A stretch of DNA of 64,000 nt, taken from NCBI GenBank assembly GCA_013697245.1, contig JACCXH010000049.1:62001-126000 (forward strand), read 5' to 3'. Shown in pieces: positions 1 through 64,000 of the stretch; the stretch's first letter is position 1, and each line of letters starts with the position of its first letter. The notes below the pieces were generated by a model, which was given only the letters and a program-made list of their open reading frames with translations, was not told where the DNA came from and did no database searches. Position numbers and translations under genes: made by a program. This stretch comes from Bacteroidota bacterium (GTDB lineage Bacteria; Bacteroidota; Bacteroidia; B-17B0; Aurantibacillaceae).

Positions 1-1
1 A

Positions 2-130
2 TTGCATGATATACCTTATCGCGAAAAAATGATAAACGATTATATTGAATTAGAAAAACAATTAGGCGGACCCGGAGCCTCTAAAAGATTAGCAGTTGAA
101 TTAGTGAAAGACGCAACGACAAATAATTAA
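2..130 (+). CDS. lpxB: Lipid-A-disaccharide synthase, C-terminal end (partial)
   Basis: An open frame enters from the left edge and stops at TAA 128-130, leaving 42 residues. It reads ...EKMINDYIELEKQLGGPGA followed by SKRLAVELV, which resembles the C-terminal helix of Bacteroidota LpxB (a 'LGGPGAS' turn followed by an amphipathic helix). LpxB joins UDP-2,3-diacylglucosamine and lipid X in lipid A synthesis at the inner membrane. The next gene starts 2 nt downstream, so the two are probably cotranscribed. Only the last tenth of the protein is visible, so the name rests on a short motif; another GT-B-like C-terminus is possible. Confidence 0.55.
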   Translation: MHDIPYREKMINDYIELEKQLGGPGASKRLAVELVKDATTNN

Positions 131-132
131 AA

Positions 133-1317
133 TTGAAAAGAAAACTAAAAATAGTAATTGGTGTTTTAATTGGCATAAGTTTATTTGGTGCTATTACCTC
201 ATTTTACGTACCTGCAGAAAGCTTGCAGGTAAGATTATACACGCATTTAAAAGTGAATACCTTGCAGTTAAATGTCATTGCAGGAAATTATAAAGTGCTG
301 GCAGACGGCAACCTTATCGCAGAAGGTGGCACAGAATCACAGTTTAAACTGATATTAAAAGGCGATAGCATCCAGTTAAATCACAACGATAAAGTGATCG
401 GGAATTTTAAATATTTAAAATTTGCAGGTAGCGAAGCAGATGAGATAAAAATTAAATTAATAAACCCTGATAGAAAACAAAGGATCTACCAGAACAATGT
501 AAGTTTTAGTGTAAGTGAAGAATACATCCGTATTATAAACGATGTTATTCTTGATAATTATATTGCCGGTGTTACCGAAGCCGAGGCCGGCTCACGTTCT
601 AATTTAGAATTTTATAAAGTACAGGCCATTTTAGCGCGTACTTTTGCCTTAGCGCATATTAATAAACATGTTGCCGAAGGTTTTAGTCTGTGCGATCAGG
701 TGCATTGCCAGGCCTATTATGGAAAACCAAAGGACCCCACCATTTTTAAAGCAATTGAAGAAACAAAAGGTAAAGTAGTTGTAGATGAGAATTTAAATTT
801 AATTGTTGCCGCTTTTCATAGTAACAGTGGCGGGCAGACTGCCAATAGCGAGGATGTTTGGGGGTCGCACACAACCTATTTAAGAAGTATTAACGATTCT
901 TTTAGTATAAAGATGCCCAATTCAAAATGGGAACGCAGGATGCTAACAGATGATTGGTTAATGTATTTAAAACTAAAACATGGTTTCCCAAGCGATCAAC
1001 CTGAAGGGAAATCGGTGGCCTTAAATTTTAAGCAAGACCAGCGCAAGGTGTTTTTAGAATGTAGTAATTCGCGTGTACCATTAAAAAATATCAGACAAGA
1101 TCTTCAGCTTAAATCTACTTTTTTTAGCATTAGCGAAATAAATAAAGACAGCATTCTGTTTAAAGGTCGCGGTTACGGCCATGGCTTGGGTATGTGTCAG
1201 GAAGGTGCGATGCGCATGAGTAAAATGGGCTATAAGTACACCGAGATCTTGGATTTTTACTACAAGAACATTCAGTTGATCGATCTGCACAAGCTTAGTT
1301 TCTTTAAGGACGAATAG
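133..1317 (+). CDS. SpoIID/LytB domain protein
   Basis: This is a 394-residue protein with an N-terminal membrane anchor or uncleaved signal (about residues 7-26) and a SpoIID/LytB domain in its second half. SpoIID enzymes are lytic transglycosylases acting on stem-peptide-free glycan strands; other members are LytB-type amidase enhancers. The family block around residues 137-152 (DNYIAGVTEAEAG) contains candidate catalytic acids E149/E151. The block near 227-240 (HSNSGGQTANSEDVWG) and the terminal GRGYGHGLGMCQEGA block (345-359) are also typical. The start is TTG, two bases after the lpxB stop. No in-frame ATG lies before the hydrophobic segment, so TTG is accepted. It probably acts on periplasmic peptidoglycan in a non-sporulating organism; the exact substrate is unknown. 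Confidence 0.85.
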   Translation: MKRKLKIVIGVLIGISLFGAITSFYVPAESLQVRLYTHLKVNTLQLNVIAGNYKVLADGNLIAEGGTESQFKLILKGDSIQLNHNDKVIGNFKYLKFAGSEADEIKIKLINPDRKQRIYQNNVSFSVSEEYIRIINDVILDNYIAGVTEAEAGSRSNLEFYKVQAILARTFALAHINKHVAEGFSLCDQVHCQAYYGKPKDPTIFKAIEETKGKVVVDENLNLIVAAFHSNSGGQTANSEDVWGSHTTYLRSINDSFSIKMPNSKWERRMLTDDWLMYLKLKHGFPSDQPEGKSVALNFKQDQRKVFLECSNSRVPLKNIRQDLQLKSTFFSISEINKDSILFKGRGYGHGLGMCQEGAMRMSKMGYKYTEILDFYYKNIQLIDLHKLSFFKDE

Positions 1318-1351
1318 TTTCTCGTAAATATTTATTAATTTCATTGTTTAA

Positions 1352-2272
1352 ATGAAACAGTTCATAAAAATAAAAACCTTTGCATTTGTTTTATTACTGG
1401 CTTTAAGCCTTTCCAGCTTCGCTCAAAACGACGATCAGGATGATGAGCCCACAAAGCCTCTGCGCAAAAGAAAGTTTTTAGTGGGTATGTATTTGGGTTC
1501 TTATTTTGCTAATAAATATAGTGCCAGTACTTATAACGGTTATGGCTTTGATTATTACGGACAAAAAAATTCGTTCCTCAATAGTTTCATGAACCAAAAA
1601 ATAAATGAGCAGTATGGCGGCAAATATGGTCAGCCTGACCAGATAGCAGCTGCGCTTGGTGTAGATCCGGGGCAATGGACGTTTAATGAAAGTGATATGC
1701 CGCAGAATATGCATTACACACCATCTATTGTAGTGGGGTTTAATTTCAGACATGCCCTTGATAAAAAAACAGCTATCCTTTTAAATTTTAATGGTTGCAA
1801 ATTAAATCTGCAGGGAAATTTTACCATGACTCTTTTAAGACCTTCAGGAACAAACCCCGCTATCAATAGCAATATTCAAACCTTTGGTATAAAAGGTGGT
1901 GAACAGCGTTTATTGTTTCAATTAGGCTTTCAGAGATTATTAGGGGATGACGATAAACTTAATTTTTTTGTGGAGACAGGTTTTAACGGCACTTTGGCAA
2001 AGTTTGACAAAAATCTTATCATGATCAATAACCTGCAGATAGACCTTACCAATTATTACAATCAAACATTGTACGCCGCTCCCGGGCAGTTCAGAAGGCC
2101 AATAGGCTTTGGAGTAGGGGCTTTTGCCGGTTTTGGTTTAAACGTAGATATTAATCCAAAATTCTTAATTCAGTTGTTATATTCACCTACTTACGAAAAA
2201 ATAAATATTGGAACAAATCCAACTTTGAAGTTGCAAAACTCTATTGGTTTCAGAGCTTATTATAAAGTATAA
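1352..2272 (+). CDS. Outer-membrane beta-barrel protein (PorT-like)
   Basis: The 306-residue protein has a clear signal peptide (about residues 1-24, cleaved after SSFA) followed by an acidic linker rich in D and E. Alternating hydrophobic/polar strands run to an aromatic C-terminus (FRAYYKV), the pattern of a small outer-membrane barrel of the PorT/OMP_b-brl type. An insert around residues 80-120 lacks barrel character and may be an extracellular loop. It lies 34 nt after the SpoIID gene on the same strand, with another exported protein 30 nt downstream. The specific role is not recognisable. PorT-like assignment is by topology and length only. Confidence 0.65.
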   Translation: MKQFIKIKTFAFVLLLALSLSSFAQNDDQDDEPTKPLRKRKFLVGMYLGSYFANKYSASTYNGYGFDYYGQKNSFLNSFMNQKINEQYGGKYGQPDQIAAALGVDPGQWTFNESDMPQNMHYTPSIVVGFNFRHALDKKTAILLNFNGCKLNLQGNFTMTLLRPSGTNPAINSNIQTFGIKGGEQRLLFQLGFQRLLGDDDKLNFFVETGFNGTLAKFDKNLIMINNLQIDLTNYYNQTLYAAPGQFRRPIGFGVGAFAGFGLNVDINPKFLIQLLYSPTYEKINIGTNPTLKLQNSIGFRAYYKV

Positions 2273-2302
2273 TTTTTCGTTATTATTTTTTTAGCTTTAA
2301 GT

Positions 2303-2728
2303 ATGAAATTTTATTTGCCCCAGTTTTTAATTTTTTTTATTATTCTGCTGTCGGCCAATTTCAGCAATGCCCAGGAGCCCAATGTTATTAAGGTAAAGAA
2401 AGAATCTAACCTGGTTAAAGTAGTGTTTGATAATACCGAATTAAAACTGATGGCTGTAGATAGATTTGGCAACCCACGCGAGAATCTTGTTACCTCTTAT
2501 AAATTATGGATAAAAGGCAAAGGAGAATCTAAAATGTTTCAGGGTTTTAATAATAATTTAAGCGCAGAGATGGTGAAGGAACTGAACAAATTAAAAAAAG
2601 CAACGAAGATATTTTTTACAGAAATAAATGTAAAAGATGACGATGAACACCAACTAAAATTACCGGATGTGATAGAGACCTGGTTTCCGAACTGTAAGAA
2701 CTGTGATAATAAAAAGAGTGGGTATTGA
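2303..2728 (+). CDS. Small exported protein, possible GldM C-terminal-like domain
   Basis: A 141-residue protein with a signal peptide (about 1-23, ending SNA|QE). The mature part is basic. Residues 62-120 pair a 'SYKLWIKGKGES' strand with an NLSAEMVKELNKLKKATKIFF segment, then EINV and a short charged turn. This arrangement recalls the last domain of GldM, the periplasmic T9SS motor shaft, where a 'G..L.p.....L..l..G..i.f..I' pattern recurs; that is inference from pattern only. It ends in a CxxC (NCKNC, about 131-135). The 2 kb upstream holds envelope genes. If not GldM-like it is an unassigned periplasmic protein. Confidence 0.6.
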   Translation: MKFYLPQFLIFFIILLSANFSNAQEPNVIKVKKESNLVKVVFDNTELKLMAVDRFGNPRENLVTSYKLWIKGKGESKMFQGFNNNLSAEMVKELNKLKKATKIFFTEINVKDDDEHQLKLPDVIETWFPNCKNCDNKKSGY

Positions 2729-2765
2729 ATAGTTAGCAGTAATTGTAAGACAACAAAGTAGTAAA

Positions 2766-3278
2766 ATGATGGAATCAAAATTATCCATTTCTTCAGCTTT
2801 AAGTGTAGACACTATTATTGCAAGACTAAGGACTTCTACCATCAATACAAAAAAACAAACACAGGCAAATTATCAGCAGATTTTCTTAGGTGAGGTAGAT
2901 AATGACTCAGCTGAAATAACTGACTTTTATGCAACCCCACGAAATAAAGTACTTTATAAAATTCAAGTAAATGCTTCTAAAAATAACTTGACAAATATTT
3001 TGATTAGTAATAATAAATTTGAACATAGACAATTTACTAATTCACTTCTAAAAGCATTTCTACTACCTTTCGGTTTTATTCTTTTAATAGTTAGTTTTAT
3101 AACTATTCAAGACTCAGATATGTTTTTATTTGGGTTAACTTCAGGTGCAATTTCCATCTTAATTCCTTTATTATATAAATTAGTACCGCTTTCTGAAAAT
3201 GAATTTCTTAGTGACCATGTTGTAAAGAATATTTTAAAACTTTTAGATCCAATTGAAATAAAACTGCTGGTCAATTGA
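2766..3278 (+). CDS. Hypothetical membrane protein, two TM segments
   Basis: The 170-residue product is not recognised. The N-terminal 95 residues are soluble and lack a signal peptide. Two hydrophobic stretches follow (about 95-115 and 120-138, the latter containing FGLTSGAISILIPLL), then a short C-terminal cytosolic tail ending DPIEIKLLVN. That gives a hairpin anchored in the inner membrane. It starts at tandem ATG codons 37 nt after the preceding gene and converges on the minus-strand PD40/SPOR gene. Codon use looks slightly more AT-rich than its neighbours, so late acquisition is possible but not shown. Confidence 0.55.
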   Translation: MMESKLSISSALSVDTIIARLRTSTINTKKQTQANYQQIFLGEVDNDSAEITDFYATPRNKVLYKIQVNASKNNLTNILISNNKFEHRQFTNSLLKAFLLPFGFILLIVSFITIQDSDMFLFGLTSGAISILIPLLYKLVPLSENEFLSDHVVKNILKLLDPIEIKLLVN

Positions 3279-3347
3279 AGAACTATTACTAACGACAAGC
3301 CAACAAACTGCTACATTCAATAGCCGGAAACAATTCTTCGTAGCGAA

Positions 3348-5366
3348 TCACTTTATTATCTTCTCTTCTAACAATTGGTGTAAGAATTTTTTCTCGCCTT
3401 TATAAACGGTATAAATAAAAGCATCTTTTAAATTATTTTTCAGCACTTTTTCTAAAAGATCTTGTGCTTCGTTAAAAGTATCAAAGTTACCCATGCTAAA
3501 ACGGGTAATATAATCGTCATCGGTCTGGCGTATTATTTTCGGCATTCCAATAACACTATTGTAATTAAAATTCTCGAATAATTTATAAGCACCTATTTGT
3601 ACTTTGTAGTACAGTCCTTCGGTGCGGAGGTTACCAAATTTTGAAGCATAAGATTTTTTATCGAACTTATCAAACAAATTCTTATTCTTTTCATCAATAG
3701 AAAGATTTAATTCGCTGATCTTTTTATCGTATTCCGGCGAAGTAAAATCGGCATAAACATTAATTACCATAAAGGAATCAATTCCTACTGTATTTAATTC
3801 AACCACTTGTTGCGGAAACTGGTTTACTTTTATCACGATCTCATATTCATCATCTACAGGTAAATTCGCTAAAAAATTCCCAGTCAAAGCATTTGAAGCC
3901 ATGTTGCTTTTAAATTTCCGGTTCTTTAAAATAGAAGTAATTTCGATCTCAGCCTGTGTAGGCTTTCCATCTATCATCACAAGGCCATCTACCTGCAATA
4001 AAGAAATAGGTTTTCCGGGCATACCGGGCTCTACAATATAAATATCCTGCTGGCCCTTGCCGCCTTGCTTAAACGAAGAGTAATAGGCTTTTTTACCATC
4101 GCCTCTTACAGTATAAAATTTATCTTCGTCCTTTGTATTTATTGGCTTGCCTAAATTGTAGGGCTTCTGCCATTTGCCATTCTTAAGATCGCTTCTAAAC
4201 ACATCATAACCGCCAATACTATTGCTGTTATTGGATGAGAAGAACAACGTTTTGCCATCTGCCGTAATAAAAGGTGCGTCCTCATCGTATTTGGTATTAA
4301 TTAATGGGCCTAAATTTTTTATGTTCCCCCAATTATTATCTTTTAATTTTTCAGCTTCATATAGATCTCTTTTTCCAAGCCCATCCGGTTTTTCGCTCAC
4401 AAAAATTATTTTATTCTTGTTTGGAATAAAACAGGCACTGCCCTCCCAGGCTCTGGTATTTAAGCCTACCTGGTAAATTGGGTTAGACCATCTATTACCA
4501 ATTAATTTGCTTATATAAAGATCGCCATTACCGGCACCGGTGTTCTTGTAAAGGAACATTTGTGTACCGTCAAAATTCACACTTACTGCGGCATCATGCA
4601 GGTTTGTATTTAAATTATCGATGGGGCTGGGTTCAGACCAAATACTATCGTTTAATTTTTTTGAGATAAATATGTCTTCATAAAACAATTCAACATCTTC
4701 CGTATTGGAAAGTTTATCACCTTTCACAACCTGTCTACCACCTTTTGAAAGCGGACCACGGTAGGTAAAGATCATAAACCTTTCGTCGGACGGGATCAAA
4801 GGGCAATACTCGCTGGCGCCTGTGTTTATTGGTTTGCCAAGGTTCTTGATTTTGACATTATTTTTTTTGAACTTGTTTTCGTTGATCTTTTCGCAACGCG
4901 CCAGCCTGAAATTAATGTCGCGGATAAGTTTTAGTTGCTTAATGGTTTTCTTTTCCTCAATGTTGAGCGCTATCTTATAATTTTCAATAGCAGGATCGAT
5001 ACTGTCATTTTTTTCGAAAGCAAAACCTAAATTGTAATTATAACCATCTATCGTATAGGCATCGTTACGTAAGGATAAAATATTAGGAATGGCTTTGTAA
5101 CAATTATCTACATCGTAAGAGTAACAAATGCCCAATAAATAATTTATGTAAGACTGACTTTTATTATTTTCGTGAATAGAATCAAAGATAGGCAAGGCTT
5201 CTAAATAAAGATTTTGCTCGAATTTTATTTTTGCTTTTTCAAGCTTTAACAAGTCAGGGGGGTTTAAACCAAATTTTGCATTTTCAAAGACAAAGGCATT
5301 TACCTGCGCTACAAACACGTTAATAGAAACGACAAAAAGAAGTAAGAGTATTTTTTTAGCTTGCAA
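3348..5366 (-). CDS. TPR/PD40 propeller protein with C-terminal SPOR domain (PorE-like)
   Basis: The product has 672 residues. A signal peptide (1-24) is followed by a TPR-like helical region (about 38-165), then WD40-like PD40 blades (about 180-445) with repeated motifs such as 'FFSSN', 'DLYxAEKL' and 'GLNTRAWEGSACFIPN'. Next comes a carboxypeptidase-regulatory-like sandwich (about 455-545). The C-terminus (about 585-665, YYKVQIGAYKLFENFN onward) is a SPOR domain, which binds denuded peptidoglycan glycans. TPR-PD40-sandwich order matches PorE-type T9SS proteins, but those end in an OmpA-type peptidoglycan-binding domain; here SPOR takes that place. The start is TTG at 5366, immediately before the hydrophobic core. 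It probably acts as a periplasmic scaffold tied to the wall. Confidence 0.75.
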   Translation of the reverse strand: MQAKKILLLLFVVSINVFVAQVNAFVFENAKFGLNPPDLLKLEKAKIKFEQNLYLEALPIFDSIHENNKSQSYINYLLGICYSYDVDNCYKAIPNILSLRNDAYTIDGYNYNLGFAFEKNDSIDPAIENYKIALNIEEKKTIKQLKLIRDINFRLARCEKINENKFKKNNVKIKNLGKPINTGASEYCPLIPSDERFMIFTYRGPLSKGGRQVVKGDKLSNTEDVELFYEDIFISKKLNDSIWSEPSPIDNLNTNLHDAAVSVNFDGTQMFLYKNTGAGNGDLYISKLIGNRWSNPIYQVGLNTRAWEGSACFIPNKNKIIFVSEKPDGLGKRDLYEAEKLKDNNWGNIKNLGPLINTKYDEDAPFITADGKTLFFSSNNSNSIGGYDVFRSDLKNGKWQKPYNLGKPINTKDEDKFYTVRGDGKKAYYSSFKQGGKGQQDIYIVEPGMPGKPISLLQVDGLVMIDGKPTQAEIEITSILKNRKFKSNMASNALTGNFLANLPVDDEYEIVIKVNQFPQQVVELNTVGIDSFMVINVYADFTSPEYDKKISELNLSIDEKNKNLFDKFDKKSYASKFGNLRTEGLYYKVQIGAYKLFENFNYNSVIGMPKIIRQTDDDYITRFSMGNFDTFNEAQDLLEKVLKNNLKDAFIYTVYKGEKKFLHQLLEEKIIK

Positions 5367-5427
5367 CGGGATTTTTTAACCTAATAAAGTTAAGTAAAAA
5401 TCTCATATCACAAAGCAATTTTAAAAA

Positions 5428-7524
5428 TTAATTTATAACAGGCAGCAAACCGTAGGTTTTTCCAAGCTCAAGCATTTGCGTTGTAAAATCTTTAGGGTAT
5501 TCGATCTTTACATCAATTATTTTATCGCCTTCCATTTGTGGTACTAGTTTTGGCTGAATAAAGCCTGCATAAGGAGCAATGTTCAGGTGCGAATAACGGT
5601 CTAAGATCTCTTTGTGCAAAGCCTTGTCTACTTTTACACCATAATTTTCTATCAAGTCGTGCCCGGCTTTATAATCGCCCTGCGATTTTACGCGCTGGAT
5701 CTCTTTTAATAGTTCGCCAAATAAAACACGCAATTTATTATAATCATTTACAACAAAATAGGTTTTTCCGTTCTCTACTTTTTTCTCAATCACATTTTCT
5801 TTTGCACCTTTCTCAAATACCCACGCAGCCACCATTTTACGGTTACGCATGTGTGCTTCTTCAATTTCTTTACCCGGTTTAATTCTTGCCAATTGCACAA
5901 TTAAGCCTTTTGTAATATACTCATCGTAAGCTGCTTTACCACATTCTATAGATGGCATTACTCCTAATTCAACCAATTTCGGATCTAATAAATAGTAAAG
6001 TGCTACAAGGTCAGCACGACCTTCTTCTAAAGCGCTGGCGTAATTTTTTAATGTTTCGGCAGGCTGTCCAATACCGGCTTCAATAACGCCGCTAGCATGG
6101 CCAATAACTTCGTGCATATCGGTATGTAATTTATCAGCAAGCGATGCAAATTCTTTTATGCGGGCTTTTATTTCGTCGTTATAATAAAATTCATTTACCA
6201 CATTTGGCCCGGCGGCTTGATCGTAAGCTTCTACAATATTACCAAGGTTTACAGATTTACTTCCTTTTGCTTCCCTAATCCATTCATTATTTGGAAGATT
6301 AATACCAATGGGTGTACTTGGTGATGAATCGCCACTTTCAACAACTGCGTTAATTACTTTTGCAGAAATGCCTTTTACATTTTTCTTTTTGTGTTGTGGT
6401 AATAATGGTGAATTGTCTTCGAACCATTGCGCGTTTTTACCAATAGTGGCAATACGTTTACTGGCTTCAAAATCTTTAACCGAAACAACCGATTCGAATG
6501 AACCTTTTTTTCCTAAAGGATCCTGGTACACTTCAATAAAACCATTCACAACGTCTACAGCGCTTGCAGTATCCTGTACCCAGGCAATATTGTATTCGTC
6601 AAAATCAACTAAATTTCCGCTTTTGTAGAACTTTACCAGTTTTTCTAAAGCTGTTTTTTGTGCATCATTTTCTGCAACTGTTATTGCTTTTTCTAACCAA
6701 AAAACAATTTTTTCAATTGCTGCAGAGTACATACCGCCAACCATCCAGATCTTTTCTACCAACTTACCATTCTCTTTTACCAGTTTACTATTCAAGCCGT
6801 ACATTGGATTGGTATTGCTGCTTTTATTAACCTGTGCAGTATAAAAATCAGAAGCTTCTTTTTGTGTTACACCTTCATAAAAATTTACGGCTGATGATTT
6901 AACAAGGTCGGTCTTAGAGTCAAGGCTTACTTTTTTAGAAGCGATCTTTGGATCAAATATTTGTGCGGCAATAAAATTTAAAAAATTTGTTTTTGTCTCG
7001 CCGCTTGATAATGGTAGTAATGCCGCGTCTAATTCATTGGCCTCTTCTAAAAAGAATTCTTTGGTACACTCGGGCATTATTTTATCCATATTGTAATGGT
7101 GGTGAATACCGTTACTGAACCAAACACGTTTTGCATATACAAGTAGCTTTTCATATTGTTCATCATTCGCACCGGGCTTATGATTTGCAACAATGGCCTC
7201 TAACGTTTTGCGGATAGACAAATTGTATTTATAATTTTGATCATAAATAATATCCCGTCCGCTTAAGGCCGCTTCATATAAATAATATAATAAGGTTTTT
7301 GTTTGAAGTGGGATCTGGTCAAAATCTTTTACGTTATAACGTAATACACGAAGATCGGCAAACTGCTCGGTCACATATTCAAATTTTTCTTCAGTTGCCG
7401 GAGCTGTAGTAGTTTCAACGGTATCTTTTTTTGCCTTTGCTTCAAGGTTACTTAATTCGTTATCTGACGAGTGACAAGCACTTAACATAAGAGATAAAGC
7501 AGCAATTTTAATGTAATTGTTCAT
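5428..7524 (-). CDS. Dipeptidyl peptidase III (M49), lipoprotein
   Basis: The 698-residue zinc metallopeptidase has the M49 signature HExxGH at residues 471-476 (HEVIGH). The third ligand is E501 in EEGRAD, corresponding to EECRAE/D in other members. The length fits bacterial DPP III, which removes dipeptides from the N-terminus of short peptides. The N-terminus is a lipoprotein signal with lipobox LSAC (Cys16 or so) followed by a Ser/Asp-rich tether, so the enzyme is probably anchored in the envelope and not cytosolic as in eukaryotes. It stands alone, with 80 nt to the HD gene and a candidate promoter just upstream. Its role is probably peptide nutrition. Confidence 0.92.
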   Translation of the reverse strand: MNNYIKIAALSLMLSACHSSDNELSNLEAKAKKDTVETTTAPATEEKFEYVTEQFADLRVLRYNVKDFDQIPLQTKTLLYYLYEAALSGRDIIYDQNYKYNLSIRKTLEAIVANHKPGANDEQYEKLLVYAKRVWFSNGIHHHYNMDKIMPECTKEFFLEEANELDAALLPLSSGETKTNFLNFIAAQIFDPKIASKKVSLDSKTDLVKSSAVNFYEGVTQKEASDFYTAQVNKSSNTNPMYGLNSKLVKENGKLVEKIWMVGGMYSAAIEKIVFWLEKAITVAENDAQKTALEKLVKFYKSGNLVDFDEYNIAWVQDTASAVDVVNGFIEVYQDPLGKKGSFESVVSVKDFEASKRIATIGKNAQWFEDNSPLLPQHKKKNVKGISAKVINAVVESGDSSPSTPIGINLPNNEWIREAKGSKSVNLGNIVEAYDQAAGPNVVNEFYYNDEIKARIKEFASLADKLHTDMHEVIGHASGVIEAGIGQPAETLKNYASALEEGRADLVALYYLLDPKLVELGVMPSIECGKAAYDEYITKGLIVQLARIKPGKEIEEAHMRNRKMVAAWVFEKGAKENVIEKKVENGKTYFVVNDYNKLRVLFGELLKEIQRVKSQGDYKAGHDLIENYGVKVDKALHKEILDRYSHLNIAPYAGFIQPKLVPQMEGDKIIDVKIEYPKDFTTQMLELGKTYGLLPVIN

Positions 7525-7543
7525 GTTATTCTGAAATAGGATG

Positions 7544-7575
7544 CAAGGTTACATTTTATTTACATTTTTTGCAAA
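7544..7575 (-). promoter_or_regulatory. Candidate Bacteroidota promoter for DPP III gene
   Basis: Read on the minus strand, TTTG (7575-7572) is followed by a 20-nt spacer and TAACCTTG (7551-7544). That is one mismatch from TAnnTTTG with spacing one longer than the usual 19. The implied leader to the ATG at 7524 is about 13 nt. The match is moderate. Confidence 0.35.
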
Positions 7576-7604
7576 AAAATACGCCAAAGGCAAGTAAAAA
7601 GGCC

Positions 7605-8840
7605 TTAAATTTTGAGATCTTTTGGATAGCAGATAAAATGCTTTGTAACGGTGGTACTTAAGCTTTGTATGTTCAATTGGTCACTAGCTTCGGCTACATC
7701 TACTAATTTACCATTGCCCATTAAAATATTAATAGTAAAATTAGTGGCATTATAAGCACTATTGTTCACCGTATCTGTAAATACAAAATAGGCAGCTTCT
7801 TTACGGTTAATTTTATATTGTTCGCAAACCTGCTCTATTAATTTATTTTTAAATGATGTGGCAATGGCTGTATTTTGAATTTCTACTTTATACAATTTTC
7901 TGTCTAAAAGATTTGAGCATAATTTGCTTAAGATCTTATCTTCATTATCTGTCCAAACTTTAATAGAGGTTACAATATCATTATCGTCTAGTTTCGCAAA
8001 TTTATCCAGCAACAGTTGGTCTTTTTCAAAATCAGTTTCTGTAAAATTATTTTCTAGAAACAAGACAAGGGTAGGCGTGCCAAATAGTTTTTTACCTTGT
8101 GCAGTAAGCTCTTTGGCACGTTTTAAAATGTTCACCAATAAGGTTTCGGCACTTAAAACAGTTTTATGCAAATACACCTGCCAGTACATGAGGCGGCGGG
8201 CAATTAAGAATTTTTCAATGCTATAAATAGCTTTGTGTTCTACAACCAGTTCGTTATTTACCACGTTCAGCATTTTTATGATCCTGTCGCTGCTAATTAC
8301 ACCTTCACTTACACCGGTAAAAAAACTATCGCGTTTTAAATAATCCAAACGGTCCATATCCAATTGCGAGCTAACCAACTGGTGTAAAAATTGTTTTTTG
8401 TATTTATCATTAAAGATTTTAATGGCTAAACTTAATTTACCTTTAAACTCTTTATTCAATTTATCCATAAATAAACTGCTTAGCGTTTCGTGATTAATGC
8501 CTTTAACGATGCTGTGTTCGAGCGCATGCGAAAAAGGACCATGACCAATATCGTGCAGTAAAATGGCAATTAATACCGCTTTTTCTTCTTCGTCGGTTAT
8601 TACAATTTCTTTTTGGCGAAGCGTTAACACAGCTTCCTGCATTAAGTGCATAGCACCAATTGCGTGGTGGAATCGTGTGTGCAATGCGCCGGGGTAAACC
8701 AAATTAGTCAATCCCAATTGTTTTATGCGACGTAAACGCTGAAAGTAGGGGTGATTGAGCAGATCGTAAATTAATTCGTTAGGAATGGTTACAAAACCAT
8801 AAATAGGATCGTTAATTATTTTACGTTTGTTTATTGGCAT
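7605..8840 (-). CDS. HD domain phosphohydrolase
   Basis: A 411-residue cytosolic HD-superfamily protein. The metal-binding set is visible: H in HTRFHHAIGAMH (about 54-66), the HD pair in LLHDIGHGPFSHALEH (about 93-108), and a downstream D in QLDMDRLDYLKRDS. The opening 'DPIYGFVTIP' and 'HPYFQRLRRIKQLG' are typical of the dGTPase-like HD family found across Bacteroidota. The substrate is likely a nucleotide, unproven. It is divergent from porX with an 86-nt gap; HD-porX-tsaE is a recurring order in this phylum, which suggests linkage but not function. Confidence 0.88.
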   Translation of the reverse strand: MPINKRKIINDPIYGFVTIPNELIYDLLNHPYFQRLRRIKQLGLTNLVYPGALHTRFHHAIGAMHLMQEAVLTLRQKEIVITDEEEKAVLIAILLHDIGHGPFSHALEHSIVKGINHETLSSLFMDKLNKEFKGKLSLAIKIFNDKYKKQFLHQLVSSQLDMDRLDYLKRDSFFTGVSEGVISSDRIIKMLNVVNNELVVEHKAIYSIEKFLIARRLMYWQVYLHKTVLSAETLLVNILKRAKELTAQGKKLFGTPTLVLFLENNFTETDFEKDQLLLDKFAKLDDNDIVTSIKVWTDNEDKILSKLCSNLLDRKLYKVEIQNTAIATSFKNKLIEQVCEQYKINRKEAAYFVFTDTVNNSAYNATNFTINILMGNGKLVDVAEASDQLNIQSLSTTVTKHFICYPKDLKI

Positions 8841-8926
8841 TTGGTTTGATAACTTATAATTAAAATTCGTTAAATTAAGTAATACAGCTAAATTTAATAC
8901 GTTATTTGTAATAAACCGCTATTAAT

Positions 8927-10483
8927 ATGGACAAAATTAAAATTCTTTGGGCAGATGACGAGATAAATCTCTTAAAACCACATATATTATTTTTAAACGA
9001 TAAAGGTTATGATGTGATTACCGCTATGAGTGGTGATGAGGCTCTTGATATTGTAAAAGAGAATAAAGGATTACATGCTGTGCTGTTAGATGAGAATATG
9101 CCGGGCCTTTCTGGCCTGGATACGCTACTTAAAATAAAACAGGTAAATAACGATCTTCCGGTTGTAATGATCACAAAAAGTGAGGAAGAGCATATTATGA
9201 ATGAAGCAATTGGGGGGAAAATTGCCGATTACCTTATTAAGCCTGTTAATCCAAACCAGATCTTACTGTCGCTTAAAAAAGCATTAGATAATAAACGTTT
9301 GGTAAGTGAAAAAACAAATACCGATTACCGAAAAGAATTTGGGCAAATTGGTATGACCATTAACGATAACTTAACCTGGCAGGAGTGGATAGAGGTGTAT
9401 AAGAAAATTATTTATTGGGAATTGGAAATGGATAAACTGCAGGATAAAAGCATGCTGGATGTTTTAAAGATGCAGAAATCAGATGCTAATACACAGTTCT
9501 TTAAATTTGTTGAGAAAAACTATATCAGTTGGTTAAATGGTAAAAATGCTAATCCACCAACGATGAGCCACACGCTTTTTAAAAATAAATTCGCGAAAGA
9601 ATTGGTTAAAGACGAGCCTGTTTTTTTTATTGTAATAGATAATTTACGTTTAGATCAGTGGAAAGTGATTCAACCTATCATTCAGGATTATTATCATGTA
9701 GAAAGTGAAGAAGCCTTTTTTAGTATTTTACCTACCGCCACGCAATATTCCCGTAATGCCATATTCAGCGGTTTATTGCCAAGCGAGATGGAAAAAATGT
9801 TCCCTAATTTTTGGTTGAATGATGAAGAAGAGGGTGGAAAGAATTTGCACGAAGAAGCATTTTTACAAGCGCAATTAAAGCGTTTAAATAAAGATATAAA
9901 AATAAGCTATAATAAAATTACCAATTTTAATGCCGGTAAAAAATTATCCGATAACTTAAGCAACCTGTATCAAAATAAATTAAATGTTATTGTGTATAAT
10001 TTTGTGGATATGCTTAGCCATGCTCGCACCGAAATGGAAGTTATCCGCGAATTGGCAGAAAACGAAACATCCTATCGCAGTATTACCTACAGTTGGTTCG
10101 AGCACTCGCCTTTATTGGATATTATTAAACAGCTTGCCGCAAAAAAAATAAAGGTGGTTATTACAACAGATCATGGTACTGTGCATGTAAAAGAACCAAC
10201 AAAGATCCTTGGCGATAAAAATGTGAACACGAACCTCCGTTACAAACAAGGCAAAGCTTTAGAGTATAATTATAAAGAGGTTTTCGAAATTAAAAACCCG
10301 GCCGATGCTTTTTTACCAATTCAACACCCAAGCTCGCGCTTTGTGTTTGCAAGAGAAGACAGGTTCTTTGCTTACCCTAATAATTTTAACCATTACGTCA
10401 ACTATTATAAAAACACATTTCAGCATGGTGGTGTAAGTCTGGAAGAGATCATTATTCCGTATATCGTTTTAACTGCTAAATAA
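8927..10483 (+). CDS. porX: PorX: T9SS response regulator with PglZ/alkaline-phosphatase-like domain
   Basis: The 518-residue protein starts with a receiver domain (1-120): acidic pocket D10/D11, phospho-acceptor D55 in LLDENMPG, and conserved T/K in MITKSEE and LIKPVNP. A helical linker (about 125-215) leads to a PglZ domain of the alkaline-phosphatase superfamily. Its metal-site elements are IDNLRLDQ (about 237), PTATQYSR (T270/T272), TDHGT (D415/H416) and QHGG (H500). PorX works with the kinase PorY to regulate T9SS genes, and the PglZ-like domain has been shown to bind zinc and cleave cyclic oligonucleotides in other species. No DNA-binding domain or PorY is present here. With eight T9SS cargo genes in the window, it is a plausible master regulator of their secretion machinery. 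Confidence 0.93.
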   Translation: MDKIKILWADDEINLLKPHILFLNDKGYDVITAMSGDEALDIVKENKGLHAVLLDENMPGLSGLDTLLKIKQVNNDLPVVMITKSEEEHIMNEAIGGKIADYLIKPVNPNQILLSLKKALDNKRLVSEKTNTDYRKEFGQIGMTINDNLTWQEWIEVYKKIIYWELEMDKLQDKSMLDVLKMQKSDANTQFFKFVEKNYISWLNGKNANPPTMSHTLFKNKFAKELVKDEPVFFIVIDNLRLDQWKVIQPIIQDYYHVESEEAFFSILPTATQYSRNAIFSGLLPSEMEKMFPNFWLNDEEEGGKNLHEEAFLQAQLKRLNKDIKISYNKITNFNAGKKLSDNLSNLYQNKLNVIVYNFVDMLSHARTEMEVIRELAENETSYRSITYSWFEHSPLLDIIKQLAAKKIKVVITTDHGTVHVKEPTKILGDKNVNTNLRYKQGKALEYNYKEVFEIKNPADAFLPIQHPSSRFVFAREDRFFAYPNNFNHYVNYYKNTFQHGGVSLEEIIIPYIVLTAK

Positions 10484-10504
10484 ACAGCTTTTAAACCTTT
10501 TTTT

Positions 10505-10933
10505 ATGAGTTCAACTTTGCTAATAAAAGTACCCGACCAAAACGAGCTTAATACCGGGCTTGCCAAACATCTTTTAGAACTATATGGCGATTATAAGATC
10601 GTTTTGTGTTATGCGCCCATGGGTGCGGGAAAAACCACGCTTATAAAAGAATTTTGTAAAGCCCTGGGCAGTACTGATAATTTTGGAAGTCCTACTTATT
10701 CTATTGTTAATGAATATAAATACCCCGGAGGTAAGATCTTTCATTTTGACCTTTACCGGTTAAAAAATAAAGAAGAATTAATGGACCTTGGTATTGAGGA
10801 ATACCTTGATTCGGGCCATTATTGTTTTTTTGAATGGCCCGAGCTGGCAGAGGATCTTATAAAAAGCAAGTATAAGAAAATTGAGATAGAAGTGAACGAA
10901 AATATTCGCTATCTTCGCGTATCAAATAAGTAA
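10505..10933 (+). CDS. tsaE: tRNA threonylcarbamoyladenosine biosynthesis ATPase TsaE
   Basis: A 142-residue P-loop protein with Walker A GAGKTTL (about 39-45) and the family block FGSPTYSIVNEY. It also has a Walker B-like FHFDLYRL and the terminal 'FFEWPE' motif. TsaE is the ATPase partner of TsaB and TsaD in making t6A at position 37 of ANN-decoding tRNAs. Length is normal for the family. It follows porX by 21 nt and precedes an exported barrel gene by 4 nt, so the three probably share a transcript. Confidence 0.93.
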   Translation: MSSTLLIKVPDQNELNTGLAKHLLELYGDYKIVLCYAPMGAGKTTLIKEFCKALGSTDNFGSPTYSIVNEYKYPGGKIFHFDLYRLKNKEELMDLGIEEYLDSGHYCFFEWPELAEDLIKSKYKKIEIEVNENIRYLRVSNK

Positions 10934-10937
10934 TTTA

Positions 10938-11765
10938 ATGCGTTATTTTTATTTACTTTTTATTTTTTCGCTAACTTTTTTTACCGGTTTTTCACAAACG
11001 GATTCATTAAAAAAGAAGAAAAAACAATTTTATGTTACCTGGGGCTACACCCGTGCTAAATACAGCAAAAGTACCATTCACTTTAAGAATCACTCCGGCA
11101 AATTCAACGATTATACCGGTAAGACCGATAATTATGATTTTACGATTTACAATGCTGTTGCCGAAGACAGGCCGGATTTTGAGAAAATTAAAGATGTTAT
11201 AAATATTACGGTGCCGCAATATGTATTCAGGATCGGATATATATTTAACAGCAAATGGGGTATTGAATTAAATTACGACCACACAAAATATGTAGTTACC
11301 GATTGGCAAAACGTGCATGTAAAAGGCATGGTAAACAATAATTATTTTGACCAGGATACTATTTTAAATCCAACCAATTTTTTACATTTTGAGCATACTG
11401 ATGGCGCAAATTTTTGGATGATAAATCTGGTTAGAAAGGTGAGCCTATTTAAAGCAAAGAAAAATTTTGAAGCTTCATGGGTATTAAAGCCCGGTGCCGG
11501 TGTTGTAATACCAAGAACGGATGTAACGCTTTTTGGCGAGCGCTTAAATAACAACTGGCGTGTTGCTGGCTGGATCGTGGGCGTAGAAAGTGGGTTAAGA
11601 ATGGAATTTTTTAAGAATGGATTTTTTGAATTTGTTGGCAAAGGTTCATTTGCCGATTACACAAATTGTTTAGTGTTGGCTAAGGGTAACGGTAAAGCCA
11701 ATCATTATTTTTACACAGGGCAGTTAACTGCTACTTTAGGGCTAAAATTTGGTTCGAAAAAGTAA
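10938..11765 (+). CDS. Outer-membrane beta-barrel protein, unassigned
   Basis: The 275-residue product has a signal peptide (1-19, TGFS|Q) and a Lys-rich stretch (DSLKKKKK). Amphipathic strands follow, with aromatic girdle residues, for example YVFRIGYIFNSKWGIELNY. The C-terminus TATLGLKFGSKK fits a barrel end with a short tail. It is 4 nt from tsaE, so cotranscribed with a housekeeping gene. No family motif was recognised. Confidence 0.65.
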   Translation: MRYFYLLFIFSLTFFTGFSQTDSLKKKKKQFYVTWGYTRAKYSKSTIHFKNHSGKFNDYTGKTDNYDFTIYNAVAEDRPDFEKIKDVINITVPQYVFRIGYIFNSKWGIELNYDHTKYVVTDWQNVHVKGMVNNNYFDQDTILNPTNFLHFEHTDGANFWMINLVRKVSLFKAKKNFEASWVLKPGAGVVIPRTDVTLFGERLNNNWRVAGWIVGVESGLRMEFFKNGFFEFVGKGSFADYTNCLVLAKGNGKANHYFYTGQLTATLGLKFGSKK

Positions 11766-11887
11766 GTATATTATTTAATCACAAAAAATTTTGTGCGAGT
11801 ACTAAAATCACAAAAGTAGTTCTCAAATATTTTAATTGAAAATCTTTGTCATCGTTGAGGAATCTTTTTGGCTTTGTGGTTAGTAAA

Positions 11888-12268
11888 TTAAACTTTTACC
11901 GGAACCATTGTAAAATTAAGATCTACCACAGATTGGTAATCTTCGCCGGCTTCTAACATATCATCATCATCATCTTCATACACCCAGTTAACGGTAACAG
12001 CACTTCCGTTTCTGTTTATGACTTCTAGCTTTTTAAAGATATCTAATATTCTTTTTGAAGAGCTGGTATTAAAATAACGCATGTTAAATGTAACCGTTGT
12101 AGTTGGTTTTGGCGAAGCAACATACTCGTCAAGCGCTGCTATGAGTGGTTTGTAAAAATCAACTGAGTTTTCAGGAATTGAATTTCCTGAAATACTGAGT
12201 TCTCCTTTAACCAGATCGAAATTAATTGTTGGATTTTTTTGTGTTCCCTCAATTGAGTATTGGTCCAT
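11888..12268 (-). CDS. SiaC-family (DUF1987) regulatory phosphoprotein
   Basis: The 126-residue acidic protein has the SiaC/DUF1987 pattern: an opening 'Y.I.GT..TP.I.FD...G.L.ISG.S.PEN' (NPTINFDLVKGELSISGNSI), then YFNTSSSKRILDIFKKLE and WVYEDDDDDMLEAGEDYQ. In Pseudomonas, SiaC is phosphorylated on Thr within the equivalent NTSS region by SiaB and, when unphosphorylated, activates the diguanylate cyclase SiaD. Candidate phospho-sites here are T67/S68/S69 or nearby. No SiaA, SiaB or SiaD homologue lies in the window, so partners must be elsewhere. It is transcribed alone, with AT-rich spacers on both sides. Confidence 0.85.
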   Translation of the reverse strand: MDQYSIEGTQKNPTINFDLVKGELSISGNSIPENSVDFYKPLIAALDEYVASPKPTTTVTFNMRYFNTSSSKRILDIFKKLEVINRNGSAVTVNWVYEDDDDDMLEAGEDYQSVVDLNFTMVPVKV

Positions 12269-12329
12269 GCTGAATTTATTTTTTAAAGTAAATTTAAATC
12301 TATCTATTTAGTTGCGAAGATCGCAAAAT

Positions 12330-12443
12330 TGTCCTTAGCTGGAGTTCATAGCCTTTATAAATTTCTAATGTCAGTTAGCTATGAATTTGAAATTTACAAA
12401 GCTCCCATAAAAGGAACGCTATGAACTCAAGTACTAAGGCAAT
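12330..12443. repeat. Imperfect intergenic inverted repeat
   Basis: The arms are TTAGctgGAGTTCATAGC (from about 12335) and GCTATGAACTCaagtaCTAA (from 12419), with a second AT-rich symmetry inside. The element sits alone in the 230-nt gap between the SiaC-like gene and sanA, both on the minus strand. It is too long and interrupted for a simple terminator and looks like a dispersed intergenic palindrome. Confidence 0.55.
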
Positions 12444-12498
12444 ACAAGATATAAAAAATAAATTAAAGTAAATAAATAAAGTTTTTCACAAAAAAGGC

Positions 12499-13146
12499 CT
12501 AACCGATCTTTATTTTTTTGCCTAAATGTTTTGGTTTTGTATTTAAAACGTAAATATCTAAAATACATTTAGTTCGGGAAAAAAATTCCCGGATCTTGAT
12601 TTTTGTTGTTTGCTGTGTGGTTACTTTTTTTGCATTAAAGCCAAAGGCCGTTAAACCAATTTTATTAGCAATAAAAACAGCTCTGGCGTTATGAAACTCT
12701 TGTGAAATAACAATTACACTATCTTGCCCAAAGACCATTTTACACCTTACCATACTATCAAATGTACGCAGGCCGGCATAATCTAAAACCATGCAGGAAT
12801 CGGGAATGCCAGCTGCCAGTGATGCATCATGCATATCTTTTGGTTCGTTATATTCATCCACCCGGTTATCGCCGCTTAATATTAAATAATTTACTTTTTT
12901 AGCATCAAATAATTTTTTAGCAGCTTCTATCCTATAATAAAAATATAAATTCTTAGTGCCGTTCCTAAGTAAACGCGATGTGCCTAAAACAATTCCCACT
13001 TTTGTTTTTGGAATGGTTTTAACGGTATCGTATAACTGCGTTTTGCTTGCATTTGCAATTACCATGTGGCATACCGAAGAGGTAAGAATAAATACCAACG
13101 ATGTATAAACTAAAAATTTGAATAGTTTTTTCAATAATATAAACAT
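12499..13146 (-). CDS. sanA: SanA-type DUF218/YdcF family envelope protein
   Basis: The 215-residue protein has one N-terminal TM segment (about 10-30) and a DUF218 domain. Motifs match SanA closely: KVGIVLGTSRLLRNG, YYRIEAAKKLFDA, LILSGDNRVDEYNEP, DYAGLRTFDSMVR and ISQEFHNARAVFIA, then IREFFSRTKCILDIY. In E. coli SanA affects envelope barrier function and vancomycin exclusion; the biochemical activity is not settled. It is 3 nt from the UbiA gene and the last member of the minus-strand envelope cluster. Confidence 0.88.
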   Translation of the reverse strand: MFILLKKLFKFLVYTSLVFILTSSVCHMVIANASKTQLYDTVKTIPKTKVGIVLGTSRLLRNGTKNLYFYYRIEAAKKLFDAKKVNYLILSGDNRVDEYNEPKDMHDASLAAGIPDSCMVLDYAGLRTFDSMVRCKMVFGQDSVIVISQEFHNARAVFIANKIGLTAFGFNAKKVTTQQTTKIKIREFFSRTKCILDIYVLNTKPKHLGKKIKIG

Positions 13147-13149
13147 GAC

Positions 13150-14016
13150 TTAAGACCTTAAAAAAAGATCGCTGCAAACAAAAATGCAGAACACCACACT
13201 TGCAATACCGTTGGTGGTGCCAAATGCAAGGTTAACTTTACTTAGGTCGTTTGGTTTAACAATTACATGCTGGTAAATTAATAAGCTAATAAAAGCTACC
13301 ATGCCAATGATATACAACCAACCAAAATTCCCATAAAAATAAATACCTATAACTAATAATGCTGCAATTGCATGAAAAGTTTCAGAAAGCCGTAATGCAT
13401 TTTTCCGGCCAAGGTAAACAGGAATGGATTTTAAATTCTCGCTTTTATCAAAGTCATCATCCTGCAAAGCAAAAATAATATCAAAACCACTTACCCAAAA
13501 AAATACCACAATGCTAAGCAATACCGGTAAAAAAGCAAATTGTTCGGTTAAGGCAATGTATGCGCCAATGGGGGCTAACGAAAGGCCTGCCCCCAAAATT
13601 AAATGACATAAGGCGGTAAAACGTTTAGTATAACTATAACCTAAAATTACAAGTAAGGCCACCGGCGATAAATAAAAGCACAAACGATTAATTAAAAATG
13701 AGGATACAACAAAACCAATGCAACAACTAATTGTGAAGATTAAAGCGGATGTGGGAGAGATCTTTCCGGCAGGGATCTCGCGAATAACAGTACGTGGATT
13801 TTTTTCGTCAAACTTCCTGTCAATATAACGGTTAAAGGCCATTGCCGCGCTGCGCGCAAATACCATACATAAAATAACCAACACAAATTTTTGCCAGCTA
13901 AAAACTGTATTACCGGAGTTTATAGCTAAACAAAAACCAATTAAAGCAAAGGGTAAAGCAAAAATAGTGTGACTAAATTTTATTAAAGAAAGGTATTTAT
14001 TTATTGTAGAAACCAT
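13150..14016 (-). CDS. UbiA-family polyprenyltransferase (quinone pathway)
   Basis: The 288-residue integral membrane protein has about eight TM segments. The two Asp-rich motifs are NRYIDRKFDEKNPRT (about 60-74) and DDDFDKSENLKSIPVYLG (about 183-200), which bind the prenyl diphosphate through Mg2+. It is annotated in related genomes as 4-hydroxybenzoate polyprenyltransferase; in Bacteroidota it more likely serves menaquinone synthesis (MenA/MqnP-like). The family is certain, the substrate is inferred. A 3-nt gap to sanA and 39 nt to the sugar transferase suggest one operon. Confidence 0.88.
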   Translation of the reverse strand: MVSTINKYLSLIKFSHTIFALPFALIGFCLAINSGNTVFSWQKFVLVILCMVFARSAAMAFNRYIDRKFDEKNPRTVIREIPAGKISPTSALIFTISCCIGFVVSSFLINRLCFYLSPVALLVILGYSYTKRFTALCHLILGAGLSLAPIGAYIALTEQFAFLPVLLSIVVFFWVSGFDIIFALQDDDFDKSENLKSIPVYLGRKNALRLSETFHAIAALLVIGIYFYGNFGWLYIIGMVAFISLLIYQHVIVKPNDLSKVNLAFGTTNGIASVVFCIFVCSDLFLRS

Positions 14017-14055
14017 TGGTATTGAATTCGTAATTGATTCGTACTAATTAGTAGT

Positions 14056-15477
14056 TTATTTTCCTCTTCCTTGTAACACAATTAAAACAGTGTGCACTAA
14101 AATTTTAAAGTCAAGCAAAAGGCTCATATTCTCAACATACAAAATATCAAATTTTAATCGGTCTATCATTTGATCAACGTTCTCGGCATAACCAAATTTT
14201 ACCTGTCCCCAACTGGTAATACCCGGACGAATTTTTTGTAAGTGTTTGTAATGCGGCGCTTTTTCAACGATCTTATCAATGTAGAATTGTCTTTCTGGGC
14301 GCGGGCCTACAATGCTCATATCGCCTACCAACACATTTAAGAATTGCGGGATCTCATCTAAACGAACTTTTCTTAAGAACCTGCCAATTGGCGTTACACG
14401 GGGATCATCGGCACTTGATAAAGCAGGACCCATTTTTTCAGCATCCTGGTACATGGTGCGAAACTTAATAATGTAAAACGGTTTGCCGTGTATACCTACA
14501 CGTTCTTGCCTAAAAAACATTGGGCCTTTTGAACCCAGTTTTACAAGGATCCCTAATAAAAGATAAAGCCAGCTAAAAACGATCAGTACAAAAACAGAAA
14601 TGATAACATCAATAAAACGTTTAACAGATATTTGCCATTCGGGAATTATTTGATTTTTAATTTCGATCAAAGGCGTACCCAAAATAGTATTCATTTTTAC
14701 GTGCCCGCTTAATATATCGTACATATCAGGTATGATCTTAATGATGATGCCCATATCGCTTAAATTGTTTACGATATTTTTTATGTATTCATGTTCCCAG
14801 CTTTCTAATGCAATAATTACTTCTTCAACTTTATACTTTTCAATAATGTCTTTAATATCTTCATACTCGCCAAGGTGCGGCAATTCATTTTTTAAAACCT
14901 CAGAGTAGCCATTTTTGCCTTCAATATGTACAAACCCTACAAACGCATTGCCGATACCATATTTTAAGGCATTTATCTCTTTGAACATTTTAAGGGCGCG
15001 TTCGTTACTCCCGATTATTAATGTGTTGAAACCAAATTTTTTGCGGTGAATTTTACGGTTGGTATGTGTAGATAAAAAGAAACGGGTAATTGCTGTAAAA
15101 CCAAAATGAGCAGCGAAGAGTACAAAGTATAATTTGTAATACAATTTATAAAAGGCAACATTATCATCTAATAACACAACAAAGAAAAGAACTGTTACAC
15201 CTACAATAGAGGTGCTTAAAACTTGAACGAATTCATTGATCCTTGATTTTCTTAGAACATTATTGTAAGAGCCGTACAAGTAATAAACCAGCACCCAAAT
15301 AAGTGGTAAAATAATTACGCTGATATAAAACTGCTTATCAAAGATCTCGGTAGAGGAGGCCCCAATTTTAAGGGGATCGATTTGTGTTTTACGGTAAACA
15401 TTAAATAAGGTCCACGCCATGCCCGCCGATAAAAAATCGAAGAGAATGTAATAGAATGTGCGTAGACGTAAACTCAT
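14056..15477 (-). CDS. Polyprenyl-phosphate sugar-1-phosphate transferase (WcaJ/PssY-like)
   Basis: A 473-residue membrane enzyme that begins an extracellular or O-antigen polysaccharide repeat by moving a sugar-1-phosphate to undecaprenyl phosphate. The N-terminal part has about five TM segments, a Rossmann-like CoA-binding domain (about 150-265, from FNTLIIGSNERALKMF), then a TM/re-entrant helix (KRFIDVIISVFVLIVF). The catalytic bacterial sugar transferase domain follows, with FRQERVG, FYIIKFRTM, RLDEIPQFLNVL and the SIVGPRPER block, ending ITSWGQVKFGY. It abuts the next upstream gene with no gap. No other polysaccharide genes are near, so the acceptor pathway is elsewhere. Confidence 0.93.
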   Translation of the reverse strand: MSLRLRTFYYILFDFLSAGMAWTLFNVYRKTQIDPLKIGASSTEIFDKQFYISVIILPLIWVLVYYLYGSYNNVLRKSRINEFVQVLSTSIVGVTVLFFVVLLDDNVAFYKLYYKLYFVLFAAHFGFTAITRFFLSTHTNRKIHRKKFGFNTLIIGSNERALKMFKEINALKYGIGNAFVGFVHIEGKNGYSEVLKNELPHLGEYEDIKDIIEKYKVEEVIIALESWEHEYIKNIVNNLSDMGIIIKIIPDMYDILSGHVKMNTILGTPLIEIKNQIIPEWQISVKRFIDVIISVFVLIVFSWLYLLLGILVKLGSKGPMFFRQERVGIHGKPFYIIKFRTMYQDAEKMGPALSSADDPRVTPIGRFLRKVRLDEIPQFLNVLVGDMSIVGPRPERQFYIDKIVEKAPHYKHLQKIRPGITSWGQVKFGYAENVDQMIDRLKFDILYVENMSLLLDFKILVHTVLIVLQGRGK

Positions 15478-16347
15478 TTATAAATAGATAACTTTAATAT
15501 TATCGAGGTACATGACTGGATTGGGATTCTCGGCGGTTTTCACCATTTTAAAATAGATTTTTTGGGCGGTAGAGTTGGGTGTTTTGTTAATGACGTCGGC
15601 TAGTGAAATATATATTTTATTCCAGTTAGGTGATGGGTTAACAAAAAGGGTAGATTTAGTTGTTGTTCCAGAAATAACGCCCACTTCAAAACCCTGATTG
15701 CCTTTAAAATTTACTTCTAAGAACACATTGGCCGAGGCAAGGGGCAATGTATATGAAATAGCAGATTCAACCTGCCCTGTAGCACCATTTTGCATCCCGG
15801 TCATATCCATCATTGCTGAATTACCTTCAAAAGCTTCAGAAGTAGGGCAAAGGGTCCATGTGGCATCACTATTTCCGTTTCCGTTAACATCGCCTATTGA
15901 TTTTACAAGTGTAAAACCCTGCCCATCAAAATTTTCCATCCAGGCAAATGTTGTATTTGGATTGTATCGAAAAGTAATAGGCCTTGTAAATGTTTTACCT
16001 GATTCTACAGTAGTATCAATGGTAAGGTAATCATAAAATATCCAGCTGGTGCGTGTATCGCTAATGCCATTCTTTTTAATTCCCGCTAAAATACTGATCT
16101 TAACCCTTTCGCCCTTGGAAATTATTGGCAGTAAATTGCCGGTAGGATAAGCGCCCTGAAACTTGCCGTTAACATATAACCAAAGGTCCGTAATTTTGCT
16201 GCTGGTAGAACCTTGAAGACTACTTGTAATTGCTACTGAAACAGGGTCGGGTTTGATAAAAAAAGCGGCATCGGCAGGTACATACTTTTTACAGGAGTTA
16301 AGTAAAAACAGATTTATTAACAATGCCAAAAATAAAAGTAACCTCAT
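15478..16347 (-). CDS. Hypothetical lipoprotein with beta-sandwich-like C-terminal domain
   Basis: The 289-residue product has a lipoprotein signal (lipobox LNSC, about residue 19) and a KKY tether. The N-terminal half resembles an Ig-like strand region. Residues about 155-289 (FDGQGFTLVKSIGDVNGNG through MYLDNIKVIYL) look like a jelly-roll carbohydrate-binding module, with conserved 'W....' and terminal 'LDNI' strands. Its stop codon lies directly against the start codon of the sugar transferase gene, so translation is probably coupled. A surface polysaccharide-associated role is plausible from context alone. Confidence 0.6.
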   Translation of the reverse strand: MRLLLFLALLINLFLLNSCKKYVPADAAFFIKPDPVSVAITSSLQGSTSSKITDLWLYVNGKFQGAYPTGNLLPIISKGERVKISILAGIKKNGISDTRTSWIFYDYLTIDTTVESGKTFTRPITFRYNPNTTFAWMENFDGQGFTLVKSIGDVNGNGNSDATWTLCPTSEAFEGNSAMMDMTGMQNGATGQVESAISYTLPLASANVFLEVNFKGNQGFEVGVISGTTTKSTLFVNPSPNWNKIYISLADVINKTPNSTAQKIYFKMVKTAENPNPVMYLDNIKVIYL

Positions 16348-16415
16348 GCCTTATCTTAATCCTTCTATGTGATTAACCAAAAATATGAAATAAAACCATT
16401 CAAATAGAAACATTT

Positions 16416-17381
16416 TTACAATTTTAGTTTTTCTTCTATCTCCAAGGCTAGTTCCAGTGCCCTTAGAGCGTCTTCGATACCAACAATTGCTTTTTTATTT
16501 GAATTGATACTGGTATGTAACGCATTTAACTCTTCGTTTATTGCATTTGTTGGTAAAATTATTGGATGTTCAAAAACTACCTCTTTTTTTGCTAAACCAT
16601 TACCCGGATCGAGTATCAAATTCTTAGAATTTAAAGGTGCATTTTTTAGTTTAACAACCTCGGTACTTTTATTTAAAAGATCAAGGCTAACAAAGTGATC
16701 TTTTGCAAATACTCTGAATTTACGGGTGTTTTTAAATGCTATTCGGTTGGTGGTAATGTTGGCAACGGTGCCATTCTCAAATTCGATACGTGCATTAACG
16801 ATATCGGCTGTTTTACTAACAAATGCGCCACCCGAAGCGCTAATTCTTTTAACATTCGACCTCACAATGTACAGTATCAATTCAAGATCATGTAACATCA
16901 GATCAAGTACTACAGAAACATCGGTGCCGCGATTGTTGTATTGCGCTAAGCGATGCACTTCAATAAATTTAGGTTCAAGTAGATAGGGTTTTGCGGCAAT
17001 AAACGCTGGATTAAAAAGTTCTACCTGACCAACCTGAAAACACACACCACTTTCGTTAATATAATTTTGAAGTTGTTTTGCTTCTTTAATGGTTGTGGTA
17101 ACCGGCTGTTCAATAAAAATATGTTTACCATTTACCATTGCCGTCTTTGCTATTTCAAAATGCGTGTTATTGGGCGTAACTATATCCAATACATCGCAAT
17201 TATCTATGGTTTCCTGCAGCGATGAAAATGCTTTGATATTATAGTGTGCCGCTAACTCTTTACAAAGTCGGTTATCTGTATCGTAAACACCAACCAATTC
17301 CCAATTGGGATTATCATTCAAGATCTTTAAGTGAATTTTTCCAATGTGACCAAGACCAACAAGTGCAATTTTATTTATCAT
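16416..17381 (-). CDS. Gfo/Idh/MocA family oxidoreductase
   Basis: The product has about 321 residues from ATG 17381. A TTG 12 nt upstream is rejected because it would lie inside a TAGTTTTG promoter element and adds only MKIL. The N-terminal Rossmann motif is GLGHIGKIHLKIL. 'DIVTPNNTHFEIAKTAMVNGKHIFIEQP' is the usual second half, where EKP is replaced by EQP. The C-terminal domain carries LMLHDLELILYIVRS. These enzymes oxidise or reduce sugar-type substrates with NAD(P). The position upstream of envelope genes suggests nucleotide-sugar work, which is inferred. Confidence 0.88.
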   Translation of the reverse strand: MINKIALVGLGHIGKIHLKILNDNPNWELVGVYDTDNRLCKELAAHYNIKAFSSLQETIDNCDVLDIVTPNNTHFEIAKTAMVNGKHIFIEQPVTTTIKEAKQLQNYINESGVCFQVGQVELFNPAFIAAKPYLLEPKFIEVHRLAQYNNRGTDVSVVLDLMLHDLELILYIVRSNVKRISASGGAFVSKTADIVNARIEFENGTVANITTNRIAFKNTRKFRVFAKDHFVSLDLLNKSTEVVKLKNAPLNSKNLILDPGNGLAKKEVVFEHPIILPTNAINEELNALHTSINSNKKAIVGIEDALRALELALEIEEKLKL

Positions 17382-17390
17382 AAGAATTTT

Positions 17391-17398
17391 CAAAACTA
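17391..17398 (-). promoter_or_regulatory. Candidate -7 element TAGTTTTG
   Basis: The minus-strand sequence TAGTTTTG exactly matches the Bacteroidota -7 consensus TAnnTTTG, about 10 nt upstream of the ATG at 17381. No TTTG was found 19 nt further upstream, so only half of the promoter is supported. It helps choose the ATG over the overlapping TTG start. Confidence 0.35.
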
Positions 17399-17490
17399 CA
17401 GGTTTTAAAAAAACAGATGTTAGTAATTTATTTTAAATATTAACAATGCTGGTTCAATAGCGCTTAGTTTTACATTCTAACTATTTTATT

Positions 17491-18174
17491 TTGTTTTACA
17501 ACGTTTCTAAAGAGGATGAGTATTTGTTTAAAGGCAAGCGAAAGCGTTTGGTAGAGCAATTACGTACTAAGGGCATTAAAAGCGAAAAAGTTCTATCGGC
17601 GATAGAAAAAATTCCGCGGCATTTATTTTTTGATCCAACTACCGGTCGTCCGGCTTTATTAGATCATGCCTACAGCGATAAAGCCTTGCCTATTGGCGCA
17701 GGGCAAACCATTTCGCATCCCTATACGGTGGCGTATCAAACCGAACAATTAGATCTAAAGCAAGGAGAGAAGATACTTGAAATTGGTACCGGTTGCGGAT
17801 ACCAAACCGCCATGTTATTAGAAATGGGTGTAAAGGTTTACAGTATTGAAAGACAAAAAACGCTTTTTGATAAAACAAAACTGTTCTTACCATATATAGG
17901 CTATAGTGGCGCAAAATTGATATATGGCGACGGTTACAAAGGTTTGCCCCAATTTGCACCTTACGATAAAATAATTGTAACGGCCGGCGCGCCATACATT
18001 CCAAACGATCTTTTAAGTCAATTAAAGGTTGGTGGCATTATGCTTATACCACTAGGGGAGGGCGAGACTCAGGAAATGATTTGGCTTAAAAAAATAAGCG
18101 AAAGTAACTTTGATAAAAAAGTACTTGGCAATTTTAAGTTTGTACCTTTGTTACAAAATAAATCAGGCAATTAA
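17491..18174 (+). CDS. pcm: Protein-L-isoaspartate O-methyltransferase
   Basis: The 227-residue class I SAM methyltransferase repairs isoaspartyl residues. The family blocks are 'IPRHLFFD' and 'HAYSDKALPIGAGQTISHPYTVA' (active-site loop), then ILEIGTGCGYQTAMLL (SAM motif I), VYSIERQ, IYGDGYKGLPQFAPYDKIIVTAGAP and LKVGGIMLIPLG. Length is normal. The start is TTG at 17491; no ATG precedes the conserved region. It diverges from the oxidoreductase gene. Confidence 0.94.
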   Translation: MFYNVSKEDEYLFKGKRKRLVEQLRTKGIKSEKVLSAIEKIPRHLFFDPTTGRPALLDHAYSDKALPIGAGQTISHPYTVAYQTEQLDLKQGEKILEIGTGCGYQTAMLLEMGVKVYSIERQKTLFDKTKLFLPYIGYSGAKLIYGDGYKGLPQFAPYDKIIVTAGAPYIPNDLLSQLKVGGIMLIPLGEGETQEMIWLKKISESNFDKKVLGNFKFVPLLQNKSGN

Positions 18175-18228
18175 CATTAATTTGTTAATAATCAGTTTTT
18201 CAATAAAATAAAATAAAACTAAACTATT

Positions 18229-18236
18229 TATCTTTG
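18229..18236 (+). promoter_or_regulatory. Candidate -7 element TATCTTTG
   Basis: TATCTTTG matches TAnnTTTG, 40 nt before the ATG at 18277. There is no clear TTTG at the usual 19-nt spacing; the upstream region is A/T-rich. It probably drives the barrel gene. Confidence 0.35.
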
Positions 18237-18276
18237 TAATAGTTTTTATTTAAACAATAAACTTAAAAAAACAACT

Positions 18277-19245
18277 ATGAAAAAATCGATTGCACTAGTT
18301 GCACTAGCGTTTGGGGTAACCAACGCATTTGCACAAGATTTAACCTCAAAAAAGGGTGAACCTATTTTACCAGAGGCCGGAGATTGGGGCATAGCCGTAG
18401 ACGCTACTCCATTTTTAAACTACGCAGGTAATATGTTTGGAAAAACAGCTAATAACGTTGCTCCGACATGGAATTTTCTTACAAATAACCAAACAATTAC
18501 AGGAAAATACTTTAAAGATGCCGGAATGGCATACAGAGGTACTTTAAGAATTGGTTTTGGTGGCGCTACTGTTAGAGAAATGGCAGCTGATAGAATGACA
18601 ACAGCTAATTCTCCTACTGCTAATGGATTTCCAACTGCATCTAAAATGGTTGAAAATACTTGGAAACACTCTAACACTACTATTGGTTTAGCAGGTGGTA
18701 TTGAAAAACGTAAAGGCAAAACCCGTTTACAAGGGTTTTATGGTGGAGAAGTTGGCATTTATGCAAACATGCAAAAGGATAAATACACTTATGGTAATAC
18801 TTTAGCTGTTAATTTAACACCTACAGGTCCGGGCCAAGCTACAAATGTAGACGTTACTGCTGCTGATAATGTTGGTGCATCAGGAAACGTTGTTTCTGCT
18901 GTTGGTATTTTTCAAGGTGCTGCTGCTGGTGATCAAGCGCGTATAACAGAGCGTAAGTATGGTACTGTTTTCTCTTTTGGTGTACGTGGTTTTATTGGTG
19001 CTGAATACTTCTTCTTACCGAAAATGAGTTTTGGTGGTGAATTTGGTTGGGGCCTTGGAATCTCTAGTACTGGTAAATCAAAAACAACTTACGAAGCTAC
19101 CGGAAATAATGGTGGTAGTGCAACAGACGCAATTGGTTCTGCTGAGATCGAAGGTTCTAAAAATGGTTCATTTGCTCTTGATACAGATAATAAAAATTCA
19201 GTTTGGGGTCCAAGCGCAACATTGCGTTTAGCGTTCCATTTCTAA
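18277..19245 (+). CDS. Outer-membrane beta-barrel protein
   Basis: The 322-residue product has a signal peptide (1-19, NAFA|Q). The mature region is rich in Gly, Ala and Thr, with alternating strands such as RGTLRIGFGGATV, RLQGFYGGEVGIYA, FSFGVRGFIGAEYFFLP and FGGEFGWGLGIS. It ends in LRLAFHF, a good terminal beta-signal with aromatic residue for BAM insertion. A monocistronic unit: it has its own -7 element upstream and a strong terminator downstream. Likely an abundant general porin-like protein, but no function can be assigned. Confidence 0.75.
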   Translation: MKKSIALVALAFGVTNAFAQDLTSKKGEPILPEAGDWGIAVDATPFLNYAGNMFGKTANNVAPTWNFLTNNQTITGKYFKDAGMAYRGTLRIGFGGATVREMAADRMTTANSPTANGFPTASKMVENTWKHSNTTIGLAGGIEKRKGKTRLQGFYGGEVGIYANMQKDKYTYGNTLAVNLTPTGPGQATNVDVTAADNVGASGNVVSAVGIFQGAAAGDQARITERKYGTVFSFGVRGFIGAEYFFLPKMSFGGEFGWGLGISSTGKSKTTYEATGNNGGSATDAIGSAEIEGSKNGSFALDTDNKNSVWGPSATLRLAFHF

Positions 19246-19267
19246 TTAATAATTACTTCATTTTTAA

Positions 19268-19298
19268 AACCCTTCTCAGCAATGAGAGGGGTTTTTTG
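19268..19298 (+). terminator. Rho-independent terminator after barrel gene
   Basis: The stem AACCCTTCTCA / TGAGAGGGGTT (one G-U pair) around loop GCAA is followed by T6, 22 nt after the stop codon at 19245. Confidence 0.85.
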
Positions 19299-19592
19299 CT
19301 TTAAGTCAGATATCCTAGATTCCTAACTGGCGATATTGTTAATTTTCTGTTGATATTTGAATTAAAGCTTGTTTTGTTAGACTTTATTCAAGAAATGTTA
19401 ATTTTTAATTTGTTAATTGATTGTTATTAAAGTATTATCATAATTTCCTATATTCGCGGTGCCTTAAAAAGAACGACAAATGTGTCATACATAACTAATA
19501 CAAATGTTAATCTTAATTTTCTAAACATTGTAGAGAGGTATTGCTAAAAATAAATAAATAAACAATAAATAAAAAAACAAAAACCCAAAAAA
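19299..19592 (+). other. Long leader/promoter region of first Ig-repeat T9SS gene
   Basis: There is no gene in this stretch. It holds a block around 19391-19456 (GAAATGTTAATTT, then TTGTTAATTGATTGTT) that recurs before the next paralogue at 21961-22027. TATATTCG at 19449-19456 is a candidate -7 element. An A-rich leader of about 130 nt ends in poly-A runs just before the ATG. Confidence 0.5.
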
Positions 19593-21890
19593 ATGAAAAA
19601 AAACTACTCAATTATTAAAACAATGATTGTGCTAATGATCCTGGTTGCAGGTAAAATTGGCGCACAGTGTACTAACCCATCAGCTTTTGGTTCGGCCACA
19701 GCGCCAGCGCCAGGCGGAACTGTACAAGTTACAACATGTATGTTTGCAGGCGAATATGGTACAATTAATTCAATTGTAGCTGGTAATACATATTCAACTA
19801 CTTCTTCTATTGCGGGCGATTTTATTACAATTCGTTCAGGTACATCTAACGGGCCAGTTGTTGCTTTTGGTATTACACCATTAACTTGGGTTGCAACTAC
19901 AGCAGGCACTCACTTTGCGCACGTTAATACAAATTATGCTTGCGGAACTCTTAATTCTTGTCATACATTGAATGTTGGATGTTATCCTGCAGGAGTTGCG
20001 AATGACCCTTGTGCTAGTGCTATTTCTATTTTACCTGTAGGTGCTTATCCTGGTACATCAATTGGTTCAACAATTGAAAGTCCGGCTGTTCCGGGTTGTA
20101 CAACTGGTGCTCCTACCGTAGGGGGTGTTTGGTACACAGTAATTGGTAATGGCAATAAATTAGGGCTTACTACATGTGGTACAGCTTGGGATTCAAAAAT
20201 CTGGGTTTATACTGGTACTTGTGGCGCCTATACTTGCGTAACTGATAATGATGATAATGGGCCTCTTTGTGCAGGTGTTGCTGCTTCAGTAGCATGGTGT
20301 TCTACTGCGGGTGTACAATACCGTGTTTTGGTTGCAGGTTTTTCTACATCAAGCGCCTTTACATTAAATGCGACGCAAACTGTTGTTGCTACTCCTACTA
20401 TTACCGCATCTCAAAACCCAATTTGCTCTGGTAAAACTGCAACTTTAACTGGTACTGGTAATTCTACATATACTTTTAACCCAGGTAACATTGCAGCGGC
20501 AACAGCAACTGTAGCTCCTGCTGCTACAATACAATATACTTTAACAGGCTTAAATGCTGCTACAGGTTGCCTTGCACCTGCAGCTTTTATTACGCTTACT
20601 GTGAATCCTACTCCTACTGTTGCTGTAAATAGTGGTGTAGCTTGTTCAGGTAACTCGTTTACAATGGCTCCAAGCGGAGCACTAACTTACACATTTAGTA
20701 GTGGTAGTGCCGTAGTTACTCCAACAATTAACACATCATATACTGTAACAGGTACTGCCGCAAACGGTTGTACAAACACAGCAGTTAGTTCTGTTACTGT
20801 TAACGCCGCTCCAACAATTTTAGTAAATAGTGGAGCAATCTGTTCTGGTTCCTCATTTACAATGGCTCCAAGTGGTGCTTCTACTTATACTTTTAGCAGC
20901 GGTAGCGCAGTAGTTTCTCCAACTGCAAACGCTTCTTATTCTGTTACAGGAACAAGTACTGCAGGTTGTGTATCTTCAAGCCCTGCAGTTTCAACAGTTT
21001 CGGTTAATGCCGTTCCTACTGTTTCTGTAGCTGGTGGTTCTATTTGTAATGGACAATCATTTACTTTAACTCCTTCTGGTGCTTCTACTTATACGTTCTC
21101 AACAGGACCGGTAGTTTCTCCTTCTGTAACCTCTAGCTATTCAGTTACTGGTACAAGTGCAGCAGGTTGCGTATCTTCAAATACAGCGGTAGCTTCAGTT
21201 ACTGTTAACGCAAGTCCAACAATTTCTATTGCTAGTGGCGCAATTTGTGCCGGAGGTTCATTTACATTAAGTCCTTCCGGAGCTTCATCATATACATATG
21301 TGCCTGCTGGTCCGGTTGTTTCACCAACTGCTACTGCTACCTATTCAATTATTGGTACTAATACTATTGGTTGTTCTTCAAACGCCGTTGCTTCAGTAAC
21401 TGTTAATGCGTCGCCAACCGTTTCAGCTGTTTCTAATACAAGTTTAATTTGTGCTGGTCAAACTGCAAGTTTAACTGCAAGTGGTGCCGCAACTTATACA
21501 TGGAATACGGCAGCAACTACTACAGTAATTGCAGTTTCTCCCACAGTAACAACTTCTTATACAGTTACTGGTAGTGGTGCTACTGGTTGTACAAATACAT
21601 TTACAATTTCACAAGCTGTTTCGCCTTGTACAGGTATCAATGCTACAACTGCTTCTGTAAATGGTGTTTTAGTTTATCCAAATCCTAATACAGGTGTTTT
21701 CACAATTGAATTAAACAATGGTTCAGTTAAAAACATTGATGTAATGGATCTTACAGGAAGAATTGTTTTATCTAACACGACTTCAAATGATAAAGTTGAT
21801 TTTAATATCAATACTTTAGCAAATGGAGTTTATTATGTTAGAATTCAATCGAATAACACCGTTGAGGTTATCAAGATTGTTAAACAATAA
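19593..21890 (+). CDS. Ig-like-repeat surface protein, T9SS type A sorting domain
   Basis: The 765-residue product has a signal peptide (about 1-23, KIGA|Q). An N-terminal region (about 25-265) is rich in Cys, Gly and Thr; its 145-265 part, with GVWYTVIGNGNKLGLTTCG, resembles a pre-peptidase-like sandwich. About six Ig-like modules of 75-80 residues follow, each with a 'ICSGxSFTLxPSGAxTYTFSxG' core and 'VTVNAxPT' joint. A typical T9SS type A sorting domain closes it (about 692-765; VYPNPNTGVFTIELNNG, NGVYYVRI, IKIVKQ). The sorting domain directs export and A-LPS-type attachment at the cell surface. Likely an adhesin. Its last 221 nt nearly match those of the neighbouring gene. Confidence 0.88.
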   Translation: MKKNYSIIKTMIVLMILVAGKIGAQCTNPSAFGSATAPAPGGTVQVTTCMFAGEYGTINSIVAGNTYSTTSSIAGDFITIRSGTSNGPVVAFGITPLTWVATTAGTHFAHVNTNYACGTLNSCHTLNVGCYPAGVANDPCASAISILPVGAYPGTSIGSTIESPAVPGCTTGAPTVGGVWYTVIGNGNKLGLTTCGTAWDSKIWVYTGTCGAYTCVTDNDDNGPLCAGVAASVAWCSTAGVQYRVLVAGFSTSSAFTLNATQTVVATPTITASQNPICSGKTATLTGTGNSTYTFNPGNIAAATATVAPAATIQYTLTGLNAATGCLAPAAFITLTVNPTPTVAVNSGVACSGNSFTMAPSGALTYTFSSGSAVVTPTINTSYTVTGTAANGCTNTAVSSVTVNAAPTILVNSGAICSGSSFTMAPSGASTYTFSSGSAVVSPTANASYSVTGTSTAGCVSSSPAVSTVSVNAVPTVSVAGGSICNGQSFTLTPSGASTYTFSTGPVVSPSVTSSYSVTGTSAAGCVSSNTAVASVTVNASPTISIASGAICAGGSFTLSPSGASSYTYVPAGPVVSPTATATYSIIGTNTIGCSSNAVASVTVNASPTVSAVSNTSLICAGQTASLTASGAATYTWNTAATTTVIAVSPTVTTSYTVTGSGATGCTNTFTISQAVSPCTGINATTASVNGVLVYPNPNTGVFTIELNNGSVKNIDVMDLTGRIVLSNTTSNDKVDFNINTLANGVYYVRIQSNNTVEVIKIVKQ
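21670..21890 (+). repeat. Direct repeat copy 1: T9SS sorting-domain coding sequence
   Basis: These 221 nt align without gaps to 24865-25085 with about 8 differences, including a run of over 125 identical bases. The preceding Ig modules differ at many silent positions between the two genes, so identity rises sharply at the sorting domain. Confidence 0.9.
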
Positions 21891-21908
21891 GAGTTTTAAT
21901 ACCTCTTT

Positions 21909-21944
21909 TAAAAGCCTGTCCTTAATCAAAGGACAGGCTTTTTT
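21909..21944 (+). terminator. Rho-independent terminator after first Ig-repeat gene
   Basis: The perfect stem AAAGCCTGTCCTT / AAGGACAGGCTTT with a short loop is followed by a T run, 20 nt after the stop at 21890. It separates the two paralogues transcriptionally. Confidence 0.9.
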
Positions 21945-22196
21945 ATTGGAATTATTTTAAGAAATGTTAATTAACTATTTTGTTAATTGATTGTTGATAA
22001 ATTGAAGTTATCAATTCCCTAACTTTACGCTCAAAGGTCAATGTAATCTATAATTGAGTAATACATGGTTTTTTAACCGGTAACAATAAATTTGGTAAGA
22101 GCAAAAACTAATTTTATGTTAATTTCAATTAAGAGTTAAACAAAACGCCTATTAATTAGTTAACAAGACAAACAAAACAAATAAAAACAAACAAAA
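21945..22196 (+). other. Leader/promoter region of second Ig-repeat T9SS gene
   Basis: Gene-free. A block homologous to the region before the first paralogue (GAAATGTTAATTAAC, TTGTTAATTGATTGTTG) lies at 21961-21996. TAACTTTA at 22020-22027 is a candidate -7 element, giving a leader of about 165 nt that is A-rich near the ATG. Confidence 0.5.
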
Positions 22197-25085
22197 ATGA
22201 AAAAAATTTACAAATCAATTTTGGGTCTATCTTTACTTCTTGCAGGAGTAAATATTAAGGCTCAAGTATCAGCTTATAGTTTTAGTCAAACAGCTGGTGT
22301 TTACAGTGCTATAGCAGGAGGTACTGTCTATGGTTCTACAACAAGTGATGATGAATATTTCGTTGACCCCGCGGTTCCTTTAGGAGGATTTGCAACAACA
22401 GGTGTAGGTATTCCTATAGGATTTAATTTTGTTTATAATGGCTTTACAGCTAATCGTATTGGTATTTCAAATAATGGTTGGATCAGTTTAGGTAATTCAA
22501 CGATTACACCAAACCCGATTGATATGAGTGTTAGTAATTCTTATAGTTCAATAGATGCTACTTCTACTGCGCCAACAAGTCTTCAAAACGTAATAGCTAG
22601 CTTGACTAGGGATTTGCAGGGACAAGCTGGATCTTCTTTGAGGGTTCAAACTTTAGGCGTTACTCCAAATCAAACGCTAGTTGTTCAGTTCGCAGGTTAC
22701 CGAAAATATGCTGCAGCTGGAGATAACTTTAATTTTCAAATTAGGTTATCAGAAACTAGTAATTTAATAAATATTGTTTATGGAACCTTTACAACTACAT
22801 CTGCTGGAACGGCAGAGGTTGGTTTACGTGGCACAACTAATACGGATTTTAATAATAGAAATGTTACGAGTCCAACACCTTGGGCAAATTCGATTGCTGG
22901 AGTTGTTAATACAGCATTAGTAAATTTTAATGCAACTTTAACTCCTGTTAGTGGTCAAAATTACCGCTGGACTCCACCACCAATTTGTGCAGGAGCACCA
23001 GCAGCTAGTAATGCTGTTGCCACACCGACAGCAATTTGTGCCGGAGGAAATAGTAATTTAAGTCTATCTACAACCTATACAAGCACAGGTCTTACATATC
23101 AATGGTTTTCAGCCCCTGCTTTAGCTGGGCCTTACACTTCTATTGCAGGTGCAAATCTTACAACTTATGCCGCAACATCTTTAACTTCAACAATATTTTA
23201 TAAAGCGGTTATAACATGTAGTGTTGGTCCTGCTAGTACAACAGCGACAGCGGTACAGGTACTTGTTAATTCAAATCCAACGGTTTCTATAGTGCCATCA
23301 TCAACAACTATTTGTTTTCCTAGTACTAGTACAGTTAATTTAACTGCGTCAGGTGCAACTTCTTATACTTGGTCGCCAGCTGCTTCATTAAGTTCATCTA
23401 CAGGTACTTCAGTTATTGCTTCTCCAACAGCTAATACTGTTTATTCTATTGTTGGTACCTTTACAACGGGTTGTTCAAATACTGCAACCATTGCAATATC
23501 TGCTAATCCAACTCCATCATTAACCGCAACAAGCGCAAGTGTTTGTGCTAACAGTAGTGTAGCGATAAGTGTATCATCACCTTCGTTCGCGTATTGTCAA
23601 CCGGTATATTCAACCGGAACAGGTTCAGGTGATTACATTGGAGGCGTTCAATTAGGAACAATTACAAATACTACCACGGGTTTAGCAACTCCTTTTTACA
23701 CTTTATATCCTACTTCAGCTAATACAACTGCTACTTTAACAGCAGGAAGTACTTATACATTATATTTAAATCCCGGAAGCTATGGATTTAGTAATGGCAT
23801 GGCTGCATGGATCGATTATAATAAAAATGGTAATTTAGCTGATCTTGGTGAGAAACTTGGAGAAGTAACTATTAATGGTGCTTACCCAACCTTTAGCGTA
23901 GTTATTTTTACAGTTCCCGCCAGTGCTTTTAATGGTACTACCCGTTTCCGCGTGCGTGAAGCTTATTTTACAACTAATATTGATCCTTGTACTGGTTATA
24001 CTTATGGTGAAACAGAAGATTACAATATTACAATCGTTGGCGGGGCAAATCAGTATAACTGGTCACCTGCTACATTCTTAAGTTCAACTTCTGGTTCTAC
24101 AGTAGTTAGTACTCCTGCTACAAGCACAAATTATACAGTTTCAACTGTAGTGAATGGTTGTACAGGTTCTGCTACATCTTTAGTTACAGCTAATACCACA
24201 TCTATATCTATCACAGGTGCTTCATCAGTTTGTGCTGGTGGAACAGTTAATTTAACTGCAAGTGGCGCTACTACTTATACTTGGAATACAGCAGCAAATA
24301 CAGCAAGTATTGCTGCGAGCCCTTCTGTAAATACTACTTATACAGCTGCTGGTACTGGTACCAATGGTTGTGTAGGTTCTGCTACACAAGCTGTTGTTGT
24401 TAATGCTAACCCAACTATTACAGTTGCAGGTGGTACAATTTGTTCAGGCCAATCATTCACGTTAAGCCCATTTGGCGCATCTACCTATTCGTATTCAACC
24501 GGACCAGTTGTTAGTCCTTCAGTAACTTCTAGTTACTCAGTAACCGGAACAAGTTCTGTGGGTTGTGCATCATCAAATACGGCTGTTGCTTCAGTTAGTG
24601 TTAATGCAACACCAACAGTTTCAGCTATTAGTTCGGCCAGTTTAATTTGTGCCGGGCAAACTGCAAGCTTAACTGCGAGTGGTGCTGCAACCTACAGCTG
24701 GAATACTGCCGCTACAACGACTGTAATTGCTATCTCTCCAACAGTAACTACTTCTTATACTGTTACAGGTAGTACTAATGGTTGTACTAATGCATTTGTA
24801 GTTTCACAAGCTGTTTCTCCTTGTACGGGAATTAATACTACGGCCTCTTCTTTAAGTGGTTTATTAGTTTATCCAAATCCAAATACAGGTGTTTTCACAA
24901 TTGAATTAAATAATGGTTCAGTTAAAAACATTGATGTAATGGATCTTACAGGAAGAATTGTTTTATCTAACACGACTTCAAATGATAAAGTTGATTTTAA
25001 TATCAATACTTTAGCAAATGGTGTTTATTATGTTAGAATTCAATCTAATAACATGGTTGAGGTTATCAAAATTGTAAAACAATAA
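22197..25085 (+). CDS. Large Ig-like/GEVED surface protein, T9SS type A sorting domain
   Basis: The 962-residue product has a signal peptide (1-22, NIKA|Q). An N-terminal sandwich (about 25-260) includes 'GIPIGFNFVYNGFTANRIGISNNGWISLG'-type features. Ig-like modules follow, including a CSVGPAST-type one. A GEVED domain lies at about 540-610 (AAWIDYNKNGNLADLGEK to YGETEDYNITIVG), and four more Ig-like modules lead to the T9SS type A domain (about 890-962). GEVED domains occur in surface adhesins and secreted enzymes. It shares module sequences and the sorting domain with the gene upstream, and both are probably products of a duplication with module shuffling. Likely a surface adhesin. Confidence 0.88.
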   Translation: MKKIYKSILGLSLLLAGVNIKAQVSAYSFSQTAGVYSAIAGGTVYGSTTSDDEYFVDPAVPLGGFATTGVGIPIGFNFVYNGFTANRIGISNNGWISLGNSTITPNPIDMSVSNSYSSIDATSTAPTSLQNVIASLTRDLQGQAGSSLRVQTLGVTPNQTLVVQFAGYRKYAAAGDNFNFQIRLSETSNLINIVYGTFTTTSAGTAEVGLRGTTNTDFNNRNVTSPTPWANSIAGVVNTALVNFNATLTPVSGQNYRWTPPPICAGAPAASNAVATPTAICAGGNSNLSLSTTYTSTGLTYQWFSAPALAGPYTSIAGANLTTYAATSLTSTIFYKAVITCSVGPASTTATAVQVLVNSNPTVSIVPSSTTICFPSTSTVNLTASGATSYTWSPAASLSSSTGTSVIASPTANTVYSIVGTFTTGCSNTATIAISANPTPSLTATSASVCANSSVAISVSSPSFAYCQPVYSTGTGSGDYIGGVQLGTITNTTTGLATPFYTLYPTSANTTATLTAGSTYTLYLNPGSYGFSNGMAAWIDYNKNGNLADLGEKLGEVTINGAYPTFSVVIFTVPASAFNGTTRFRVREAYFTTNIDPCTGYTYGETEDYNITIVGGANQYNWSPATFLSSTSGSTVVSTPATSTNYTVSTVVNGCTGSATSLVTANTTSISITGASSVCAGGTVNLTASGATTYTWNTAANTASIAASPSVNTTYTAAGTGTNGCVGSATQAVVVNANPTITVAGGTICSGQSFTLSPFGASTYSYSTGPVVSPSVTSSYSVTGTSSVGCASSNTAVASVSVNATPTVSAISSASLICAGQTASLTASGAATYSWNTAATTTVIAISPTVTTSYTVTGSTNGCTNAFVVSQAVSPCTGINTTASSLSGLLVYPNPNTGVFTIELNNGSVKNIDVMDLTGRIVLSNTTSNDKVDFNINTLANGVYYVRIQSNNMVEVIKIVKQ
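24865..25085 (+). repeat. Direct repeat copy 2: T9SS sorting-domain coding sequence
   Basis: Second copy of the 221-nt repeat of 21670-21890, about 96% identical by hand alignment, ending exactly at the stop codon in both genes. Its left edge is near the conserved 'TTTATCCAAATCC' coding for the YPNP motif. Confidence 0.9.
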
Positions 25086-25105
25086 TTACTAAAGTTAATT
25101 TTATA

Positions 25106-25136
25106 AAAAAGCCCCCAAATTATTTGGGGGCTTTTT
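25106..25136 (+). terminator. Rho-independent terminator after second Ig-repeat gene
   Basis: AAAAAGCCCCCAAAT / ATTTGGGGGCTTTTT forms a 15-bp stem followed by T-rich sequence, 21 nt after the stop codon at 25085. Its A-rich 5' side makes it potentially bidirectional. Confidence 0.9.
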
Positions 25137-25207
25137 GTTTTTAGCAAAACTAAAATGCTAGTTTTGTGTTATCTTTAAACAATAACTAACCCTAAAAATA
25201 AATTATT

Positions 25208-25822
25208 ATGGCTTTTGAACTACCAAAATTAAACTACGCGAACAACGCTTTAGAACCACATATTGATGCAAGAACAATGGAGATCCACCACGACAAGCAT
25301 CACCAGGCTTACGTTACCAATTTAAATAACGCTATTGCCGGAACTGAAATGGAAAAAATGAGCATTGAAGATATTTGCAAGAATATCTCAAAATATCCGG
25401 CAGCTGTTAGAAATAATGGTGGCGGACATTATAACCACTCATTATTTTGGGAAATTATGGGCCCAAAGGCGGGTGGTGTTCCTACAAACGAAGTTGGTAT
25501 GGCCATTGAAGCTGAATTAGGTGGCTTTGAAAAATTTAAAACAGATTTTACGCAGGCAGGTATTACACGCTTTGGTAGCGGTTGGGCATGGTTATGTGTA
25601 AAAGCAGATGGAAAATTAGCCGTATGCAGCACACCAAACCAGGATAATCCTTTAATGGATGTTGTGGATGGCTGTAAAGGCACACCGATCTTAGGAATGG
25701 ATGTTTGGGAACATGCTTATTATTTAGATTACCAAAACCGTCGCCCCGATTATATTGGCGCATTCTTTAATGTGATAAACTGGAATAAAGTAAATGAACT
25801 TTATTTAAAAGCAAAAAAGTAA
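25208..25822 (+). CDS. sodA: Superoxide dismutase, Mn-type signature
   Basis: The 204-residue enzyme disproportionates superoxide in the cytoplasm. Metal ligands are visible: H27 (MEIHHDKHH), H77 ([10 protein letters not shown]), D165 and H169 (DVWEHAYY). The GGH before NH and NQDNPL (Q145) are features of Mn-type rather than Fe-type SODs, though cambialistic use is possible. No signal peptide. It is flanked by terminators on both sides, so monocistronic, with a TATCTTTA element about 30 nt before the ATG. Confidence 0.93.
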
Positions 25823-25845
25823 TATTTTAAAAATATAGCTTCAAG

Positions 25846-25872
25846 AAGCCTCTGGGAAACCGGGGGCTTTTT
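25846..25872 (+). terminator. Rho-independent terminator after SOD
   Basis: The stem AAGCCTCTGG / CCGGGGGCTT (with G-U pairs) around a GAAA tetraloop is followed by T5, 23 nt after the sod stop. Confidence 0.85.
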
Positions 25873-25885
25873 GTTTGCCATTTTT

Positions 25886-25997
25886 ACCACTAAGACACTG
25901 AGGGCACAAAGAAACACTAAGAAAATACAACTGATTGATAGATAAAAAAAACAAACTAAATCTTAGTGCAACGTAGTGTTCTCAGTGACTTAGTGGT
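25886..25997. repeat. Intergenic inverted repeat (ACCACTAAG family)
   Basis: The left arm ACCACTAAGACACTGAGGG and the reverse complement of the right arm (AACCACTAAGTCACTGAGAA) match closely, with another pair CACTAAGA further in. The element fills the convergent gap between SOD and proC. This type of 'CACTAAG...CACTGAG' palindrome recurs between genes in many bacterial genomes. Confidence 0.7.
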
Positions 25998-26003
25998 TAG
26001 CGC

Positions 26004-26798
26004 TTAAGGATTCATCTTCTTATACGCTTCAGTAATTCCTTTAATTACAGAAGAGCTTAATCCGTGATGCTCCATTTGATTTAAGCCGGTAATGGTAACA
26101 CCTTTTGGTGTGGTCACTTTATCAATTTCCTGTTCGGGATGCGAGTTGTTTTGAATTAAAAGATCTGCTGCGCCTTTTACGGTTTGCGCCGCAATTAAAC
26201 TGGCCGTTACTGCATCAAAACCAATTTCGATGCCGGCTTGTATGTTGGCACGGATGTAACGCATAGCAAAGGCTGTACCGCAAGCTCCAAGAATGGTAGA
26301 GGCATCCATTAATTTTTCGTCAATAGTAATTGTTTTTCCTAAAGCATTAAATAAATTTTCTATTGTTTTAATGTTTGCGCCATTTGCGTTTTTATATGAA
26401 ATGCAGGTCATACTTTGTCGAATAGCAATAGCTGTATTGGGCATAGCCCTGAAAATAGTTATTTTTTTTCCTAATTCATTTTCAAGATCGGCAATGCTAA
26501 TGCCCGAAATTACCGATACAACTAATTGCTTTGGGTTGAGGTGCTTCGCTATCTCTTTACTTATGTCTTTTGCTTGGAAAGGTTTTACGCATAACAGAAC
26601 AATATCTGCTTTTTTAACAGATGCTTTATTATCTGAAGAAACATGAACACCTTGTTTTTTTAAATGATCTAATGAAGAAAGATTTCTTCTCGTAACGGTA
26701 ATTTGTTTTGCTTTTACTAAACCTGAACTTATTAAACCTTCGGCAATTGCTTTACCTAAATTTCCTCCACCAATTATGGCAATAGAATTTACGCTCAT
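26004..26798 (-). CDS. proC: Pyrroline-5-carboxylate reductase
   Basis: The 264-residue enzyme makes proline from pyrroline-5-carboxylate with NAD(P)H. The N-terminal Rossmann motif is IIGGGNLGKAIAEGLISSG. Conserved blocks include VLLCVKPFQ, SVISGISI, IFRAMPNTAIAIRQSMTC and the signature VTTPKGVTITGLNQME, where other members read 'SPGGTT..G'. Length is standard. Its ATG overlaps the alaS stop (ATGA), so translation is probably coupled. Confidence 0.94.
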   Translation of the reverse strand: MSVNSIAIIGGGNLGKAIAEGLISSGLVKAKQITVTRRNLSSLDHLKKQGVHVSSDNKASVKKADIVLLCVKPFQAKDISKEIAKHLNPKQLVVSVISGISIADLENELGKKITIFRAMPNTAIAIRQSMTCISYKNANGANIKTIENLFNALGKTITIDEKLMDASTILGACGTAFAMRYIRANIQAGIEIGFDAVTASLIAAQTVKGAADLLIQNNSHPEQEIDKVTTPKGVTITGLNQMEHHGLSSSVIKGITEAYKKMNP

Positions 26799-29461
26799 AT
26801 TATTTTTTTTGCTTTTTCTAAAGCACTCTGTAAGCCTTCTAATTTAGAACCTCCGGCCTGTGCATAAAAAGGTTGTCCGCCGCCGCCGCCATTGATCTCT
26901 TTGGCTAATTCGCGTACAATATTTCCGGCATTTAAATTTTTGCTCTTCACCAATTCATCATTGATGATAACAGAAATGCTTGGCTTGCCTTTTACTTCGG
27001 CAGTTATAACACATACTAAATTTGGAACTTCGTTCTTTAATTCAAATAACATATTCTTAATTTCTTCGGCAGAATCAAATTTAATTTGTTGCGCAATAAA
27101 ATTAATATCACCTTTTTTCTCGATAGTTTTAATCAGTTCTTTTTTAATTTCCTGAACTTTTTCTTTTAATAATACCAGCAATTGTTTTTGAAGGTCATTA
27201 TTTTCATCAACAAGGTTGTTAAGACTTTTAACTACATCTTTAGAACCTTTTAAAATGTGCTTTACTTCGTTTAATAATTGGGTTTGTATGTCAAAATATT
27301 CTTCTGCCTTGATCGACGAAACGGCTTCAATCCTTCGTATACCTGCTGCCACAGCACCTTCGCTCAGTATCTTAAAATAACCAATCTGGCCGGTAGCTTT
27401 TACATGAGTACCGCCACAAAGTTCGATGGAATATTTTTTATCCATCGTTACAACTCGTACTACATCGCTATACTTTTCGCCAAATAAGGCCATTGCACCG
27501 GTCTTTTTGGCATCTTCAATGGTCATTAAATCGGTTTGCACAGAAATGTTCTCGCGAATTTTTTGATTTACTAATTTTTCAATTTGGTAAATTTCATCAT
27601 TAGTTATTTTTGCGAAATGCGAAAAGTCAAAACGTAAATGTTCATCGTTTACCAAACTTCCTTTTTGTTCTACATGCGTTCCTAATACCAGTCTAAGTGC
27701 CGCGTGGAGCAGGTGAGTGGCCGAGTGATTATTGGAAGTGTATAAACGTTTATCCTTATAAACCTTTGCAGCAAAAGTAGCATTTAATTTTTCGGGTAAT
27801 TTTTCGGTATAATGAATTATTACACCATTTTCTTTTTTTGTATCGGTAATATAAATGGTTTCGTTAATGTTTTCCAGCACCCCCGAATCGCCAACCTGAC
27901 CGCCACTTTCAGCGTAGAAAGGAGTTTTGTTCAATACCAAATGGTATTGCTCTTTATTTTTTGCTTTTACTTTTCTAAAGCGTACAATAAACGCTTCTGA
28001 TTCTAATTCAGCATAACCAACAAAATCAGTTTCTTTTTCTTTATTTTCAATTAATTTTTTATTCTCTTCAACGTAGATCCAGTCATCGGTATCAACAGCA
28101 GTTGCGGCACGCGAACGGTCTTTTTGTTCTTTCAGGTATTTTTCAAAACCTGTTTCATCAATGCTAAGATCGTATCCTCTGGCAATTAATGAAGTCAGAT
28201 CCACCGGAAAGCCAAAGGTGTCGTACAATTCAAAAACGACTTTACCGTCAATTACTTTTTTATTTTCTCCATTGGTATCTATACAAACCTGGTCAATTCG
28301 TTTTAAGCCAACTTCCAACGTTTTGTAAAAAGAAAGTTCTTCTTCTTTTATTACTTTTTCTATTAATATCTTTTGATTATGCAGTTCTGGAAATGCTTCG
28401 CCCATTTGATGTGCCAATGTTGGCACAATGCGGAACATAAAAGGTTCTTTTAAATTTAATGTTTGATAACCGTAACGAATAGCACGGCGCAAGATCCTAC
28501 GAATAACATAACCTGCACCTGTATTGCCGGGTAATTGGCCATCTGCAATACTAAAAGAAATAGTGCGAATATGATCTGCAATAACACGCATGGCAATATT
28601 TATTAACTGTTGCTTTTTGTGTTTTTCTTCTTCGTGTACATTGTATTTTAAGCCACTTAACTCTTCAATTTTATGAATGATTGGTGTAAAAACATCGGTA
28701 TCATAATTACTTTGTTTGCCTTGTAACACGCGCACCAGTCGCTCAAAGCCCATACCGGTATCTACATGTTGTTTAGGTAATTTTACTAAAGAGCCATCGG
28801 CCTTTCTTTCAAACTCCATAAAAACATTGTTCCATATCTCAATTACTTGTGGATCATCATTATTTACAAGGTTTGCACCCGGAATTTTTTTACGTTCTGC
28901 ATCTGTTCTGCCATCGTAATGGATCTCAGAACATGGCCCGCAAGGGCCCATATCACCCATTTCCCAGAAATTATCTTTTTTATTCCCGTTCAATATTCTT
29001 TCTGCAGGCACAAATTGCACCCACATATCGTATGCTTCCTGGTCAAAGGCCAAACCATCGTCATTACTGCCTTCAAACACGGTAACATATAAACGGTCCT
29101 TATCAATTTTGTAAACTTCGGTTAATAATTCCCACGCCCAGCTAATGGCTTCTTTTTTAAAATAATCTCCAAAGCTCCAATTACCAAGCATTTCAAACAT
29201 GGTATGATGGTAGGTATCGACACCAACTTCTTCTAAGTCGTTATGTTTTCCGCTAACGCGCAAGCATTTTTGAGTATCGGCAATACGCGGGTATTTTATT
29301 GGCGCATTTCCCAAAAAAATATCTTTAAATGGCGCCATGCCACTATTGTTGAACATCAGGGTAGGGTCGCCTTTTACCACCATTGGCGCGCTTGGCACGA
29401 TATGATGGTGTTTACTTTTAAAAAAATCTAAAAATGTTTGGCGAACTATACTTGATTCCAT
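26795..29461 (-). CDS. alaS: Alanine-tRNA ligase
   Basis: The 888-residue enzyme has the complete AlaRS order. The N-terminal catalytic core has FLDFFKSKHHHIVPSAP, MFNNSGMAPFKDIFLG, YHHTMFEMLGNWSFGDYF and MGPCGPCSEIHYD. A tRNA-recognition region and the editing domain with HSATHLLHAALR and the zinc motif ELCGGTHVKATG (near residues 660-680) follow. The C-Ala oligomerisation part carries the glycine-rich NGGGGGQPFYAQAGG. Length is typical. The M23 peptidase is divergent upstream, a pairing common in Bacteroidota; proC follows in the same operon. Confidence 0.98.
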   Translation of the reverse strand: MESSIVRQTFLDFFKSKHHHIVPSAPMVVKGDPTLMFNNSGMAPFKDIFLGNAPIKYPRIADTQKCLRVSGKHNDLEEVGVDTYHHTMFEMLGNWSFGDYFKKEAISWAWELLTEVYKIDKDRLYVTVFEGSNDDGLAFDQEAYDMWVQFVPAERILNGNKKDNFWEMGDMGPCGPCSEIHYDGRTDAERKKIPGANLVNNDDPQVIEIWNNVFMEFERKADGSLVKLPKQHVDTGMGFERLVRVLQGKQSNYDTDVFTPIIHKIEELSGLKYNVHEEEKHKKQQLINIAMRVIADHIRTISFSIADGQLPGNTGAGYVIRRILRRAIRYGYQTLNLKEPFMFRIVPTLAHQMGEAFPELHNQKILIEKVIKEEELSFYKTLEVGLKRIDQVCIDTNGENKKVIDGKVVFELYDTFGFPVDLTSLIARGYDLSIDETGFEKYLKEQKDRSRAATAVDTDDWIYVEENKKLIENKEKETDFVGYAELESEAFIVRFRKVKAKNKEQYHLVLNKTPFYAESGGQVGDSGVLENINETIYITDTKKENGVIIHYTEKLPEKLNATFAAKVYKDKRLYTSNNHSATHLLHAALRLVLGTHVEQKGSLVNDEHLRFDFSHFAKITNDEIYQIEKLVNQKIRENISVQTDLMTIEDAKKTGAMALFGEKYSDVVRVVTMDKKYSIELCGGTHVKATGQIGYFKILSEGAVAAGIRRIEAVSSIKAEEYFDIQTQLLNEVKHILKGSKDVVKSLNNLVDENNDLQKQLLVLLKEKVQEIKKELIKTIEKKGDINFIAQQIKFDSAEEIKNMLFELKNEVPNLVCVITAEVKGKPSISVIINDELVKSKNLNAGNIVRELAKEINGGGGGQPFYAQAGGSKLEGLQSALEKAKKII

Positions 29462-29598
29462 GTGCTTTTTAAAATGAAAGGCGAAGATAAGAAAATTGGG
29501 CTGTTTGTAAAATTAATCTTATAAAGGAATTGACATTTTTTAAGTAAAAAATTGCCCCATTTTCTCTATGAAATTCTTATATTTATTGCTTTCATAAA

Positions 29599-30573
29599 AT
29601 GTCGAAAGTAAGATATAAATTTAATACCAAATCGCTCACCTACGAAAAGGTACGTGTTACTTTTAATCAGCGCTTTTGGCGGTTTTTATCCTACATTGGT
29701 ACCGGTTTGGTGTTTGCCACCATTACCATTATTATTTCGCGCGAGGTTTTGCCATCGCCTTCCGAAAAAAAGAAGAACCGTGAGTTGGAGGCTGTTTTAT
29801 TGCAATACGAATTGTTGGAAAAAAAAATGGCAAAGGTAGAGCGAGTGCTGCAAGACCTTGAAGATCGTGATGATAATATTTACCGTACTATTTTTGAAGC
29901 CGAGCCATTACCAAAAAGCATTCGTTATGCTGGTTCGGGTGGAAGCGACAAATACTCTGCTTTTGATAATTATGATAATGCCGAAATATTAAGGTCCACA
30001 ACAGAGCGGATGGACAGGATCGCCAAGCAATTGTACATCCAATCACGATCGTTTGATGAAGTGGTGCAATTGGCCAAGAGTAAAGAAAAATTAATGGTCT
30101 CTATTCCTGCCATTATGCCTATTAATCAAAAAGATCTTACACATGCTGTTACCAGTGGTTTTGGCTGGAGAACGCATCCTATTTATAAAACACAGGAATT
30201 TCACCCGGGGATGGATTTTGCCGCGCAACAAGGAACACCTATATACTCAACGGGAGACGGGGTTGTGGAGATCGCTGATAATTTAGCGCAGGGTTATGGA
30301 AATCACGTGGTAGTAAATCATGGTTTCGGTTATCAAACATTATATGGTCACATGAGCCGGATAGCAGCAAGGGTTGGCCAAAAAGTAACCCGCGGCCAGT
30401 TAATTGGTTATGTTGGAAGTACGGGCTTAAGCACTGCGCCACACGTGCATTACGAAGTAATTAAAAATAATGAAAAAGTAAATCCAATTAATTTTTATTT
30501 TAACGATCTGTCTCCTGAACAATATCAAATGATGGTTGAGCTTTCTAAAAAATCGTCGCAGTCTTTCGACTAA
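29599..30573 (+). CDS. M23 family membrane-anchored metallopeptidase
   Basis: The 324-residue protein has one TM segment (about 30-50), a coiled coil (about 58-90) and a LytM/M23 peptidase domain. Its zinc ligands are H202 and D206 (EFHPGMDFA) and H284 in HVHYEV, with H282 as catalytic partner. All catalytic residues are present, so it should be an active peptidoglycan endopeptidase in the periplasm rather than a degenerate NlpD-type activator. The divergent neighbour is alaS; the next gene lies 5 nt downstream. Confidence 0.93.
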   Translation: MSKVRYKFNTKSLTYEKVRVTFNQRFWRFLSYIGTGLVFATITIIISREVLPSPSEKKKNRELEAVLLQYELLEKKMAKVERVLQDLEDRDDNIYRTIFEAEPLPKSIRYAGSGGSDKYSAFDNYDNAEILRSTTERMDRIAKQLYIQSRSFDEVVQLAKSKEKLMVSIPAIMPINQKDLTHAVTSGFGWRTHPIYKTQEFHPGMDFAAQQGTPIYSTGDGVVEIADNLAQGYGNHVVVNHGFGYQTLYGHMSRIAARVGQKVTRGQLIGYVGSTGLSTAPHVHYEVIKNNEKVNPINFYFNDLSPEQYQMMVELSKKSSQSFD

Positions 30574-30578
30574 GTATT

Positions 30579-31910
30579 ATGAACCTTCACAAAATAGGAT
30601 TTAATACCGCAGTCTCTATTGTTATCGCTAATATGATTGGTACAGGCGTATTTACCAGCCTTGGTTTTCAAGTATTAGGCATCGAGAGTGGTTTTGCAAT
30701 TATCATGTTATGGGTAGTTGGTGGTGTGTTGGCTTTATGTGGCGCTTTAACCTACGGCGAGATAGGAGCAGCCTTTCCGGAGAGTGGGGGCGAGTATAAT
30801 TACCTTTCAAAGCTGTATCATCCTGCCGTTGGTTTTATTAGCGGCTGGGTAAGTGTAACAGTAGGTTTTGCAGCGCCTATTGCTGCGGCAGCTGTAGCGT
30901 TGGGCAGTTATGTTAATAAGGTATATCCGGGCGTTAATCCAATACTATTAGCATTAGCAGTTATTGCCATCATTACCAGCATACATTCTATTAATTTAAA
31001 AGCAGGCAGTTTGTTCCAACGTATTTTTACCATTGTTAAAGTAGTTTGCATTTTAATGTTTGTTGGTTTTGGTTTGTTTCATGTGCCGCAACACAATGTC
31101 AATTTTAGCGCCGATACAAATGCCTGGAAAGATATTTTCTCTAAGGGCTTCGCTATTTCTTTGATCTATGTAACCTATGCCTATAGTGGCTGGAATGCGG
31201 CATCCTACATTTCGGGAGAAATGAAAAATGCGCAACGCAATTTACCAAGGACGCTTTTTGTTGGAACCTTGTTGGTAATGATCATTTATACTTTATTAAA
31301 TTATGTGTTTTTATATTCTGTGCCAATTCCCGAATTAAAAGGTGTTTTAGAAGTTGGGTATTTAAGTGCCAATAAAATATTTGGTGCACAGGTTGGCCAG
31401 TTTATGAGCCTGATAATTGCTTTTCTTTTAATTTCTACCATTAGCGCCATGATACTGGCAGGGCCTAGGGTTATGAAAAGTATGGGTTCTGATATTAAAG
31501 GATTAAAATTCTTTGCTACTTCCAATAAAAATAATGTGCCTTACGTGGCTATTATATTTCAATCTATCATTGCAATTGTACTTGTATTAACATCTTCTTT
31601 TCAATCATTAATAACCTATGTGGGTTTTACATTGAACCTCTTTACCTTTTTAACGGTTTTGGGTATTTTTATCTTACGTTATAAACACAAACATATTGTA
31701 ACTTCTTATAAAACATTTTTATATCCGGTTACGCCTTTATTATTTTTAGGGATATTACTTTTCATTTTATCCTATATAATGATCGAAAAACCGGTTGAAT
31801 CGTTGTACGGATTTGGTACAGTGGTATTGGGATTAATAATTTATTTTTTAACCAATAAAAAAGAAAATAAAACTGTTGAGGAAATACCTGCAAAAATTCA
31901 GTCAAGCTAA
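30579..31910 (+). CDS. APC-superfamily amino acid permease
   Basis: The 443-residue integral membrane protein has about 12 TM segments. The family's first helix motif is present (IVIANMIGTGVFTSLGFQVLG), as is 'LCGALTYGEIGAAFPESGGEYNYLSKLYHP' in TM3 and the following loop. These transporters take up or exchange amino acids; specificity cannot be read from sequence. It starts 5 nt after the M23 peptidase gene and overlaps the next gene by 35 nt. Confidence 0.92.
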   Translation: MNLHKIGFNTAVSIVIANMIGTGVFTSLGFQVLGIESGFAIIMLWVVGGVLALCGALTYGEIGAAFPESGGEYNYLSKLYHPAVGFISGWVSVTVGFAAPIAAAAVALGSYVNKVYPGVNPILLALAVIAIITSIHSINLKAGSLFQRIFTIVKVVCILMFVGFGLFHVPQHNVNFSADTNAWKDIFSKGFAISLIYVTYAYSGWNAASYISGEMKNAQRNLPRTLFVGTLLVMIIYTLLNYVFLYSVPIPELKGVLEVGYLSANKIFGAQVGQFMSLIIAFLLISTISAMILAGPRVMKSMGSDIKGLKFFATSNKNNVPYVAIIFQSIIAIVLVLTSSFQSLITYVGFTLNLFTFLTVLGIFILRYKHKHIVTSYKTFLYPVTPLLFLGILLFILSYIMIEKPVESLYGFGTVVLGLIIYFLTNKKENKTVEEIPAKIQSS

Positions 31911-33147
31911 ACTGAAAACACTTTTTGTTTTTTACATAACATTAGGTTCAACATCCTATGCCCAAACCTCTCCTTTTTTAGACAGCCTTTTAAAGGCCAC
32001 TTTACCACAGTTTACCAATGTTTTAGAAAATCCCAATAAATATAAACTGCAGATAATTTATTCGCGCATTAACCGTAACGAAGAAAATAAACCCACTTTC
32101 AGGGATTTTAAATTTCATGTTAATAAAAACTATTTTTACCCCGCCAGTACCGTAAAATTGCCAATAAGCACATTGGCGCTAATTAAGTTGGAAGAATTAA
32201 ATGTAAAAGGCCTTGGTCGCGAAACTACCATGATAACCGATAGCGCTTATTATTGCCAAAAAAAAATAAGAGTAGATACAACCTCGGCAAGTCGTTACCC
32301 AACTTTAGAAAACTACATTAAAAAAATGTTTTTGGTTAGCGATAATTACTCCTGCGCCCGTGTGTATGAATTTGTTGGGCACGATTATGCGCATAAAAAA
32401 TTAGAAGAGTTGGGTTTTAAAAATGTACGGCTTTTCAATCGTTTGGACGGCTCTTGTCCGGGTGATACGGCTAAGGTAACACCGCCAATTTATTTTTTGA
32501 ACGAAGCAAAAGATACTATTTACAAACAACCGCTAACCTTATTTAAGGATAAACTAATGCATCCAATTCCAAACTCCAAAGTAGGCAATTCACATACCGG
32601 GCCCAACGGTAAACCGGTTTATGGACCAAAAGATTTCTCGAGCCATAATTATTTAACACCAAATGATCTGCACAACCTGATGAAAAAAATTGTGTTCAAT
32701 GATTTTTTTAGTGAGAAAGAAAAACTGCCCATAAGCTCTGATAGCAGAAAATTTATGCTAAAACAATTAGGCATGTATCCTAAAGAAAGTGAACATCCTA
32801 AATATGATAAAAAAATATTTTACGATACCTATAAAAAATATTTTCTGTATGCCAGTGCCGTAGCAACCGTTAAACAGGATAGCATTCGTATGTTTAATAT
32901 TGTTGGTAGGGCTTATGGTTTTTTAATTGATTGCGCTTACATTGTTGATTATAAAAATAAAATCGAATATTTATTGACCTCTTCTATTTATGTGAACGAA
33001 AAAAATGTGGTGGGTAATGGTAAATACGAGTATGATCTGATAGGCTTGCCATTTTTAAGGGATTTGAGCTGGAGCATTTATAATTTTGAAAGAACCCGTC
33101 CAAAAGAACATTTACCGGACCTTTCTGAATTTAGACTCTTTGATTAA
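31876..33147 (+). CDS. Class A beta-lactamase-like serine hydrolase, exported
   Basis: The 423-residue product has an N-terminal signal (about 14-30, cleaved TSYA|Q) and a serine-hydrolase domain. SxxK is S91-T-V-K94 (YPASTVKLPIST) and SDN is S155-D-N157, the two hallmark motifs of class A beta-lactamase/PBP-like folds. A third KTG-like motif is not clear. It is longer than a beta-lactamase (about 290), with extra loops. Peptidoglycan or peptide hydrolysis is more likely than antibiotic resistance. The start is TTG inside the permease gene; no ATG precedes the hydrophobic core. Confidence 0.78.
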   Translation: MRKYLQKFSQAKLKTLFVFYITLGSTSYAQTSPFLDSLLKATLPQFTNVLENPNKYKLQIIYSRINRNEENKPTFRDFKFHVNKNYFYPASTVKLPISTLALIKLEELNVKGLGRETTMITDSAYYCQKKIRVDTTSASRYPTLENYIKKMFLVSDNYSCARVYEFVGHDYAHKKLEELGFKNVRLFNRLDGSCPGDTAKVTPPIYFLNEAKDTIYKQPLTLFKDKLMHPIPNSKVGNSHTGPNGKPVYGPKDFSSHNYLTPNDLHNLMKKIVFNDFFSEKEKLPISSDSRKFMLKQLGMYPKESEHPKYDKKIFYDTYKKYFLYASAVATVKQDSIRMFNIVGRAYGFLIDCAYIVDYKNKIEYLLTSSIYVNEKNVVGNGKYEYDLIGLPFLRDLSWSIYNFERTRPKEHLPDLSEFRLFD

Positions 33148-33229
33148 AAACTAACGTTAAATAAAAAGAACCTTATTAATATTTGTAAGGAAACAATTGT
33201 AAATCCGTCTATCTGTAAAAATATTTAAT

Positions 33230-33778
33230 ATGAAAGTAGAAAACAACCAACAAGCGCCCGATTTTACAATAAACGATGTATACGGCAGTTCCATTTCTTT
33301 AAACAAGTTTAAAGGACAAAAAATACATTTGGTATTTTACCGTTTTGCCGGTTGTCCGTTTTGTAATTTACGTTTTCACGAAATAAATAAAATGACAGAG
33401 TTATATAAAAACAATAATACCGTTTTGATCTCCATTTATGAATCGTCTGCTGAAAACATGCGTTCTATGCTGGCAGATGAAAAATTTTATTCTATTATGA
33501 TCCCAAATTCAGATTCAAGTTTATATAAAAAATACGCACTCGAAAGATCTAAATGGGGATTATTTAAGTTTTTATTATTTGGCGGCGGTCTTTCTAAAGC
33601 AAAAGAAGGAATGAAGCTGTATAAAAATAAAGTAGCAATTGATGGGCACACAGATAGACTCGAAGCGGAGTTTCTGATAGATGCAAACGGCAAAATAATG
33701 AATGCACATTATAGTAAAATACAAGGCGATTATTTAGCTGTCAATACAATAAAGGCATTTGTGCAAGACAAGAATTAG
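33230..33778 (+). CDS. Peroxiredoxin-like (AhpC/TSA) protein
   Basis: The 182-residue thioredoxin-fold protein opens with QAPDFTINDVYGSSISLNKF and has a CxxC pair C42/C45 (FAGCPFCNLRFHEI) where AhpC-like proteins have the peroxidatic Cys. A thiol-disulfide or peroxidase activity is likely. There is no signal peptide, so it is cytosolic. The C-terminal insertion FKFLLFGGGLSKAKEGMKLYKN is found in this sub-family. It stands alone; the following gap holds an inverted repeat. Confidence 0.83.
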   Translation: MKVENNQQAPDFTINDVYGSSISLNKFKGQKIHLVFYRFAGCPFCNLRFHEINKMTELYKNNNTVLISIYESSAENMRSMLADEKFYSIMIPNSDSSLYKKYALERSKWGLFKFLLFGGGLSKAKEGMKLYKNKVAIDGHTDRLEAEFLIDANGKIMNAHYSKIQGDYLAVNTIKAFVQDKN

Positions 33779-33812
33779 ATTTACTATCATTTGTAACAAC
33801 TTACCTGAAATA

Positions 33813-33872
33813 TAACGCAGATTTAAAATAGATCTATCTGCGTTAATCAGCGAAATCTGCGGCTTTTTTATT
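33813..33872. repeat. Intergenic inverted repeat (ATCTGCG family)
   Basis: AACGCAGATTT, ATCTGCG and AAATCTGCGG are arranged as nested inverted and direct copies in about 60 nt, directly between the peroxiredoxin and the ECF sigma gene. 'ATCTGCGTTAATCAGCG' is a well-known dispersed motif in bacterial intergenic regions. It ends with a T run and could also act as a terminator. Confidence 0.65.
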
Positions 33873-33915
33873 TAGGGCAAAGTTAATTATTCATTTTTTG
33901 TATATTTATCGCTAA

Positions 33916-34482
33916 ATGTCGCAAAAGATCAGCACCGAAAAAGAATTTAATGAACTCTTCAACCTTTATTATGAAGAGCTTTGCCGCATTGTTATGCCCG
34001 TTGTAAAAGATGCAGATGTGGCTGAAGATGTGGTGCAGGATGTTTTTGTAAAGATGTGGACAAGGCGCGAGCAACTTGTTATAAATACTACATTCAAAGC
34101 TTATTTATATAAAGCCGTTGTGTTTAGGGCACTTGATCATTTACGTAAACAAAAGAACGCGCAAAAGGCAAGCGACGAATTAAAAATAGTTTACCCCCAA
34201 TCGCACAATAATGTGGAGCATGCTATGGAAGAAAAGGAATTGAATGAGGCCATTAATTTTGGCTTGGATAAAATGTCGGAGAACATGCGCTTGATCTTTC
34301 AGTTAAGCAGGTTTAGCGGTTTAAAGAACCGTGAGATAGCGGAGCAATTAGATATTTCGATAAAAACCGTTGAAAGTAATATGGGCAAGGCTTTAAAGAT
34401 CATGCACGAGCATTTAAAGCCTTTTTTAAACACAAGCGGTTACACCATAGTTTGCTGGTTATTGTTTGGATATTTTAAATGA
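33916..34482 (+). CDS. ECF RNA polymerase sigma factor (FecI-like)
   Basis: The 188-residue sigma-70 family ECF factor has region 2 (about 10-85; LYYEELCRIVMPVVKDADVAEDVVQDVFVKMW) and region 4 with a helix-turn-helix (about 135-170; GLKNREIAEQLDISIKTVESNMGKAL). This sigma/FecR/TonB pattern is the Bacteroidota FecI class, activated by a receptor signal across the outer membrane. A hydrophobic tail (CWLLFGYF) is common in this family. FecR and an STN-TonB receptor follow immediately. Candidate binding sites with a shared motif lie 5' of three later genes. Confidence 0.93.
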   Translation: MSQKISTEKEFNELFNLYYEELCRIVMPVVKDADVAEDVVQDVFVKMWTRREQLVINTTFKAYLYKAVVFRALDHLRKQKNAQKASDELKIVYPQSHNNVEHAMEEKELNEAINFGLDKMSENMRLIFQLSRFSGLKNREIAEQLDISIKTVESNMGKALKIMHEHLKPFLNTSGYTIVCWLLFGYFK

Positions 34483-34486
34483 GATA

Positions 34487-34510
34487 GGGTAAAGCCTTTT
34501 TAAAACGACA
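34487..34510 (+). promoter_or_regulatory. Candidate ECF promoter, site 1 (before fecR)
   Basis: GGGTA (34487-34491), a 14-nt spacer and CGACATATAG (from 34506). The same two boxes occur at 38048 and 41492. A degenerate GGG...CGACTAAT pair lies at 34532-34558. The site is 71 nt upstream of the ATG of the FecR gene. Confidence 0.65.
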
Positions 34511-34581
34511 TATAGATAGTTACAAGTTATTAGGGCTTCGACAAACTAAGCGACTAATGATAGTTAAGAAAAAATAATTAA

Positions 34582-35565
34582 ATGCAGGATTGGGAATTAA
34601 TAGGGAAGTACGTGAAAGGGGAAGCCTCACAAGAGGAGAGGGTTACTGTTGAGCAATGGTTAAAGGCCGATAAGGCCAATGAAAGTTTATTTGAAGAAAT
34701 TAAAGCAAGTTGGGCATCAGCAGCAAAACTGAACCAGCATATTAAAATTGATAAAGCAAAAGCCTGGAATTCGATACAACAAAAAATAAAAGAAGAAGAA
34801 AAGATTATTCCAATTAGCCGTAAAGCACCTGCTTATAATAGCTGGGTATTAAGAGCAGCCGCCATATTAATAGTTGGTTTGTTTGCAACCTGGTATGGTT
34901 TAAAGGTAAATAATAAGCCAGATTTGATCTTGGTACAAACTACCAACGAAACAAAAACGGTTGTTTTACCCGACAGTTCTATAATTATATTGAATGAAAA
35001 CAGCAGGTTGATCTATCCAAAAGAATTTGCAGCCAACGAGAGACATGTTGATCTTGAAGGTGAAGCTTTTTTTGAAGTGACAAAAGATCCGAAAAAACCT
35101 TTTATTATTGATAACAAACATTTTGATGTTAAAGTTTTAGGTACATCTTTCAATGTGCAGGCATATGAAAAAGACGTTGAGGCAACTGTTACCGTGGTTA
35201 CCGGTAAAGTAGCATTCACTGATAAAAAAGGCGGCTCGGTTCTTTTAATTAAAGACGAGGTGGGTACTTTAAACAAAACCGGCCACCAACTTAATAAAAC
35301 AAATAATTTAAATTCTAATTTCCTATCGTGGAAAGCTAAAAAACTGGAATTTACTAATACCAATTTTTCGGAAGTTTGCGCCGCCATAAAAAAGTATTTT
35401 TCAGTGGAGATAGTTGTAAAGGATAAAAATATTTTAAACTGCACATTTACCGGGTATTTTGAGAACCCTAAATTGCCTGATGTTTTAAAAGTATTAGAAA
35501 AAACATTGAACATAAAAACTGTAGTTATTGAAAAAAATGTAGAAATTACAGGCAAGGGATGTTAA
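34582..35565 (+). CDS. FecR-family anti-sigma factor
   Basis: The 327-residue protein has a cytosolic N-terminal domain (about 1-80, 'WELIGKYVKGEASQEERVTVEQWL') that would hold the sigma factor. One TM segment (about 86-106, VLRAAAILIVGLFATWYGL) leads to a periplasmic FecR domain ('GTSFNVQAYEKDVEATVTVVTGKVAF') and a DUF4974 C-terminal part (FTNTNFSEVCAAIKKYF onwards). It relays a signal from the receptor's STN domain. A candidate sigma-responsive promoter lies just before it, suggesting autoregulation, and the receptor follows 8 nt later. Confidence 0.93.
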   Translation: MQDWELIGKYVKGEASQEERVTVEQWLKADKANESLFEEIKASWASAAKLNQHIKIDKAKAWNSIQQKIKEEEKIIPISRKAPAYNSWVLRAAAILIVGLFATWYGLKVNNKPDLILVQTTNETKTVVLPDSSIIILNENSRLIYPKEFAANERHVDLEGEAFFEVTKDPKKPFIIDNKHFDVKVLGTSFNVQAYEKDVEATVTVVTGKVAFTDKKGGSVLLIKDEVGTLNKTGHQLNKTNNLNSNFLSWKAKKLEFTNTNFSEVCAAIKKYFSVEIVVKDKNILNCTFTGYFENPKLPDVLKVLEKTLNIKTVVIEKNVEITGKGC

Positions 35566-35572
35566 TTTTTAT

Positions 35573-38029
35573 ATGAGGCTTTTTGCTACCATTGTTATTT
35601 TGGTGCTATTCAATTCTTTTGTTTTAGCGCAAGGTAATTTATTGGACAAAAAGATCACACTGGCCATAAACAACAATTCTTTAGAACAGGTATTAACCGA
35701 ACTTATAGCGCAAAGTGGCACCAGGTTTACTTATGGCAATACGATAGATCTTAAACAAAAGATCAATATTAATTTTTCTGAGCTCACCTTTAAAGAAGCG
35801 CTTAACAAAGTTTTTGATCCATTAGAAATTAAATGGGAATTAATTGGAGATCAGATCGCGCTTGCTCCCGGAAAAAAACTAAGTTTTAAAATTTCAGGAA
35901 ATCTAAAAGACTCTGCCAACAAAAGCCCTATTGAATTTGCTACTGTTTATTTAAAAGGCGAAAACTATCATGCTTATACCGATTTTAACGGGAGATTTTA
36001 TTTTGATCATATCCCACCGGGCAAATATGTTTTAGTAATAAATGCTTTTGGTTATAAACTAAGCGAGCGGCTAATTGAAATAACTGATCAGCCTGTTTCT
36101 GTTCCTTTAGAATTAAGTCAGCAGGCCATCATACTTTCTGAAACTATTGTAACGGCCGATAAAATTATTGAGAAAGTATCGGTGAGTGAAATGGAGCTAA
36201 AGCAGGTGCAAATAGAATCTGTAAAAGGGATAACTAACGACCCCATGAAATCGCTTACGGCCCTGCCCGGCGTGCTTACTAAAACAGATCTTTATGGCTC
36301 TTCAGAAATTCATGTAAGAGGTGGTGAATCGTCTGAAAACCTTTTTTTAGTAGACAATATAAAATTACCCTTGCCTTTTCATTTTAGCGGGCAATCTGTT
36401 TTTAATCCCGAGATGCTTGAGAAAGCGGAAGTATTAACCGGTGGTTATGCTGCGAATTATGGCAATGCTATGTCGTCTGTTTTTAATTTAACTACAAAAA
36501 ATGGAAATGCCGAGCGTTGGAGCGGAAATGTTGATCTTAATACTTCTAATCCTTCTTATTTAATACAAGGGCCGCTTAAAAAAAATAAATTGTCTGTTAT
36601 TGTTGGTCTAAGATCGATCTTTAGTGTTTTATCGCCTATCGAAAAAAAAGCAGACCTTACTTCAAAATTTACATATACGCTTAATTATAAAACAAAAATA
36701 AATTTAACCACATTAAATGTTAATGATTACAGCGATACCAGTTTTCAAAAAATTTTGCCAAAAGCAAACGCCTTAAGTAAGATGAACGCGCAAAATTTTC
36801 AGGTGCAAAGTATTATTTCAGATAAAAGTTATAGTAAAACCTCTTTTTTGCATTCAGGCTGGCGTTTAAATATCGATCCTGAAAAATATGGCTATCGCCA
36901 CATCAATTACAACAGTTATGCTTTACGTGAGGACCTTACCTTTTACCCAAAACCAACTACAAAATTTAAAACAGGCTTTGAGGTAAGCCTCGAAGATGAA
37001 AAATCGGACATTGTTGAGTTCTATAAAACAACAGATATTTATCAAACCGATACCACCTCATTGATACAAAGGCGAAAAGTAAATACAATAAATGTTATAT
37101 CATCGGCTTATGCAATTTATGATGCCACTATTTTTAAACGGATAAAAGTAAATGCCGGTTTACGAATAGATCATAATCAACTTGGAAATATATTGGATCT
37201 ATCGCCCCGTGTTACGATGGGTTACGATCTTACCAGCAGCACATTACTTTCGGCCACCTGGGGTTCTTTTAATCAGGCGCCAACCACTTACCAGCTTATT
37301 CAAAATAAAAATTTAAGTTCTAACCATAGCGAGCATACCATTGTTTCTATAAAACAAAAAATTACACCTTTAATATCCGGCAGGGTAGAGGGTTATTATA
37401 AAAAATATACTAACCTGGTAATATTTGATACAGCCTTTGCATACTCTAATAATGGTTATGGCTATTCAAAAGGCATCGAATTATTTTTAATGAAAGAAAC
37501 AGGAAGGGTAAATGGTTGGATCTCTTATTCGATAGCCAAATCAGATAAAAAAAGAAGTCTGCAGGATAAGGTTTACCCTTATTATTTTGATCAAAGACAA
37601 TCCTTAAACATTATCTTAAGTGTTACCGCTAAAGAAAAGAATCGCAAAAGGTTTCTTCCATTCTTATATACGTTTGATTTTAGGTATGCCACCGGCGAGC
37701 CTTACACGCCTATTACCGGGGTAGATTCGGTCGCAGGTAAATATCAATTTACTACCGGCAGCATTAATTCTGCAAGAAATCCCGATTATAATACGTTAAA
37801 CATAAAATTTCAGTGGCATGACAGGGCTATTGGGAAAAAGAAAAAACACATGATGCTGTTTTACCTTAATTTCTGGAACATATATGGTCATTCGAATCTG
37901 GCAGAGCGCTCTTATAGAATTGACCCTATAACCGGATCGGTTTCGGTTACCAACTCTTACCGCAAGTTCTTCGACCTCAATATTGGCTTAAAAATCTGTT
38001 TTAATTACTACAATCCACCAAAAAAGTAG
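35573..38029 (+). CDS. TonB-dependent receptor with STN signalling domain
   Basis: The 818-residue outer-membrane receptor has a signal peptide (1-19). An STN domain (about 27-105, SLEQVLTELIAQSGTRFTYG to FKEALNKVF) contacts FecR. A carboxypeptidase-like domain (about 108-195, KSPIEFATVYLKGENYH, GRFYFDHIPPGKYVLVI) is next, then the plug (about 215-320, GSSEIHVRGGESSENLFLVDNIK), then a barrel ending FFDLNIGLKICFNYYN. No SusD-like gene follows, so a siderophore- or small-ligand-type receptor is as likely as a glycan one. It is the sensor of the sigma system and starts 8 nt after fecR. Confidence 0.93.
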   Translation: MRLFATIVILVLFNSFVLAQGNLLDKKITLAINNNSLEQVLTELIAQSGTRFTYGNTIDLKQKININFSELTFKEALNKVFDPLEIKWELIGDQIALAPGKKLSFKISGNLKDSANKSPIEFATVYLKGENYHAYTDFNGRFYFDHIPPGKYVLVINAFGYKLSERLIEITDQPVSVPLELSQQAIILSETIVTADKIIEKVSVSEMELKQVQIESVKGITNDPMKSLTALPGVLTKTDLYGSSEIHVRGGESSENLFLVDNIKLPLPFHFSGQSVFNPEMLEKAEVLTGGYAANYGNAMSSVFNLTTKNGNAERWSGNVDLNTSNPSYLIQGPLKKNKLSVIVGLRSIFSVLSPIEKKADLTSKFTYTLNYKTKINLTTLNVNDYSDTSFQKILPKANALSKMNAQNFQVQSIISDKSYSKTSFLHSGWRLNIDPEKYGYRHINYNSYALREDLTFYPKPTTKFKTGFEVSLEDEKSDIVEFYKTTDIYQTDTTSLIQRRKVNTINVISSAYAIYDATIFKRIKVNAGLRIDHNQLGNILDLSPRVTMGYDLTSSTLLSATWGSFNQAPTTYQLIQNKNLSSNHSEHTIVSIKQKITPLISGRVEGYYKKYTNLVIFDTAFAYSNNGYGYSKGIELFLMKETGRVNGWISYSIAKSDKKRSLQDKVYPYYFDQRQSLNIILSVTAKEKNRKRFLPFLYTFDFRYATGEPYTPITGVDSVAGKYQFTTGSINSARNPDYNTLNIKFQWHDRAIGKKKKHMMLFYLNFWNIYGHSNLAERSYRIDPITGSVSVTNSYRKFFDLNIGLKICFNYYNPPKK

Positions 38030-38047
38030 TTTTTTTAGTTTAGGGTA

Positions 38048-38076
38048 GGGTATCTTCTTTTTTAACCGACATATAG
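38048..38076 (+). promoter_or_regulatory. Candidate ECF promoter, site 2 (before barrel gene)
   Basis: GGGTA (38048-38052; a second GGGTA lies at 38043-38047), 14-nt spacer, CGACATATAGG (from 38067). Box sequence and spacing match site 1. It lies in the 84-nt gap between the receptor and barrel genes, 38 nt before the ATG. Confidence 0.7.
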
Positions 38077-38113
38077 GTATAAAAGCAAATATTAAACACT
38101 AAAAATACAAATC

Positions 38114-38923
38114 ATGAAAAAAACAATTCTATCACTAGTTATGGGTATGACAAGTTTATGCCTATCGGCCCAGGAAAATAATACCTGGCGCCTTGGAGTA
38201 CAATGGGGCGGCCATGATAACCAGTCAAAATTCAGTGGCGGTTCGCCAAATGCCAATGCGCGTTTTCAGCAGAATGAATTTGGCGGTGGTACATTCAATC
38301 TTATTGCAAGATATGATCTTAATCAACATTGGATGGCAACAACAGGTTTTGGCTTTAATAGCTTCGGTTTTAATTTTTCCTTAGCCGAAAATTATTCTCT
38401 AATAACATTAAAAGATCGGTTTTCTTCGATCCAAACAAGTTATACAGGTGTTGAAATACCTTTTTTGATCTATTATAAATTTAATTTAAATTGTAAAAAT
38501 AACAGATGGCTAATTGGTGGTGGTTTTGCTGCTAATTTTACTGATGGTAAAACAATTTCAAAGAACTTTGTACAAAATAACGATGGCGTTACAAGTTCAA
38601 ATTATTTAAACTCTGTTTCTACTTCAAATAATGGCGGGCATGCCATGTTGCGTTTTGCGGTTGGTCGCGAAAAGGTATTTAAAAGAGGAAGCATGCTTAA
38701 CGCAAGCCTTGTATTTAATGCGGGTTTAGATGAAATAGCCCATGCTACAGTAAACTACACGGTTGATAATCAAAGTTACACACATAGCTTTAGCAATAAA
38801 GGAAATTATGTAGGTTTGCGACTAACTTATTATTTTAGAACGGGTGCTTTTAAATCAAAAACCAAAACGCCAGCAAGAAATGTTAAACAAGCTACACCGA
38901 TAACAGGACCAATAACAAGATAA
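38114..38923 (+). CDS. Outer-membrane beta-barrel protein of ECF cluster
   Basis: The 269-residue product has a signal peptide (1-19, LSAQ) and barrel strands with a repeated Gly-aromatic pattern (FNLIARYDLNQHWMATTGFGFNSFGFNF). It has a C-terminal strand GLRLTYYF and then a charged tail of about 25 residues (FKSKTKTPARNVKQ). That tail is unusual for a barrel end; the frame is intact, so it could be a periplasmic anchor. It is preceded by a candidate ECF promoter and may be a co-regulated partner of the receptor. Confidence 0.7.
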   Translation: MKKTILSLVMGMTSLCLSAQENNTWRLGVQWGGHDNQSKFSGGSPNANARFQQNEFGGGTFNLIARYDLNQHWMATTGFGFNSFGFNFSLAENYSLITLKDRFSSIQTSYTGVEIPFLIYYKFNLNCKNNRWLIGGGFAANFTDGKTISKNFVQNNDGVTSSNYLNSVSTSNNGGHAMLRFAVGREKVFKRGSMLNASLVFNAGLDEIAHATVNYTVDNQSYTHSFSNKGNYVGLRLTYYFRTGAFKSKTKTPARNVKQATPITGPITR

Positions 38924-38949
38924 TTTATAGTTAAATTATTTTTAATCAA

Positions 38950-40263
38950 ATGAAAAACCTTATTTTATTTGTTTTCATCATTTTGAGTTGGAATTTAAAA
39001 TGTCAACCCAATTGGCCACTTACAAAAAGTAATACTACTCTGCAGGTTGCTATTCCTGCAGAGTTTGGTGTACCGGTTGCTCAACCTTTAAGTGTTAATG
39101 GTTGGGAAGATGGAATATTTATTTCCAGAAACGGATTAAATCTTTATTGTATCTATTTACCGGCAGATGCCTTATCGTGGTCGACTAATGGTGCGCCCTG
39201 CGTTTTTGCTCCATATCAAAAAGGCCCTACTTATGGTATGGATCTTACAACTTCTCCAACAACGGTTTGCCCTACTTGGTTACAGGGAGATATACTTATC
39301 TCATCACGAACTTCAACTAACCAGGCTTTCCCTTCATGGACATTATCAAATTTAAGTGGACCAATTTATAGCGAAGGGGCGCCGCAATTTACTATGCTCA
39401 ATTCAACAACATCTGATATTGTTGTTTATACAAGCAATCAACTGCCGCCATATAATGCAGATATTTATTTGATAAAAAATTCTACTGTTAATCCTTCGCT
39501 TACAGGAACAATTTTACCGGCACCTATTACACAAACAACAACGGAAGATAATCCGCACCTTGAAAGATTAAGTGCTAATCAATTGGTTTTGTTTTTTGAT
39601 TCGCCAGATAGAAGCGGAGGGGTAGGCGGCCTGGATATATGGACAGCGCTTAGTAATGACGATGGTCTTACCTGGACTACGCCAATACAAGTAAGTACAA
39701 TTAATACGAATTTAAACGAACACCAACCCCATTTATATAAAGATAATTTTAACCAATGGTGGTTATATTACACCACACCTGATGGATCAGGTAAATATGC
39801 TATTTATCGCGCACAGCAAACTATACCCAATAACTGGAATAGTTGGGGGCCAAAGCAATTGGTAGTAGGCCCCGGAAATTCAGCCGGAATTGGCGAACCA
39901 ACCTTAACTCAAAACGGCGATCTTTCTTTTGTAGTTGTATATCAAGATGCGAATGGAACACCGACAGATAAATTTGATGCAGACCCTTGGTTCCTTCCAC
40001 ATACAACGATCACTTCTATAAGTAAAAATAATTCTTTAGAAGAGATAGGTGCTTATCCAAATCCTGCAACTGAAAGTATTAATTTAAAATTCGTAACTGA
40101 TAATACAGAAACAAGAATACAGATATATAATTATACAGGTAATTTTATTAAGGAATCATCAATCATTAACTCTTCTGTAAATATAAATGATTTGGAAAAA
40201 GGGATTTATTTTTTTAATATAAAAAAAGATGATGGGCATAAAGTAAAATTCATTAAAGAATAA
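38950..40263 (+). CDS. Beta-propeller-type secreted protein, T9SS type A sorting domain
   Basis: The 437-residue product has a signal peptide (1-18) and a repeat region (about 30-350) with propeller-like blades and Asp-box-style turns (DRSGGVGGLDIWTALSNDDGLTW, DGSGKYAIYRA). A T9SS type A sorting domain (about 363-437, IGAYPNPATESINLKF to KVKFIKE) follows. The repeated 'HPHLYK/NPHLERL' and 'PDGSG' features recall glycoside-hydrolase-43/33-like or WD40-like propellers; catalytic acids were not identified. It is 26 nt after the barrel gene, so probably in the same operon. Confidence 0.75.
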   Translation: MKNLILFVFIILSWNLKCQPNWPLTKSNTTLQVAIPAEFGVPVAQPLSVNGWEDGIFISRNGLNLYCIYLPADALSWSTNGAPCVFAPYQKGPTYGMDLTTSPTTVCPTWLQGDILISSRTSTNQAFPSWTLSNLSGPIYSEGAPQFTMLNSTTSDIVVYTSNQLPPYNADIYLIKNSTVNPSLTGTILPAPITQTTTEDNPHLERLSANQLVLFFDSPDRSGGVGGLDIWTALSNDDGLTWTTPIQVSTINTNLNEHQPHLYKDNFNQWWLYYTTPDGSGKYAIYRAQQTIPNNWNSWGPKQLVVGPGNSAGIGEPTLTQNGDLSFVVVYQDANGTPTDKFDADPWFLPHTTITSISKNNSLEEIGAYPNPATESINLKFVTDNTETRIQIYNYTGNFIKESSIINSSVNINDLEKGIYFFNIKKDDGHKVKFIKE

Positions 40264-40274
40264 CTTTGATTATT

Positions 40275-41477
40275 ATGAAATTAAAACTCATTATTGCTAT
40301 TTTGTTTATAAAGTTTTCAGGTTTATTTGGACAGGAGTTTCTTTATTATTGTTCAAGAGCAACTCCAACTACGGCAACCTGGCAGGTGTATAAAAAAAAT
40401 CTTACTACATCTGTAACATATACTATCACGAACGATCCAAATTATAATTATTGGAGGGCAGAGCCATCACCCGATAATTCTAAACTGCTTATTGTGAGAA
40501 GCCCGGCAAACGTTTCGCCAGACCAGGAAAATTATGTGGATTGCGACATTGTAAAATGTAATACTGATGGAACTGGTATGCATGTTATAATTGCGAATAA
40601 TCAATATGGTTGGTACGGCTTTGGTAATCCGCATTTTCATCCCACAGGTAATAGAATTTTATTGATCGCACAGCCAACATCTACTGCTGCATGGAATCTT
40701 TATACTGTAGATACGGCAGGCAATAACCCTCAGCAATTAACTACAACCGGCGGGATCGATGCAAATTGGTCGCCACTTGGTAATAAGGTTGTGTTTGTAA
40801 GTTTAACCGGCCCAAGCCTTTTAAATCTTGAAATATTTAAGGCTAATTATAATTATGCAACTAATCAGGTTTCAAATATTGTGCAATTAACTAACGATAC
40901 AACACGTGACCACGACCCATGTTTCTCTCCTAATGGCGATAAGATAGCTTTTTGTGCGGGTAATGCAAGTTTAACCGATGCAGATATTGTAACTATAGAT
41001 ACTTCGGGTGCAAATAGAACCGGTGTTGTAAATGATAACGGTACACATGGTGGAAATGTAAACTGGGGCACAAATAATAAAATTTATTACCACAGTATTT
41101 ATGTAAGCACATTTACAAATTTTATGGCAGATGATTTTAATTGCGGGACTAATTCTGTTGAAGCGATATTTAACTCTTCATCCATTCATTACCTGCATCC
41201 TTTTTACAGGAACCAGATAACAACAAGCATAAAAAACCTTCAGGAGAAAAAAGGTACAATTTCATGTTTCCCAAATCCGGCATTTAATATTATTAATATA
41301 GTTTTGGAGAATCAGATAAAAGACATTATTCAAATAACAGATTGTTTGGGGCGTATTGTTTCTATGCACGAAATTGATAAAACTACTTCTATTGATCTTG
41401 AGACGCTGCAACCGGGTATTTATTTTCTTGTTTCAAAAACGGATCAGTTTATTCCTCAAAAATTTATTAAAAATTAA
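40275..41477 (+). CDS. PD40/TolB-like propeller protein, T9SS type A sorting domain
   Basis: The product has about 400 residues from ATG 40275; a TTG nine bases upstream (40266) is less likely. The signal peptide ends near GLFG|Q. A TolB-like PD40 propeller covers about 20-310, with the recurrent 'DxxPxFSPNGxKIAF' pattern seen as DHDPCFSPNGDKIAFCAG, EPSPDNSKLLIV, and IDANWSPLGNKVVFVS. The T9SS type A domain is the last 75 residues (SCFPNPAFNIINIVLEN to IPQKFIKN). It starts 11 nt after its neighbour. Likely a surface or secreted binding protein. Confidence 0.8.
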   Translation: MKLKLIIAILFIKFSGLFGQEFLYYCSRATPTTATWQVYKKNLTTSVTYTITNDPNYNYWRAEPSPDNSKLLIVRSPANVSPDQENYVDCDIVKCNTDGTGMHVIIANNQYGWYGFGNPHFHPTGNRILLIAQPTSTAAWNLYTVDTAGNNPQQLTTTGGIDANWSPLGNKVVFVSLTGPSLLNLEIFKANYNYATNQVSNIVQLTNDTTRDHDPCFSPNGDKIAFCAGNASLTDADIVTIDTSGANRTGVVNDNGTHGGNVNWGTNNKIYYHSIYVSTFTNFMADDFNCGTNSVEAIFNSSSIHYLHPFYRNQITTSIKNLQEKKGTISCFPNPAFNIINIVLENQIKDIIQITDCLGRIVSMHEIDKTTSIDLETLQPGIYFLVSKTDQFIPQKFIKN

Positions 41478-41491
41478 TTAATTTTTTTATA

Positions 41492-41518
41492 GGGTATTTA
41501 TAGTGATTTAACGACTAA
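41492..41518 (+). promoter_or_regulatory. Candidate ECF promoter, site 3 (before cargo gene)
   Basis: GGGTA (41492-41496), a 15-nt spacer and CGACTAATA (from 41512). The spacer is 1 nt longer than in sites 1 and 2. It lies within the 58-nt gap before the ATG at 41536. Confidence 0.6.
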
Positions 41519-41535
41519 TAATAAAACCAATAATT

Positions 41536-42867
41536 ATGAGATCAATTTTTTATTTTTTTCTATCTGTAATTGTACTTGTCTTTAATAGCAATGCGCAAAT
41601 TACTCCCGCAAATAATAAAATAAGTGTAGACGTTAGTACACCACCGCAAAACGCAAGTTTTGATTACGATTCCTGTTTTACTATTGGTAAAAATCTGGGG
41701 ATGACGCAAACCGGTATATTTCAGGCTTGGGCAGATATTGAAATAGCGCCAATGAATTACAGTATGACCGTTTTTAATACTATGAATTGGTATTATCCGA
41801 TGCATAATATGGCAATAGATCTAACACTGGCGCCAATTGCCACAAATGTTTTGGAAGTGCCTTCTGATCTTACAACTACAGCATTTAGCAGTACGGTAAT
41901 GATAAACCGTTTTAAACGATTGCTGGATAGTATAAAAGCGCATATTCCAAATGTTACCTTGTCTTCCTTGGTTATTGGTTCTGAACACGATATTTATTTT
42001 GGAAGTAATGCTACCAAATGGTCTGAGTACACCACATTTTATAATGCGGTTTCTGTTTATGCCAAAACACTTTGGCCGGGATTAAAAGTTGCAACAGAAT
42101 TAACGTTTGACGGATTAACCACGCAAAATACATTTGCACAAACGCTCAATACAAATAGCGATTATATTGGCGTTTCATATTATCCTTTAAATTCAAACTT
42201 TACGGTAAAGCCTGTTTCAAGCATTCCAACAGATTTTGCAACGCTAGTAGGCTTATATTCATCAAAGCCTTTGTGTTTTTACCAATATGGATATCCAAGC
42301 AGTACAACCTGTAATAGTTCGAACGCCTTACAAAAACAGTTTATTACACAAACTTTTTTGAGTTGGGATGTTTATCATACAAACATTAAAATGATCGATT
42401 TTACATGGCTTCACGACCTGAGTATGGCGCAGGTAAATTATTTTTCAACGTATTATGGTATCAATAATCCGGTTTTTCTTGAATATATACATACGCTTGG
42501 TTTTAGAGATTGGAATGGGAGTGGATTGGATAAGCCGGCGTTGAATGAATTGCGTTGTCAGGCAAAGGTAAGAGGGTATAATAATTTAACGGTTGCAAAT
42601 TGCGCGGTAACGGTACTTGATAAAAACAAAGTTAACAATTCAGGCGTTTCGGTTTTTCCCAATCCTGCATCTTCATTGCTTAGTATTGAATCGGGACCAC
42701 ACGATTTTAGTAAAATTTTTATTTATGATGTGCTCGGTAATAAAGTAGATGAAATGGATTTTTCCGGTCATATAAATATATCACATTTAAGCAATGGTAT
42801 TTATTTTATACAGCTTTATGATCAGTTGCAAGTAAGATATAGCACAAAAATTGTTGTGAGTAGATAA
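41536..42867 (+). CDS. TIM-barrel-like glycosidase candidate, T9SS type A sorting domain
   Basis: The 443-residue product has a signal peptide (1-21, SNAQ) and a domain of about 320 residues with alternating strand/helix character, such as LVIGSEHDIYFG, GLKVATELTFDG, SDYIGVSYYPLN, KPLCFYQYGYP and MIDFTWLHDLS. This resembles a glycoside hydrolase TIM barrel; E152 in GSEHD and the downstream polar strand ends are candidate catalytic positions, by analogy only. The T9SS domain covers the last 75 residues (VSVFPNPASSLLSIESG to STKIVVSR). It has its own candidate ECF promoter and closes the cluster. Confidence 0.72.
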   Translation: MRSIFYFFLSVIVLVFNSNAQITPANNKISVDVSTPPQNASFDYDSCFTIGKNLGMTQTGIFQAWADIEIAPMNYSMTVFNTMNWYYPMHNMAIDLTLAPIATNVLEVPSDLTTTAFSSTVMINRFKRLLDSIKAHIPNVTLSSLVIGSEHDIYFGSNATKWSEYTTFYNAVSVYAKTLWPGLKVATELTFDGLTTQNTFAQTLNTNSDYIGVSYYPLNSNFTVKPVSSIPTDFATLVGLYSSKPLCFYQYGYPSSTTCNSSNALQKQFITQTFLSWDVYHTNIKMIDFTWLHDLSMAQVNYFSTYYGINNPVFLEYIHTLGFRDWNGSGLDKPALNELRCQAKVRGYNNLTVANCAVTVLDKNKVNNSGVSVFPNPASSLLSIESGPHDFSKIFIYDVLGNKVDEMDFSGHINISHLSNGIYFIQLYDQLQVRYSTKIVVSR

Positions 42868-43016
42868 ATTATTTTTGATGTTTATTTATAGAATCTTCTG
42901 AGGGAACATTTTTTAGCTTTAGTAAGAGTTTATTTTCGTCTTAAGATAAATAATGTAGTTCCACAGGGTTATTAGTGATCACACATTATGAGGGCTTAGT
43001 TGATAATGATTGATCA

Positions 43017-43427
43017 TTAAACAAGAAAATTCTTAAAGTATTTATCAATAATAATCTCCATCTTTTCTTTTGTGAGTGGTTTTGTGATATAATCAGAAAC
43101 AAAATTCCAGGTTTTTGATTTTTCAACATCTATATTATTGATGGATGTTGATAGCATAATAATTATAGCTTTATGTTCTAGCTCTTTTTCTAGCTGATTA
43201 TATTCATCCAGAAATTCCCAGCCGGTCATTACCGGCATATTAATATCTAAAAGGATCAGATCTGACAGAGGTTCAGTTTTTGCCTTAATATATTCTAATG
43301 CTTTTCTGGCAGAATTTTTTACGATTACAGTTTCTGCAAGGTGATTATCGACAATTGCTTTTTCGTGAAAAAAGTTATCATCTTCATCATCGTCTATCAA
43401 CATAATACAATTTAATTTATGGCTCAT
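43017..43427 (-). CDS. Single-domain response regulator
   Basis: The 136-residue receiver protein has acidic pocket D12-D14, phospho-acceptor D61 (LLDINMPVMTG), a Ser/Thr in LSTSI and K in ITKPLTK. There is no output domain, as in Rcp1-like or CheY-like proteins. Its ATG overlaps the stop of the upstream repeat kinase (ATGA), so the two are translationally coupled and form a two-component pair. Confidence 0.92.
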   Translation of the reverse strand: MSHKLNCIMLIDDDEDDNFFHEKAIVDNHLAETVIVKNSARKALEYIKAKTEPLSDLILLDINMPVMTGWEFLDEYNQLEKELEHKAIIIMLSTSINNIDVEKSKTWNFVSDYITKPLTKEKMEIIIDKYFKNFLV

Positions 43428-45262
43428 AATGTCAAATTTGGTATTGTGAAATAAAATGTAGTTCCTTCATTTGGTAGCGATTCAAGCCAGATTTCTCCTT
43501 GGTGCAATTGAACTATTTTTTTGCAATTGGCTAAACCAATACCACTTCCTTCATATTCCGTTTTTCCGTGTAAACGCTGAAAGATGTCAAATATTTTTTC
43601 ATAGTGAATGGCTTCTATACCAATTCCATTATCTTTTACGGCAAACTGCCATTTGCCATTAATCTCTTCCGATAAGATGCTTATTTGGGGCTGTACACCG
43701 GCTTTTTGAAATTTAATAGCATTTGTTATGAGATTTTGAAACAATTGATGCATTTCTGTTTCGTAAATATTTAATACAGGCATTTCCGGTATTTCGATAA
43801 TAGTATTTGTTGATTTAATTAATGTTTCGTGATCGTCGAGCACTTCATTCAATAATTTTTTCATGTCAACGCTGGTTAATTTTCTATTATGACCTAATTG
43901 CGAAAATATCAATAATGAATTTATCAATAGACTCATTCGTTTAATAGCGTTATTTGCCGAGTGAATGTATTTGCCGGCATTTTCGTCAAGCAAGCTTAAA
44001 TACTGTTCTTCAAACAAACGCATGTAATTTGAAACTGTTCTTAAAGGTTGCTGAAGATCGTGTGAAGCAATAAAAGCAAATTGCTCTAATTCTTTGTTAA
44101 CCATATTCAACTCGGTTGCCCTTTTTTCTTTTTCTTCATTTTGAAAAGCTAATTCTACATTTGCGAGGATCAATTCTGCCGCACGTTTTCCTTTTTCATC
44201 GCTTTGAAAAGCGAGTTCTTTATTAGCAATCACCAATTCTGCCGCACGTTTTCCCTTTTCCTCATTCTGAAATATTAATTCTGTATTGGCAATCATAAGC
44301 TCATCCGAACGTTTTTCCTTTTCTCCGTTTTGATAAGCAAGCTCCGTATTCGCAATTCCTAATTCGGCAGCCCTTTTTTCTTTTTCGTTGTTTTGGTAAG
44401 CAAGTTCTTTGTTTGCAATAATAAGCTCTGCTGCACGTTTTCCTTTTTCCTCGTTCTGAAATACAAGCTCAGTATTGGCTATCATTAATTCGTCTGAGCG
44501 TTTCTCTTTTTCTTCATTCTGATATGCTAATTCAGTATTTGCAATTCCTAACTCAGCGGCTCTTTTTTCTTTTTCATCGTTTTGGTAAGCAAGCTCTGTA
44601 TTGGCAATAACCAATTCTGCCGCCCGTTTTCCTTTTTCTTCATTCTGAAATATCAGCTCGGTATTTGCAATCATTAATTCGTCTGAACGTTTTTCTTTTT
44701 CTTCATTTTGGTACGCCAATTCAGTATTGGCAATGCCTAATTCAGCGGCGCGTTTTTCTTTTTCTTTATTTTGATAAGCAAGTTCTGTATTTGCAATAAT
44801 TAATTCTGTAGCGCGTTTTTCTTTTTCGGCATTTTGGTAAGCCAGTTCTTTATTGGCGATGCTAAGCTCTGTTGCTCGTTTTTCTTTTTCCTCGCTTTCA
44901 AAAGCATGCTCTTTATTGGCGATTATTAATTCAGCCGCACGCTTTGCTTTTTCTTGATTTTGATATGCTAATTCAATATTGGCGATTATTAATTCAGCTG
45001 CCCGCTTACCTTTTTCTTCATTTTGGAATATTAATTCTTTATTGGCTATCAGTAACTCAGCCTCTCTTTTCACTTTTTCAACATTTTGAAATGCCAGTTC
45101 AATATTTGCAATTACAAGTTCTGCAGCACGTTTTACTTTTTCTTTGTATTCTAATGCCAGCTCTTCTTTAATAAGCTGATATTCTTCGGCATATTTTTCT
45201 ATACTCAAGTTTTCTTTTTTTCTGGAAGGTCCATAAGCGTAAACTTTATTTATATTAAGCAT
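43424..45262 (-). CDS. Cytosolic histidine kinase with 17x21-residue coiled-coil linker
   Basis: The product has about 612 residues from ATG 45262; a TTG at 45292 adds only ten residues. No TM or PAS domain. Residues about 41-397 are 17 consecutive 21-residue units (consensus EKEKRAAELIIANTELAYQNE) of heptad-pattern coiled coil, ending three residues before the phospho-acceptor His (H401, ASHDLQQPLR). The HisKA/HATPase domains have an N-box (NLITNAIKFQ), G1 (DNGIGI), F-box (IFQRLH) and G2 (GSGIGLANC). Input is not obvious: the long rod may assemble with a partner. It overlaps the response regulator downstream, and faces a divergent small-gene cluster. Confidence 0.9.
   Translation of the reverse strand: MLNINKVYAYGPSRKKENLSIEKYAEEYQLIKEELALEYKEKVKRAAELVIANIELAFQNVEKVKREAELLIANKELIFQNEEKGKRAAELIIANIELAYQNQEKAKRAAELIIANKEHAFESEEKEKRATELSIANKELAYQNAEKEKRATELIIANTELAYQNKEKEKRAAELGIANTELAYQNEEKEKRSDELMIANTELIFQNEEKGKRAAELVIANTELAYQNDEKEKRAAELGIANTELAYQNEEKEKRSDELMIANTELVFQNEEKGKRAAELIIANKELAYQNNEKEKRAAELGIANTELAYQNGEKEKRSDELMIANTELIFQNEEKGKRAAELVIANKELAFQSDEKGKRAAELILANVELAFQNEEKEKRATELNMVNKELEQFAFIASHDLQQPLRTVSNYMRLFEEQYLSLLDENAGKYIHSANNAIKRMSLLINSLLIFSQLGHNRKLTSVDMKKLLNEVLDDHETLIKSTNTIIEIPEMPVLNIYETEMHQLFQNLITNAIKFQKAGVQPQISILSEEINGKWQFAVKDNGIGIEAIHYEKIFDIFQRLHGKTEYEGSGIGLANCKKIVQLHQGEIWLESLPNEGTTFYFTIPNLTL
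44072..45142 (-). repeat. Tandem array of 17 units x 63 bp (21-residue repeat)
   Basis: There are exactly 17 units of 63 bp (1,071 bp) with no insertion or deletion. Units 7-15 (44198-44764) form an A-B-C trimer repeated three times: A contains AAELGIANTELAYQ, B SDELMIANTELIFQNE and C starts EKGKRAAEL. Protein identity is high but DNA differs at many third positions between units. Confidence 0.95.
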
Positions 45263-45618
45263 AATTGTTATAGATGTATCAGTAATATGCAAGCCAATAC
45301 AAAGTGATAAGAGTATATTTTTAGAAAATTAACCGGCTAAAGAACATTCCGGATTATATAACTCCTTAGATATTCTTCTAAAGATACACTTAATTCTAAC
45401 ATTTTACCTATGATTAAAATATAATTATAAATGCTTTTGTCCCATTATCCCATAAACAGCAAATTTGTACACAGTAAGTTTAGTAATACTTGTTGTAAGC
45501 GTCTGTTTGGGTTTGGTATGATTTTAGCAGCATTATATAAAATTCATTTTAATGTTTTCATCCATTGTATTTAAATACAGGGATCCTACATATAAAAAAA
45601 CAAAAAACAATAAAAATT
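45263..45618. other. Divergent intergenic region with 14-bp palindrome
   Basis: Gene-free apart from a weak TTG-started extension of the downstream gene. It holds TGTATTTAAATACA (45566-45579), a perfect palindrome about 40 nt before the ATG at 45619, which could be a repressor site. I saw no consensus promoter of the TTTG-N19-TAnnTTTG type. Confidence 0.45.
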
Positions 45619-46002
45619 ATGACAACTGAAAAACAACTTGGTATCTGGATGGATCATTCAAACGCCCAATTAATTGAATTTGCTAATGATTCCTTTGAAA
45701 CAAAAACTATTTCGTCTGGTTTTACGCACAATGAAAAAGAACACAGTTTAAGTAAGAGCGAACATGTGATGCATAATAAAGAACAACATAAACACGCTGA
45801 GTATTACAAAAAACTTGGTGAAGAGATCAGGAATTATGGTGATGTGATTATTTTTGGCCCTACTAGTGCAAAAGCAGAACTATACAATACATTAAAAGAA
45901 GATCATAATTTCTCGAAGATAAAAATCCGTGTTCTACAGGCTGATAAAATGACCAATTACCAACAGCAAGCCTTTGTAAAGGATTATTTCTCGAAACAAT
46001 AA
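45619..46002 (+). CDS. Small cytosolic protein, possible eRF1-like fold
   Basis: The product has 127 residues from ATG 45619; a frame-extending TTG at 45565 crosses a palindrome and is rejected. It opens QLGIWMDHSNAQLIEF, has a His/Lys-rich middle (about 30-70), and ends in YGDVIIFGPTSAKAELYNTL with a polar helix after it. The 'GP..AK.EL...L' pattern recalls the C-terminal part of bacterial eRF1-like/host-attachment proteins, but this is weak. First of three same-strand genes (spacings 50 and 31 nt). Similar proteins occur beside stress genes in other Bacteroidota. Confidence 0.7.
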   Translation: MTTEKQLGIWMDHSNAQLIEFANDSFETKTISSGFTHNEKEHSLSKSEHVMHNKEQHKHAEYYKKLGEEIRNYGDVIIFGPTSAKAELYNTLKEDHNFSKIKIRVLQADKMTNYQQQAFVKDYFSKQ

Positions 46003-46052
46003 TTTATACATACTAAAATTTATAGAATTAATTAACACTTAAAACTTATATT

Positions 46053-46253
46053 ATGTCAAAAAAAACAGATTCAAAAGAGATTTTAAAGATGGAAAAAATG
46101 CAACTGCACAAAGAAATAACGGCATTAAAAGAAAATTTAGCCAGTTATAAGGTTGAAAGAAAAGCAAATTGGAAAACATTTAAAACTAAAACAGTTGATG
46201 ACATTAAGAAAGTGAAAAAATCGATCAATAAACTAAGTGCTTCAAAAAAGTAA
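46053..46253 (+). CDS. Small basic coiled-coil protein
   Basis: A 66-residue Lys-rich protein with a single predicted long helix (about 10-60) and heptad-like spacing (KMQLHKEITALKENLASYKVE). There is no signal peptide or known motif. It lies between the eRF1-like and DoxX genes. Its rise in charge and the A-rich start support a real small gene rather than noise. Confidence 0.6.
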   Translation: MSKKTDSKEILKMEKMQLHKEITALKENLASYKVERKANWKTFKTKTVDDIKKVKKSINKLSASKK

Positions 46254-46284
46254 AAAGTAGTTTCTTTAATTAATATAAACTGTT

Positions 46285-46728
46285 ATGGGTGATGGACTTG
46301 CTATGTGTTTCAACAATACGTCCGTTCTATTTTTGATACTTAGAGTAATACTTGGGATGCTTTTTTTCTTTCAGGGATACGATAAGGTATTTAAATTAAA
46401 AATAACAGGTGTAATTGATTTTTTTAAGAGTGATGTAAATCATCACAAAATTCCATCATTTGTATTAAGATCGTCTGCTTATGTAACTTCCTATATTGAA
46501 TTAATAGGCGGTGCACTATTAATTTTAGGTTTGTTTAATAATTACACGCTTTATTTATTGGGGTTTGATTTAGTTATTGTAGCCGGTGCGTTAAGCATAT
46601 TAAAGCCGATGTGGGATTTACAATTATTTTTTCCGCGCTTACTTATGTTAAGCATTTTACTTTATCTTCCTGCTGAAAATAATTTATTTTCTATCGACTA
46701 TTTAATACACTGCATATTGAGCCATTAA
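46285..46728 (+). CDS. DoxX-family membrane protein
   Basis: The 147-residue inner-membrane protein has four TM segments and the family pattern LRVILGMLFFFQGYDKVF, followed by SYIELIGGALLILGL. DoxX-like proteins are linked to quinone-dependent sulfur or redox chemistry in some organisms, but most are of unknown role. It ends 25 nt before the stop of the convergent CheB/CheR kinase. Confidence 0.85.
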   Translation: MGDGLAMCFNNTSVLFLILRVILGMLFFFQGYDKVFKLKITGVIDFFKSDVNHHKIPSFVLRSSAYVTSYIELIGGALLILGLFNNYTLYLLGFDLVIVAGALSILKPMWDLQLFFPRLLMLSILLYLPAENNLFSIDYLIHCILSH

Positions 46729-46752
46729 GATAGTAATTAAGCACTTTTATAG

Positions 46753-49700
46753 CTATTCAGCAGAGATATAAATATCAAATTTTGCACCTTTTTCTAATTC
46801 CCCTGTTGCGGTAATCATACCATTGTGGTTTTCTACAATTCGTTTGCATATGGCAAGGCCAATACCTGTTCCGCGATAGTCTTGGGCGCTATGTAGGCGT
46901 TGAAACACTTCAAAGATCCTGTCTTTGTACTGAGGATCAAAACCAATACCATTATCGTTTAATGTAATATGACAGTAAGTTTTTTTAGGTAATAAGTATT
47001 TGTTATTTAATTTATTTCCCTTTGCAATTACACTTTTGATAGTAATAATAGGGGTAACATCTTTTCTTGAAAATTTTAATGAGTTTCCAATAAGGTTATT
47101 CAAAAGTTGGCGAAATTGAAAAGGAATAACCTTAACAGTATCAAGATCGCATTTTATAACGCACTTTTTCTTATTTATAACATCCTCCAGGTCTTTTTCA
47201 ACTTCTTTTACTAATAAATTAAGATCCATCAGTTCAAAAACATGATCAGTTTTTTTTGTGCGTGAATAGGTAAGTAGATCTTCTATAAGGTTCTGCATGC
47301 GGTTTGCAGTAGCCATCATTCTTTGGAAATATCCTTTACCTGTATCTGATAGATTTTTTTCCTCTTCGTTCAAAATACATGTTGCAAAATTCTGGATCTT
47401 GCGTAAAGGCTCTTGCAGATCGTGACTGGAAATATAAGTAAATGAAGTAAGATCTTGGTTAGCGATACTTAATTCTGCTGCTCGTTTTTCTTTTTCATTG
47501 TTTTGGAAAGCCAGTTCGGTATTTGCTATGATTAATTCCGCAGCCCTGTTTTCTTTTTCATTGTTTTGGAAAGCCAACTCCGTATTAGCAACGATCAATT
47601 CTGCCGCTCGTTTTTCTTTTTCATTACCCTGAAATGTGAGTTCTATATTTGCAATACTTAATTCTGCCGCTCGTTTTTCTTTTTCGTTATTTTGAAAAGC
47701 CAGTGTATGGTTTGCGTTTTCGAGTTCGGTATTCTTGAGTTCTAATTGTTTTGTTCTCTCTCTTACCGAGTTCTCTAATCCCAATTTATCTTCCAGATGG
47801 ATGCGAATATCTTCTTCGTTCTTCCAGTCTGCTTTTCTTTGGCGAATGGCCCTCTCGGTAATATCTTTAATTGCAAGCAGTATTAATTTTTCGCGATGTG
47901 TTTTTTGAATAATACGACTGGCATTTAATAGCATTACTTTTTCGCCCAAGTCGGGAAAGGTTTGAGTAACTTCAAAATTAGCAAAGTGTGTATTTTTTAA
48001 GATCATATTATTTAGCAGGTCGTGAAGCTTAGGAATATTCCATTGTTTGTTGCCAAGATCAAATAGGTATGCGCCTTCAGTTTCTTCCTGTGTAACATGA
48101 AATTTTTTGTAGAAGGATTTATTTGCCGATTTTACTTTGAGGTTTCCATCTAACACTAGCATGGGTTCGTGTATAGTTGCAATTATTGTTTGCGAGTAAT
48201 CGTAAGATTCTTCTAACAACTGGTTTTGTTTTTTTAGTTCGCGATTGCTTGTTATAAGCTCATCGTTGGCAGCTTCAATTTCTTCTTTTGTACTTTCCAA
48301 TTCTTCGTTTAAGGTCTGAAACTCTTCATTGCTTGATACAATTTCTTCGTTGGCTGCTTGTAATTCTTCATAAGCAGTTTCGTGTGATTCGATGATGGAA
48401 TGTATCTCTACGCCTGCTGTGTTTAATTCCTCGGTCAATTTTTCTATCCTAAGATCTTTTTGTATTGAATTTTTCTTTGTTGTTTTAGCTGCTTTTTCAA
48501 CCTGCTGTTGTAAAGTAAAAATAACAAGCATTAAGGGTTCAGACCAATCTTGTTTTATTGGGCGTACTTCAAAAGAGATTTTTTGAAAGTTTGTGCCAAT
48601 TTTGATTTCAATATTCGGTTTATTTACCGGCTGCTTTGTTTTTATTACCTGTTGTATTGCATTCCTTAACTCAAAAGAAAATTCTGGACGGGTCATTTTC
48701 AGAATATTTAAGGTCGCTTTTCCAGGATGATGCGTAAGAAATAGGGAAGTGGAACCCCTAAATTGAAGAATATCCATATCCTTGTTAATTAAGGCACAAG
48801 CAGTCATATATCCTGCCAGAAGGATGGAGTCAATCATACCATCTAGCTTTGCAGCGTCAACAGGCTTTTTATTAGTTACTAATTTTATGTTTTTTTCCGG
48901 TATAGCAGATTTTGGAAAACGTGGGTTTAACTCAGGCACCTTTCGGATACCCATGTTTTTTTTACGCGAATAGATCTTGAGTTTTGGGTTTAGCTGTGAG
49001 AAAAGAGGCGACCCTGTTCCTACACTTTCAGATTTCCCAAGCATTAAATACCCTTTTTCGTTTAAAGCAAAATGAAGTGTTGCTAGTACTTTTTTCTGTG
49101 CTTCAGAGTCAAAATAGATCAAAAGATTGCGACAGCTTATAAGGTCCATTCTTGAAAAAGGCGGATCGCGTAAAATATTATGTGTAGTACCAAATACACA
49201 CATGTCCCGCAATGATGCTGTTATTCTATAATTGCCATTAGCTTTTGTGAAAAAATGTTCTAAACGAGATGGCGAAATTGATTTCAGATCACTTTTAGAA
49301 TATTCGCCAAGGCGTGCGCCTTTAATTGTTTGCTCGCTAAGATCAGTTGCAAAGATCTGTACCGGTATTTTAGTTTTTTCTTTTTCCTGAATTTCGGTAA
49401 TAAGCATGGCAATGGAATAAGCCTCCTGGCCGGTAGAGCAGGCGGGTACCCATATTCGTAAGCTTTCGTTTTTAGTTTTATCTTTAATTAATTTTGGTAA
49501 TATATTACTTTTTAAATAACGAAAGTTTTCTGCATCCCTGAAAAAGCTTGTTACATTTATTAAAAGATCCGTATATAATAACGCTACTTCTTTTGGGTTT
49601 TTCGCTAAAAATTTAGCATATTCTTTAACGGTTTTTATATTGTTCTTTTCAATCCTGCGATGAATTCGCCTTTTTATAGTTGTTAGTTTATAATGGCTAA

Positions 49701-50427
49701 AGTCCACATTATTGCTTTTATGTAAAATTTCAAAAATAGAATTCAGGTTCGGATCATTGTCATGGATCAGGTTCTCTCTTATTGGCTCGATAACATATTT
49801 TTCATCCCCGTTTTTACTTAAAAATAACAACTCTTTAGCCATTTCTTGAGGTGATAAAATGAAGTCAACCGCACCTTCGTTTATGGCAGAAGCCGGCATA
49901 CTATTATATTTGGCAGTATCATCTTGCGCAAAAGTTAAGCCCCCTGCTTTTTTAATTGCTTTTAATCCCTTTGTGCCATCGGTTGCGTTTCCTGAAAGAA
50001 TTATCCCAATTACATTTTTTTTATGTGTTTGGGCCAAAGAAGAGAACAGAACATCGATTGAAAAATTGGAAGAAACATTTTTTGGGCGAGGTATTAATTG
50101 TATATGTCCATCCGTTACCCGAATATCTTTGTTATGAGGAATAACGTAAACGTTATTTGGCCTCATTAATTCCATGTTCTCTATTTTCTGAACCTTCATC
50201 TTGGTTGACCTTGATAAAAGCGAGGTTAGCATACTTTTATGAGTACGCGTAAGATGTTGTACGTAAATGTATGCCATTCCTGTATCAGAGGGTAAATTTT
50301 TAAGTAAAGCAGATACAGCTTCAAGACCACCCGCAGAAGCACCAATGGCCACTATCGTAAACGAACTGACTTTATTTTTTTTTGGTGAGATTTTTTTTTC
50401 CTTTGTTGCAGTTGGTTTGACTTTCAT
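46753..50427 (-). CDS. CheB-CheR-PAS-histidine kinase hybrid protein
   Basis: The 1,224-residue protein begins with a CheB methylesterase domain (about 22-205; catalytic S31 in IGASAGG, H58, SGNATDG). A CheR methyltransferase domain follows (about 220-490; VPACSTGQEAYSIAML, FATDLSEQTI, FSRMDLISCRNLLIYFD), then a low-complexity coiled coil (about 650-755, 'EELQAANEEIVSSNEEFQTLNEELES'), PAS (about 760-875), four 21-residue repeats (915-998), and HisKA with H1002. HATPase N-box NNLIGNSLKF, G1 NDNGIGF and G2 GTGIGLAIC are intact. It has no receptor partner. Such hybrids act in envelope-independent signalling, probably not classic chemotaxis. It follows the RR gene on the same strand. Confidence 0.92.
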   Translation of the reverse strand: MKVKPTATKEKKISPKKNKVSSFTIVAIGASAGGLEAVSALLKNLPSDTGMAYIYVQHLTRTHKSMLTSLLSRSTKMKVQKIENMELMRPNNVYVIPHNKDIRVTDGHIQLIPRPKNVSSNFSIDVLFSSLAQTHKKNVIGIILSGNATDGTKGLKAIKKAGGLTFAQDDTAKYNSMPASAINEGAVDFILSPQEMAKELLFLSKNGDEKYVIEPIRENLIHDNDPNLNSIFEILHKSNNVDFSHYKLTTIKRRIHRRIEKNNIKTVKEYAKFLAKNPKEVALLYTDLLINVTSFFRDAENFRYLKSNILPKLIKDKTKNESLRIWVPACSTGQEAYSIAMLITEIQEKEKTKIPVQIFATDLSEQTIKGARLGEYSKSDLKSISPSRLEHFFTKANGNYRITASLRDMCVFGTTHNILRDPPFSRMDLISCRNLLIYFDSEAQKKVLATLHFALNEKGYLMLGKSESVGTGSPLFSQLNPKLKIYSRKKNMGIRKVPELNPRFPKSAIPEKNIKLVTNKKPVDAAKLDGMIDSILLAGYMTACALINKDMDILQFRGSTSLFLTHHPGKATLNILKMTRPEFSFELRNAIQQVIKTKQPVNKPNIEIKIGTNFQKISFEVRPIKQDWSEPLMLVIFTLQQQVEKAAKTTKKNSIQKDLRIEKLTEELNTAGVEIHSIIESHETAYEELQAANEEIVSSNEEFQTLNEELESTKEEIEAANDELITSNRELKKQNQLLEESYDYSQTIIATIHEPMLVLDGNLKVKSANKSFYKKFHVTQEETEGAYLFDLGNKQWNIPKLHDLLNNMILKNTHFANFEVTQTFPDLGEKVMLLNASRIIQKTHREKLILLAIKDITERAIRQRKADWKNEEDIRIHLEDKLGLENSVRERTKQLELKNTELENANHTLAFQNNEKEKRAAELSIANIELTFQGNEKEKRAAELIVANTELAFQNNEKENRAAELIIANTELAFQNNEKEKRAAELSIANQDLTSFTYISSHDLQEPLRKIQNFATCILNEEEKNLSDTGKGYFQRMMATANRMQNLIEDLLTYSRTKKTDHVFELMDLNLLVKEVEKDLEDVINKKKCVIKCDLDTVKVIPFQFRQLLNNLIGNSLKFSRKDVTPIITIKSVIAKGNKLNNKYLLPKKTYCHITLNDNGIGFDPQYKDRIFEVFQRLHSAQDYRGTGIGLAICKRIVENHNGMITATGELEKGAKFDIYISAE
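47434..47685 (-). repeat. Four tandem 63-bp units in the CheB/CheR kinase
   Basis: Four units of 21 residues (for example EKEKRAAELIVANTELAFQ) end exactly three residues before H1002. The distance is the same as in the other kinase of the window, and the unit sequence belongs to the same family as the 17-unit array at 44072-45142. Confidence 0.92.
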
Positions 50428-50460
50428 TTTTTTTTATAGGTTTTTGCAACTGATAATTTA

Positions 50461-50910
50461 TTAAAACGCAAGAAGGCTTAAGATAAATTTATTTCTTAGC
50501 GGACGCACAAATTGTTTTTCCTTTAGCATGGTTAGTACATTTAATAAGGTGGTTTCAAGCTCCGCCAGCCCACCTTTACGTATGTAAAAATGAGCCCCGG
50601 TTTTATAAAGTACATCTGCCACATCTTCATGCAGGGAAGTGGAATAAATGATTACAGGTAAATGTTTTAAAAGGTTGTTAGATTTTATTTCTTCAAGGCA
50701 TTCTAAGCCATTTTTACGCGGCATATTAAGGTCAAGAAAAAGCACATCGGGCAATTGTTTAGTGTTCTTAGAAAGATATTTCATTAATTCTGCCCCATCT
50801 TCAACAGTAATAAGCGCTGATGAAATTGGCAAAACCTTTAAAGCTTTATCAAAGAAAAAACGATCATCAACGTCATCGTCAGCTAATAATAAATTTAATT
50901 GTTCTGACAT
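50461..50910 (-). CDS. Rcp1-like response regulator
   Basis: The 149-residue stand-alone receiver has acidic pocket D11-D13, phospho-acceptor D60 (FLDLNMPRKNG), S/T in YSTS and K in YIRKGG. The form matches the Rcp1 family that is paired with cytosolic or phytochrome-like kinases. It lies 33 nt before the CheB/CheR kinase in the same direction and is probably its partner. Confidence 0.92.
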   Translation of the reverse strand: MSEQLNLLLADDDVDDRFFFDKALKVLPISSALITVEDGAELMKYLSKNTKQLPDVLFLDLNMPRKNGLECLEEIKSNNLLKHLPVIIYSTSLHEDVADVLYKTGAHFYIRKGGLAELETTLLNVLTMLKEKQFVRPLRNKFILSLLAF

Positions 50911-51099
50911 TTAAGATGAGTAATAAAATGTTTATTAGAGTAAGGTACGCTAATAAACCCGATAAACATCTTATTAATAAATTAAATTAATCGCTTCATC
51001 AATTCCCCAAAACGGGATGTTATAATTAGCATTAGTAAGCCCTTGCAAGAGATTAAATCGTATCAGGACATCAGTTCAATTAAATGAGTAGTTTAAGAA

Positions 51100-51573
51100 T
51101 TAACTAATATATCGTCTCAGTATCCAGGCTATAGTTTCGTGTTGCTCCATTAATCCTGTAAGCAGATCTGCCGTACCCGAATCTTTTGTTTTTTCGCTGC
51201 AATCATCTATACTTTTGCGTAATAGTACAATAACAATTTCATGATCCATTAATAATTCTTTTATCATCTCTTTAGATGTAGTGTATTTACCAGGGTGTTC
51301 TTTTACAGAAGAATATTTAATAAATTCAGTCATTGTACCAATTGTTGGTTCTCCCAGTTTTCCAATACGTTCAGCTATTTCATCTATCGCTTCTTCTAAT
51401 TGTTTATAATGGTTCTCAAATAGTTTATGTAGTTCCATAAAACTTTCGCCTGCCACGTTCCAATGAAATTTTCTTGTTTTAACGTAAAGAGCCATTTCAT
51501 TTGCTAATATGGTTGAAAGTAAAGTACTGCTTTTGTGCAGGTGTTTTTCTGTTATGCCGATCTTTGGTTTCAT
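51100..51573 (-). CDS. dps: Dps-family DNA-protection ferritin
   Basis: The 157-residue protein oxidises iron with H2O2 and mineralises it within a dodecamer. Compared with E. coli Dps, the ferroxidase ligands are H37, H49, E53 (Asp in E. coli), D64 and E68, in KFHWNVAG and KLFENHYKQLEEAIDEIAERI. There is no extended Lys-rich N-terminal tail, so direct DNA binding is doubtful. It stands alone next to signalling genes, which fits stress regulation. Confidence 0.95.
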   Translation of the reverse strand: MKPKIGITEKHLHKSSTLLSTILANEMALYVKTRKFHWNVAGESFMELHKLFENHYKQLEEAIDEIAERIGKLGEPTIGTMTEFIKYSSVKEHPGKYTTSKEMIKELLMDHEIVIVLLRKSIDDCSEKTKDSGTADLLTGLMEQHETIAWILRRYIS

Positions 51574-52453
51574 ATAGTTTATTTTTTAATTTTCTTTATT
51601 TAGCATACATGAGGTAAATAAATCACATCGTTTTTAATTATAGTAGATAGTTACAAAGCCCTTTACTGGCAACTAAACCATATGATACTAAATGTTCTTA
51701 TTTTTCAAGTATATTCTGTTAATATTAAGGGAATTTTATGCCACATAAAAATGTAGGTGTTTAACTATATTTATTTTTTTGTTTTAAATCAAAAACCCCC
51801 GCATTACCGGGGGTCTTGTTTCATCGTCTGTTCGTCTTTACCGGCATTACCCTGATTAAGCGCTAGTTTATTTTTTTGATCGCTCTATAAAATCTACTTT
51901 AAACAGATGATCTATAGAGTAGTGACATGAAATTTTTATGCCAATTATTTAATCATACAAAAAGTAAAACAGAGGAAATTATTACCCTATACATTATTTT
52001 AAATGTGGATTTTTTTTCGGGGAAATGCCGGTGTAATATCTATCGGTAACGGGTAGGAATGAAGAGAATGAAATGTCAGGTATTATTTTGGGTTTAGTTA
52101 TTTATATGAGGTATGTTTTTTTTTGGCTTACAAATACAGGTTAATGAATTTCAATAGGCAATATTTGCGATTTGAGTTATAAAAGATAATTTTTCCGCAT
52201 TGGTTTTATTTCTTGCAACGATAGAGAGCTGATATTCCTACAATTTCTTCTCCAAGATTGATTGTGGCTCAAAATAATAAAACCTTTCCATGAATTAATT
52301 TAACATCAAAATTACATGCCTGGTAGGTTAAAACGCTCTTAAATTCCATCTAAAATTCTGTTTACTCATTAAAACCCTAGTTTTAATAAGTCCGTTAGGA
52401 ATGAGTTGTTAAATGGGGTCGAATTTCTTAATTTCATAGCAAAATCCTACGCC
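51574..52453. other. Long gene-free stretch (about 880 nt)
   Basis: I see no open frame of note on either strand and no tRNA. It is AT-rich with T runs. The only clear structure is the hairpin-T run at 51795-51821. The last part must contain the promoter of the large type B T9SS gene, but no consensus element is clear. Confidence 0.5.
51795..51821 (+). terminator. Orphan hairpin terminator
   Basis: ACCCCCG / CGGGGGT, 7-bp GC-rich stem, six-nt loop, followed by CTTGTTT. No plus-strand gene lies upstream of it; the minus-strand dps gene starts on its other side. It could end a small RNA starting in 51574-51790. Confidence 0.6.
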
Positions 52454-55400
52454 TTGAAATTATTTAGACCATTTTTTAAGATCCTATTTATTTGTTTAAT
52501 GACAAATGCCTCTTTCTCACAAAATTTTTTGAACGGAAGCTTTGAAAATAATACATGCGGTGTTAGCGACCAGATCAATTTGGCCAATGCCGGTTTTAAT
52601 GGTTTTATGGCGAACACGAATGCTTTTGGTACAACCGGTAATATGGATATTATTCGTAGTGCCACCTGGGGCGGCGGCGGCGCGCAGCATTGCACATGGT
52701 ATGTTGCCTTAACAGGTAGTGGTACCGATGCTTTTGCAATGACGTTGAACACACCGCTTATTGCCGGAAGCACTTACACCATTTCTTATTACGATAGAAA
52801 AGACCCGGGTTATCCCGGATTTCCTGTACAAATATCTTTATCTACTGTAAATAATGCTGCAGGAACGGTTATTTATACTGCACCTGTGGCACCAACAAAT
52901 AATACATGGGTACAAAGAACGTTTTCTTTTGTTGCACCAAACAACGGTCAATACATTGTAGTAACGCAAAATGGTGGTAACACCAGCTCGTGGGTGCATG
53001 TTGATAATTTTGTAATGAACAATAACACCAGCACAGGTGGATTAAATATTGCGGCAACTGCAACTACTATTTGTATAGGTGGTTCGGCTACATTTACGGT
53101 TTCTGGTGCCAACAGTTATACCTGGAACCCTGCTGCTACTTTAAGTTCAGCTTCTGCAAGTATTGTTACTGCAACACCTCCAACTACAACTATATACTCA
53201 GTTACAGGAAGCAACGGTGGTTGTATCTTAACTGGCAGCATTACTTTAAATGTTATTCCTCCTTCAACTATAGCAGTTACTCCAACATTATCTACCATCT
53301 GCGCCGGCTCTAGTGTGACTTTAACCGCAACGGGTGCTACAACTTATTCATGGTTTCCTGCCACGGCACTTAGCACTACAACTGGAAGTGTAGTGGTTGC
53401 ATCGCCAACAGTTAATACAACTTACACAGTTATTGGTGGTGCGGGTACTTGTACCAGTGCTGCTACAGCGGTCGTTAACATGTCGCCAAACCCAACTATT
53501 ACGGTTGTTAGATCTCCATCGTTGATCTGTAACGGACAAAGTTCTACATTAACCGCCAGTGGCGCTACCAATTATACATGGACTCCTGCAGCAACTTTAA
53601 GTACAGCAACAGGAAGCCAGGTTGTTGCCACACCGCTTGCAACTACAAATTATACAGTTATTGGTGCCTCCGGAACCTGCACAGGTTCTACTGTTGCAAC
53701 AATTAGTGTTAATATTACACCAACCATTGTTGTTACACCAACTTTATCTACGATCTGTTTTGGTTCAAGTACTACTTTAACTGCAAGTGGCGCACCTACA
53801 TTTACATGGGGTCCTGCAGCCGGCTTAAGCACTACATCAGGAAGTATTGTTAGTGCCTCACCAACGGTTACTACCACTTACAGTATTACAAGTGGTGTTG
53901 GTTCTTGCACCAGCAATGTTGTTTCAACGGTTAGTGTTGCCCCAAACCCAACACTAACTATTATTGCTTCTCCTTCATTAATATGTACAGGTTCAAGCGC
54001 TACGTTAACAGCAAACGGGGCTAATAATTACACCTGGTCGCCGGCAGCAAGTTTAAGCGCTTCTTCCGGTAGTGCAGTAGTTTCTACTCCTGCAGGAACA
54101 ACAATTTATACTTTAATAGGTTCTATCGGAAGCTGCACAACATCTGCAGTAAGCACCGTAAGCGTTAATACTATTCCAACGGTTGCAGTGGCAGGTACTT
54201 TTAGTTTATGTGTAGGCAATAACGTTTCATTGACAGCCTCCGGCGCGCCAAGTTATTCGTGGAGCACAGGTGCGTTGACCAATACATTAAATGTTTCTCC
54301 TGCCAGCACAACTATTTATACGGTTACAGGTATTAACTCTAATTGTAGCTCTGTAAATGTGGTAACCGTTACTGCATACCCAGTACCAACGGTTAATATT
54401 AGCGGTAATTTTTCTTTGTGTTTAGGCCAGTCAACTACTTTACAGGCAAATGGCGCTACCAATTATTTATGGAATACTACTGCCAACACATCTACGATAT
54501 TTGTTTCACCATTGGTAACCACTTCTTATACAGTTGTTGGTGCTAACGGAAGTTGTACTAATTCTGCGGTTCAAACTGTCACGTTATTAGCTAATCCGGT
54601 AGTTTCGGCCGTAGGTGCTACTACTATTTGTGCAGGGCAAACTACTCCATTATCTGCCAGCGGTGCAAACACTTATGTGTGGAGCAACAGTGCAGCCGGT
54701 GCCAATATAACGGTTAGCCCTTTTACAACGTCAGTATTTAATGTTATTGGAACGGCCGTTAACGGATGTACTGCATCGGCCGGCGTGCAAATAGATGTTC
54801 AACCAATTCCTTCTATAGGTTTATCGGTAGCGCAACCAAGTATTTGTTTTGGTACTTCAACACAATTAGCCGCCGGTGGCGCGCAAAGTTATGTTTGGTC
54901 TCCTTCATCAAGCCTTAGCTCATCTACAGGTAATGCGGTTAGTGCTTCGCCGGCTACTACTCAAATTTATACAGTTACCGGAACAACCGTTAATGGTCCT
55001 GCCAGTTGCAGCTCTTCTAACACAATAGCATTAACAGTTATAGCAAACGCTACGGTTAATTTATACGGACCAAATTCTATTTGTTTTGGACAAAGTGCTG
55101 ATCTTAATGCGGGAGGCGCTTCAAACAATTACAGCTGGTCACCTTCAAATTCCCTTAATGTAAATTTAGGCGACAATGTTATCGCCACACCAAGCATTAC
55201 TACCACTTACACAGTTGTTGGCGCTTCAACAGGCGGTTTATGTAAAGGCTACAACACCATAACCGTTGTAGTTAATCCATTACCATTGGTTAATGCCGGT
55301 AGAGATACAACTATCTTTTATGGCGATTACGGTATTTTATATGGCAGCACAACCGGCACACTTTATACATGGAGCAGCAGCAACATAGCTTCTTTAAACT

Positions 55401-55819
55401 GCATTAATTGCCCTACAACCTATATTAACCCGGTTTTAAATACCTGTTATGTATTAGAGGTTGTAAATAGTTTTGGTTGTAAAAATACCGACGAAGTTTG
55501 TGTGATAATTGATAAAGACTTTGGTGTTTATTTACCTAACTCATTCACGCCAAATGGCGATGGATTAAATGAAGTCTTCTTCCCAAGAGGATATGGCGTT
55601 ATGGATTATGAACTATACGTATTTGATCGTTGGGGACAAAAATTATATTATGGTAAAGGCAATATTTTAAAAGGTGAGATAGTAGGATGGGATGGAACCT
55701 TTAAAGGACAGACCTGTAAAGACGATGTGTATGTGTATAAGATGATCTATACTAACACAGCTTCCAAGTCGGTTACTAAAGCGGGCAATGTAAATTTACT
55801 GCAAGGTAACAGCCATTAA
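52454..55819 (+). CDS. Large Ig-repeat protein with T9SS type B (CHU_C) domain
   Basis: The product has about 1,121 residues. The best start is TTG 52454, giving MKLFRPFFKILFICLM, a clean signal peptide; a TTG at 52406 adds a poor extension. After a jelly-roll-like N-domain (about 25-200, 'NLANAGFNGFM' to 'WVHVDNFVMNN') come about ten Ig-like modules of 70-85 residues with a 'ICxGxSxTLTASGAxxYxWxP' core. A gliding-motility/CHU_C C-terminal domain follows (VYLPNSFTPNGDGLNEVFFP, YELYVFDRWGQKLY). This is the T9SS type B sorting signal. Probably a large surface adhesin or gliding-associated protein. Confidence 0.88.
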   Translation: MKLFRPFFKILFICLMTNASFSQNFLNGSFENNTCGVSDQINLANAGFNGFMANTNAFGTTGNMDIIRSATWGGGGAQHCTWYVALTGSGTDAFAMTLNTPLIAGSTYTISYYDRKDPGYPGFPVQISLSTVNNAAGTVIYTAPVAPTNNTWVQRTFSFVAPNNGQYIVVTQNGGNTSSWVHVDNFVMNNNTSTGGLNIAATATTICIGGSATFTVSGANSYTWNPAATLSSASASIVTATPPTTTIYSVTGSNGGCILTGSITLNVIPPSTIAVTPTLSTICAGSSVTLTATGATTYSWFPATALSTTTGSVVVASPTVNTTYTVIGGAGTCTSAATAVVNMSPNPTITVVRSPSLICNGQSSTLTASGATNYTWTPAATLSTATGSQVVATPLATTNYTVIGASGTCTGSTVATISVNITPTIVVTPTLSTICFGSSTTLTASGAPTFTWGPAAGLSTTSGSIVSASPTVTTTYSITSGVGSCTSNVVSTVSVAPNPTLTIIASPSLICTGSSATLTANGANNYTWSPAASLSASSGSAVVSTPAGTTIYTLIGSIGSCTTSAVSTVSVNTIPTVAVAGTFSLCVGNNVSLTASGAPSYSWSTGALTNTLNVSPASTTIYTVTGINSNCSSVNVVTVTAYPVPTVNISGNFSLCLGQSTTLQANGATNYLWNTTANTSTIFVSPLVTTSYTVVGANGSCTNSAVQTVTLLANPVVSAVGATTICAGQTTPLSASGANTYVWSNSAAGANITVSPFTTSVFNVIGTAVNGCTASAGVQIDVQPIPSIGLSVAQPSICFGTSTQLAAGGAQSYVWSPSSSLSSSTGNAVSASPATTQIYTVTGTTVNGPASCSSSNTIALTVIANATVNLYGPNSICFGQSADLNAGGASNNYSWSPSNSLNVNLGDNVIATPSITTTYTVVGASTGGLCKGYNTITVVVNPLPLVNAGRDTTIFYGDYGILYGSTTGTLYTWSSSNIASLNCINCPTTYINPVLNTCYVLEVVNSFGCKNTDEVCVIIDKDFGVYLPNSFTPNGDGLNEVFFPRGYGVMDYELYVFDRWGQKLYYGKGNILKGEIVGWDGTFKGQTCKDDVYVYKMIYTNTASKSVTKAGNVNLLQGNSH

Positions 55820-55889
55820 GTGCTAATTAATTTCCGAAGTTTTTTTACTTAATTTAAATTTGATGTTTTCTGATACGTAGAACTGCGTA

Positions 55890-55920
55890 TTTGTTTTATT
55901 TCACTTTTGTTTTAGTTTTG
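55890..55920 (+). promoter_or_regulatory. Consensus Bacteroidota promoter
   Basis: TTTG (55890-55893), exact 19-nt spacer, TAGTTTTG (55913-55920). This matches TTTG-N19-TAnnTTTG without a mismatch and ends 17 nt before the ATG at 55938. Confidence 0.8.
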
Positions 55921-55937
55921 CTTTAAATCCTATTATC

Positions 55938-57179
55938 ATGAAAAAAATTACTAAAGTTTTGTTTTTTATTTCCTGTATTGCCATTTCAAAAGTAAATGCG
56001 CAATGGAACCAAATTGGCTATTTAGCTATTACACCAGATACTGCTAACAACGTAGGCACCTTTGCCGGTTTTGGCTCAAATATGTATGCAGCATCCAACA
56101 AAGGGCTTTTTAGAAGTACCGATAATGGAAACAACTGGACTAATTTAACCTATGCTGTACCCGTAACGCAATCGCTTAGCATGGTTTCGGTTTGGGAAGA
56201 ATCAGTAAGTGTTATTTATGCAGGATCGGACAAACGTTTGTATAAAAGCACTAACAGCGGTAGTACCTGGACATGGATTCCGTTATCAATTGATAGCATG
56301 AGCATTAGTGAAATTAATCGCTCAGGAAGTAATCTTATTTTTTCATACAATAAAAATTTTAATAAAGGCGGTGTGTTTTACTCTCCCGATAATGGAACTA
56401 CCTGGAACCAAGCTACCGGAATACCAGCTACAAACCCTATGTTTGATATTCATGTGGAAGGCGATACTGTTTATGTAGCAGGTACCGGTGGTATTTACAA
56501 GAGCATAAATAAAGGTGTTAATTTTTCTTTTTTAGGAAACGGAACTAATGTAGGATTAAGAACTATTACACGCCATGCAACAAAATTAATTGCAGGTGAT
56601 GCGGGAGGAACCGGAATGTATGTTAGTACTAATGGTGGTACAACTTGGACATTGGCTAACGCAACCGTATTTGGAGGTTTTTGCCAAGTAATTTCTGTTG
56701 AACAGGCTCCCGGTATTATTGTTACAGCAGTTACAGGTGGAACAGCATGTAGTGGAACGGGAAATGCTTCCATAAAAATGTCGGTAGATGGCGGAACAAA
56801 TTGGTCAACCTTTATGACGAACCTTAATTCCGGTTTTTACCCCAGGTTAGGTACTAATTCAGGTCACACTTCTTTTTTTACGCTTACAGGAAATAAAATA
56901 TATCGTACCAATGCTGTTACGGGACTAAAAAAATATGAGTCGGATCCTGCTGCGAAATTGTTTTTTGATGCAGACAAGAATTTAAATATTCAAATTCCTA
57001 ATTCAACCAATGTGGACATAAAGATATTCTCTGTTTCGGGAACTTTGATGTACAAAAACACTTTTTCAGAAAGCGAACTTAAAATTAGCGAACTTTCAAA
57101 TGCTGCACCGGGAGTGTATTTTGTAATGATGAGCTCCGGCAATAAAGTTGCTACACAAAAAATATTAAAACAAGAATAA
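55938..57179 (+). CDS. YCF48/BNR-like propeller protein, T9SS type A sorting domain
   Basis: The 413-residue product has a signal peptide (1-21, VNAQ). A seven-bladed-type propeller follows with clear repeats 'GLFRSTDNGNNWTNL', 'RLYKSTNSGSTWTWI', 'GVFYSPDNGTTWNQA', 'GIYKSINKGVNF', 'GMYVSTNGGTTWTLA' and 'SIKMSVDGGTNWSTF', characteristic of BNR/sialidase or YCF48-like propellers. A T9SS type A domain (about 340-413, ...IFSVSGTLMYKN, PGVYFVMM) closes it, without the usual YPNP opening. Catalytic residues were not found, so binding is more likely than hydrolysis. It has its own promoter 119 nt after the preceding gene. Confidence 0.87.
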   Translation: MKKITKVLFFISCIAISKVNAQWNQIGYLAITPDTANNVGTFAGFGSNMYAASNKGLFRSTDNGNNWTNLTYAVPVTQSLSMVSVWEESVSVIYAGSDKRLYKSTNSGSTWTWIPLSIDSMSISEINRSGSNLIFSYNKNFNKGGVFYSPDNGTTWNQATGIPATNPMFDIHVEGDTVYVAGTGGIYKSINKGVNFSFLGNGTNVGLRTITRHATKLIAGDAGGTGMYVSTNGGTTWTLANATVFGGFCQVISVEQAPGIIVTAVTGGTACSGTGNASIKMSVDGGTNWSTFMTNLNSGFYPRLGTNSGHTSFFTLTGNKIYRTNAVTGLKKYESDPAAKLFFDADKNLNIQIPNSTNVDIKIFSVSGTLMYKNTFSESELKISELSNAAPGVYFVMMSSGNKVATQKILKQE

Positions 57180-57236
57180 TCGATCTTATTTGCAATTAAA
57201 ATTATTTAAGATCAATTGGTAAGGCGGGAAGGTAGT

Positions 57237-58202
57237 TTATCCTATTATTTTAATAACCACGTTTCCTGTTTTCTCGCCTTTATCAACATATTTTGTAGCT
57301 TCTATAATATCGTCCAATACATAAACCTTATCGATAACTGCTTTGTATTTTCCTTCTTCAATTAATTTCTTAAAAAAGGCAATATCTTCTTTCGTATCTT
57401 TCGGTATGGGAAAAATTACTTTTTTTCCTCCCGTAAATGAAGTGAGTAATGCCATCCAGATATTTTGCGAGTAGGGCCCCAATTCGGTAGAAAAATAAAT
57501 ACCTTTTGGTTTCAGTAATTTTTTACATTTAAAAAAAGTACTTTTTCCAACCGCATCAAAAATAAAATCGTAAGATCCGGCACCTTTGGTAAAATCTTCT
57601 TTGGTATGGTCAATCACTTCATCGGCTCCTAACGATTTTATTAGTTCCATATTTTTTGTATTGCTTGTTGCGGTAACTTCAGCACCAAAATATTTTGCCA
57701 ATTGAACACCCGCAGAGCCTATGGATCCTGTTGCGCCATTGATCAAAATTTTATGGCCTTTATTTAATTTAATTTTTTTAAAGTAGGTTAATGCCAACCA
57801 CGGCCCTTCGCAAGATGCGGCAGCCTCTTCGTAACTGGCGTTTGAAGGCATGGTTGTAATAGAACCACTTTCTTTTACGCAAATGTATTCGGCGTGCGCA
57901 CCGAATTTCATACATTTTAATCCAAACACTTTATCGCCAATTTTAAATGTTTTTACATCTTTACCAATGGCTTCAACTTCTCCTGCCAATTCAGTTCCTA
58001 ATATGTGATTTTTTGGTTTAAATAAACCACCTACAACCCTTACAGCAAAATATTCTGCTTTACGAAACCCACAATCGGTGCGGTTAACAGTACTTGCATG
58101 AATTTTTATTAATACCTCGTTATCTTTTTGAACAGGTTTTGGTACATCTGTTAACCTAAGAACTTCGGGCGGACCATATTTAGTGTAAATAACTGCTTTC
58201 AT
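57237..58202 (-). CDS. NAD(P)-dependent quinone-oxidoreductase-like alcohol dehydrogenase
   Basis: The product has 321 residues from ATG 58202; the TTG nine bases upstream is less likely, as MKAVIYTKYGPPEVLRL is the normal family start. It is a medium-chain dehydrogenase with an N-terminal GroES-like part (LGTELAGEVEAIGKDV) and a Rossmann motif (GATGSIGSAGVQLAKYFGAEV). Zinc-binding Cys are absent or unclear, so the zeta-crystallin-like/quinone reductase group is the best fit. The gene is alone on this strand. Confidence 0.9.
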   Translation of the reverse strand: MKAVIYTKYGPPEVLRLTDVPKPVQKDNEVLIKIHASTVNRTDCGFRKAEYFAVRVVGGLFKPKNHILGTELAGEVEAIGKDVKTFKIGDKVFGLKCMKFGAHAEYICVKESGSITTMPSNASYEEAAASCEGPWLALTYFKKIKLNKGHKILINGATGSIGSAGVQLAKYFGAEVTATSNTKNMELIKSLGADEVIDHTKEDFTKGAGSYDFIFDAVGKSTFFKCKKLLKPKGIYFSTELGPYSQNIWMALLTSFTGGKKVIFPIPKDTKEDIAFFKKLIEEGKYKAVIDKVYVLDDIIEATKYVDKGEKTGNVVIKIIG

Positions 58203-58250
58203 ATAGGTCAAATTTAAGTTATTTATAATTATAAGAAGCGTTAAACATTT

Positions 58251-59291
58251 TTATTCTGCTTTAAAATAATTTGAGTTCTGTTTACCTTCGGTTACTTCGG
58301 TTAATGTATTGTTACTATAAATAAATTTTCGTCCGCTAAAAAAAGCATCATAATAATTGGTGTATAAGGTCACGTTAATTTTTGCGCCTCCTTTTATTTT
58401 CTTTAAAAAAATTTGCACCGGTGGATAACCCACCGGAAAAATAGTAAGTCCAAATATTCTTTTATCATTTAGTTTTATATAATTTTTGTTGAATGGAATT
58501 TTAAAACTATTACGGTCAATCGTACTTTTTGTTGAACTGATACTTTGAGCACCTTCTATATCTATCAATTCTCCGTTATCGTTAAATAAGGAAATTAAAA
58601 TGGTTCTGTCCGAATCTTTTTCTGTAAAACTAAAACGCGGTTCAATCAGAGGTTTAAGATCTTTGGCTCCTAAATAAAGTGTGTCGTTCTTTTCAATACA
58701 CGAACCTTCATAGGTATATTCTTTCATATCCGGACACCAGATCTTATCGGGTGTTAGGCTATAATTAAAAGTATTGTTCTTATTTATCCGAAGAATCCCT
58801 TCTTTGCATATTGCGGACAGTTTATCACCTTCTTCATTAACGGGATAATATTCTCCGGCAAATTTGTTGGTAATGATACCTTTTTCCGGCTTTCGAACAA
58901 TATTTACAAATTTATAAAACAACTTGTAACCATTGCCATGATCATACTCAGAGATCAGGAGGTCGTATTCAATTTCACAATTTCTTAACGTGTCAAAATT
59001 ACTTGGGTCTGTATACATTGGAAAATCTTCGAGGCTACCTTTTTGTTTATTATAAATGGTACCCTTACCAAAAAAAAGTGGTGAATAGGATAAATCATTC
59101 CGGACAACTATATATTTTAGATTACTTATAACTAGTAATCTATCTATCTCAAATAATCTTATTTCATTGTTAGGTAGTAATATTTCATGAACATCGTAAC
59201 CGGTTTTATTATTTATTTTTAATGTAAGATTCTGGGTTGTTAAGAAATTTAAAAACCCAAAAATGAAAAGCAACAAAAATATAGTTCTCAT
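58251..59291 (-). CDS. Exported hypothetical protein
   Basis: The 346-residue product has a signal peptide (about 1-20, LNFLTTQN). The mature part is mostly beta, with a central region about 140-215 (NEEGDKLSAICKEGILRINKNNTFNYS, Cys pair in IWCPDMKEYTYEGSC) typical of lipocalin-like stress or barrier domains, but this is a loose impression. No family is recognised. It is between the dehydrogenase and the ParB-like operon and does not look cotranscribed with either. Confidence 0.6.
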   Translation of the reverse strand: MRTIFLLLFIFGFLNFLTTQNLTLKINNKTGYDVHEILLPNNEIRLFEIDRLLVISNLKYIVVRNDLSYSPLFFGKGTIYNKQKGSLEDFPMYTDPSNFDTLRNCEIEYDLLISEYDHGNGYKLFYKFVNIVRKPEKGIITNKFAGEYYPVNEEGDKLSAICKEGILRINKNNTFNYSLTPDKIWCPDMKEYTYEGSCIEKNDTLYLGAKDLKPLIEPRFSFTEKDSDRTILISLFNDNGELIDIEGAQSISSTKSTIDRNSFKIPFNKNYIKLNDKRIFGLTIFPVGYPPVQIFLKKIKGGAKINVTLYTNYYDAFFSGRKFIYSNNTLTEVTEGKQNSNYFKAE

Positions 59292-59469
59292 AAATTTATA
59301 TTTAACTCTAAATTATCTTTTTGCTTGTGGGTATTTTACGGTCTTTTATAACTGGTAAGTTTTTATTTTCTAAATGCTTATAGAACCCTTTTTTATTGGA
59401 CAATTTATAGTATAAATTTTTCAAGCCCAACAGTTTTATTTTTCCGGTTTGGCCGGCATAATTCCCGAT

Positions 59470-59841
59470 CTAAACTATTTTGCAGGGTATAATAGCATCT
59501 TCATCAAATGCATATACAGCGCAGAGCCTATGGTAACCATCGGCTATAATTACTTTTGAATTTGTTGTATTTCGAACAAGAAGTATTGGAGATAATTTAT
59601 CTCCCGCTTTAATTTTATGAACATCTTTTTCTACATGCGAATTGCTAATGCCCAATAGCGATAGAGATGAAGCCCTGAAAATATCTTTTGCTTTATACTC
59701 AGAAATTTTAGCCATTCTTAATTTCTTTACTATTTTTTTTGAATTATCTATTTCCAGTAAGAGCGACAAGTAAGATTGTGCCGCAGGATAATTATGTTCT
59801 TCAGGTTTTTTGTACCAATTTATATTTTGTTGTTTTTTCAT
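59470..59841 (-). CDS. Small ParB-like nuclease-fold protein
   Basis: The 123-residue product ends in a ParB/Srx-like core: LSPILLVRNTTNSKVIIADG followed by YHRLCAVYAFDEDA, including the 'DGYHRLxA' motif seen in ParB-N domains. No helix-turn-helix is present, so it is not a chromosome partition factor; the fold also occurs in sulfiredoxins and CTPases. It is the last gene of the operon with the M19 peptidase and PLP enzyme (17-nt gaps). Confidence 0.72.
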   Translation of the reverse strand: MKKQQNINWYKKPEEHNYPAAQSYLSLLLEIDNSKKIVKKLRMAKISEYKAKDIFRASSLSLLGISNSHVEKDVHKIKAGDKLSPILLVRNTTNSKVIIADGYHRLCAVYAFDEDAIIPCKIV

Positions 59842-59858
59842 CTTAAGTAAAATAGTGA

Positions 59859-60842
59859 TTAACTCCAGGTTCTTTTTATAAACTCAAATACATTTTTATG
59901 ACTCATGCCTTCTAAAAATCCTACGGGTACTTTTCCTTCTAAATTAGTTAATAGAGTAGGGTAACAGCTTGCGTCTTCTTTATCTTTATGGTAATAAGGC
60001 ACACGTTTTGGATCGGGCTCGCTTGCAAAAAAATAATCGGCGCCAAAACACATCGTATTTTCTCCGCCAATTTTAATGCCATGCAAAACATGATCGTAAA
60101 AAATATTAGGATCATCGTTATTTAAAAATGCCCGTAAAAAATTTAAACCAATTATACCTTTGCGTTTAATAATTTCTTTTGCAAGATCATCTGGCAAATT
60201 ACGTGGGTGATCGAATACGGCGCGGAAATTAGAGTGACTGGCAATTAATGGAATATCCAATTTATGTTTTTCAATATGTTCTAATTGTCCATAGGCTAAG
60301 GCATCGCTGGTATGTGAAAGATCGAGCGCAATTTTTTTGCCGCTCATATAGTCCAGCAGTTTTTTGCCATCGTCTTTTAAGCCCGCTTTTGTATAATTGC
60401 CGCCACCAAAACGGTTCTCGCCATGGTGTGTAAAGCTTATATAAATAACACGTTCAACATTCGATATGATCTTCTCTAATTTTTTAAATCCATTCTCTAT
60501 GGGTTCATCTTCTTCGCAAAAGCCGGATGCGTTTTCAATTGAGACAACCATACCGGTCTTGTCAGAATTAAATGCAGCGTTTAACGAAGCCACATCTTTT
60601 ACTAAGGCCAAACGGTCTTTGTTATTTACCTGCAGCTCCTTAAAGATCTCGCTTTCCTTTAAACCTGTTTCGGAGCTTCCTTTTTCGGTGCCGGTATAAA
60701 TAGCCATTACCTGTAGTTTTACATTGCCTGCTCTTAAAGCATTAAGGTTACAACCAATTCCGGGGAAGAAAGGCTCGGCGCCAGGGACATACTCCAGGTA
60801 AGAGAGCAGGTCGCAATGCATATCAATGATTGGATAATTCAT
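59859..60842 (-). CDS. Membrane dipeptidase (M19, renal dipeptidase-like)
   Basis: The 327-residue zinc-dependent enzyme has H9 and D11 (IDMHCDLL), a second metal cluster (E102-type bridge around VVSIENASGFC; HTSDAL; SHSNFRAVFDHPRNLPD) and the GADYFF block that precedes the substrate-binding loop. M19 members cleave dipeptides, including D-residue-containing ones. No signal peptide is seen. It sits 17 nt downstream of the Tat-exported PLP enzyme gene. Confidence 0.9.
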   Translation of the reverse strand: MNYPIIDMHCDLLSYLEYVPGAEPFFPGIGCNLNALRAGNVKLQVMAIYTGTEKGSSETGLKESEIFKELQVNNKDRLALVKDVASLNAAFNSDKTGMVVSIENASGFCEEDEPIENGFKKLEKIISNVERVIYISFTHHGENRFGGGNYTKAGLKDDGKKLLDYMSGKKIALDLSHTSDALAYGQLEHIEKHKLDIPLIASHSNFRAVFDHPRNLPDDLAKEIIKRKGIIGLNFLRAFLNNDDPNIFYDHVLHGIKIGGENTMCFGADYFFASEPDPKRVPYYHKDKEDASCYPTLLTNLEGKVPVGFLEGMSHKNVFEFIKRTWS

Positions 60843-60859
60843 TTTCGTTTTATTAAATA

Positions 60860-62029
60860 TTATATCAGTGACTTTTTAAAGGCATCAATTATGTACTCCG
60901 TATTTTGATATAGAAGTGTTTCATTTACCAAGAGGTCTATTTGATTTTTTTCGTTCGGGTAGTTGACAGCAATTTTAAAACTCTCATACAATTTTTTACA
61001 AAAATTCTCACCCGAAACTTCTTTTGGTAATTGTAATGTATATATATTACTGCCGCCACTTATTTCAGTTATTTGTAGGCCTTTAATTTTATTGAGCTCA
61101 ACAAAAACCTCTCCTGATCTTTTTTTAGCGTCTGCAAAACGGGTATCAACACCATTTAGCTTGTGCAGTGCCATAGCAGCGTTAAACCAGTTCTCGGCCA
61201 TATTGCCGCCGTGAATTTTAATCAGGTGTGGCATTTTGTCTATTATTACTTTTGGCCCACACAAAACAGCACCGGCACCGGCTCCTAAATATTTGTATAG
61301 CGAAATATACACCGTATCGAAATTAGCGGTATAATCTTTTATAGCAACGCCCGACCACGCAGCAGCGATAAAAAGCCTGGCCCCATCCAAATGCATTTTA
61401 ATATTTTTGCTTTTGCAGTAAGCGCTTATTTTTTTTATTTCATCAATAGGTACAATGCCACCGTTCGTTCGGCGCACCGGGTTTTCAATAGATACTGCCC
61501 CAACGCCGCTTTCAAAAACTTCTTCCTCCTGCAAATTTTCAATGGCACGTTGTAACTCCGCAGCTGTAAAATGGGTCTTGTTTTTTGCAAGTGGCATTAG
61601 GCGTTTATTAAAGACCGACTGCGCGGCATCAGCCTCATCACGATATACATGACTTGTATCCTGCACAAATATTTTTGTTTTTTCTTCGCTCAATACTGAA
61701 ATTGCTAATTGGTTGGCCATTGTACCACTCGGCATAAAAATGGCGCTTTCTTTTCCGGTAAGCTCTGCGAATTTTTTCTCTAATTCTTCTACAACACCAC
61801 CCGAAGCGTATTGATCCCTTTTTATGGGATGGCTTACATTTATTTTCTGAAGTTCGTTAATATACTCTGATGTTCTAAATGTAACGCCGTCGCTATAAAA
61901 ATTAACCAAAGGTGTACTCGGATCGCCTAAGAATTTTTCGTTGGCTAATACAGAATTAAAAGGAATTAGTGCGGGCAACATAACAATGCCTGAGGTTTTT
62001 AAGAAAGATCTTCTGTTTATAGAGTCCAT
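60860..62029 (-). CDS. Tat-exported threonine-aldolase/beta-eliminating lyase family protein
   Basis: The 389-residue fold-type I PLP enzyme has the threonine-aldolase arrangement: 'FYSDGVTFRTSEY', 'MPSGTMANQLAISVL' (PLP-phosphate region), 'HLDGARLFIAA' and the Schiff-base lysine K246 in YISLYKYLGAG. The N-terminus (1-29) is a twin-arginine signal (NRRSFLK, hydrophobic TSGIVMLPALIPFN, ending VLAN), unusual for this family, which is normally cytosolic. PLP enzymes need the cofactor inserted before Tat export, consistent with a folded substrate. It is first in an operon with M19 and ParB-like genes and has a consensus promoter. Confidence 0.85.
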   Translation of the reverse strand: MDSINRRSFLKTSGIVMLPALIPFNSVLANEKFLGDPSTPLVNFYSDGVTFRTSEYINELQKINVSHPIKRDQYASGGVVEELEKKFAELTGKESAIFMPSGTMANQLAISVLSEEKTKIFVQDTSHVYRDEADAAQSVFNKRLMPLAKNKTHFTAAELQRAIENLQEEEVFESGVGAVSIENPVRRTNGGIVPIDEIKKISAYCKSKNIKMHLDGARLFIAAAWSGVAIKDYTANFDTVYISLYKYLGAGAGAVLCGPKVIIDKMPHLIKIHGGNMAENWFNAAMALHKLNGVDTRFADAKKRSGEVFVELNKIKGLQITEISGGSNIYTLQLPKEVSGENFCKKLYESFKIAVNYPNEKNQIDLLVNETLLYQNTEYIIDAFKKSLI

Positions 62030-62057
62030 TTTAATGCAATTTTAAATATTAATCATT

Positions 62058-62088
62058 TAAAGATACAAATGCTTCGCTATTTCGCAAA
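62058..62088 (-). promoter_or_regulatory. Promoter of the PLP-dipeptidase operon
   Basis: On the minus strand, TTTG (62088-62085), exact 19-nt spacer, TATCTTTA (62065-62058); one mismatch from TAnnTTTG. The implied leader before ATG at 62029 is about 20 nt. Confidence 0.65.
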
Positions 62089-62163
62089 GAAATGTAGTTA
62101 AAAGACAAGTTTATAATTTAAATCGCTACAGTGTGTAATAGAAAACTGTGTATAAAATGCAAA

Positions 62164-63132
62164 TTATTCCTTAATAAATTTCGAAGAAAAGATCCGGTTA
62201 GATGATCGCATCTTTAGAAAATAAATTCCGGGTGCCAAATTTTGAACGTTTACTGATCCATTAATTTCTTCCTGCTCCATTACAATTTTTCCAAATACAT
62301 CGTAAATTGAAAGAGAGCTTACATCAATATTTTCGAAGATGATGGAGCTACTTACCGGGTTTGGATAAACAGAAAAAACAGTTGGCTTTAATTCCGGGAT
62401 AGCATCTATGGTGCCACAGGTAACTGCAGAAGTTGGAACAAAAGTGGTGTAGTTTGTAAGACTTACCACATTCTGGGGTTTAGAAAAACAAGATAATCCT
62501 GAACCTGATTCAAAATCTGTAAAAATTGAATTCCATGGACCGAGCGCACTACCCATACCTTCCATCACATAAATAGTTTTTTGAAATTGAAAAATAGAGT
62601 TATTTTCTACTCTGAAACGTTTATGGTAGTTTGTTGCAAATTGAAATGAATCAATAGAAAGTATTTTAAAATAAATAGGATTGTTAGAAGACCATGAAAT
62701 AGATCTCCAGCTTAAACTATCTCCAACAGTTTTATTATTGAAGTCATAAAATATATTGCTTGTTGTTGGTGTATAATTCGCCGGTAATGTTGGTGTGAAA
62801 TAAACTTTCTTATTTAAACTGTCATTCATAACATAACCGCGAAAAGCATTCGTAAAATTTCCGGGCACACTTCCATCCGTACATGGAGTAGAACAAGGCA
62901 CACGGCTGTAAATGGCCGATTGGTATAATTTTAACCAGGTATTACCATTATTTGAAACAAAGCCATTAAATTGAAAACTTGCATATTCATTAACGTAACA
63001 ACAATAGACGCTTGAAATTCTCATTGAACTTTGAGTGTTCCAAACCAAAGTTGAATCTACCGGTTGGTATTTTTGAGAGTAAGTCACTCCAAAAAATAAA
63101 AAACCAAAAATGGCAAGTAGTAATTTTTTCAT
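62164..63132 (-). CDS. Secreted protein with T9SS type A sorting domain
   Basis: The product has 322 residues from ATG 63132, giving the signal peptide MKKLLLAIFGFLFFGVTYSQ; a TTG/other start at 63180 would add a basic stretch before it. The N-terminal 235 residues (with Cys pairs CCYC-type near 43-46 and CSTPCTD) match no known family. The last 75 residues (VFSVYPNPVSSSIIFEN to SSKFIKE) are a T9SS type A domain. The signal peptide plus sorting domain mark it as a cargo of the T9SS. Confidence 0.8.
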   Translation of the reverse strand: MKKLLLAIFGFLFFGVTYSQKYQPVDSTLVWNTQSSMRISSVYCCYVNEYASFQFNGFVSNNGNTWLKLYQSAIYSRVPCSTPCTDGSVPGNFTNAFRGYVMNDSLNKKVYFTPTLPANYTPTTSNIFYDFNNKTVGDSLSWRSISWSSNNPIYFKILSIDSFQFATNYHKRFRVENNSIFQFQKTIYVMEGMGSALGPWNSIFTDFESGSGLSCFSKPQNVVSLTNYTTFVPTSAVTCGTIDAIPELKPTVFSVYPNPVSSSIIFENIDVSSLSIYDVFGKIVMEQEEINGSVNVQNLAPGIYFLKMRSSNRIFSSKFIKE

Positions 63133-63195
63133 ATTTAAATTTACGAATTTTTTTTTAAAATAAAAACTCTTACTCAGCAATCAATTATTTATTTG

Positions 63196-63822
63196 TTAAT
63201 TGTTATATAGTTGCAAATACTCAACTTGTTTTAGAATAAAGTGTTTATTCCAATAATAAGTTGTGGCATCGACTCTTTCTTTAATATATTTATTGTATAT
63301 TTCTTCTTTATCTTTTATAAAATGTTCTATATCTCCATTCTTCTTGCTTTCATGACCTTTTTTTGTAAAAACAAGGTAATAGCCAAAATCATTAACACTT
63401 AAAAAATATTCGGTCATGTAATTTTTTGCATTGTATTTTATCGAATAAAAATTACCACCAGAATAATAAATACAAAATAGTTCTTTATTGCCACCAATGT
63501 AAACGCCATATCTTTTTTCGCCTTTACTAATGGCGTAGATCGGTTCAGTCTTACCTTTTGGATCAAAGATCCTAAAGGCAAATATGGAAGAATCTTTATG
63601 AAGATGGAATTTAATTTTTTTATTGCTTTTTTTATCTGTAAAAGAAACTTTTCCATAATCATAAACAATATCATCTCCTACAAGCGAATCCTTTTTATTA
63701 TTAAAAAAGGCGTCGCTTGTTTTGTAATAATATAGCTTTGTTATCCCGGTTATTTGTATGTTCTGAGATACCGCATTTAAAACTAAAAAACTAAAAAATA
63801 ATAGTATGAGCTGCTTGTTCAT
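63196..63822 (-). CDS. Exported hypothetical protein
   Basis: The 208-residue product has a signal peptide (about 1-19, NAVSQ). The mature part is rich in Lys, Tyr and Phe with many beta strands and ends in a helix with YYWNKHFILKQVEYLQLY. No domain is recognised. It sits between two exported proteins and is 4 nt from the upstream partial gene. Confidence 0.6.
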   Translation of the reverse strand: MNKQLILLFFSFLVLNAVSQNIQITGITKLYYYKTSDAFFNNKKDSLVGDDIVYDYGKVSFTDKKSNKKIKFHLHKDSSIFAFRIFDPKGKTEPIYAISKGEKRYGVYIGGNKELFCIYYSGGNFYSIKYNAKNYMTEYFLSVNDFGYYLVFTKKGHESKKNGDIEHFIKDKEEIYNKYIKERVDATTYYWNKHFILKQVEYLQLYNN

Positions 63823-63826
63823 TCGC

Positions 63827-64000
63827 TTATCTTGTTTTTATTTCCGTTGTAACTGTTTTACTCGAATTATCTAATGCCATTTGGTAGAGTGCTTTTTTGT
63901 CTTTAGGAGTTGTGTTATTAAATGCAGCAGATACATCCAGGTATTTTGTTTCAGGATAATAAAAAGACACAGTAGCCAGGTCGACAATAGTGCCAATCCC
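63827..64000 (-). CDS. Partial hypothetical protein, C-terminal end
   Basis: The frame continues past the right edge and stops at TAA (63829-63827). The visible 57 codons read ...FYYPETKYLDVSAAFNNTTP followed by KDKKALYQMA and TTEIKTR. No family is recognised. It is the upstream member of a pair with the hypothetical gene at 63196-63822 (4-nt gap). Confidence 0.6.
   Translation of the reverse strand, partial: GIGTIVDLATVSFYYPETKYLDVSAAFNNTTPKDKKALYQMALDNSSKTVTTEIKTR

Follow-up and report, generated by a model that had tools for sequence, protein, structure and literature searches.

The window, meaning the whole 64-kb stretch of DNA that was analyzed, carries a cluster of seven protein genes together with promoter-like elements, all on the forward strand, as follows.

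33901 to 33908, + strand: housekeeping-like box TATATTTA, a variant of the -7 box TAnnTTTG, just 5' of the sigma gene
33916 to 34482, + strand: FecI-like ECF sigma factor (P0001, 188 aa), with Sigma70_r2 and Sigma70_r4_2
34485 to 34512, + strand: promoter-like site 1, TAGGGTA-N14-CGAC-ATA, 5' of fecR
34582 to 35565, + strand: FecR-type anti-sigma factor (P0002, 327 aa), with FecR and FecR_C domains
35573 to 38029, + strand: TonB-dependent receptor (P0003, 818 aa), with STN, CarbopepD_reg_2, and Plug domains
38046 to 38073, + strand: promoter-like site 2, TAGGGTA-N14-CGAC-ATA, 5' of the barrel-T9SS operon
38114 to 38923, + strand: outer-membrane beta-barrel protein (P0004, 269 aa; OMP_b-brl_2, 29.8 bits; cutoff, 27)
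38950 to 40263, + strand: T9SS type A cargo, BNR-like (P0005, 437 aa; Por_Secre_tail, 49 bits)
40275 to 41477, + strand: T9SS type A cargo, PD40/TolB-like propeller (P0006, 400 aa; Por_Secre_tail and PD40)
41490 to 41518, + strand: promoter-like site 3, TAGGGTA-N15-CGAC-TAA, 5' of a glycosidase-like gene; the weaker case
41536 to 42867, + strand: T9SS type A cargo (P0007, 443 aa; Por_Secre_tail, 44.5 bits)

P0001 has both Sigma70_r2 and Sigma70_r4_2 above cutoff, the two domains of an ECF sigma factor, and scores 157.9 bits against the Bacteroidota sigma-70 subfamily TIGR02985 (cutoff, 126.4); against NF058625 sigma_PG0214 (GFO_1088 family) it reaches 91 bits, below the cutoff of 130. It is the only one of the seven cluster proteins with a recognized DNA-binding domain. 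P0002 is a FecR-domain anti-sigma factor (FecR, 68.4 bits; FecR_C, 53.5 bits) with one hydrophobic stretch, at about residues 89 to 107 as judged by eye, and P0003 is an STN-bearing receptor (STN, 33.9 bits; cutoff, 28.4; Plug, 37.1 bits; cutoff, 23.9). The Pfam and NCBIfam tables for the seven proteins contain no SusD family, as would be expected next to the receptor in a SusC/SusD locus. In a search for RNA elements, no Rfam family reached its gathering score anywhere in the window.

P0005, P0006, and P0007 all end in a T9SS C-terminal sorting domain (TIGR04183, 40, 39.9, and 39.4 bits, respectively; cutoff, 23), and P0005 also has a weak BNR_2 match below cutoff. The order barrel-P0005 is kept in six genomes, and the spacing indicates that P0005 is probably cotranscribed with the barrel gene. 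The sequence-only reading had called the last gene a T9SS glycosidase-like gene; it does encode T9SS cargo, and "glycosidase-like" comes down to a weak fold match. P0007 matches no catalytic family in Pfam, and its predicted structure is of low confidence (mean pLDDT, 52). The best fold match is to a GH53-type galactanase (TM, 0.33 to 0.45), with other TIM-barrel glycosidases also matched, and P0007 is possibly a TIM-barrel glycosidase. Naming it as a particular enzyme was rejected, since a model with this mean pLDDT is too weak.

The same reading had placed GGGTA/CGAC sites with spacers of 14, 14, and 15 before fecR, a barrel gene, and the T9SS gene. The sites, their spacers, and the bases said to follow them were all confirmed, as were the genes behind them (fecR at 34582, the OMP_b-brl_2 barrel at 38114, and the T9SS type A protein at 41536). 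GGGTA-N14/15-CGAC matches nowhere else on either strand of the 64 kb, and dinucleotide shuffles of the window gave a mean of 0.27 matches, with at least three matches in 0 of 100. Site 1 lies at the same place in all seven orthologous loci, directly 3' of the sigma gene, even in G031, where the sigma factor is 57% identical and the counterpart reads CGAC-TAT instead. Site 2 is kept 5' of the operon barrel in all six genomes that have this gene order and was found neither 5' of the five paralogous barrels of the same genomes (0/5) nor 5' of 17 barrel homologues in sigma-less genomes (0/17). Site 3 is the weakest of the three and is poorly conserved, not being retained in its strict form: its counterparts are degenerate in G021 (TAGGTTA-N14-CAAC) and G026 (TAGGGAA-N13-CGAC), no counterpart was found at this position in G007, and a different gene occupies the position in G006 and G019. 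In the collected sites a T-rich stretch precedes CGAC, and we judge this feature, together with the two-box layout, to be promoter-like; the boxes themselves are invariant among these sites because the pattern selected them.

How common the motif is depends on which form is counted. In the source genome (G000, 4.44 Mb), GGGTA-N14/15-CGAC has 12 matches versus 35 for the reversed control, and searches allowing mismatches gave 38 and 30 matches versus 80 and 92 for reversed controls, with the known sites as the exact matches and site 3 among the inexact ones. The short pattern is therefore not enriched genome-wide and was rejected as stand-alone evidence; the objection that the motif is common at random places applies to it and does not apply to the fuller form, TAGGGTA-N14/15-CGAC-NTA (the strict motif), which is informative. 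TA precedes GGGTA in 6 of the 12 matches, and all 6 are intergenic, just 5' of a start.

Among 40 genomes of the genus, G000 included, orthologues of the P0001 sigma factor are present in 7, and orthologues of P0003 (E value of 1e-60 or better among the best 25 or fewer candidates scored per genome) are present in exactly the same 7. The strict motif has 25 matches in the genus, 24 of them distributed over all seven sigma-bearing genomes and 1 in the 33 sigma-less genomes (Fisher p for co-occurrence, 4.3e-7, a statistic that ignores kinship), as expected if the sigma factor and the motif belong to one unit. All 25 are intergenic and lie 18 to 132 nt 5' of a same-strand ORF start, a promoter-like placement that extends to unlinked T9SS and outer-membrane genes. 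With a looser motif there are 31 matches in the 7 sigma-bearing genomes (2 of them inside ORFs and 3 outside the position check) versus 15 in the other 33. In a comparison of 395 genomes at the level of the class, the strict motif occurs 5 and 4 times in the 2 that have the sigma factor and once each in 12 of the 393 that lack it; 11 of these 12 background matches lie inside ORFs. Within the genus, the shared promoter-like motif is thus found almost only in genomes that bear the switch; computation establishes the genes, the motif and where it lies, and the fact that it co-occurs with the sigma factor and receptor. In the genome tree, 6 of the 7 sigma-bearing genomes form one clade if G061 is set aside; G061 is nested within it (support, 97/100) and lacks the sigma factor, the receptor, and the unlinked-barrel site. 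With only two independent contrasts, the tree does not permit a test.

The motif precedes seven target groups: fecR-receptor, the barrel-T9SS operon, an unlinked barrel, three unlinked T9SS-type kinds, and a lipoprotein, the last in G000 only. They show no mutual blastp match beyond T9SS tails. The site before the unlinked barrel is present in 6 of 6 sigma-bearing genomes (one with a mismatch) versus 1 of 16 sigma-less genomes. Of eight further proteins encoded by targets or within the operons, six have Por_Secre_tail, and the unlinked 377-aa and GH39-like targets likewise carry a terminal T9SS signal; in G000 the GH39-like gene is interrupted by an in-frame stop. In G031 a second site precedes not a barrel gene but that of a T9SS DUF4397 protein, unrelated to the other T9SS targets. 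The barrel is followed by three T9SS-type genes in the window and by three or four in G006, G007, G019, G021, and G026, as called by similarity, with three of the extra genes domain-scanned. The scanned targets include no T9SS machinery family, two barrels among them being without assignment.

The sigma gene itself appears to be controlled differently. Autoregulation was rejected: no ECF-like site was found in the 220 nt upstream of the sigma gene in any of the seven loci, while the anti-sigma gene has one. Instead, TATATTTA lies upstream in G000 and G007 and TATGTTTG at the same position in G006, G019, G021, and G026 (4 of the 7 loci), resembling the Bacteroidota housekeeping -7 box consensus TAnnTTTG (given in the available part of PMC9723704); no such box was evident 5' of the sigma gene in G031. 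A search of named genomes with P0001 returned 48 loci, five at 82 to 89% identity and the other 43 with best segments of 25 to 41%, save three of 44, 49, and 64%. The close relatives among them all come from MAGs; this search was nonexhaustive, as the 57% orthologue of G031 is absent from the matches. A hydrophobic C-terminal tail of P0001 was rejected as a special feature, since 20 of the 32 other FecI-like sigma factors scored (32 of the 48 loci) have one. In G000, the fecR gene of the more distant sigma paralogue (39 to 42% identity) overlaps its sigma gene.

Our results support the proposal that receptor, anti-sigma factor, and secreted proteins form one signal-controlled unit with the neighboring sigma factor as regulator. 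We put at roughly 83% the probability that this is a FecI/FecR-type surface-signaling regulon that has a promoter class of its own and yields T9SS cargo and outer-membrane barrels. The sigma gene would probably be expressed from a housekeeping promoter and its product held by FecR; by analogy with FecA-FecR-FecI, a ligand at the STN-bearing TonB receptor would release the sigma factor, which would then direct RNA polymerase to promoters with TAGGGTA as the -35 box, a spacer of 14 or 15, and CGAC as the -10 box. From the sequences we infer that P0001 binds this motif and that transcription starts there; a surface signal and a glycan-related output are likewise predicted. The conserved site that precedes fecR-receptor in all seven loci predicts sigma-driven transcription of the receptor gene, and hence a feedback loop that would include the anti-sigma factor. 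The other promoters would serve the barrel with its T9SS cargo operon and the unlinked outer-membrane and T9SS-secreted proteins.

An alternative is that the motif is bound by another regulator (some transcription factor, or an ECF sigma factor other than P0001) that controls the sigma-fecR-receptor locus as well as the other genes, the neighboring sigma factor being just one of the coinherited genes. The binding of P0001 is a prediction, and because the sites go together with the receptor and the sigma locus, an unlinked partner lost alongside would give the same pattern. Candidates are at hand, since G000 yields 15 matches to P0001, itself included, at an E value of 0.001, and the recognition-helix stretch of P0001 is largely common to a 39% paralogue and therefore is no proof of specificity. 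G008 has a perfect site 5' of the unlinked barrel, and no sigma factor or receptor was found there; the completeness of this genome is 98%, and the contig with the site stops about 180 bases 5' of it, which makes an assembly gap possible. Against another regulator stand the promoter-like layout with its T-rich stretch, as we judge it, the location of site 1 immediately behind the sigma gene, in G031 as well, and the sigma factor being the sole recognized DNA-binding protein of the cluster. In G000, a 40% sigma paralogue is indeed encoded about 14 kb away from the unlinked barrel, but there is no strict site in G001, G010, G011, or G023, whose closest sigma factors are 41 to 42% identical to P0001. 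A distant paralogue (39 to 42%) as the true partner was rejected on the evidence of these four genomes, which have such a sigma factor and no P0001 orthologue, and we consider another regulator improbable overall. It is far less probable still that the sites are chance matches or remnants of copied upstream DNA without a regulatory role. The short pattern is indeed no commoner than its reversed control, and the upstream DNA of orthologous targets shares ancestry, but the strict (24 versus 1) and loose (31 versus 15) matches are concentrated in genomes with the sigma factor, strict matches always lie 5' of starts in target groups without common ancestry, and the G000 matches with TA before the box are intergenic in 6 of 6 cases.

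An ordinary nutrient FecI system, for iron or sugar, would have the receptor and barrels as its main targets and the T9SS genes as incidental ones. Such a system fits with the targets that are best conserved (fecR-receptor in 7 genomes, the operon and unlinked barrels in 6 each), with the restriction of the lipoprotein target to G000, and with the in-frame stop in the GH39-like gene. Yet T9SS-type genes follow the barrel in the window and in five relatives, the second site of G031 serves a T9SS gene and no barrel, and the 377-aa and GH39-like targets carry T9SS signals at their ends. We regard a nutrient system as unlikely, although it deserves consideration.

In FecI/FecR/FecA cell-surface signaling, a ligand induces proteolytic activation of the sigma factor through FecR. 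The cluster resembles this system in its ECF sigma factor, FecR-domain anti-sigma factor, STN TonB receptor, and receptor gene behind a (here predicted) sigma promoter; it differs in that its site is located 3' of the sigma gene and 5' of fecR, placing the anti-sigma and receptor genes but not the sigma gene under it, and in its predicted targets, T9SS cargo and barrels. The SusC/SusD layout of Bacteroides combines an ECF sigma factor and an anti-sigma factor with a large CarbopepD_reg-bearing TonB receptor, all of which recur here, but the cluster proteins have no SusD-family match. The available part of PMC13088901 mentions ECF sigma/anti-sigma control of these glycan loci. PUMA3/VreI of Pseudomonas aeruginosa is a surface-signaling sigma factor that counts secreted proteins and secretion systems among its targets, most of which lie immediately downstream of its locus; according to the available text of PMC2729926, these involve type II and two-partner secretion in another phylum rather than T9SS cargo. 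SigP of Porphyromonas gingivalis is likewise a Bacteroidota ECF sigma factor over T9SS-related genes, but in the accessible portion of PMC4800418 it controls secretion-machine components via the two-component system PorXY, in contrast to the FecR/receptor pair and cargo genes here, and its suggested motif, C(T)AAA(G/C/T)A(T)A(C)T(A/G)A, differs by eye from TAGGGTA-N14-CGAC. The SM6 promoters of Flavobacterium psychrophilum are another Bacteroidota ECF-type class, lying 5' of T9SS genes and of a sigma/anti-sigma pair; in the section of PMC9723704 available, they have a CGT box at -10 rather than CGAC, precede machinery genes rather than cargo genes, and are not assigned to a sigma factor.

In searches of open-licence papers, none of the titles and abstract openings returned concerned the TAGGGTA motif or a FecI/FecR regulon of T9SS cargo. 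Bacteroidota genomes encode many FecI-like sigma factors, and we know of no promoter sequence or regulon for most of them. Because one sigma factor is present in some genomes of the genus and absent from others, comparison of sequences alone yields a specific promoter class, along with a short, testable gene list, and the procedure is repeatable for other FecI-like sigma factors. If correct, our interpretation links surface sensing to the production of T9SS cargo, in contrast to the ECF control of the secretion machine in the available parts of PMC4800418 and PMC9723704. We lean toward a circuit dedicated to T9SS cargo, in which the receptor would sense a surface signal and the sigma factor would induce, via its own promoter class, a changeable T9SS/barrel set, with lineages swapping cargo while the sensor stays. 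The cargo kinds behind the same promoter-like motif include propellers and GH130-like, Vps10/BNR-like, DUF4397, and GH39-like proteins. Kinase repeats occur at the G006 and G021 loci only.

The sequence-only reading placed three promoter-like sites at 34487, 38048 and 41492, with spacers of 14, 14 and 15. All three were confirmed and are the sole matches to the short pattern GGGTA-N14/15-CGAC within the window; shuffled sequence gave a mean of 0.27 matches, and none of 100 shuffles held three. The sites and genes of the cluster are as follows.

Sites and genes of the sigma cluster (coordinate, feature)
33916, ECF sigma factor, FecI-like (TIGR02985 score above cut-off)
34487, site 1, between the sigma gene and fecR
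34582, FecR (FecR and FecR_C domains)
35573, TonB receptor (STN, CarbopepD_reg_2 and Plug domains)
38048, site 2, between the receptor and barrel genes
38114, outer-membrane barrel
38950, first of three proteins with a type A sorting domain of the type IX secretion system (T9SS)
40275, second such protein
41492, site 3, 5' of the last T9SS gene
41536, third such protein

Across the source genome (G000), the short pattern does not stand out, with 12 matches versus 35 for its reversed form. TA stands before six of the 12, and these six are intergenic and just 5' of a start. The remaining six lack the TA; gene context was read for the six TA-preceded matches, which led to a fuller, strict motif, TAGGGTA-N14/15-CGAC-NTA, and a looser one without the NTA requirement.

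Among 40 genomes of the genus, a sigma orthologue is present in 7 at E 1e-45 (57 to 89% identity, G000 itself aside), and a receptor orthologue at E 1e-60 in exactly those 7 (up to 25 candidates scored per genome; all candidates in genomes G008 and G061). The strict motif has 24 matches in these 7 genomes and 1 in the 33 sigma-less genomes, 26 of which have completeness of 90% or more and contamination of 5% or less; the reversed strict motif, as a control, has 8 over all 40. Fisher's exact test for 7/7 versus 1/33 gives a p value of 4.3e-7, with kinship between genomes ignored. The looser motif has 31 and 15 matches, respectively. Of the former, 28 were placed: 24 strict and intergenic, the fecR site of G031, site 3, and 2 inside ORFs. 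The latter comprise 11 inside ORFs, the G008 site, 1 at 58 nt before another gene and 2 intergenic without a near start. In an evenly drawn class-wide sample of 395 genomes (best 8 sigma candidates scored per genome), the sigma was found at E 1e-42 in 2, with 5 and 4 strict matches, respectively. A single match occurs in each of 12 of the other 393 genomes, and 11 of these 12 matches fall within ORFs.

Every one of the 25 strict genus sites is intergenic and lies 18 to 132 nt from the next same-strand ORF start. Their downstream genes encode FecR (6 sites), the operon barrel (6), an unlinked 227-aa protein termed a barrel from a Pfam match below cut-off (5, plus G008), T9SS proteins (a 377-aa protein, 3; a GH39-like protein, 2; a DUF4397 protein, 1, in G031), and a 323-aa putative lipoprotein of G000 (1), so called by eye from its signal sequence. 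Homologues of the unlinked barrel occur in 22/40 genomes at E 1e-12, with a site in 6/6 sigma-bearing genomes (one mismatch in G026) versus 1/16 others. The operon barrel has 28 homologues in 23 genomes: all 6 operon copies have a site in front, whereas the 5 paralogues carried alongside them and the 17 copies from genomes lacking the sigma have none. Single stops were seen in a barrel paralogue on contig C33 of G000 and in one of G019. In a tree built from three neighbouring proteins (some rows one protein only), G061 is nested within the sigma-bearing clade (support, 97/100); it lacks both sigma and receptor, and its copy of the unlinked barrel (81% identical) has no site. G061 is one clean joint loss, but the tree holds only two independent contrasts, so we claim no significance.

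The exception is G008, where TAGGGTA-N14-CGAC-ATA precedes the counterpart of the unlinked barrel (46% identical; contig C28, stretch L132, 7204, minus strand) and a search found neither sigma nor receptor. With a background of ~0.03 per genome, a chance match precisely at this barrel is unlikely, which leaves a missing contig, recent loss or recognition of the motif by a different sigma. The contig ends ~180 bases upstream of the site, and G034, the tree sister of G008, has the barrel and lacks the site; we prefer none of the three.

The order sigma-site-fecR-receptor-site-barrel-T9SS genes is entire in G000, G006, G007 and G019, and is found in G021 and G026 divided between two contigs each. 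The T9SS genes 3' of the barrel vary (Vps10/BNR-like in G006, GH130-like in G019). In G031, where sigma, fecR and receptor are 57, 50 and 48% identical, a site and the DUF4397 T9SS protein follow without a barrel, and the fecR site ends CGAC-TAT instead of CGAC-NTA. This suggests that sensor and predicted promoter have been retained across lineages while cargo was exchanged. Scanning the window revealed no site before two further T9SS-type genes, both on the plus strand (GEVED and Por_Secre_tail, 22197-25085; Ig_7 and CHU_C, 52406-55819); thus, T9SS cargo genes do not carry the motif as a rule. The GH39-like target gene of G000 (contig C53, stretch L133, 1688-3628) has one in-frame stop, and the part of the G007 copy seen (stretch L120) reads through.

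Site 3 occurs in exact form in G000 only. TAGGTTA-N14-CAAC in G021 and TAGGGAA-N13-CGAC in G026 occupy the same place; nothing was found there in G007, and a different gene lies there in G006 and G019. For G000 we read it as a promoter that is putatively functional but drifting, a less firm case than sites 1 and 2.

The sequence itself establishes the genes, their domains, the sites and how these occur together; we infer that TAGGGTA and CGAC would be -35 and -10 boxes read by the sigma. Since the search fixed these boxes, they are uninformative alone. Outside them, the target groups (26 sites in 8 equally weighted groups) have in common an A preceding CGAC (0.86), a T four positions 5' of this A (0.87) and GTA ~10 bases further on. 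Only 3/22 residues of the recognition-helix region differ between the sigma and its G031 orthologue (57% identical overall); a 39%-identical paralogue is likewise similar there, so helix conservation alone is no proof of specificity. That second FecI-like sigma of G000, with an overlapping fecR (stretch L131, C21:36001-56000), is separated from the unlinked barrel gene by ~14 kb, and G019 shows a similar pairing (stretch L136).

In FecA-FecR-FecI systems, ligand at the receptor is relayed via STN to FecR, and the sigma is set free; by analogy, ligand at this TonB receptor would act through STN and FecR to free the sigma. No ECF-type site was found 5' of the sigma gene in any of the 7 orthologous loci; a housekeeping-type TATGTTTG lies there in 4/7, and a variant, TATATTTA, at the same place in G000 and G007. 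Sigma supply is therefore probably constitutive, with anti-sigma and receptor in the predicted regulon.

VreI/PUMA3 is an earlier case of secretion under surface-signalling control (PMC2729926); for ECF control of T9SS, the precedents are SigP (PMC4800418) and SM6 promoters (PMC9723704), both concerning machinery genes. Neither the SigP motif nor the SM6 box given in these two papers is matched by the motif here, although CGAC and the CGT box of SM6 promoters both start with CG. The literature search turned up no system that joins FecI/FecR sensing to T9SS cargo.

The sigma (33916-34482) ends in a conserved hydrophobic tail, also seen in 20/32 other FecI-like sigmas scored, which could contact the membrane or FecR. 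On the minus strand of the window lie a histidine kinase in which a 63-base (21-aa) repeat is present ~16 times (43427-45292) and a CheB-CheR-PAS-kinase with ~4 copies of a similar unit (46756-50427). Next to their sigma loci, G006 and G021 have proteins whose repeats look similar by eye.
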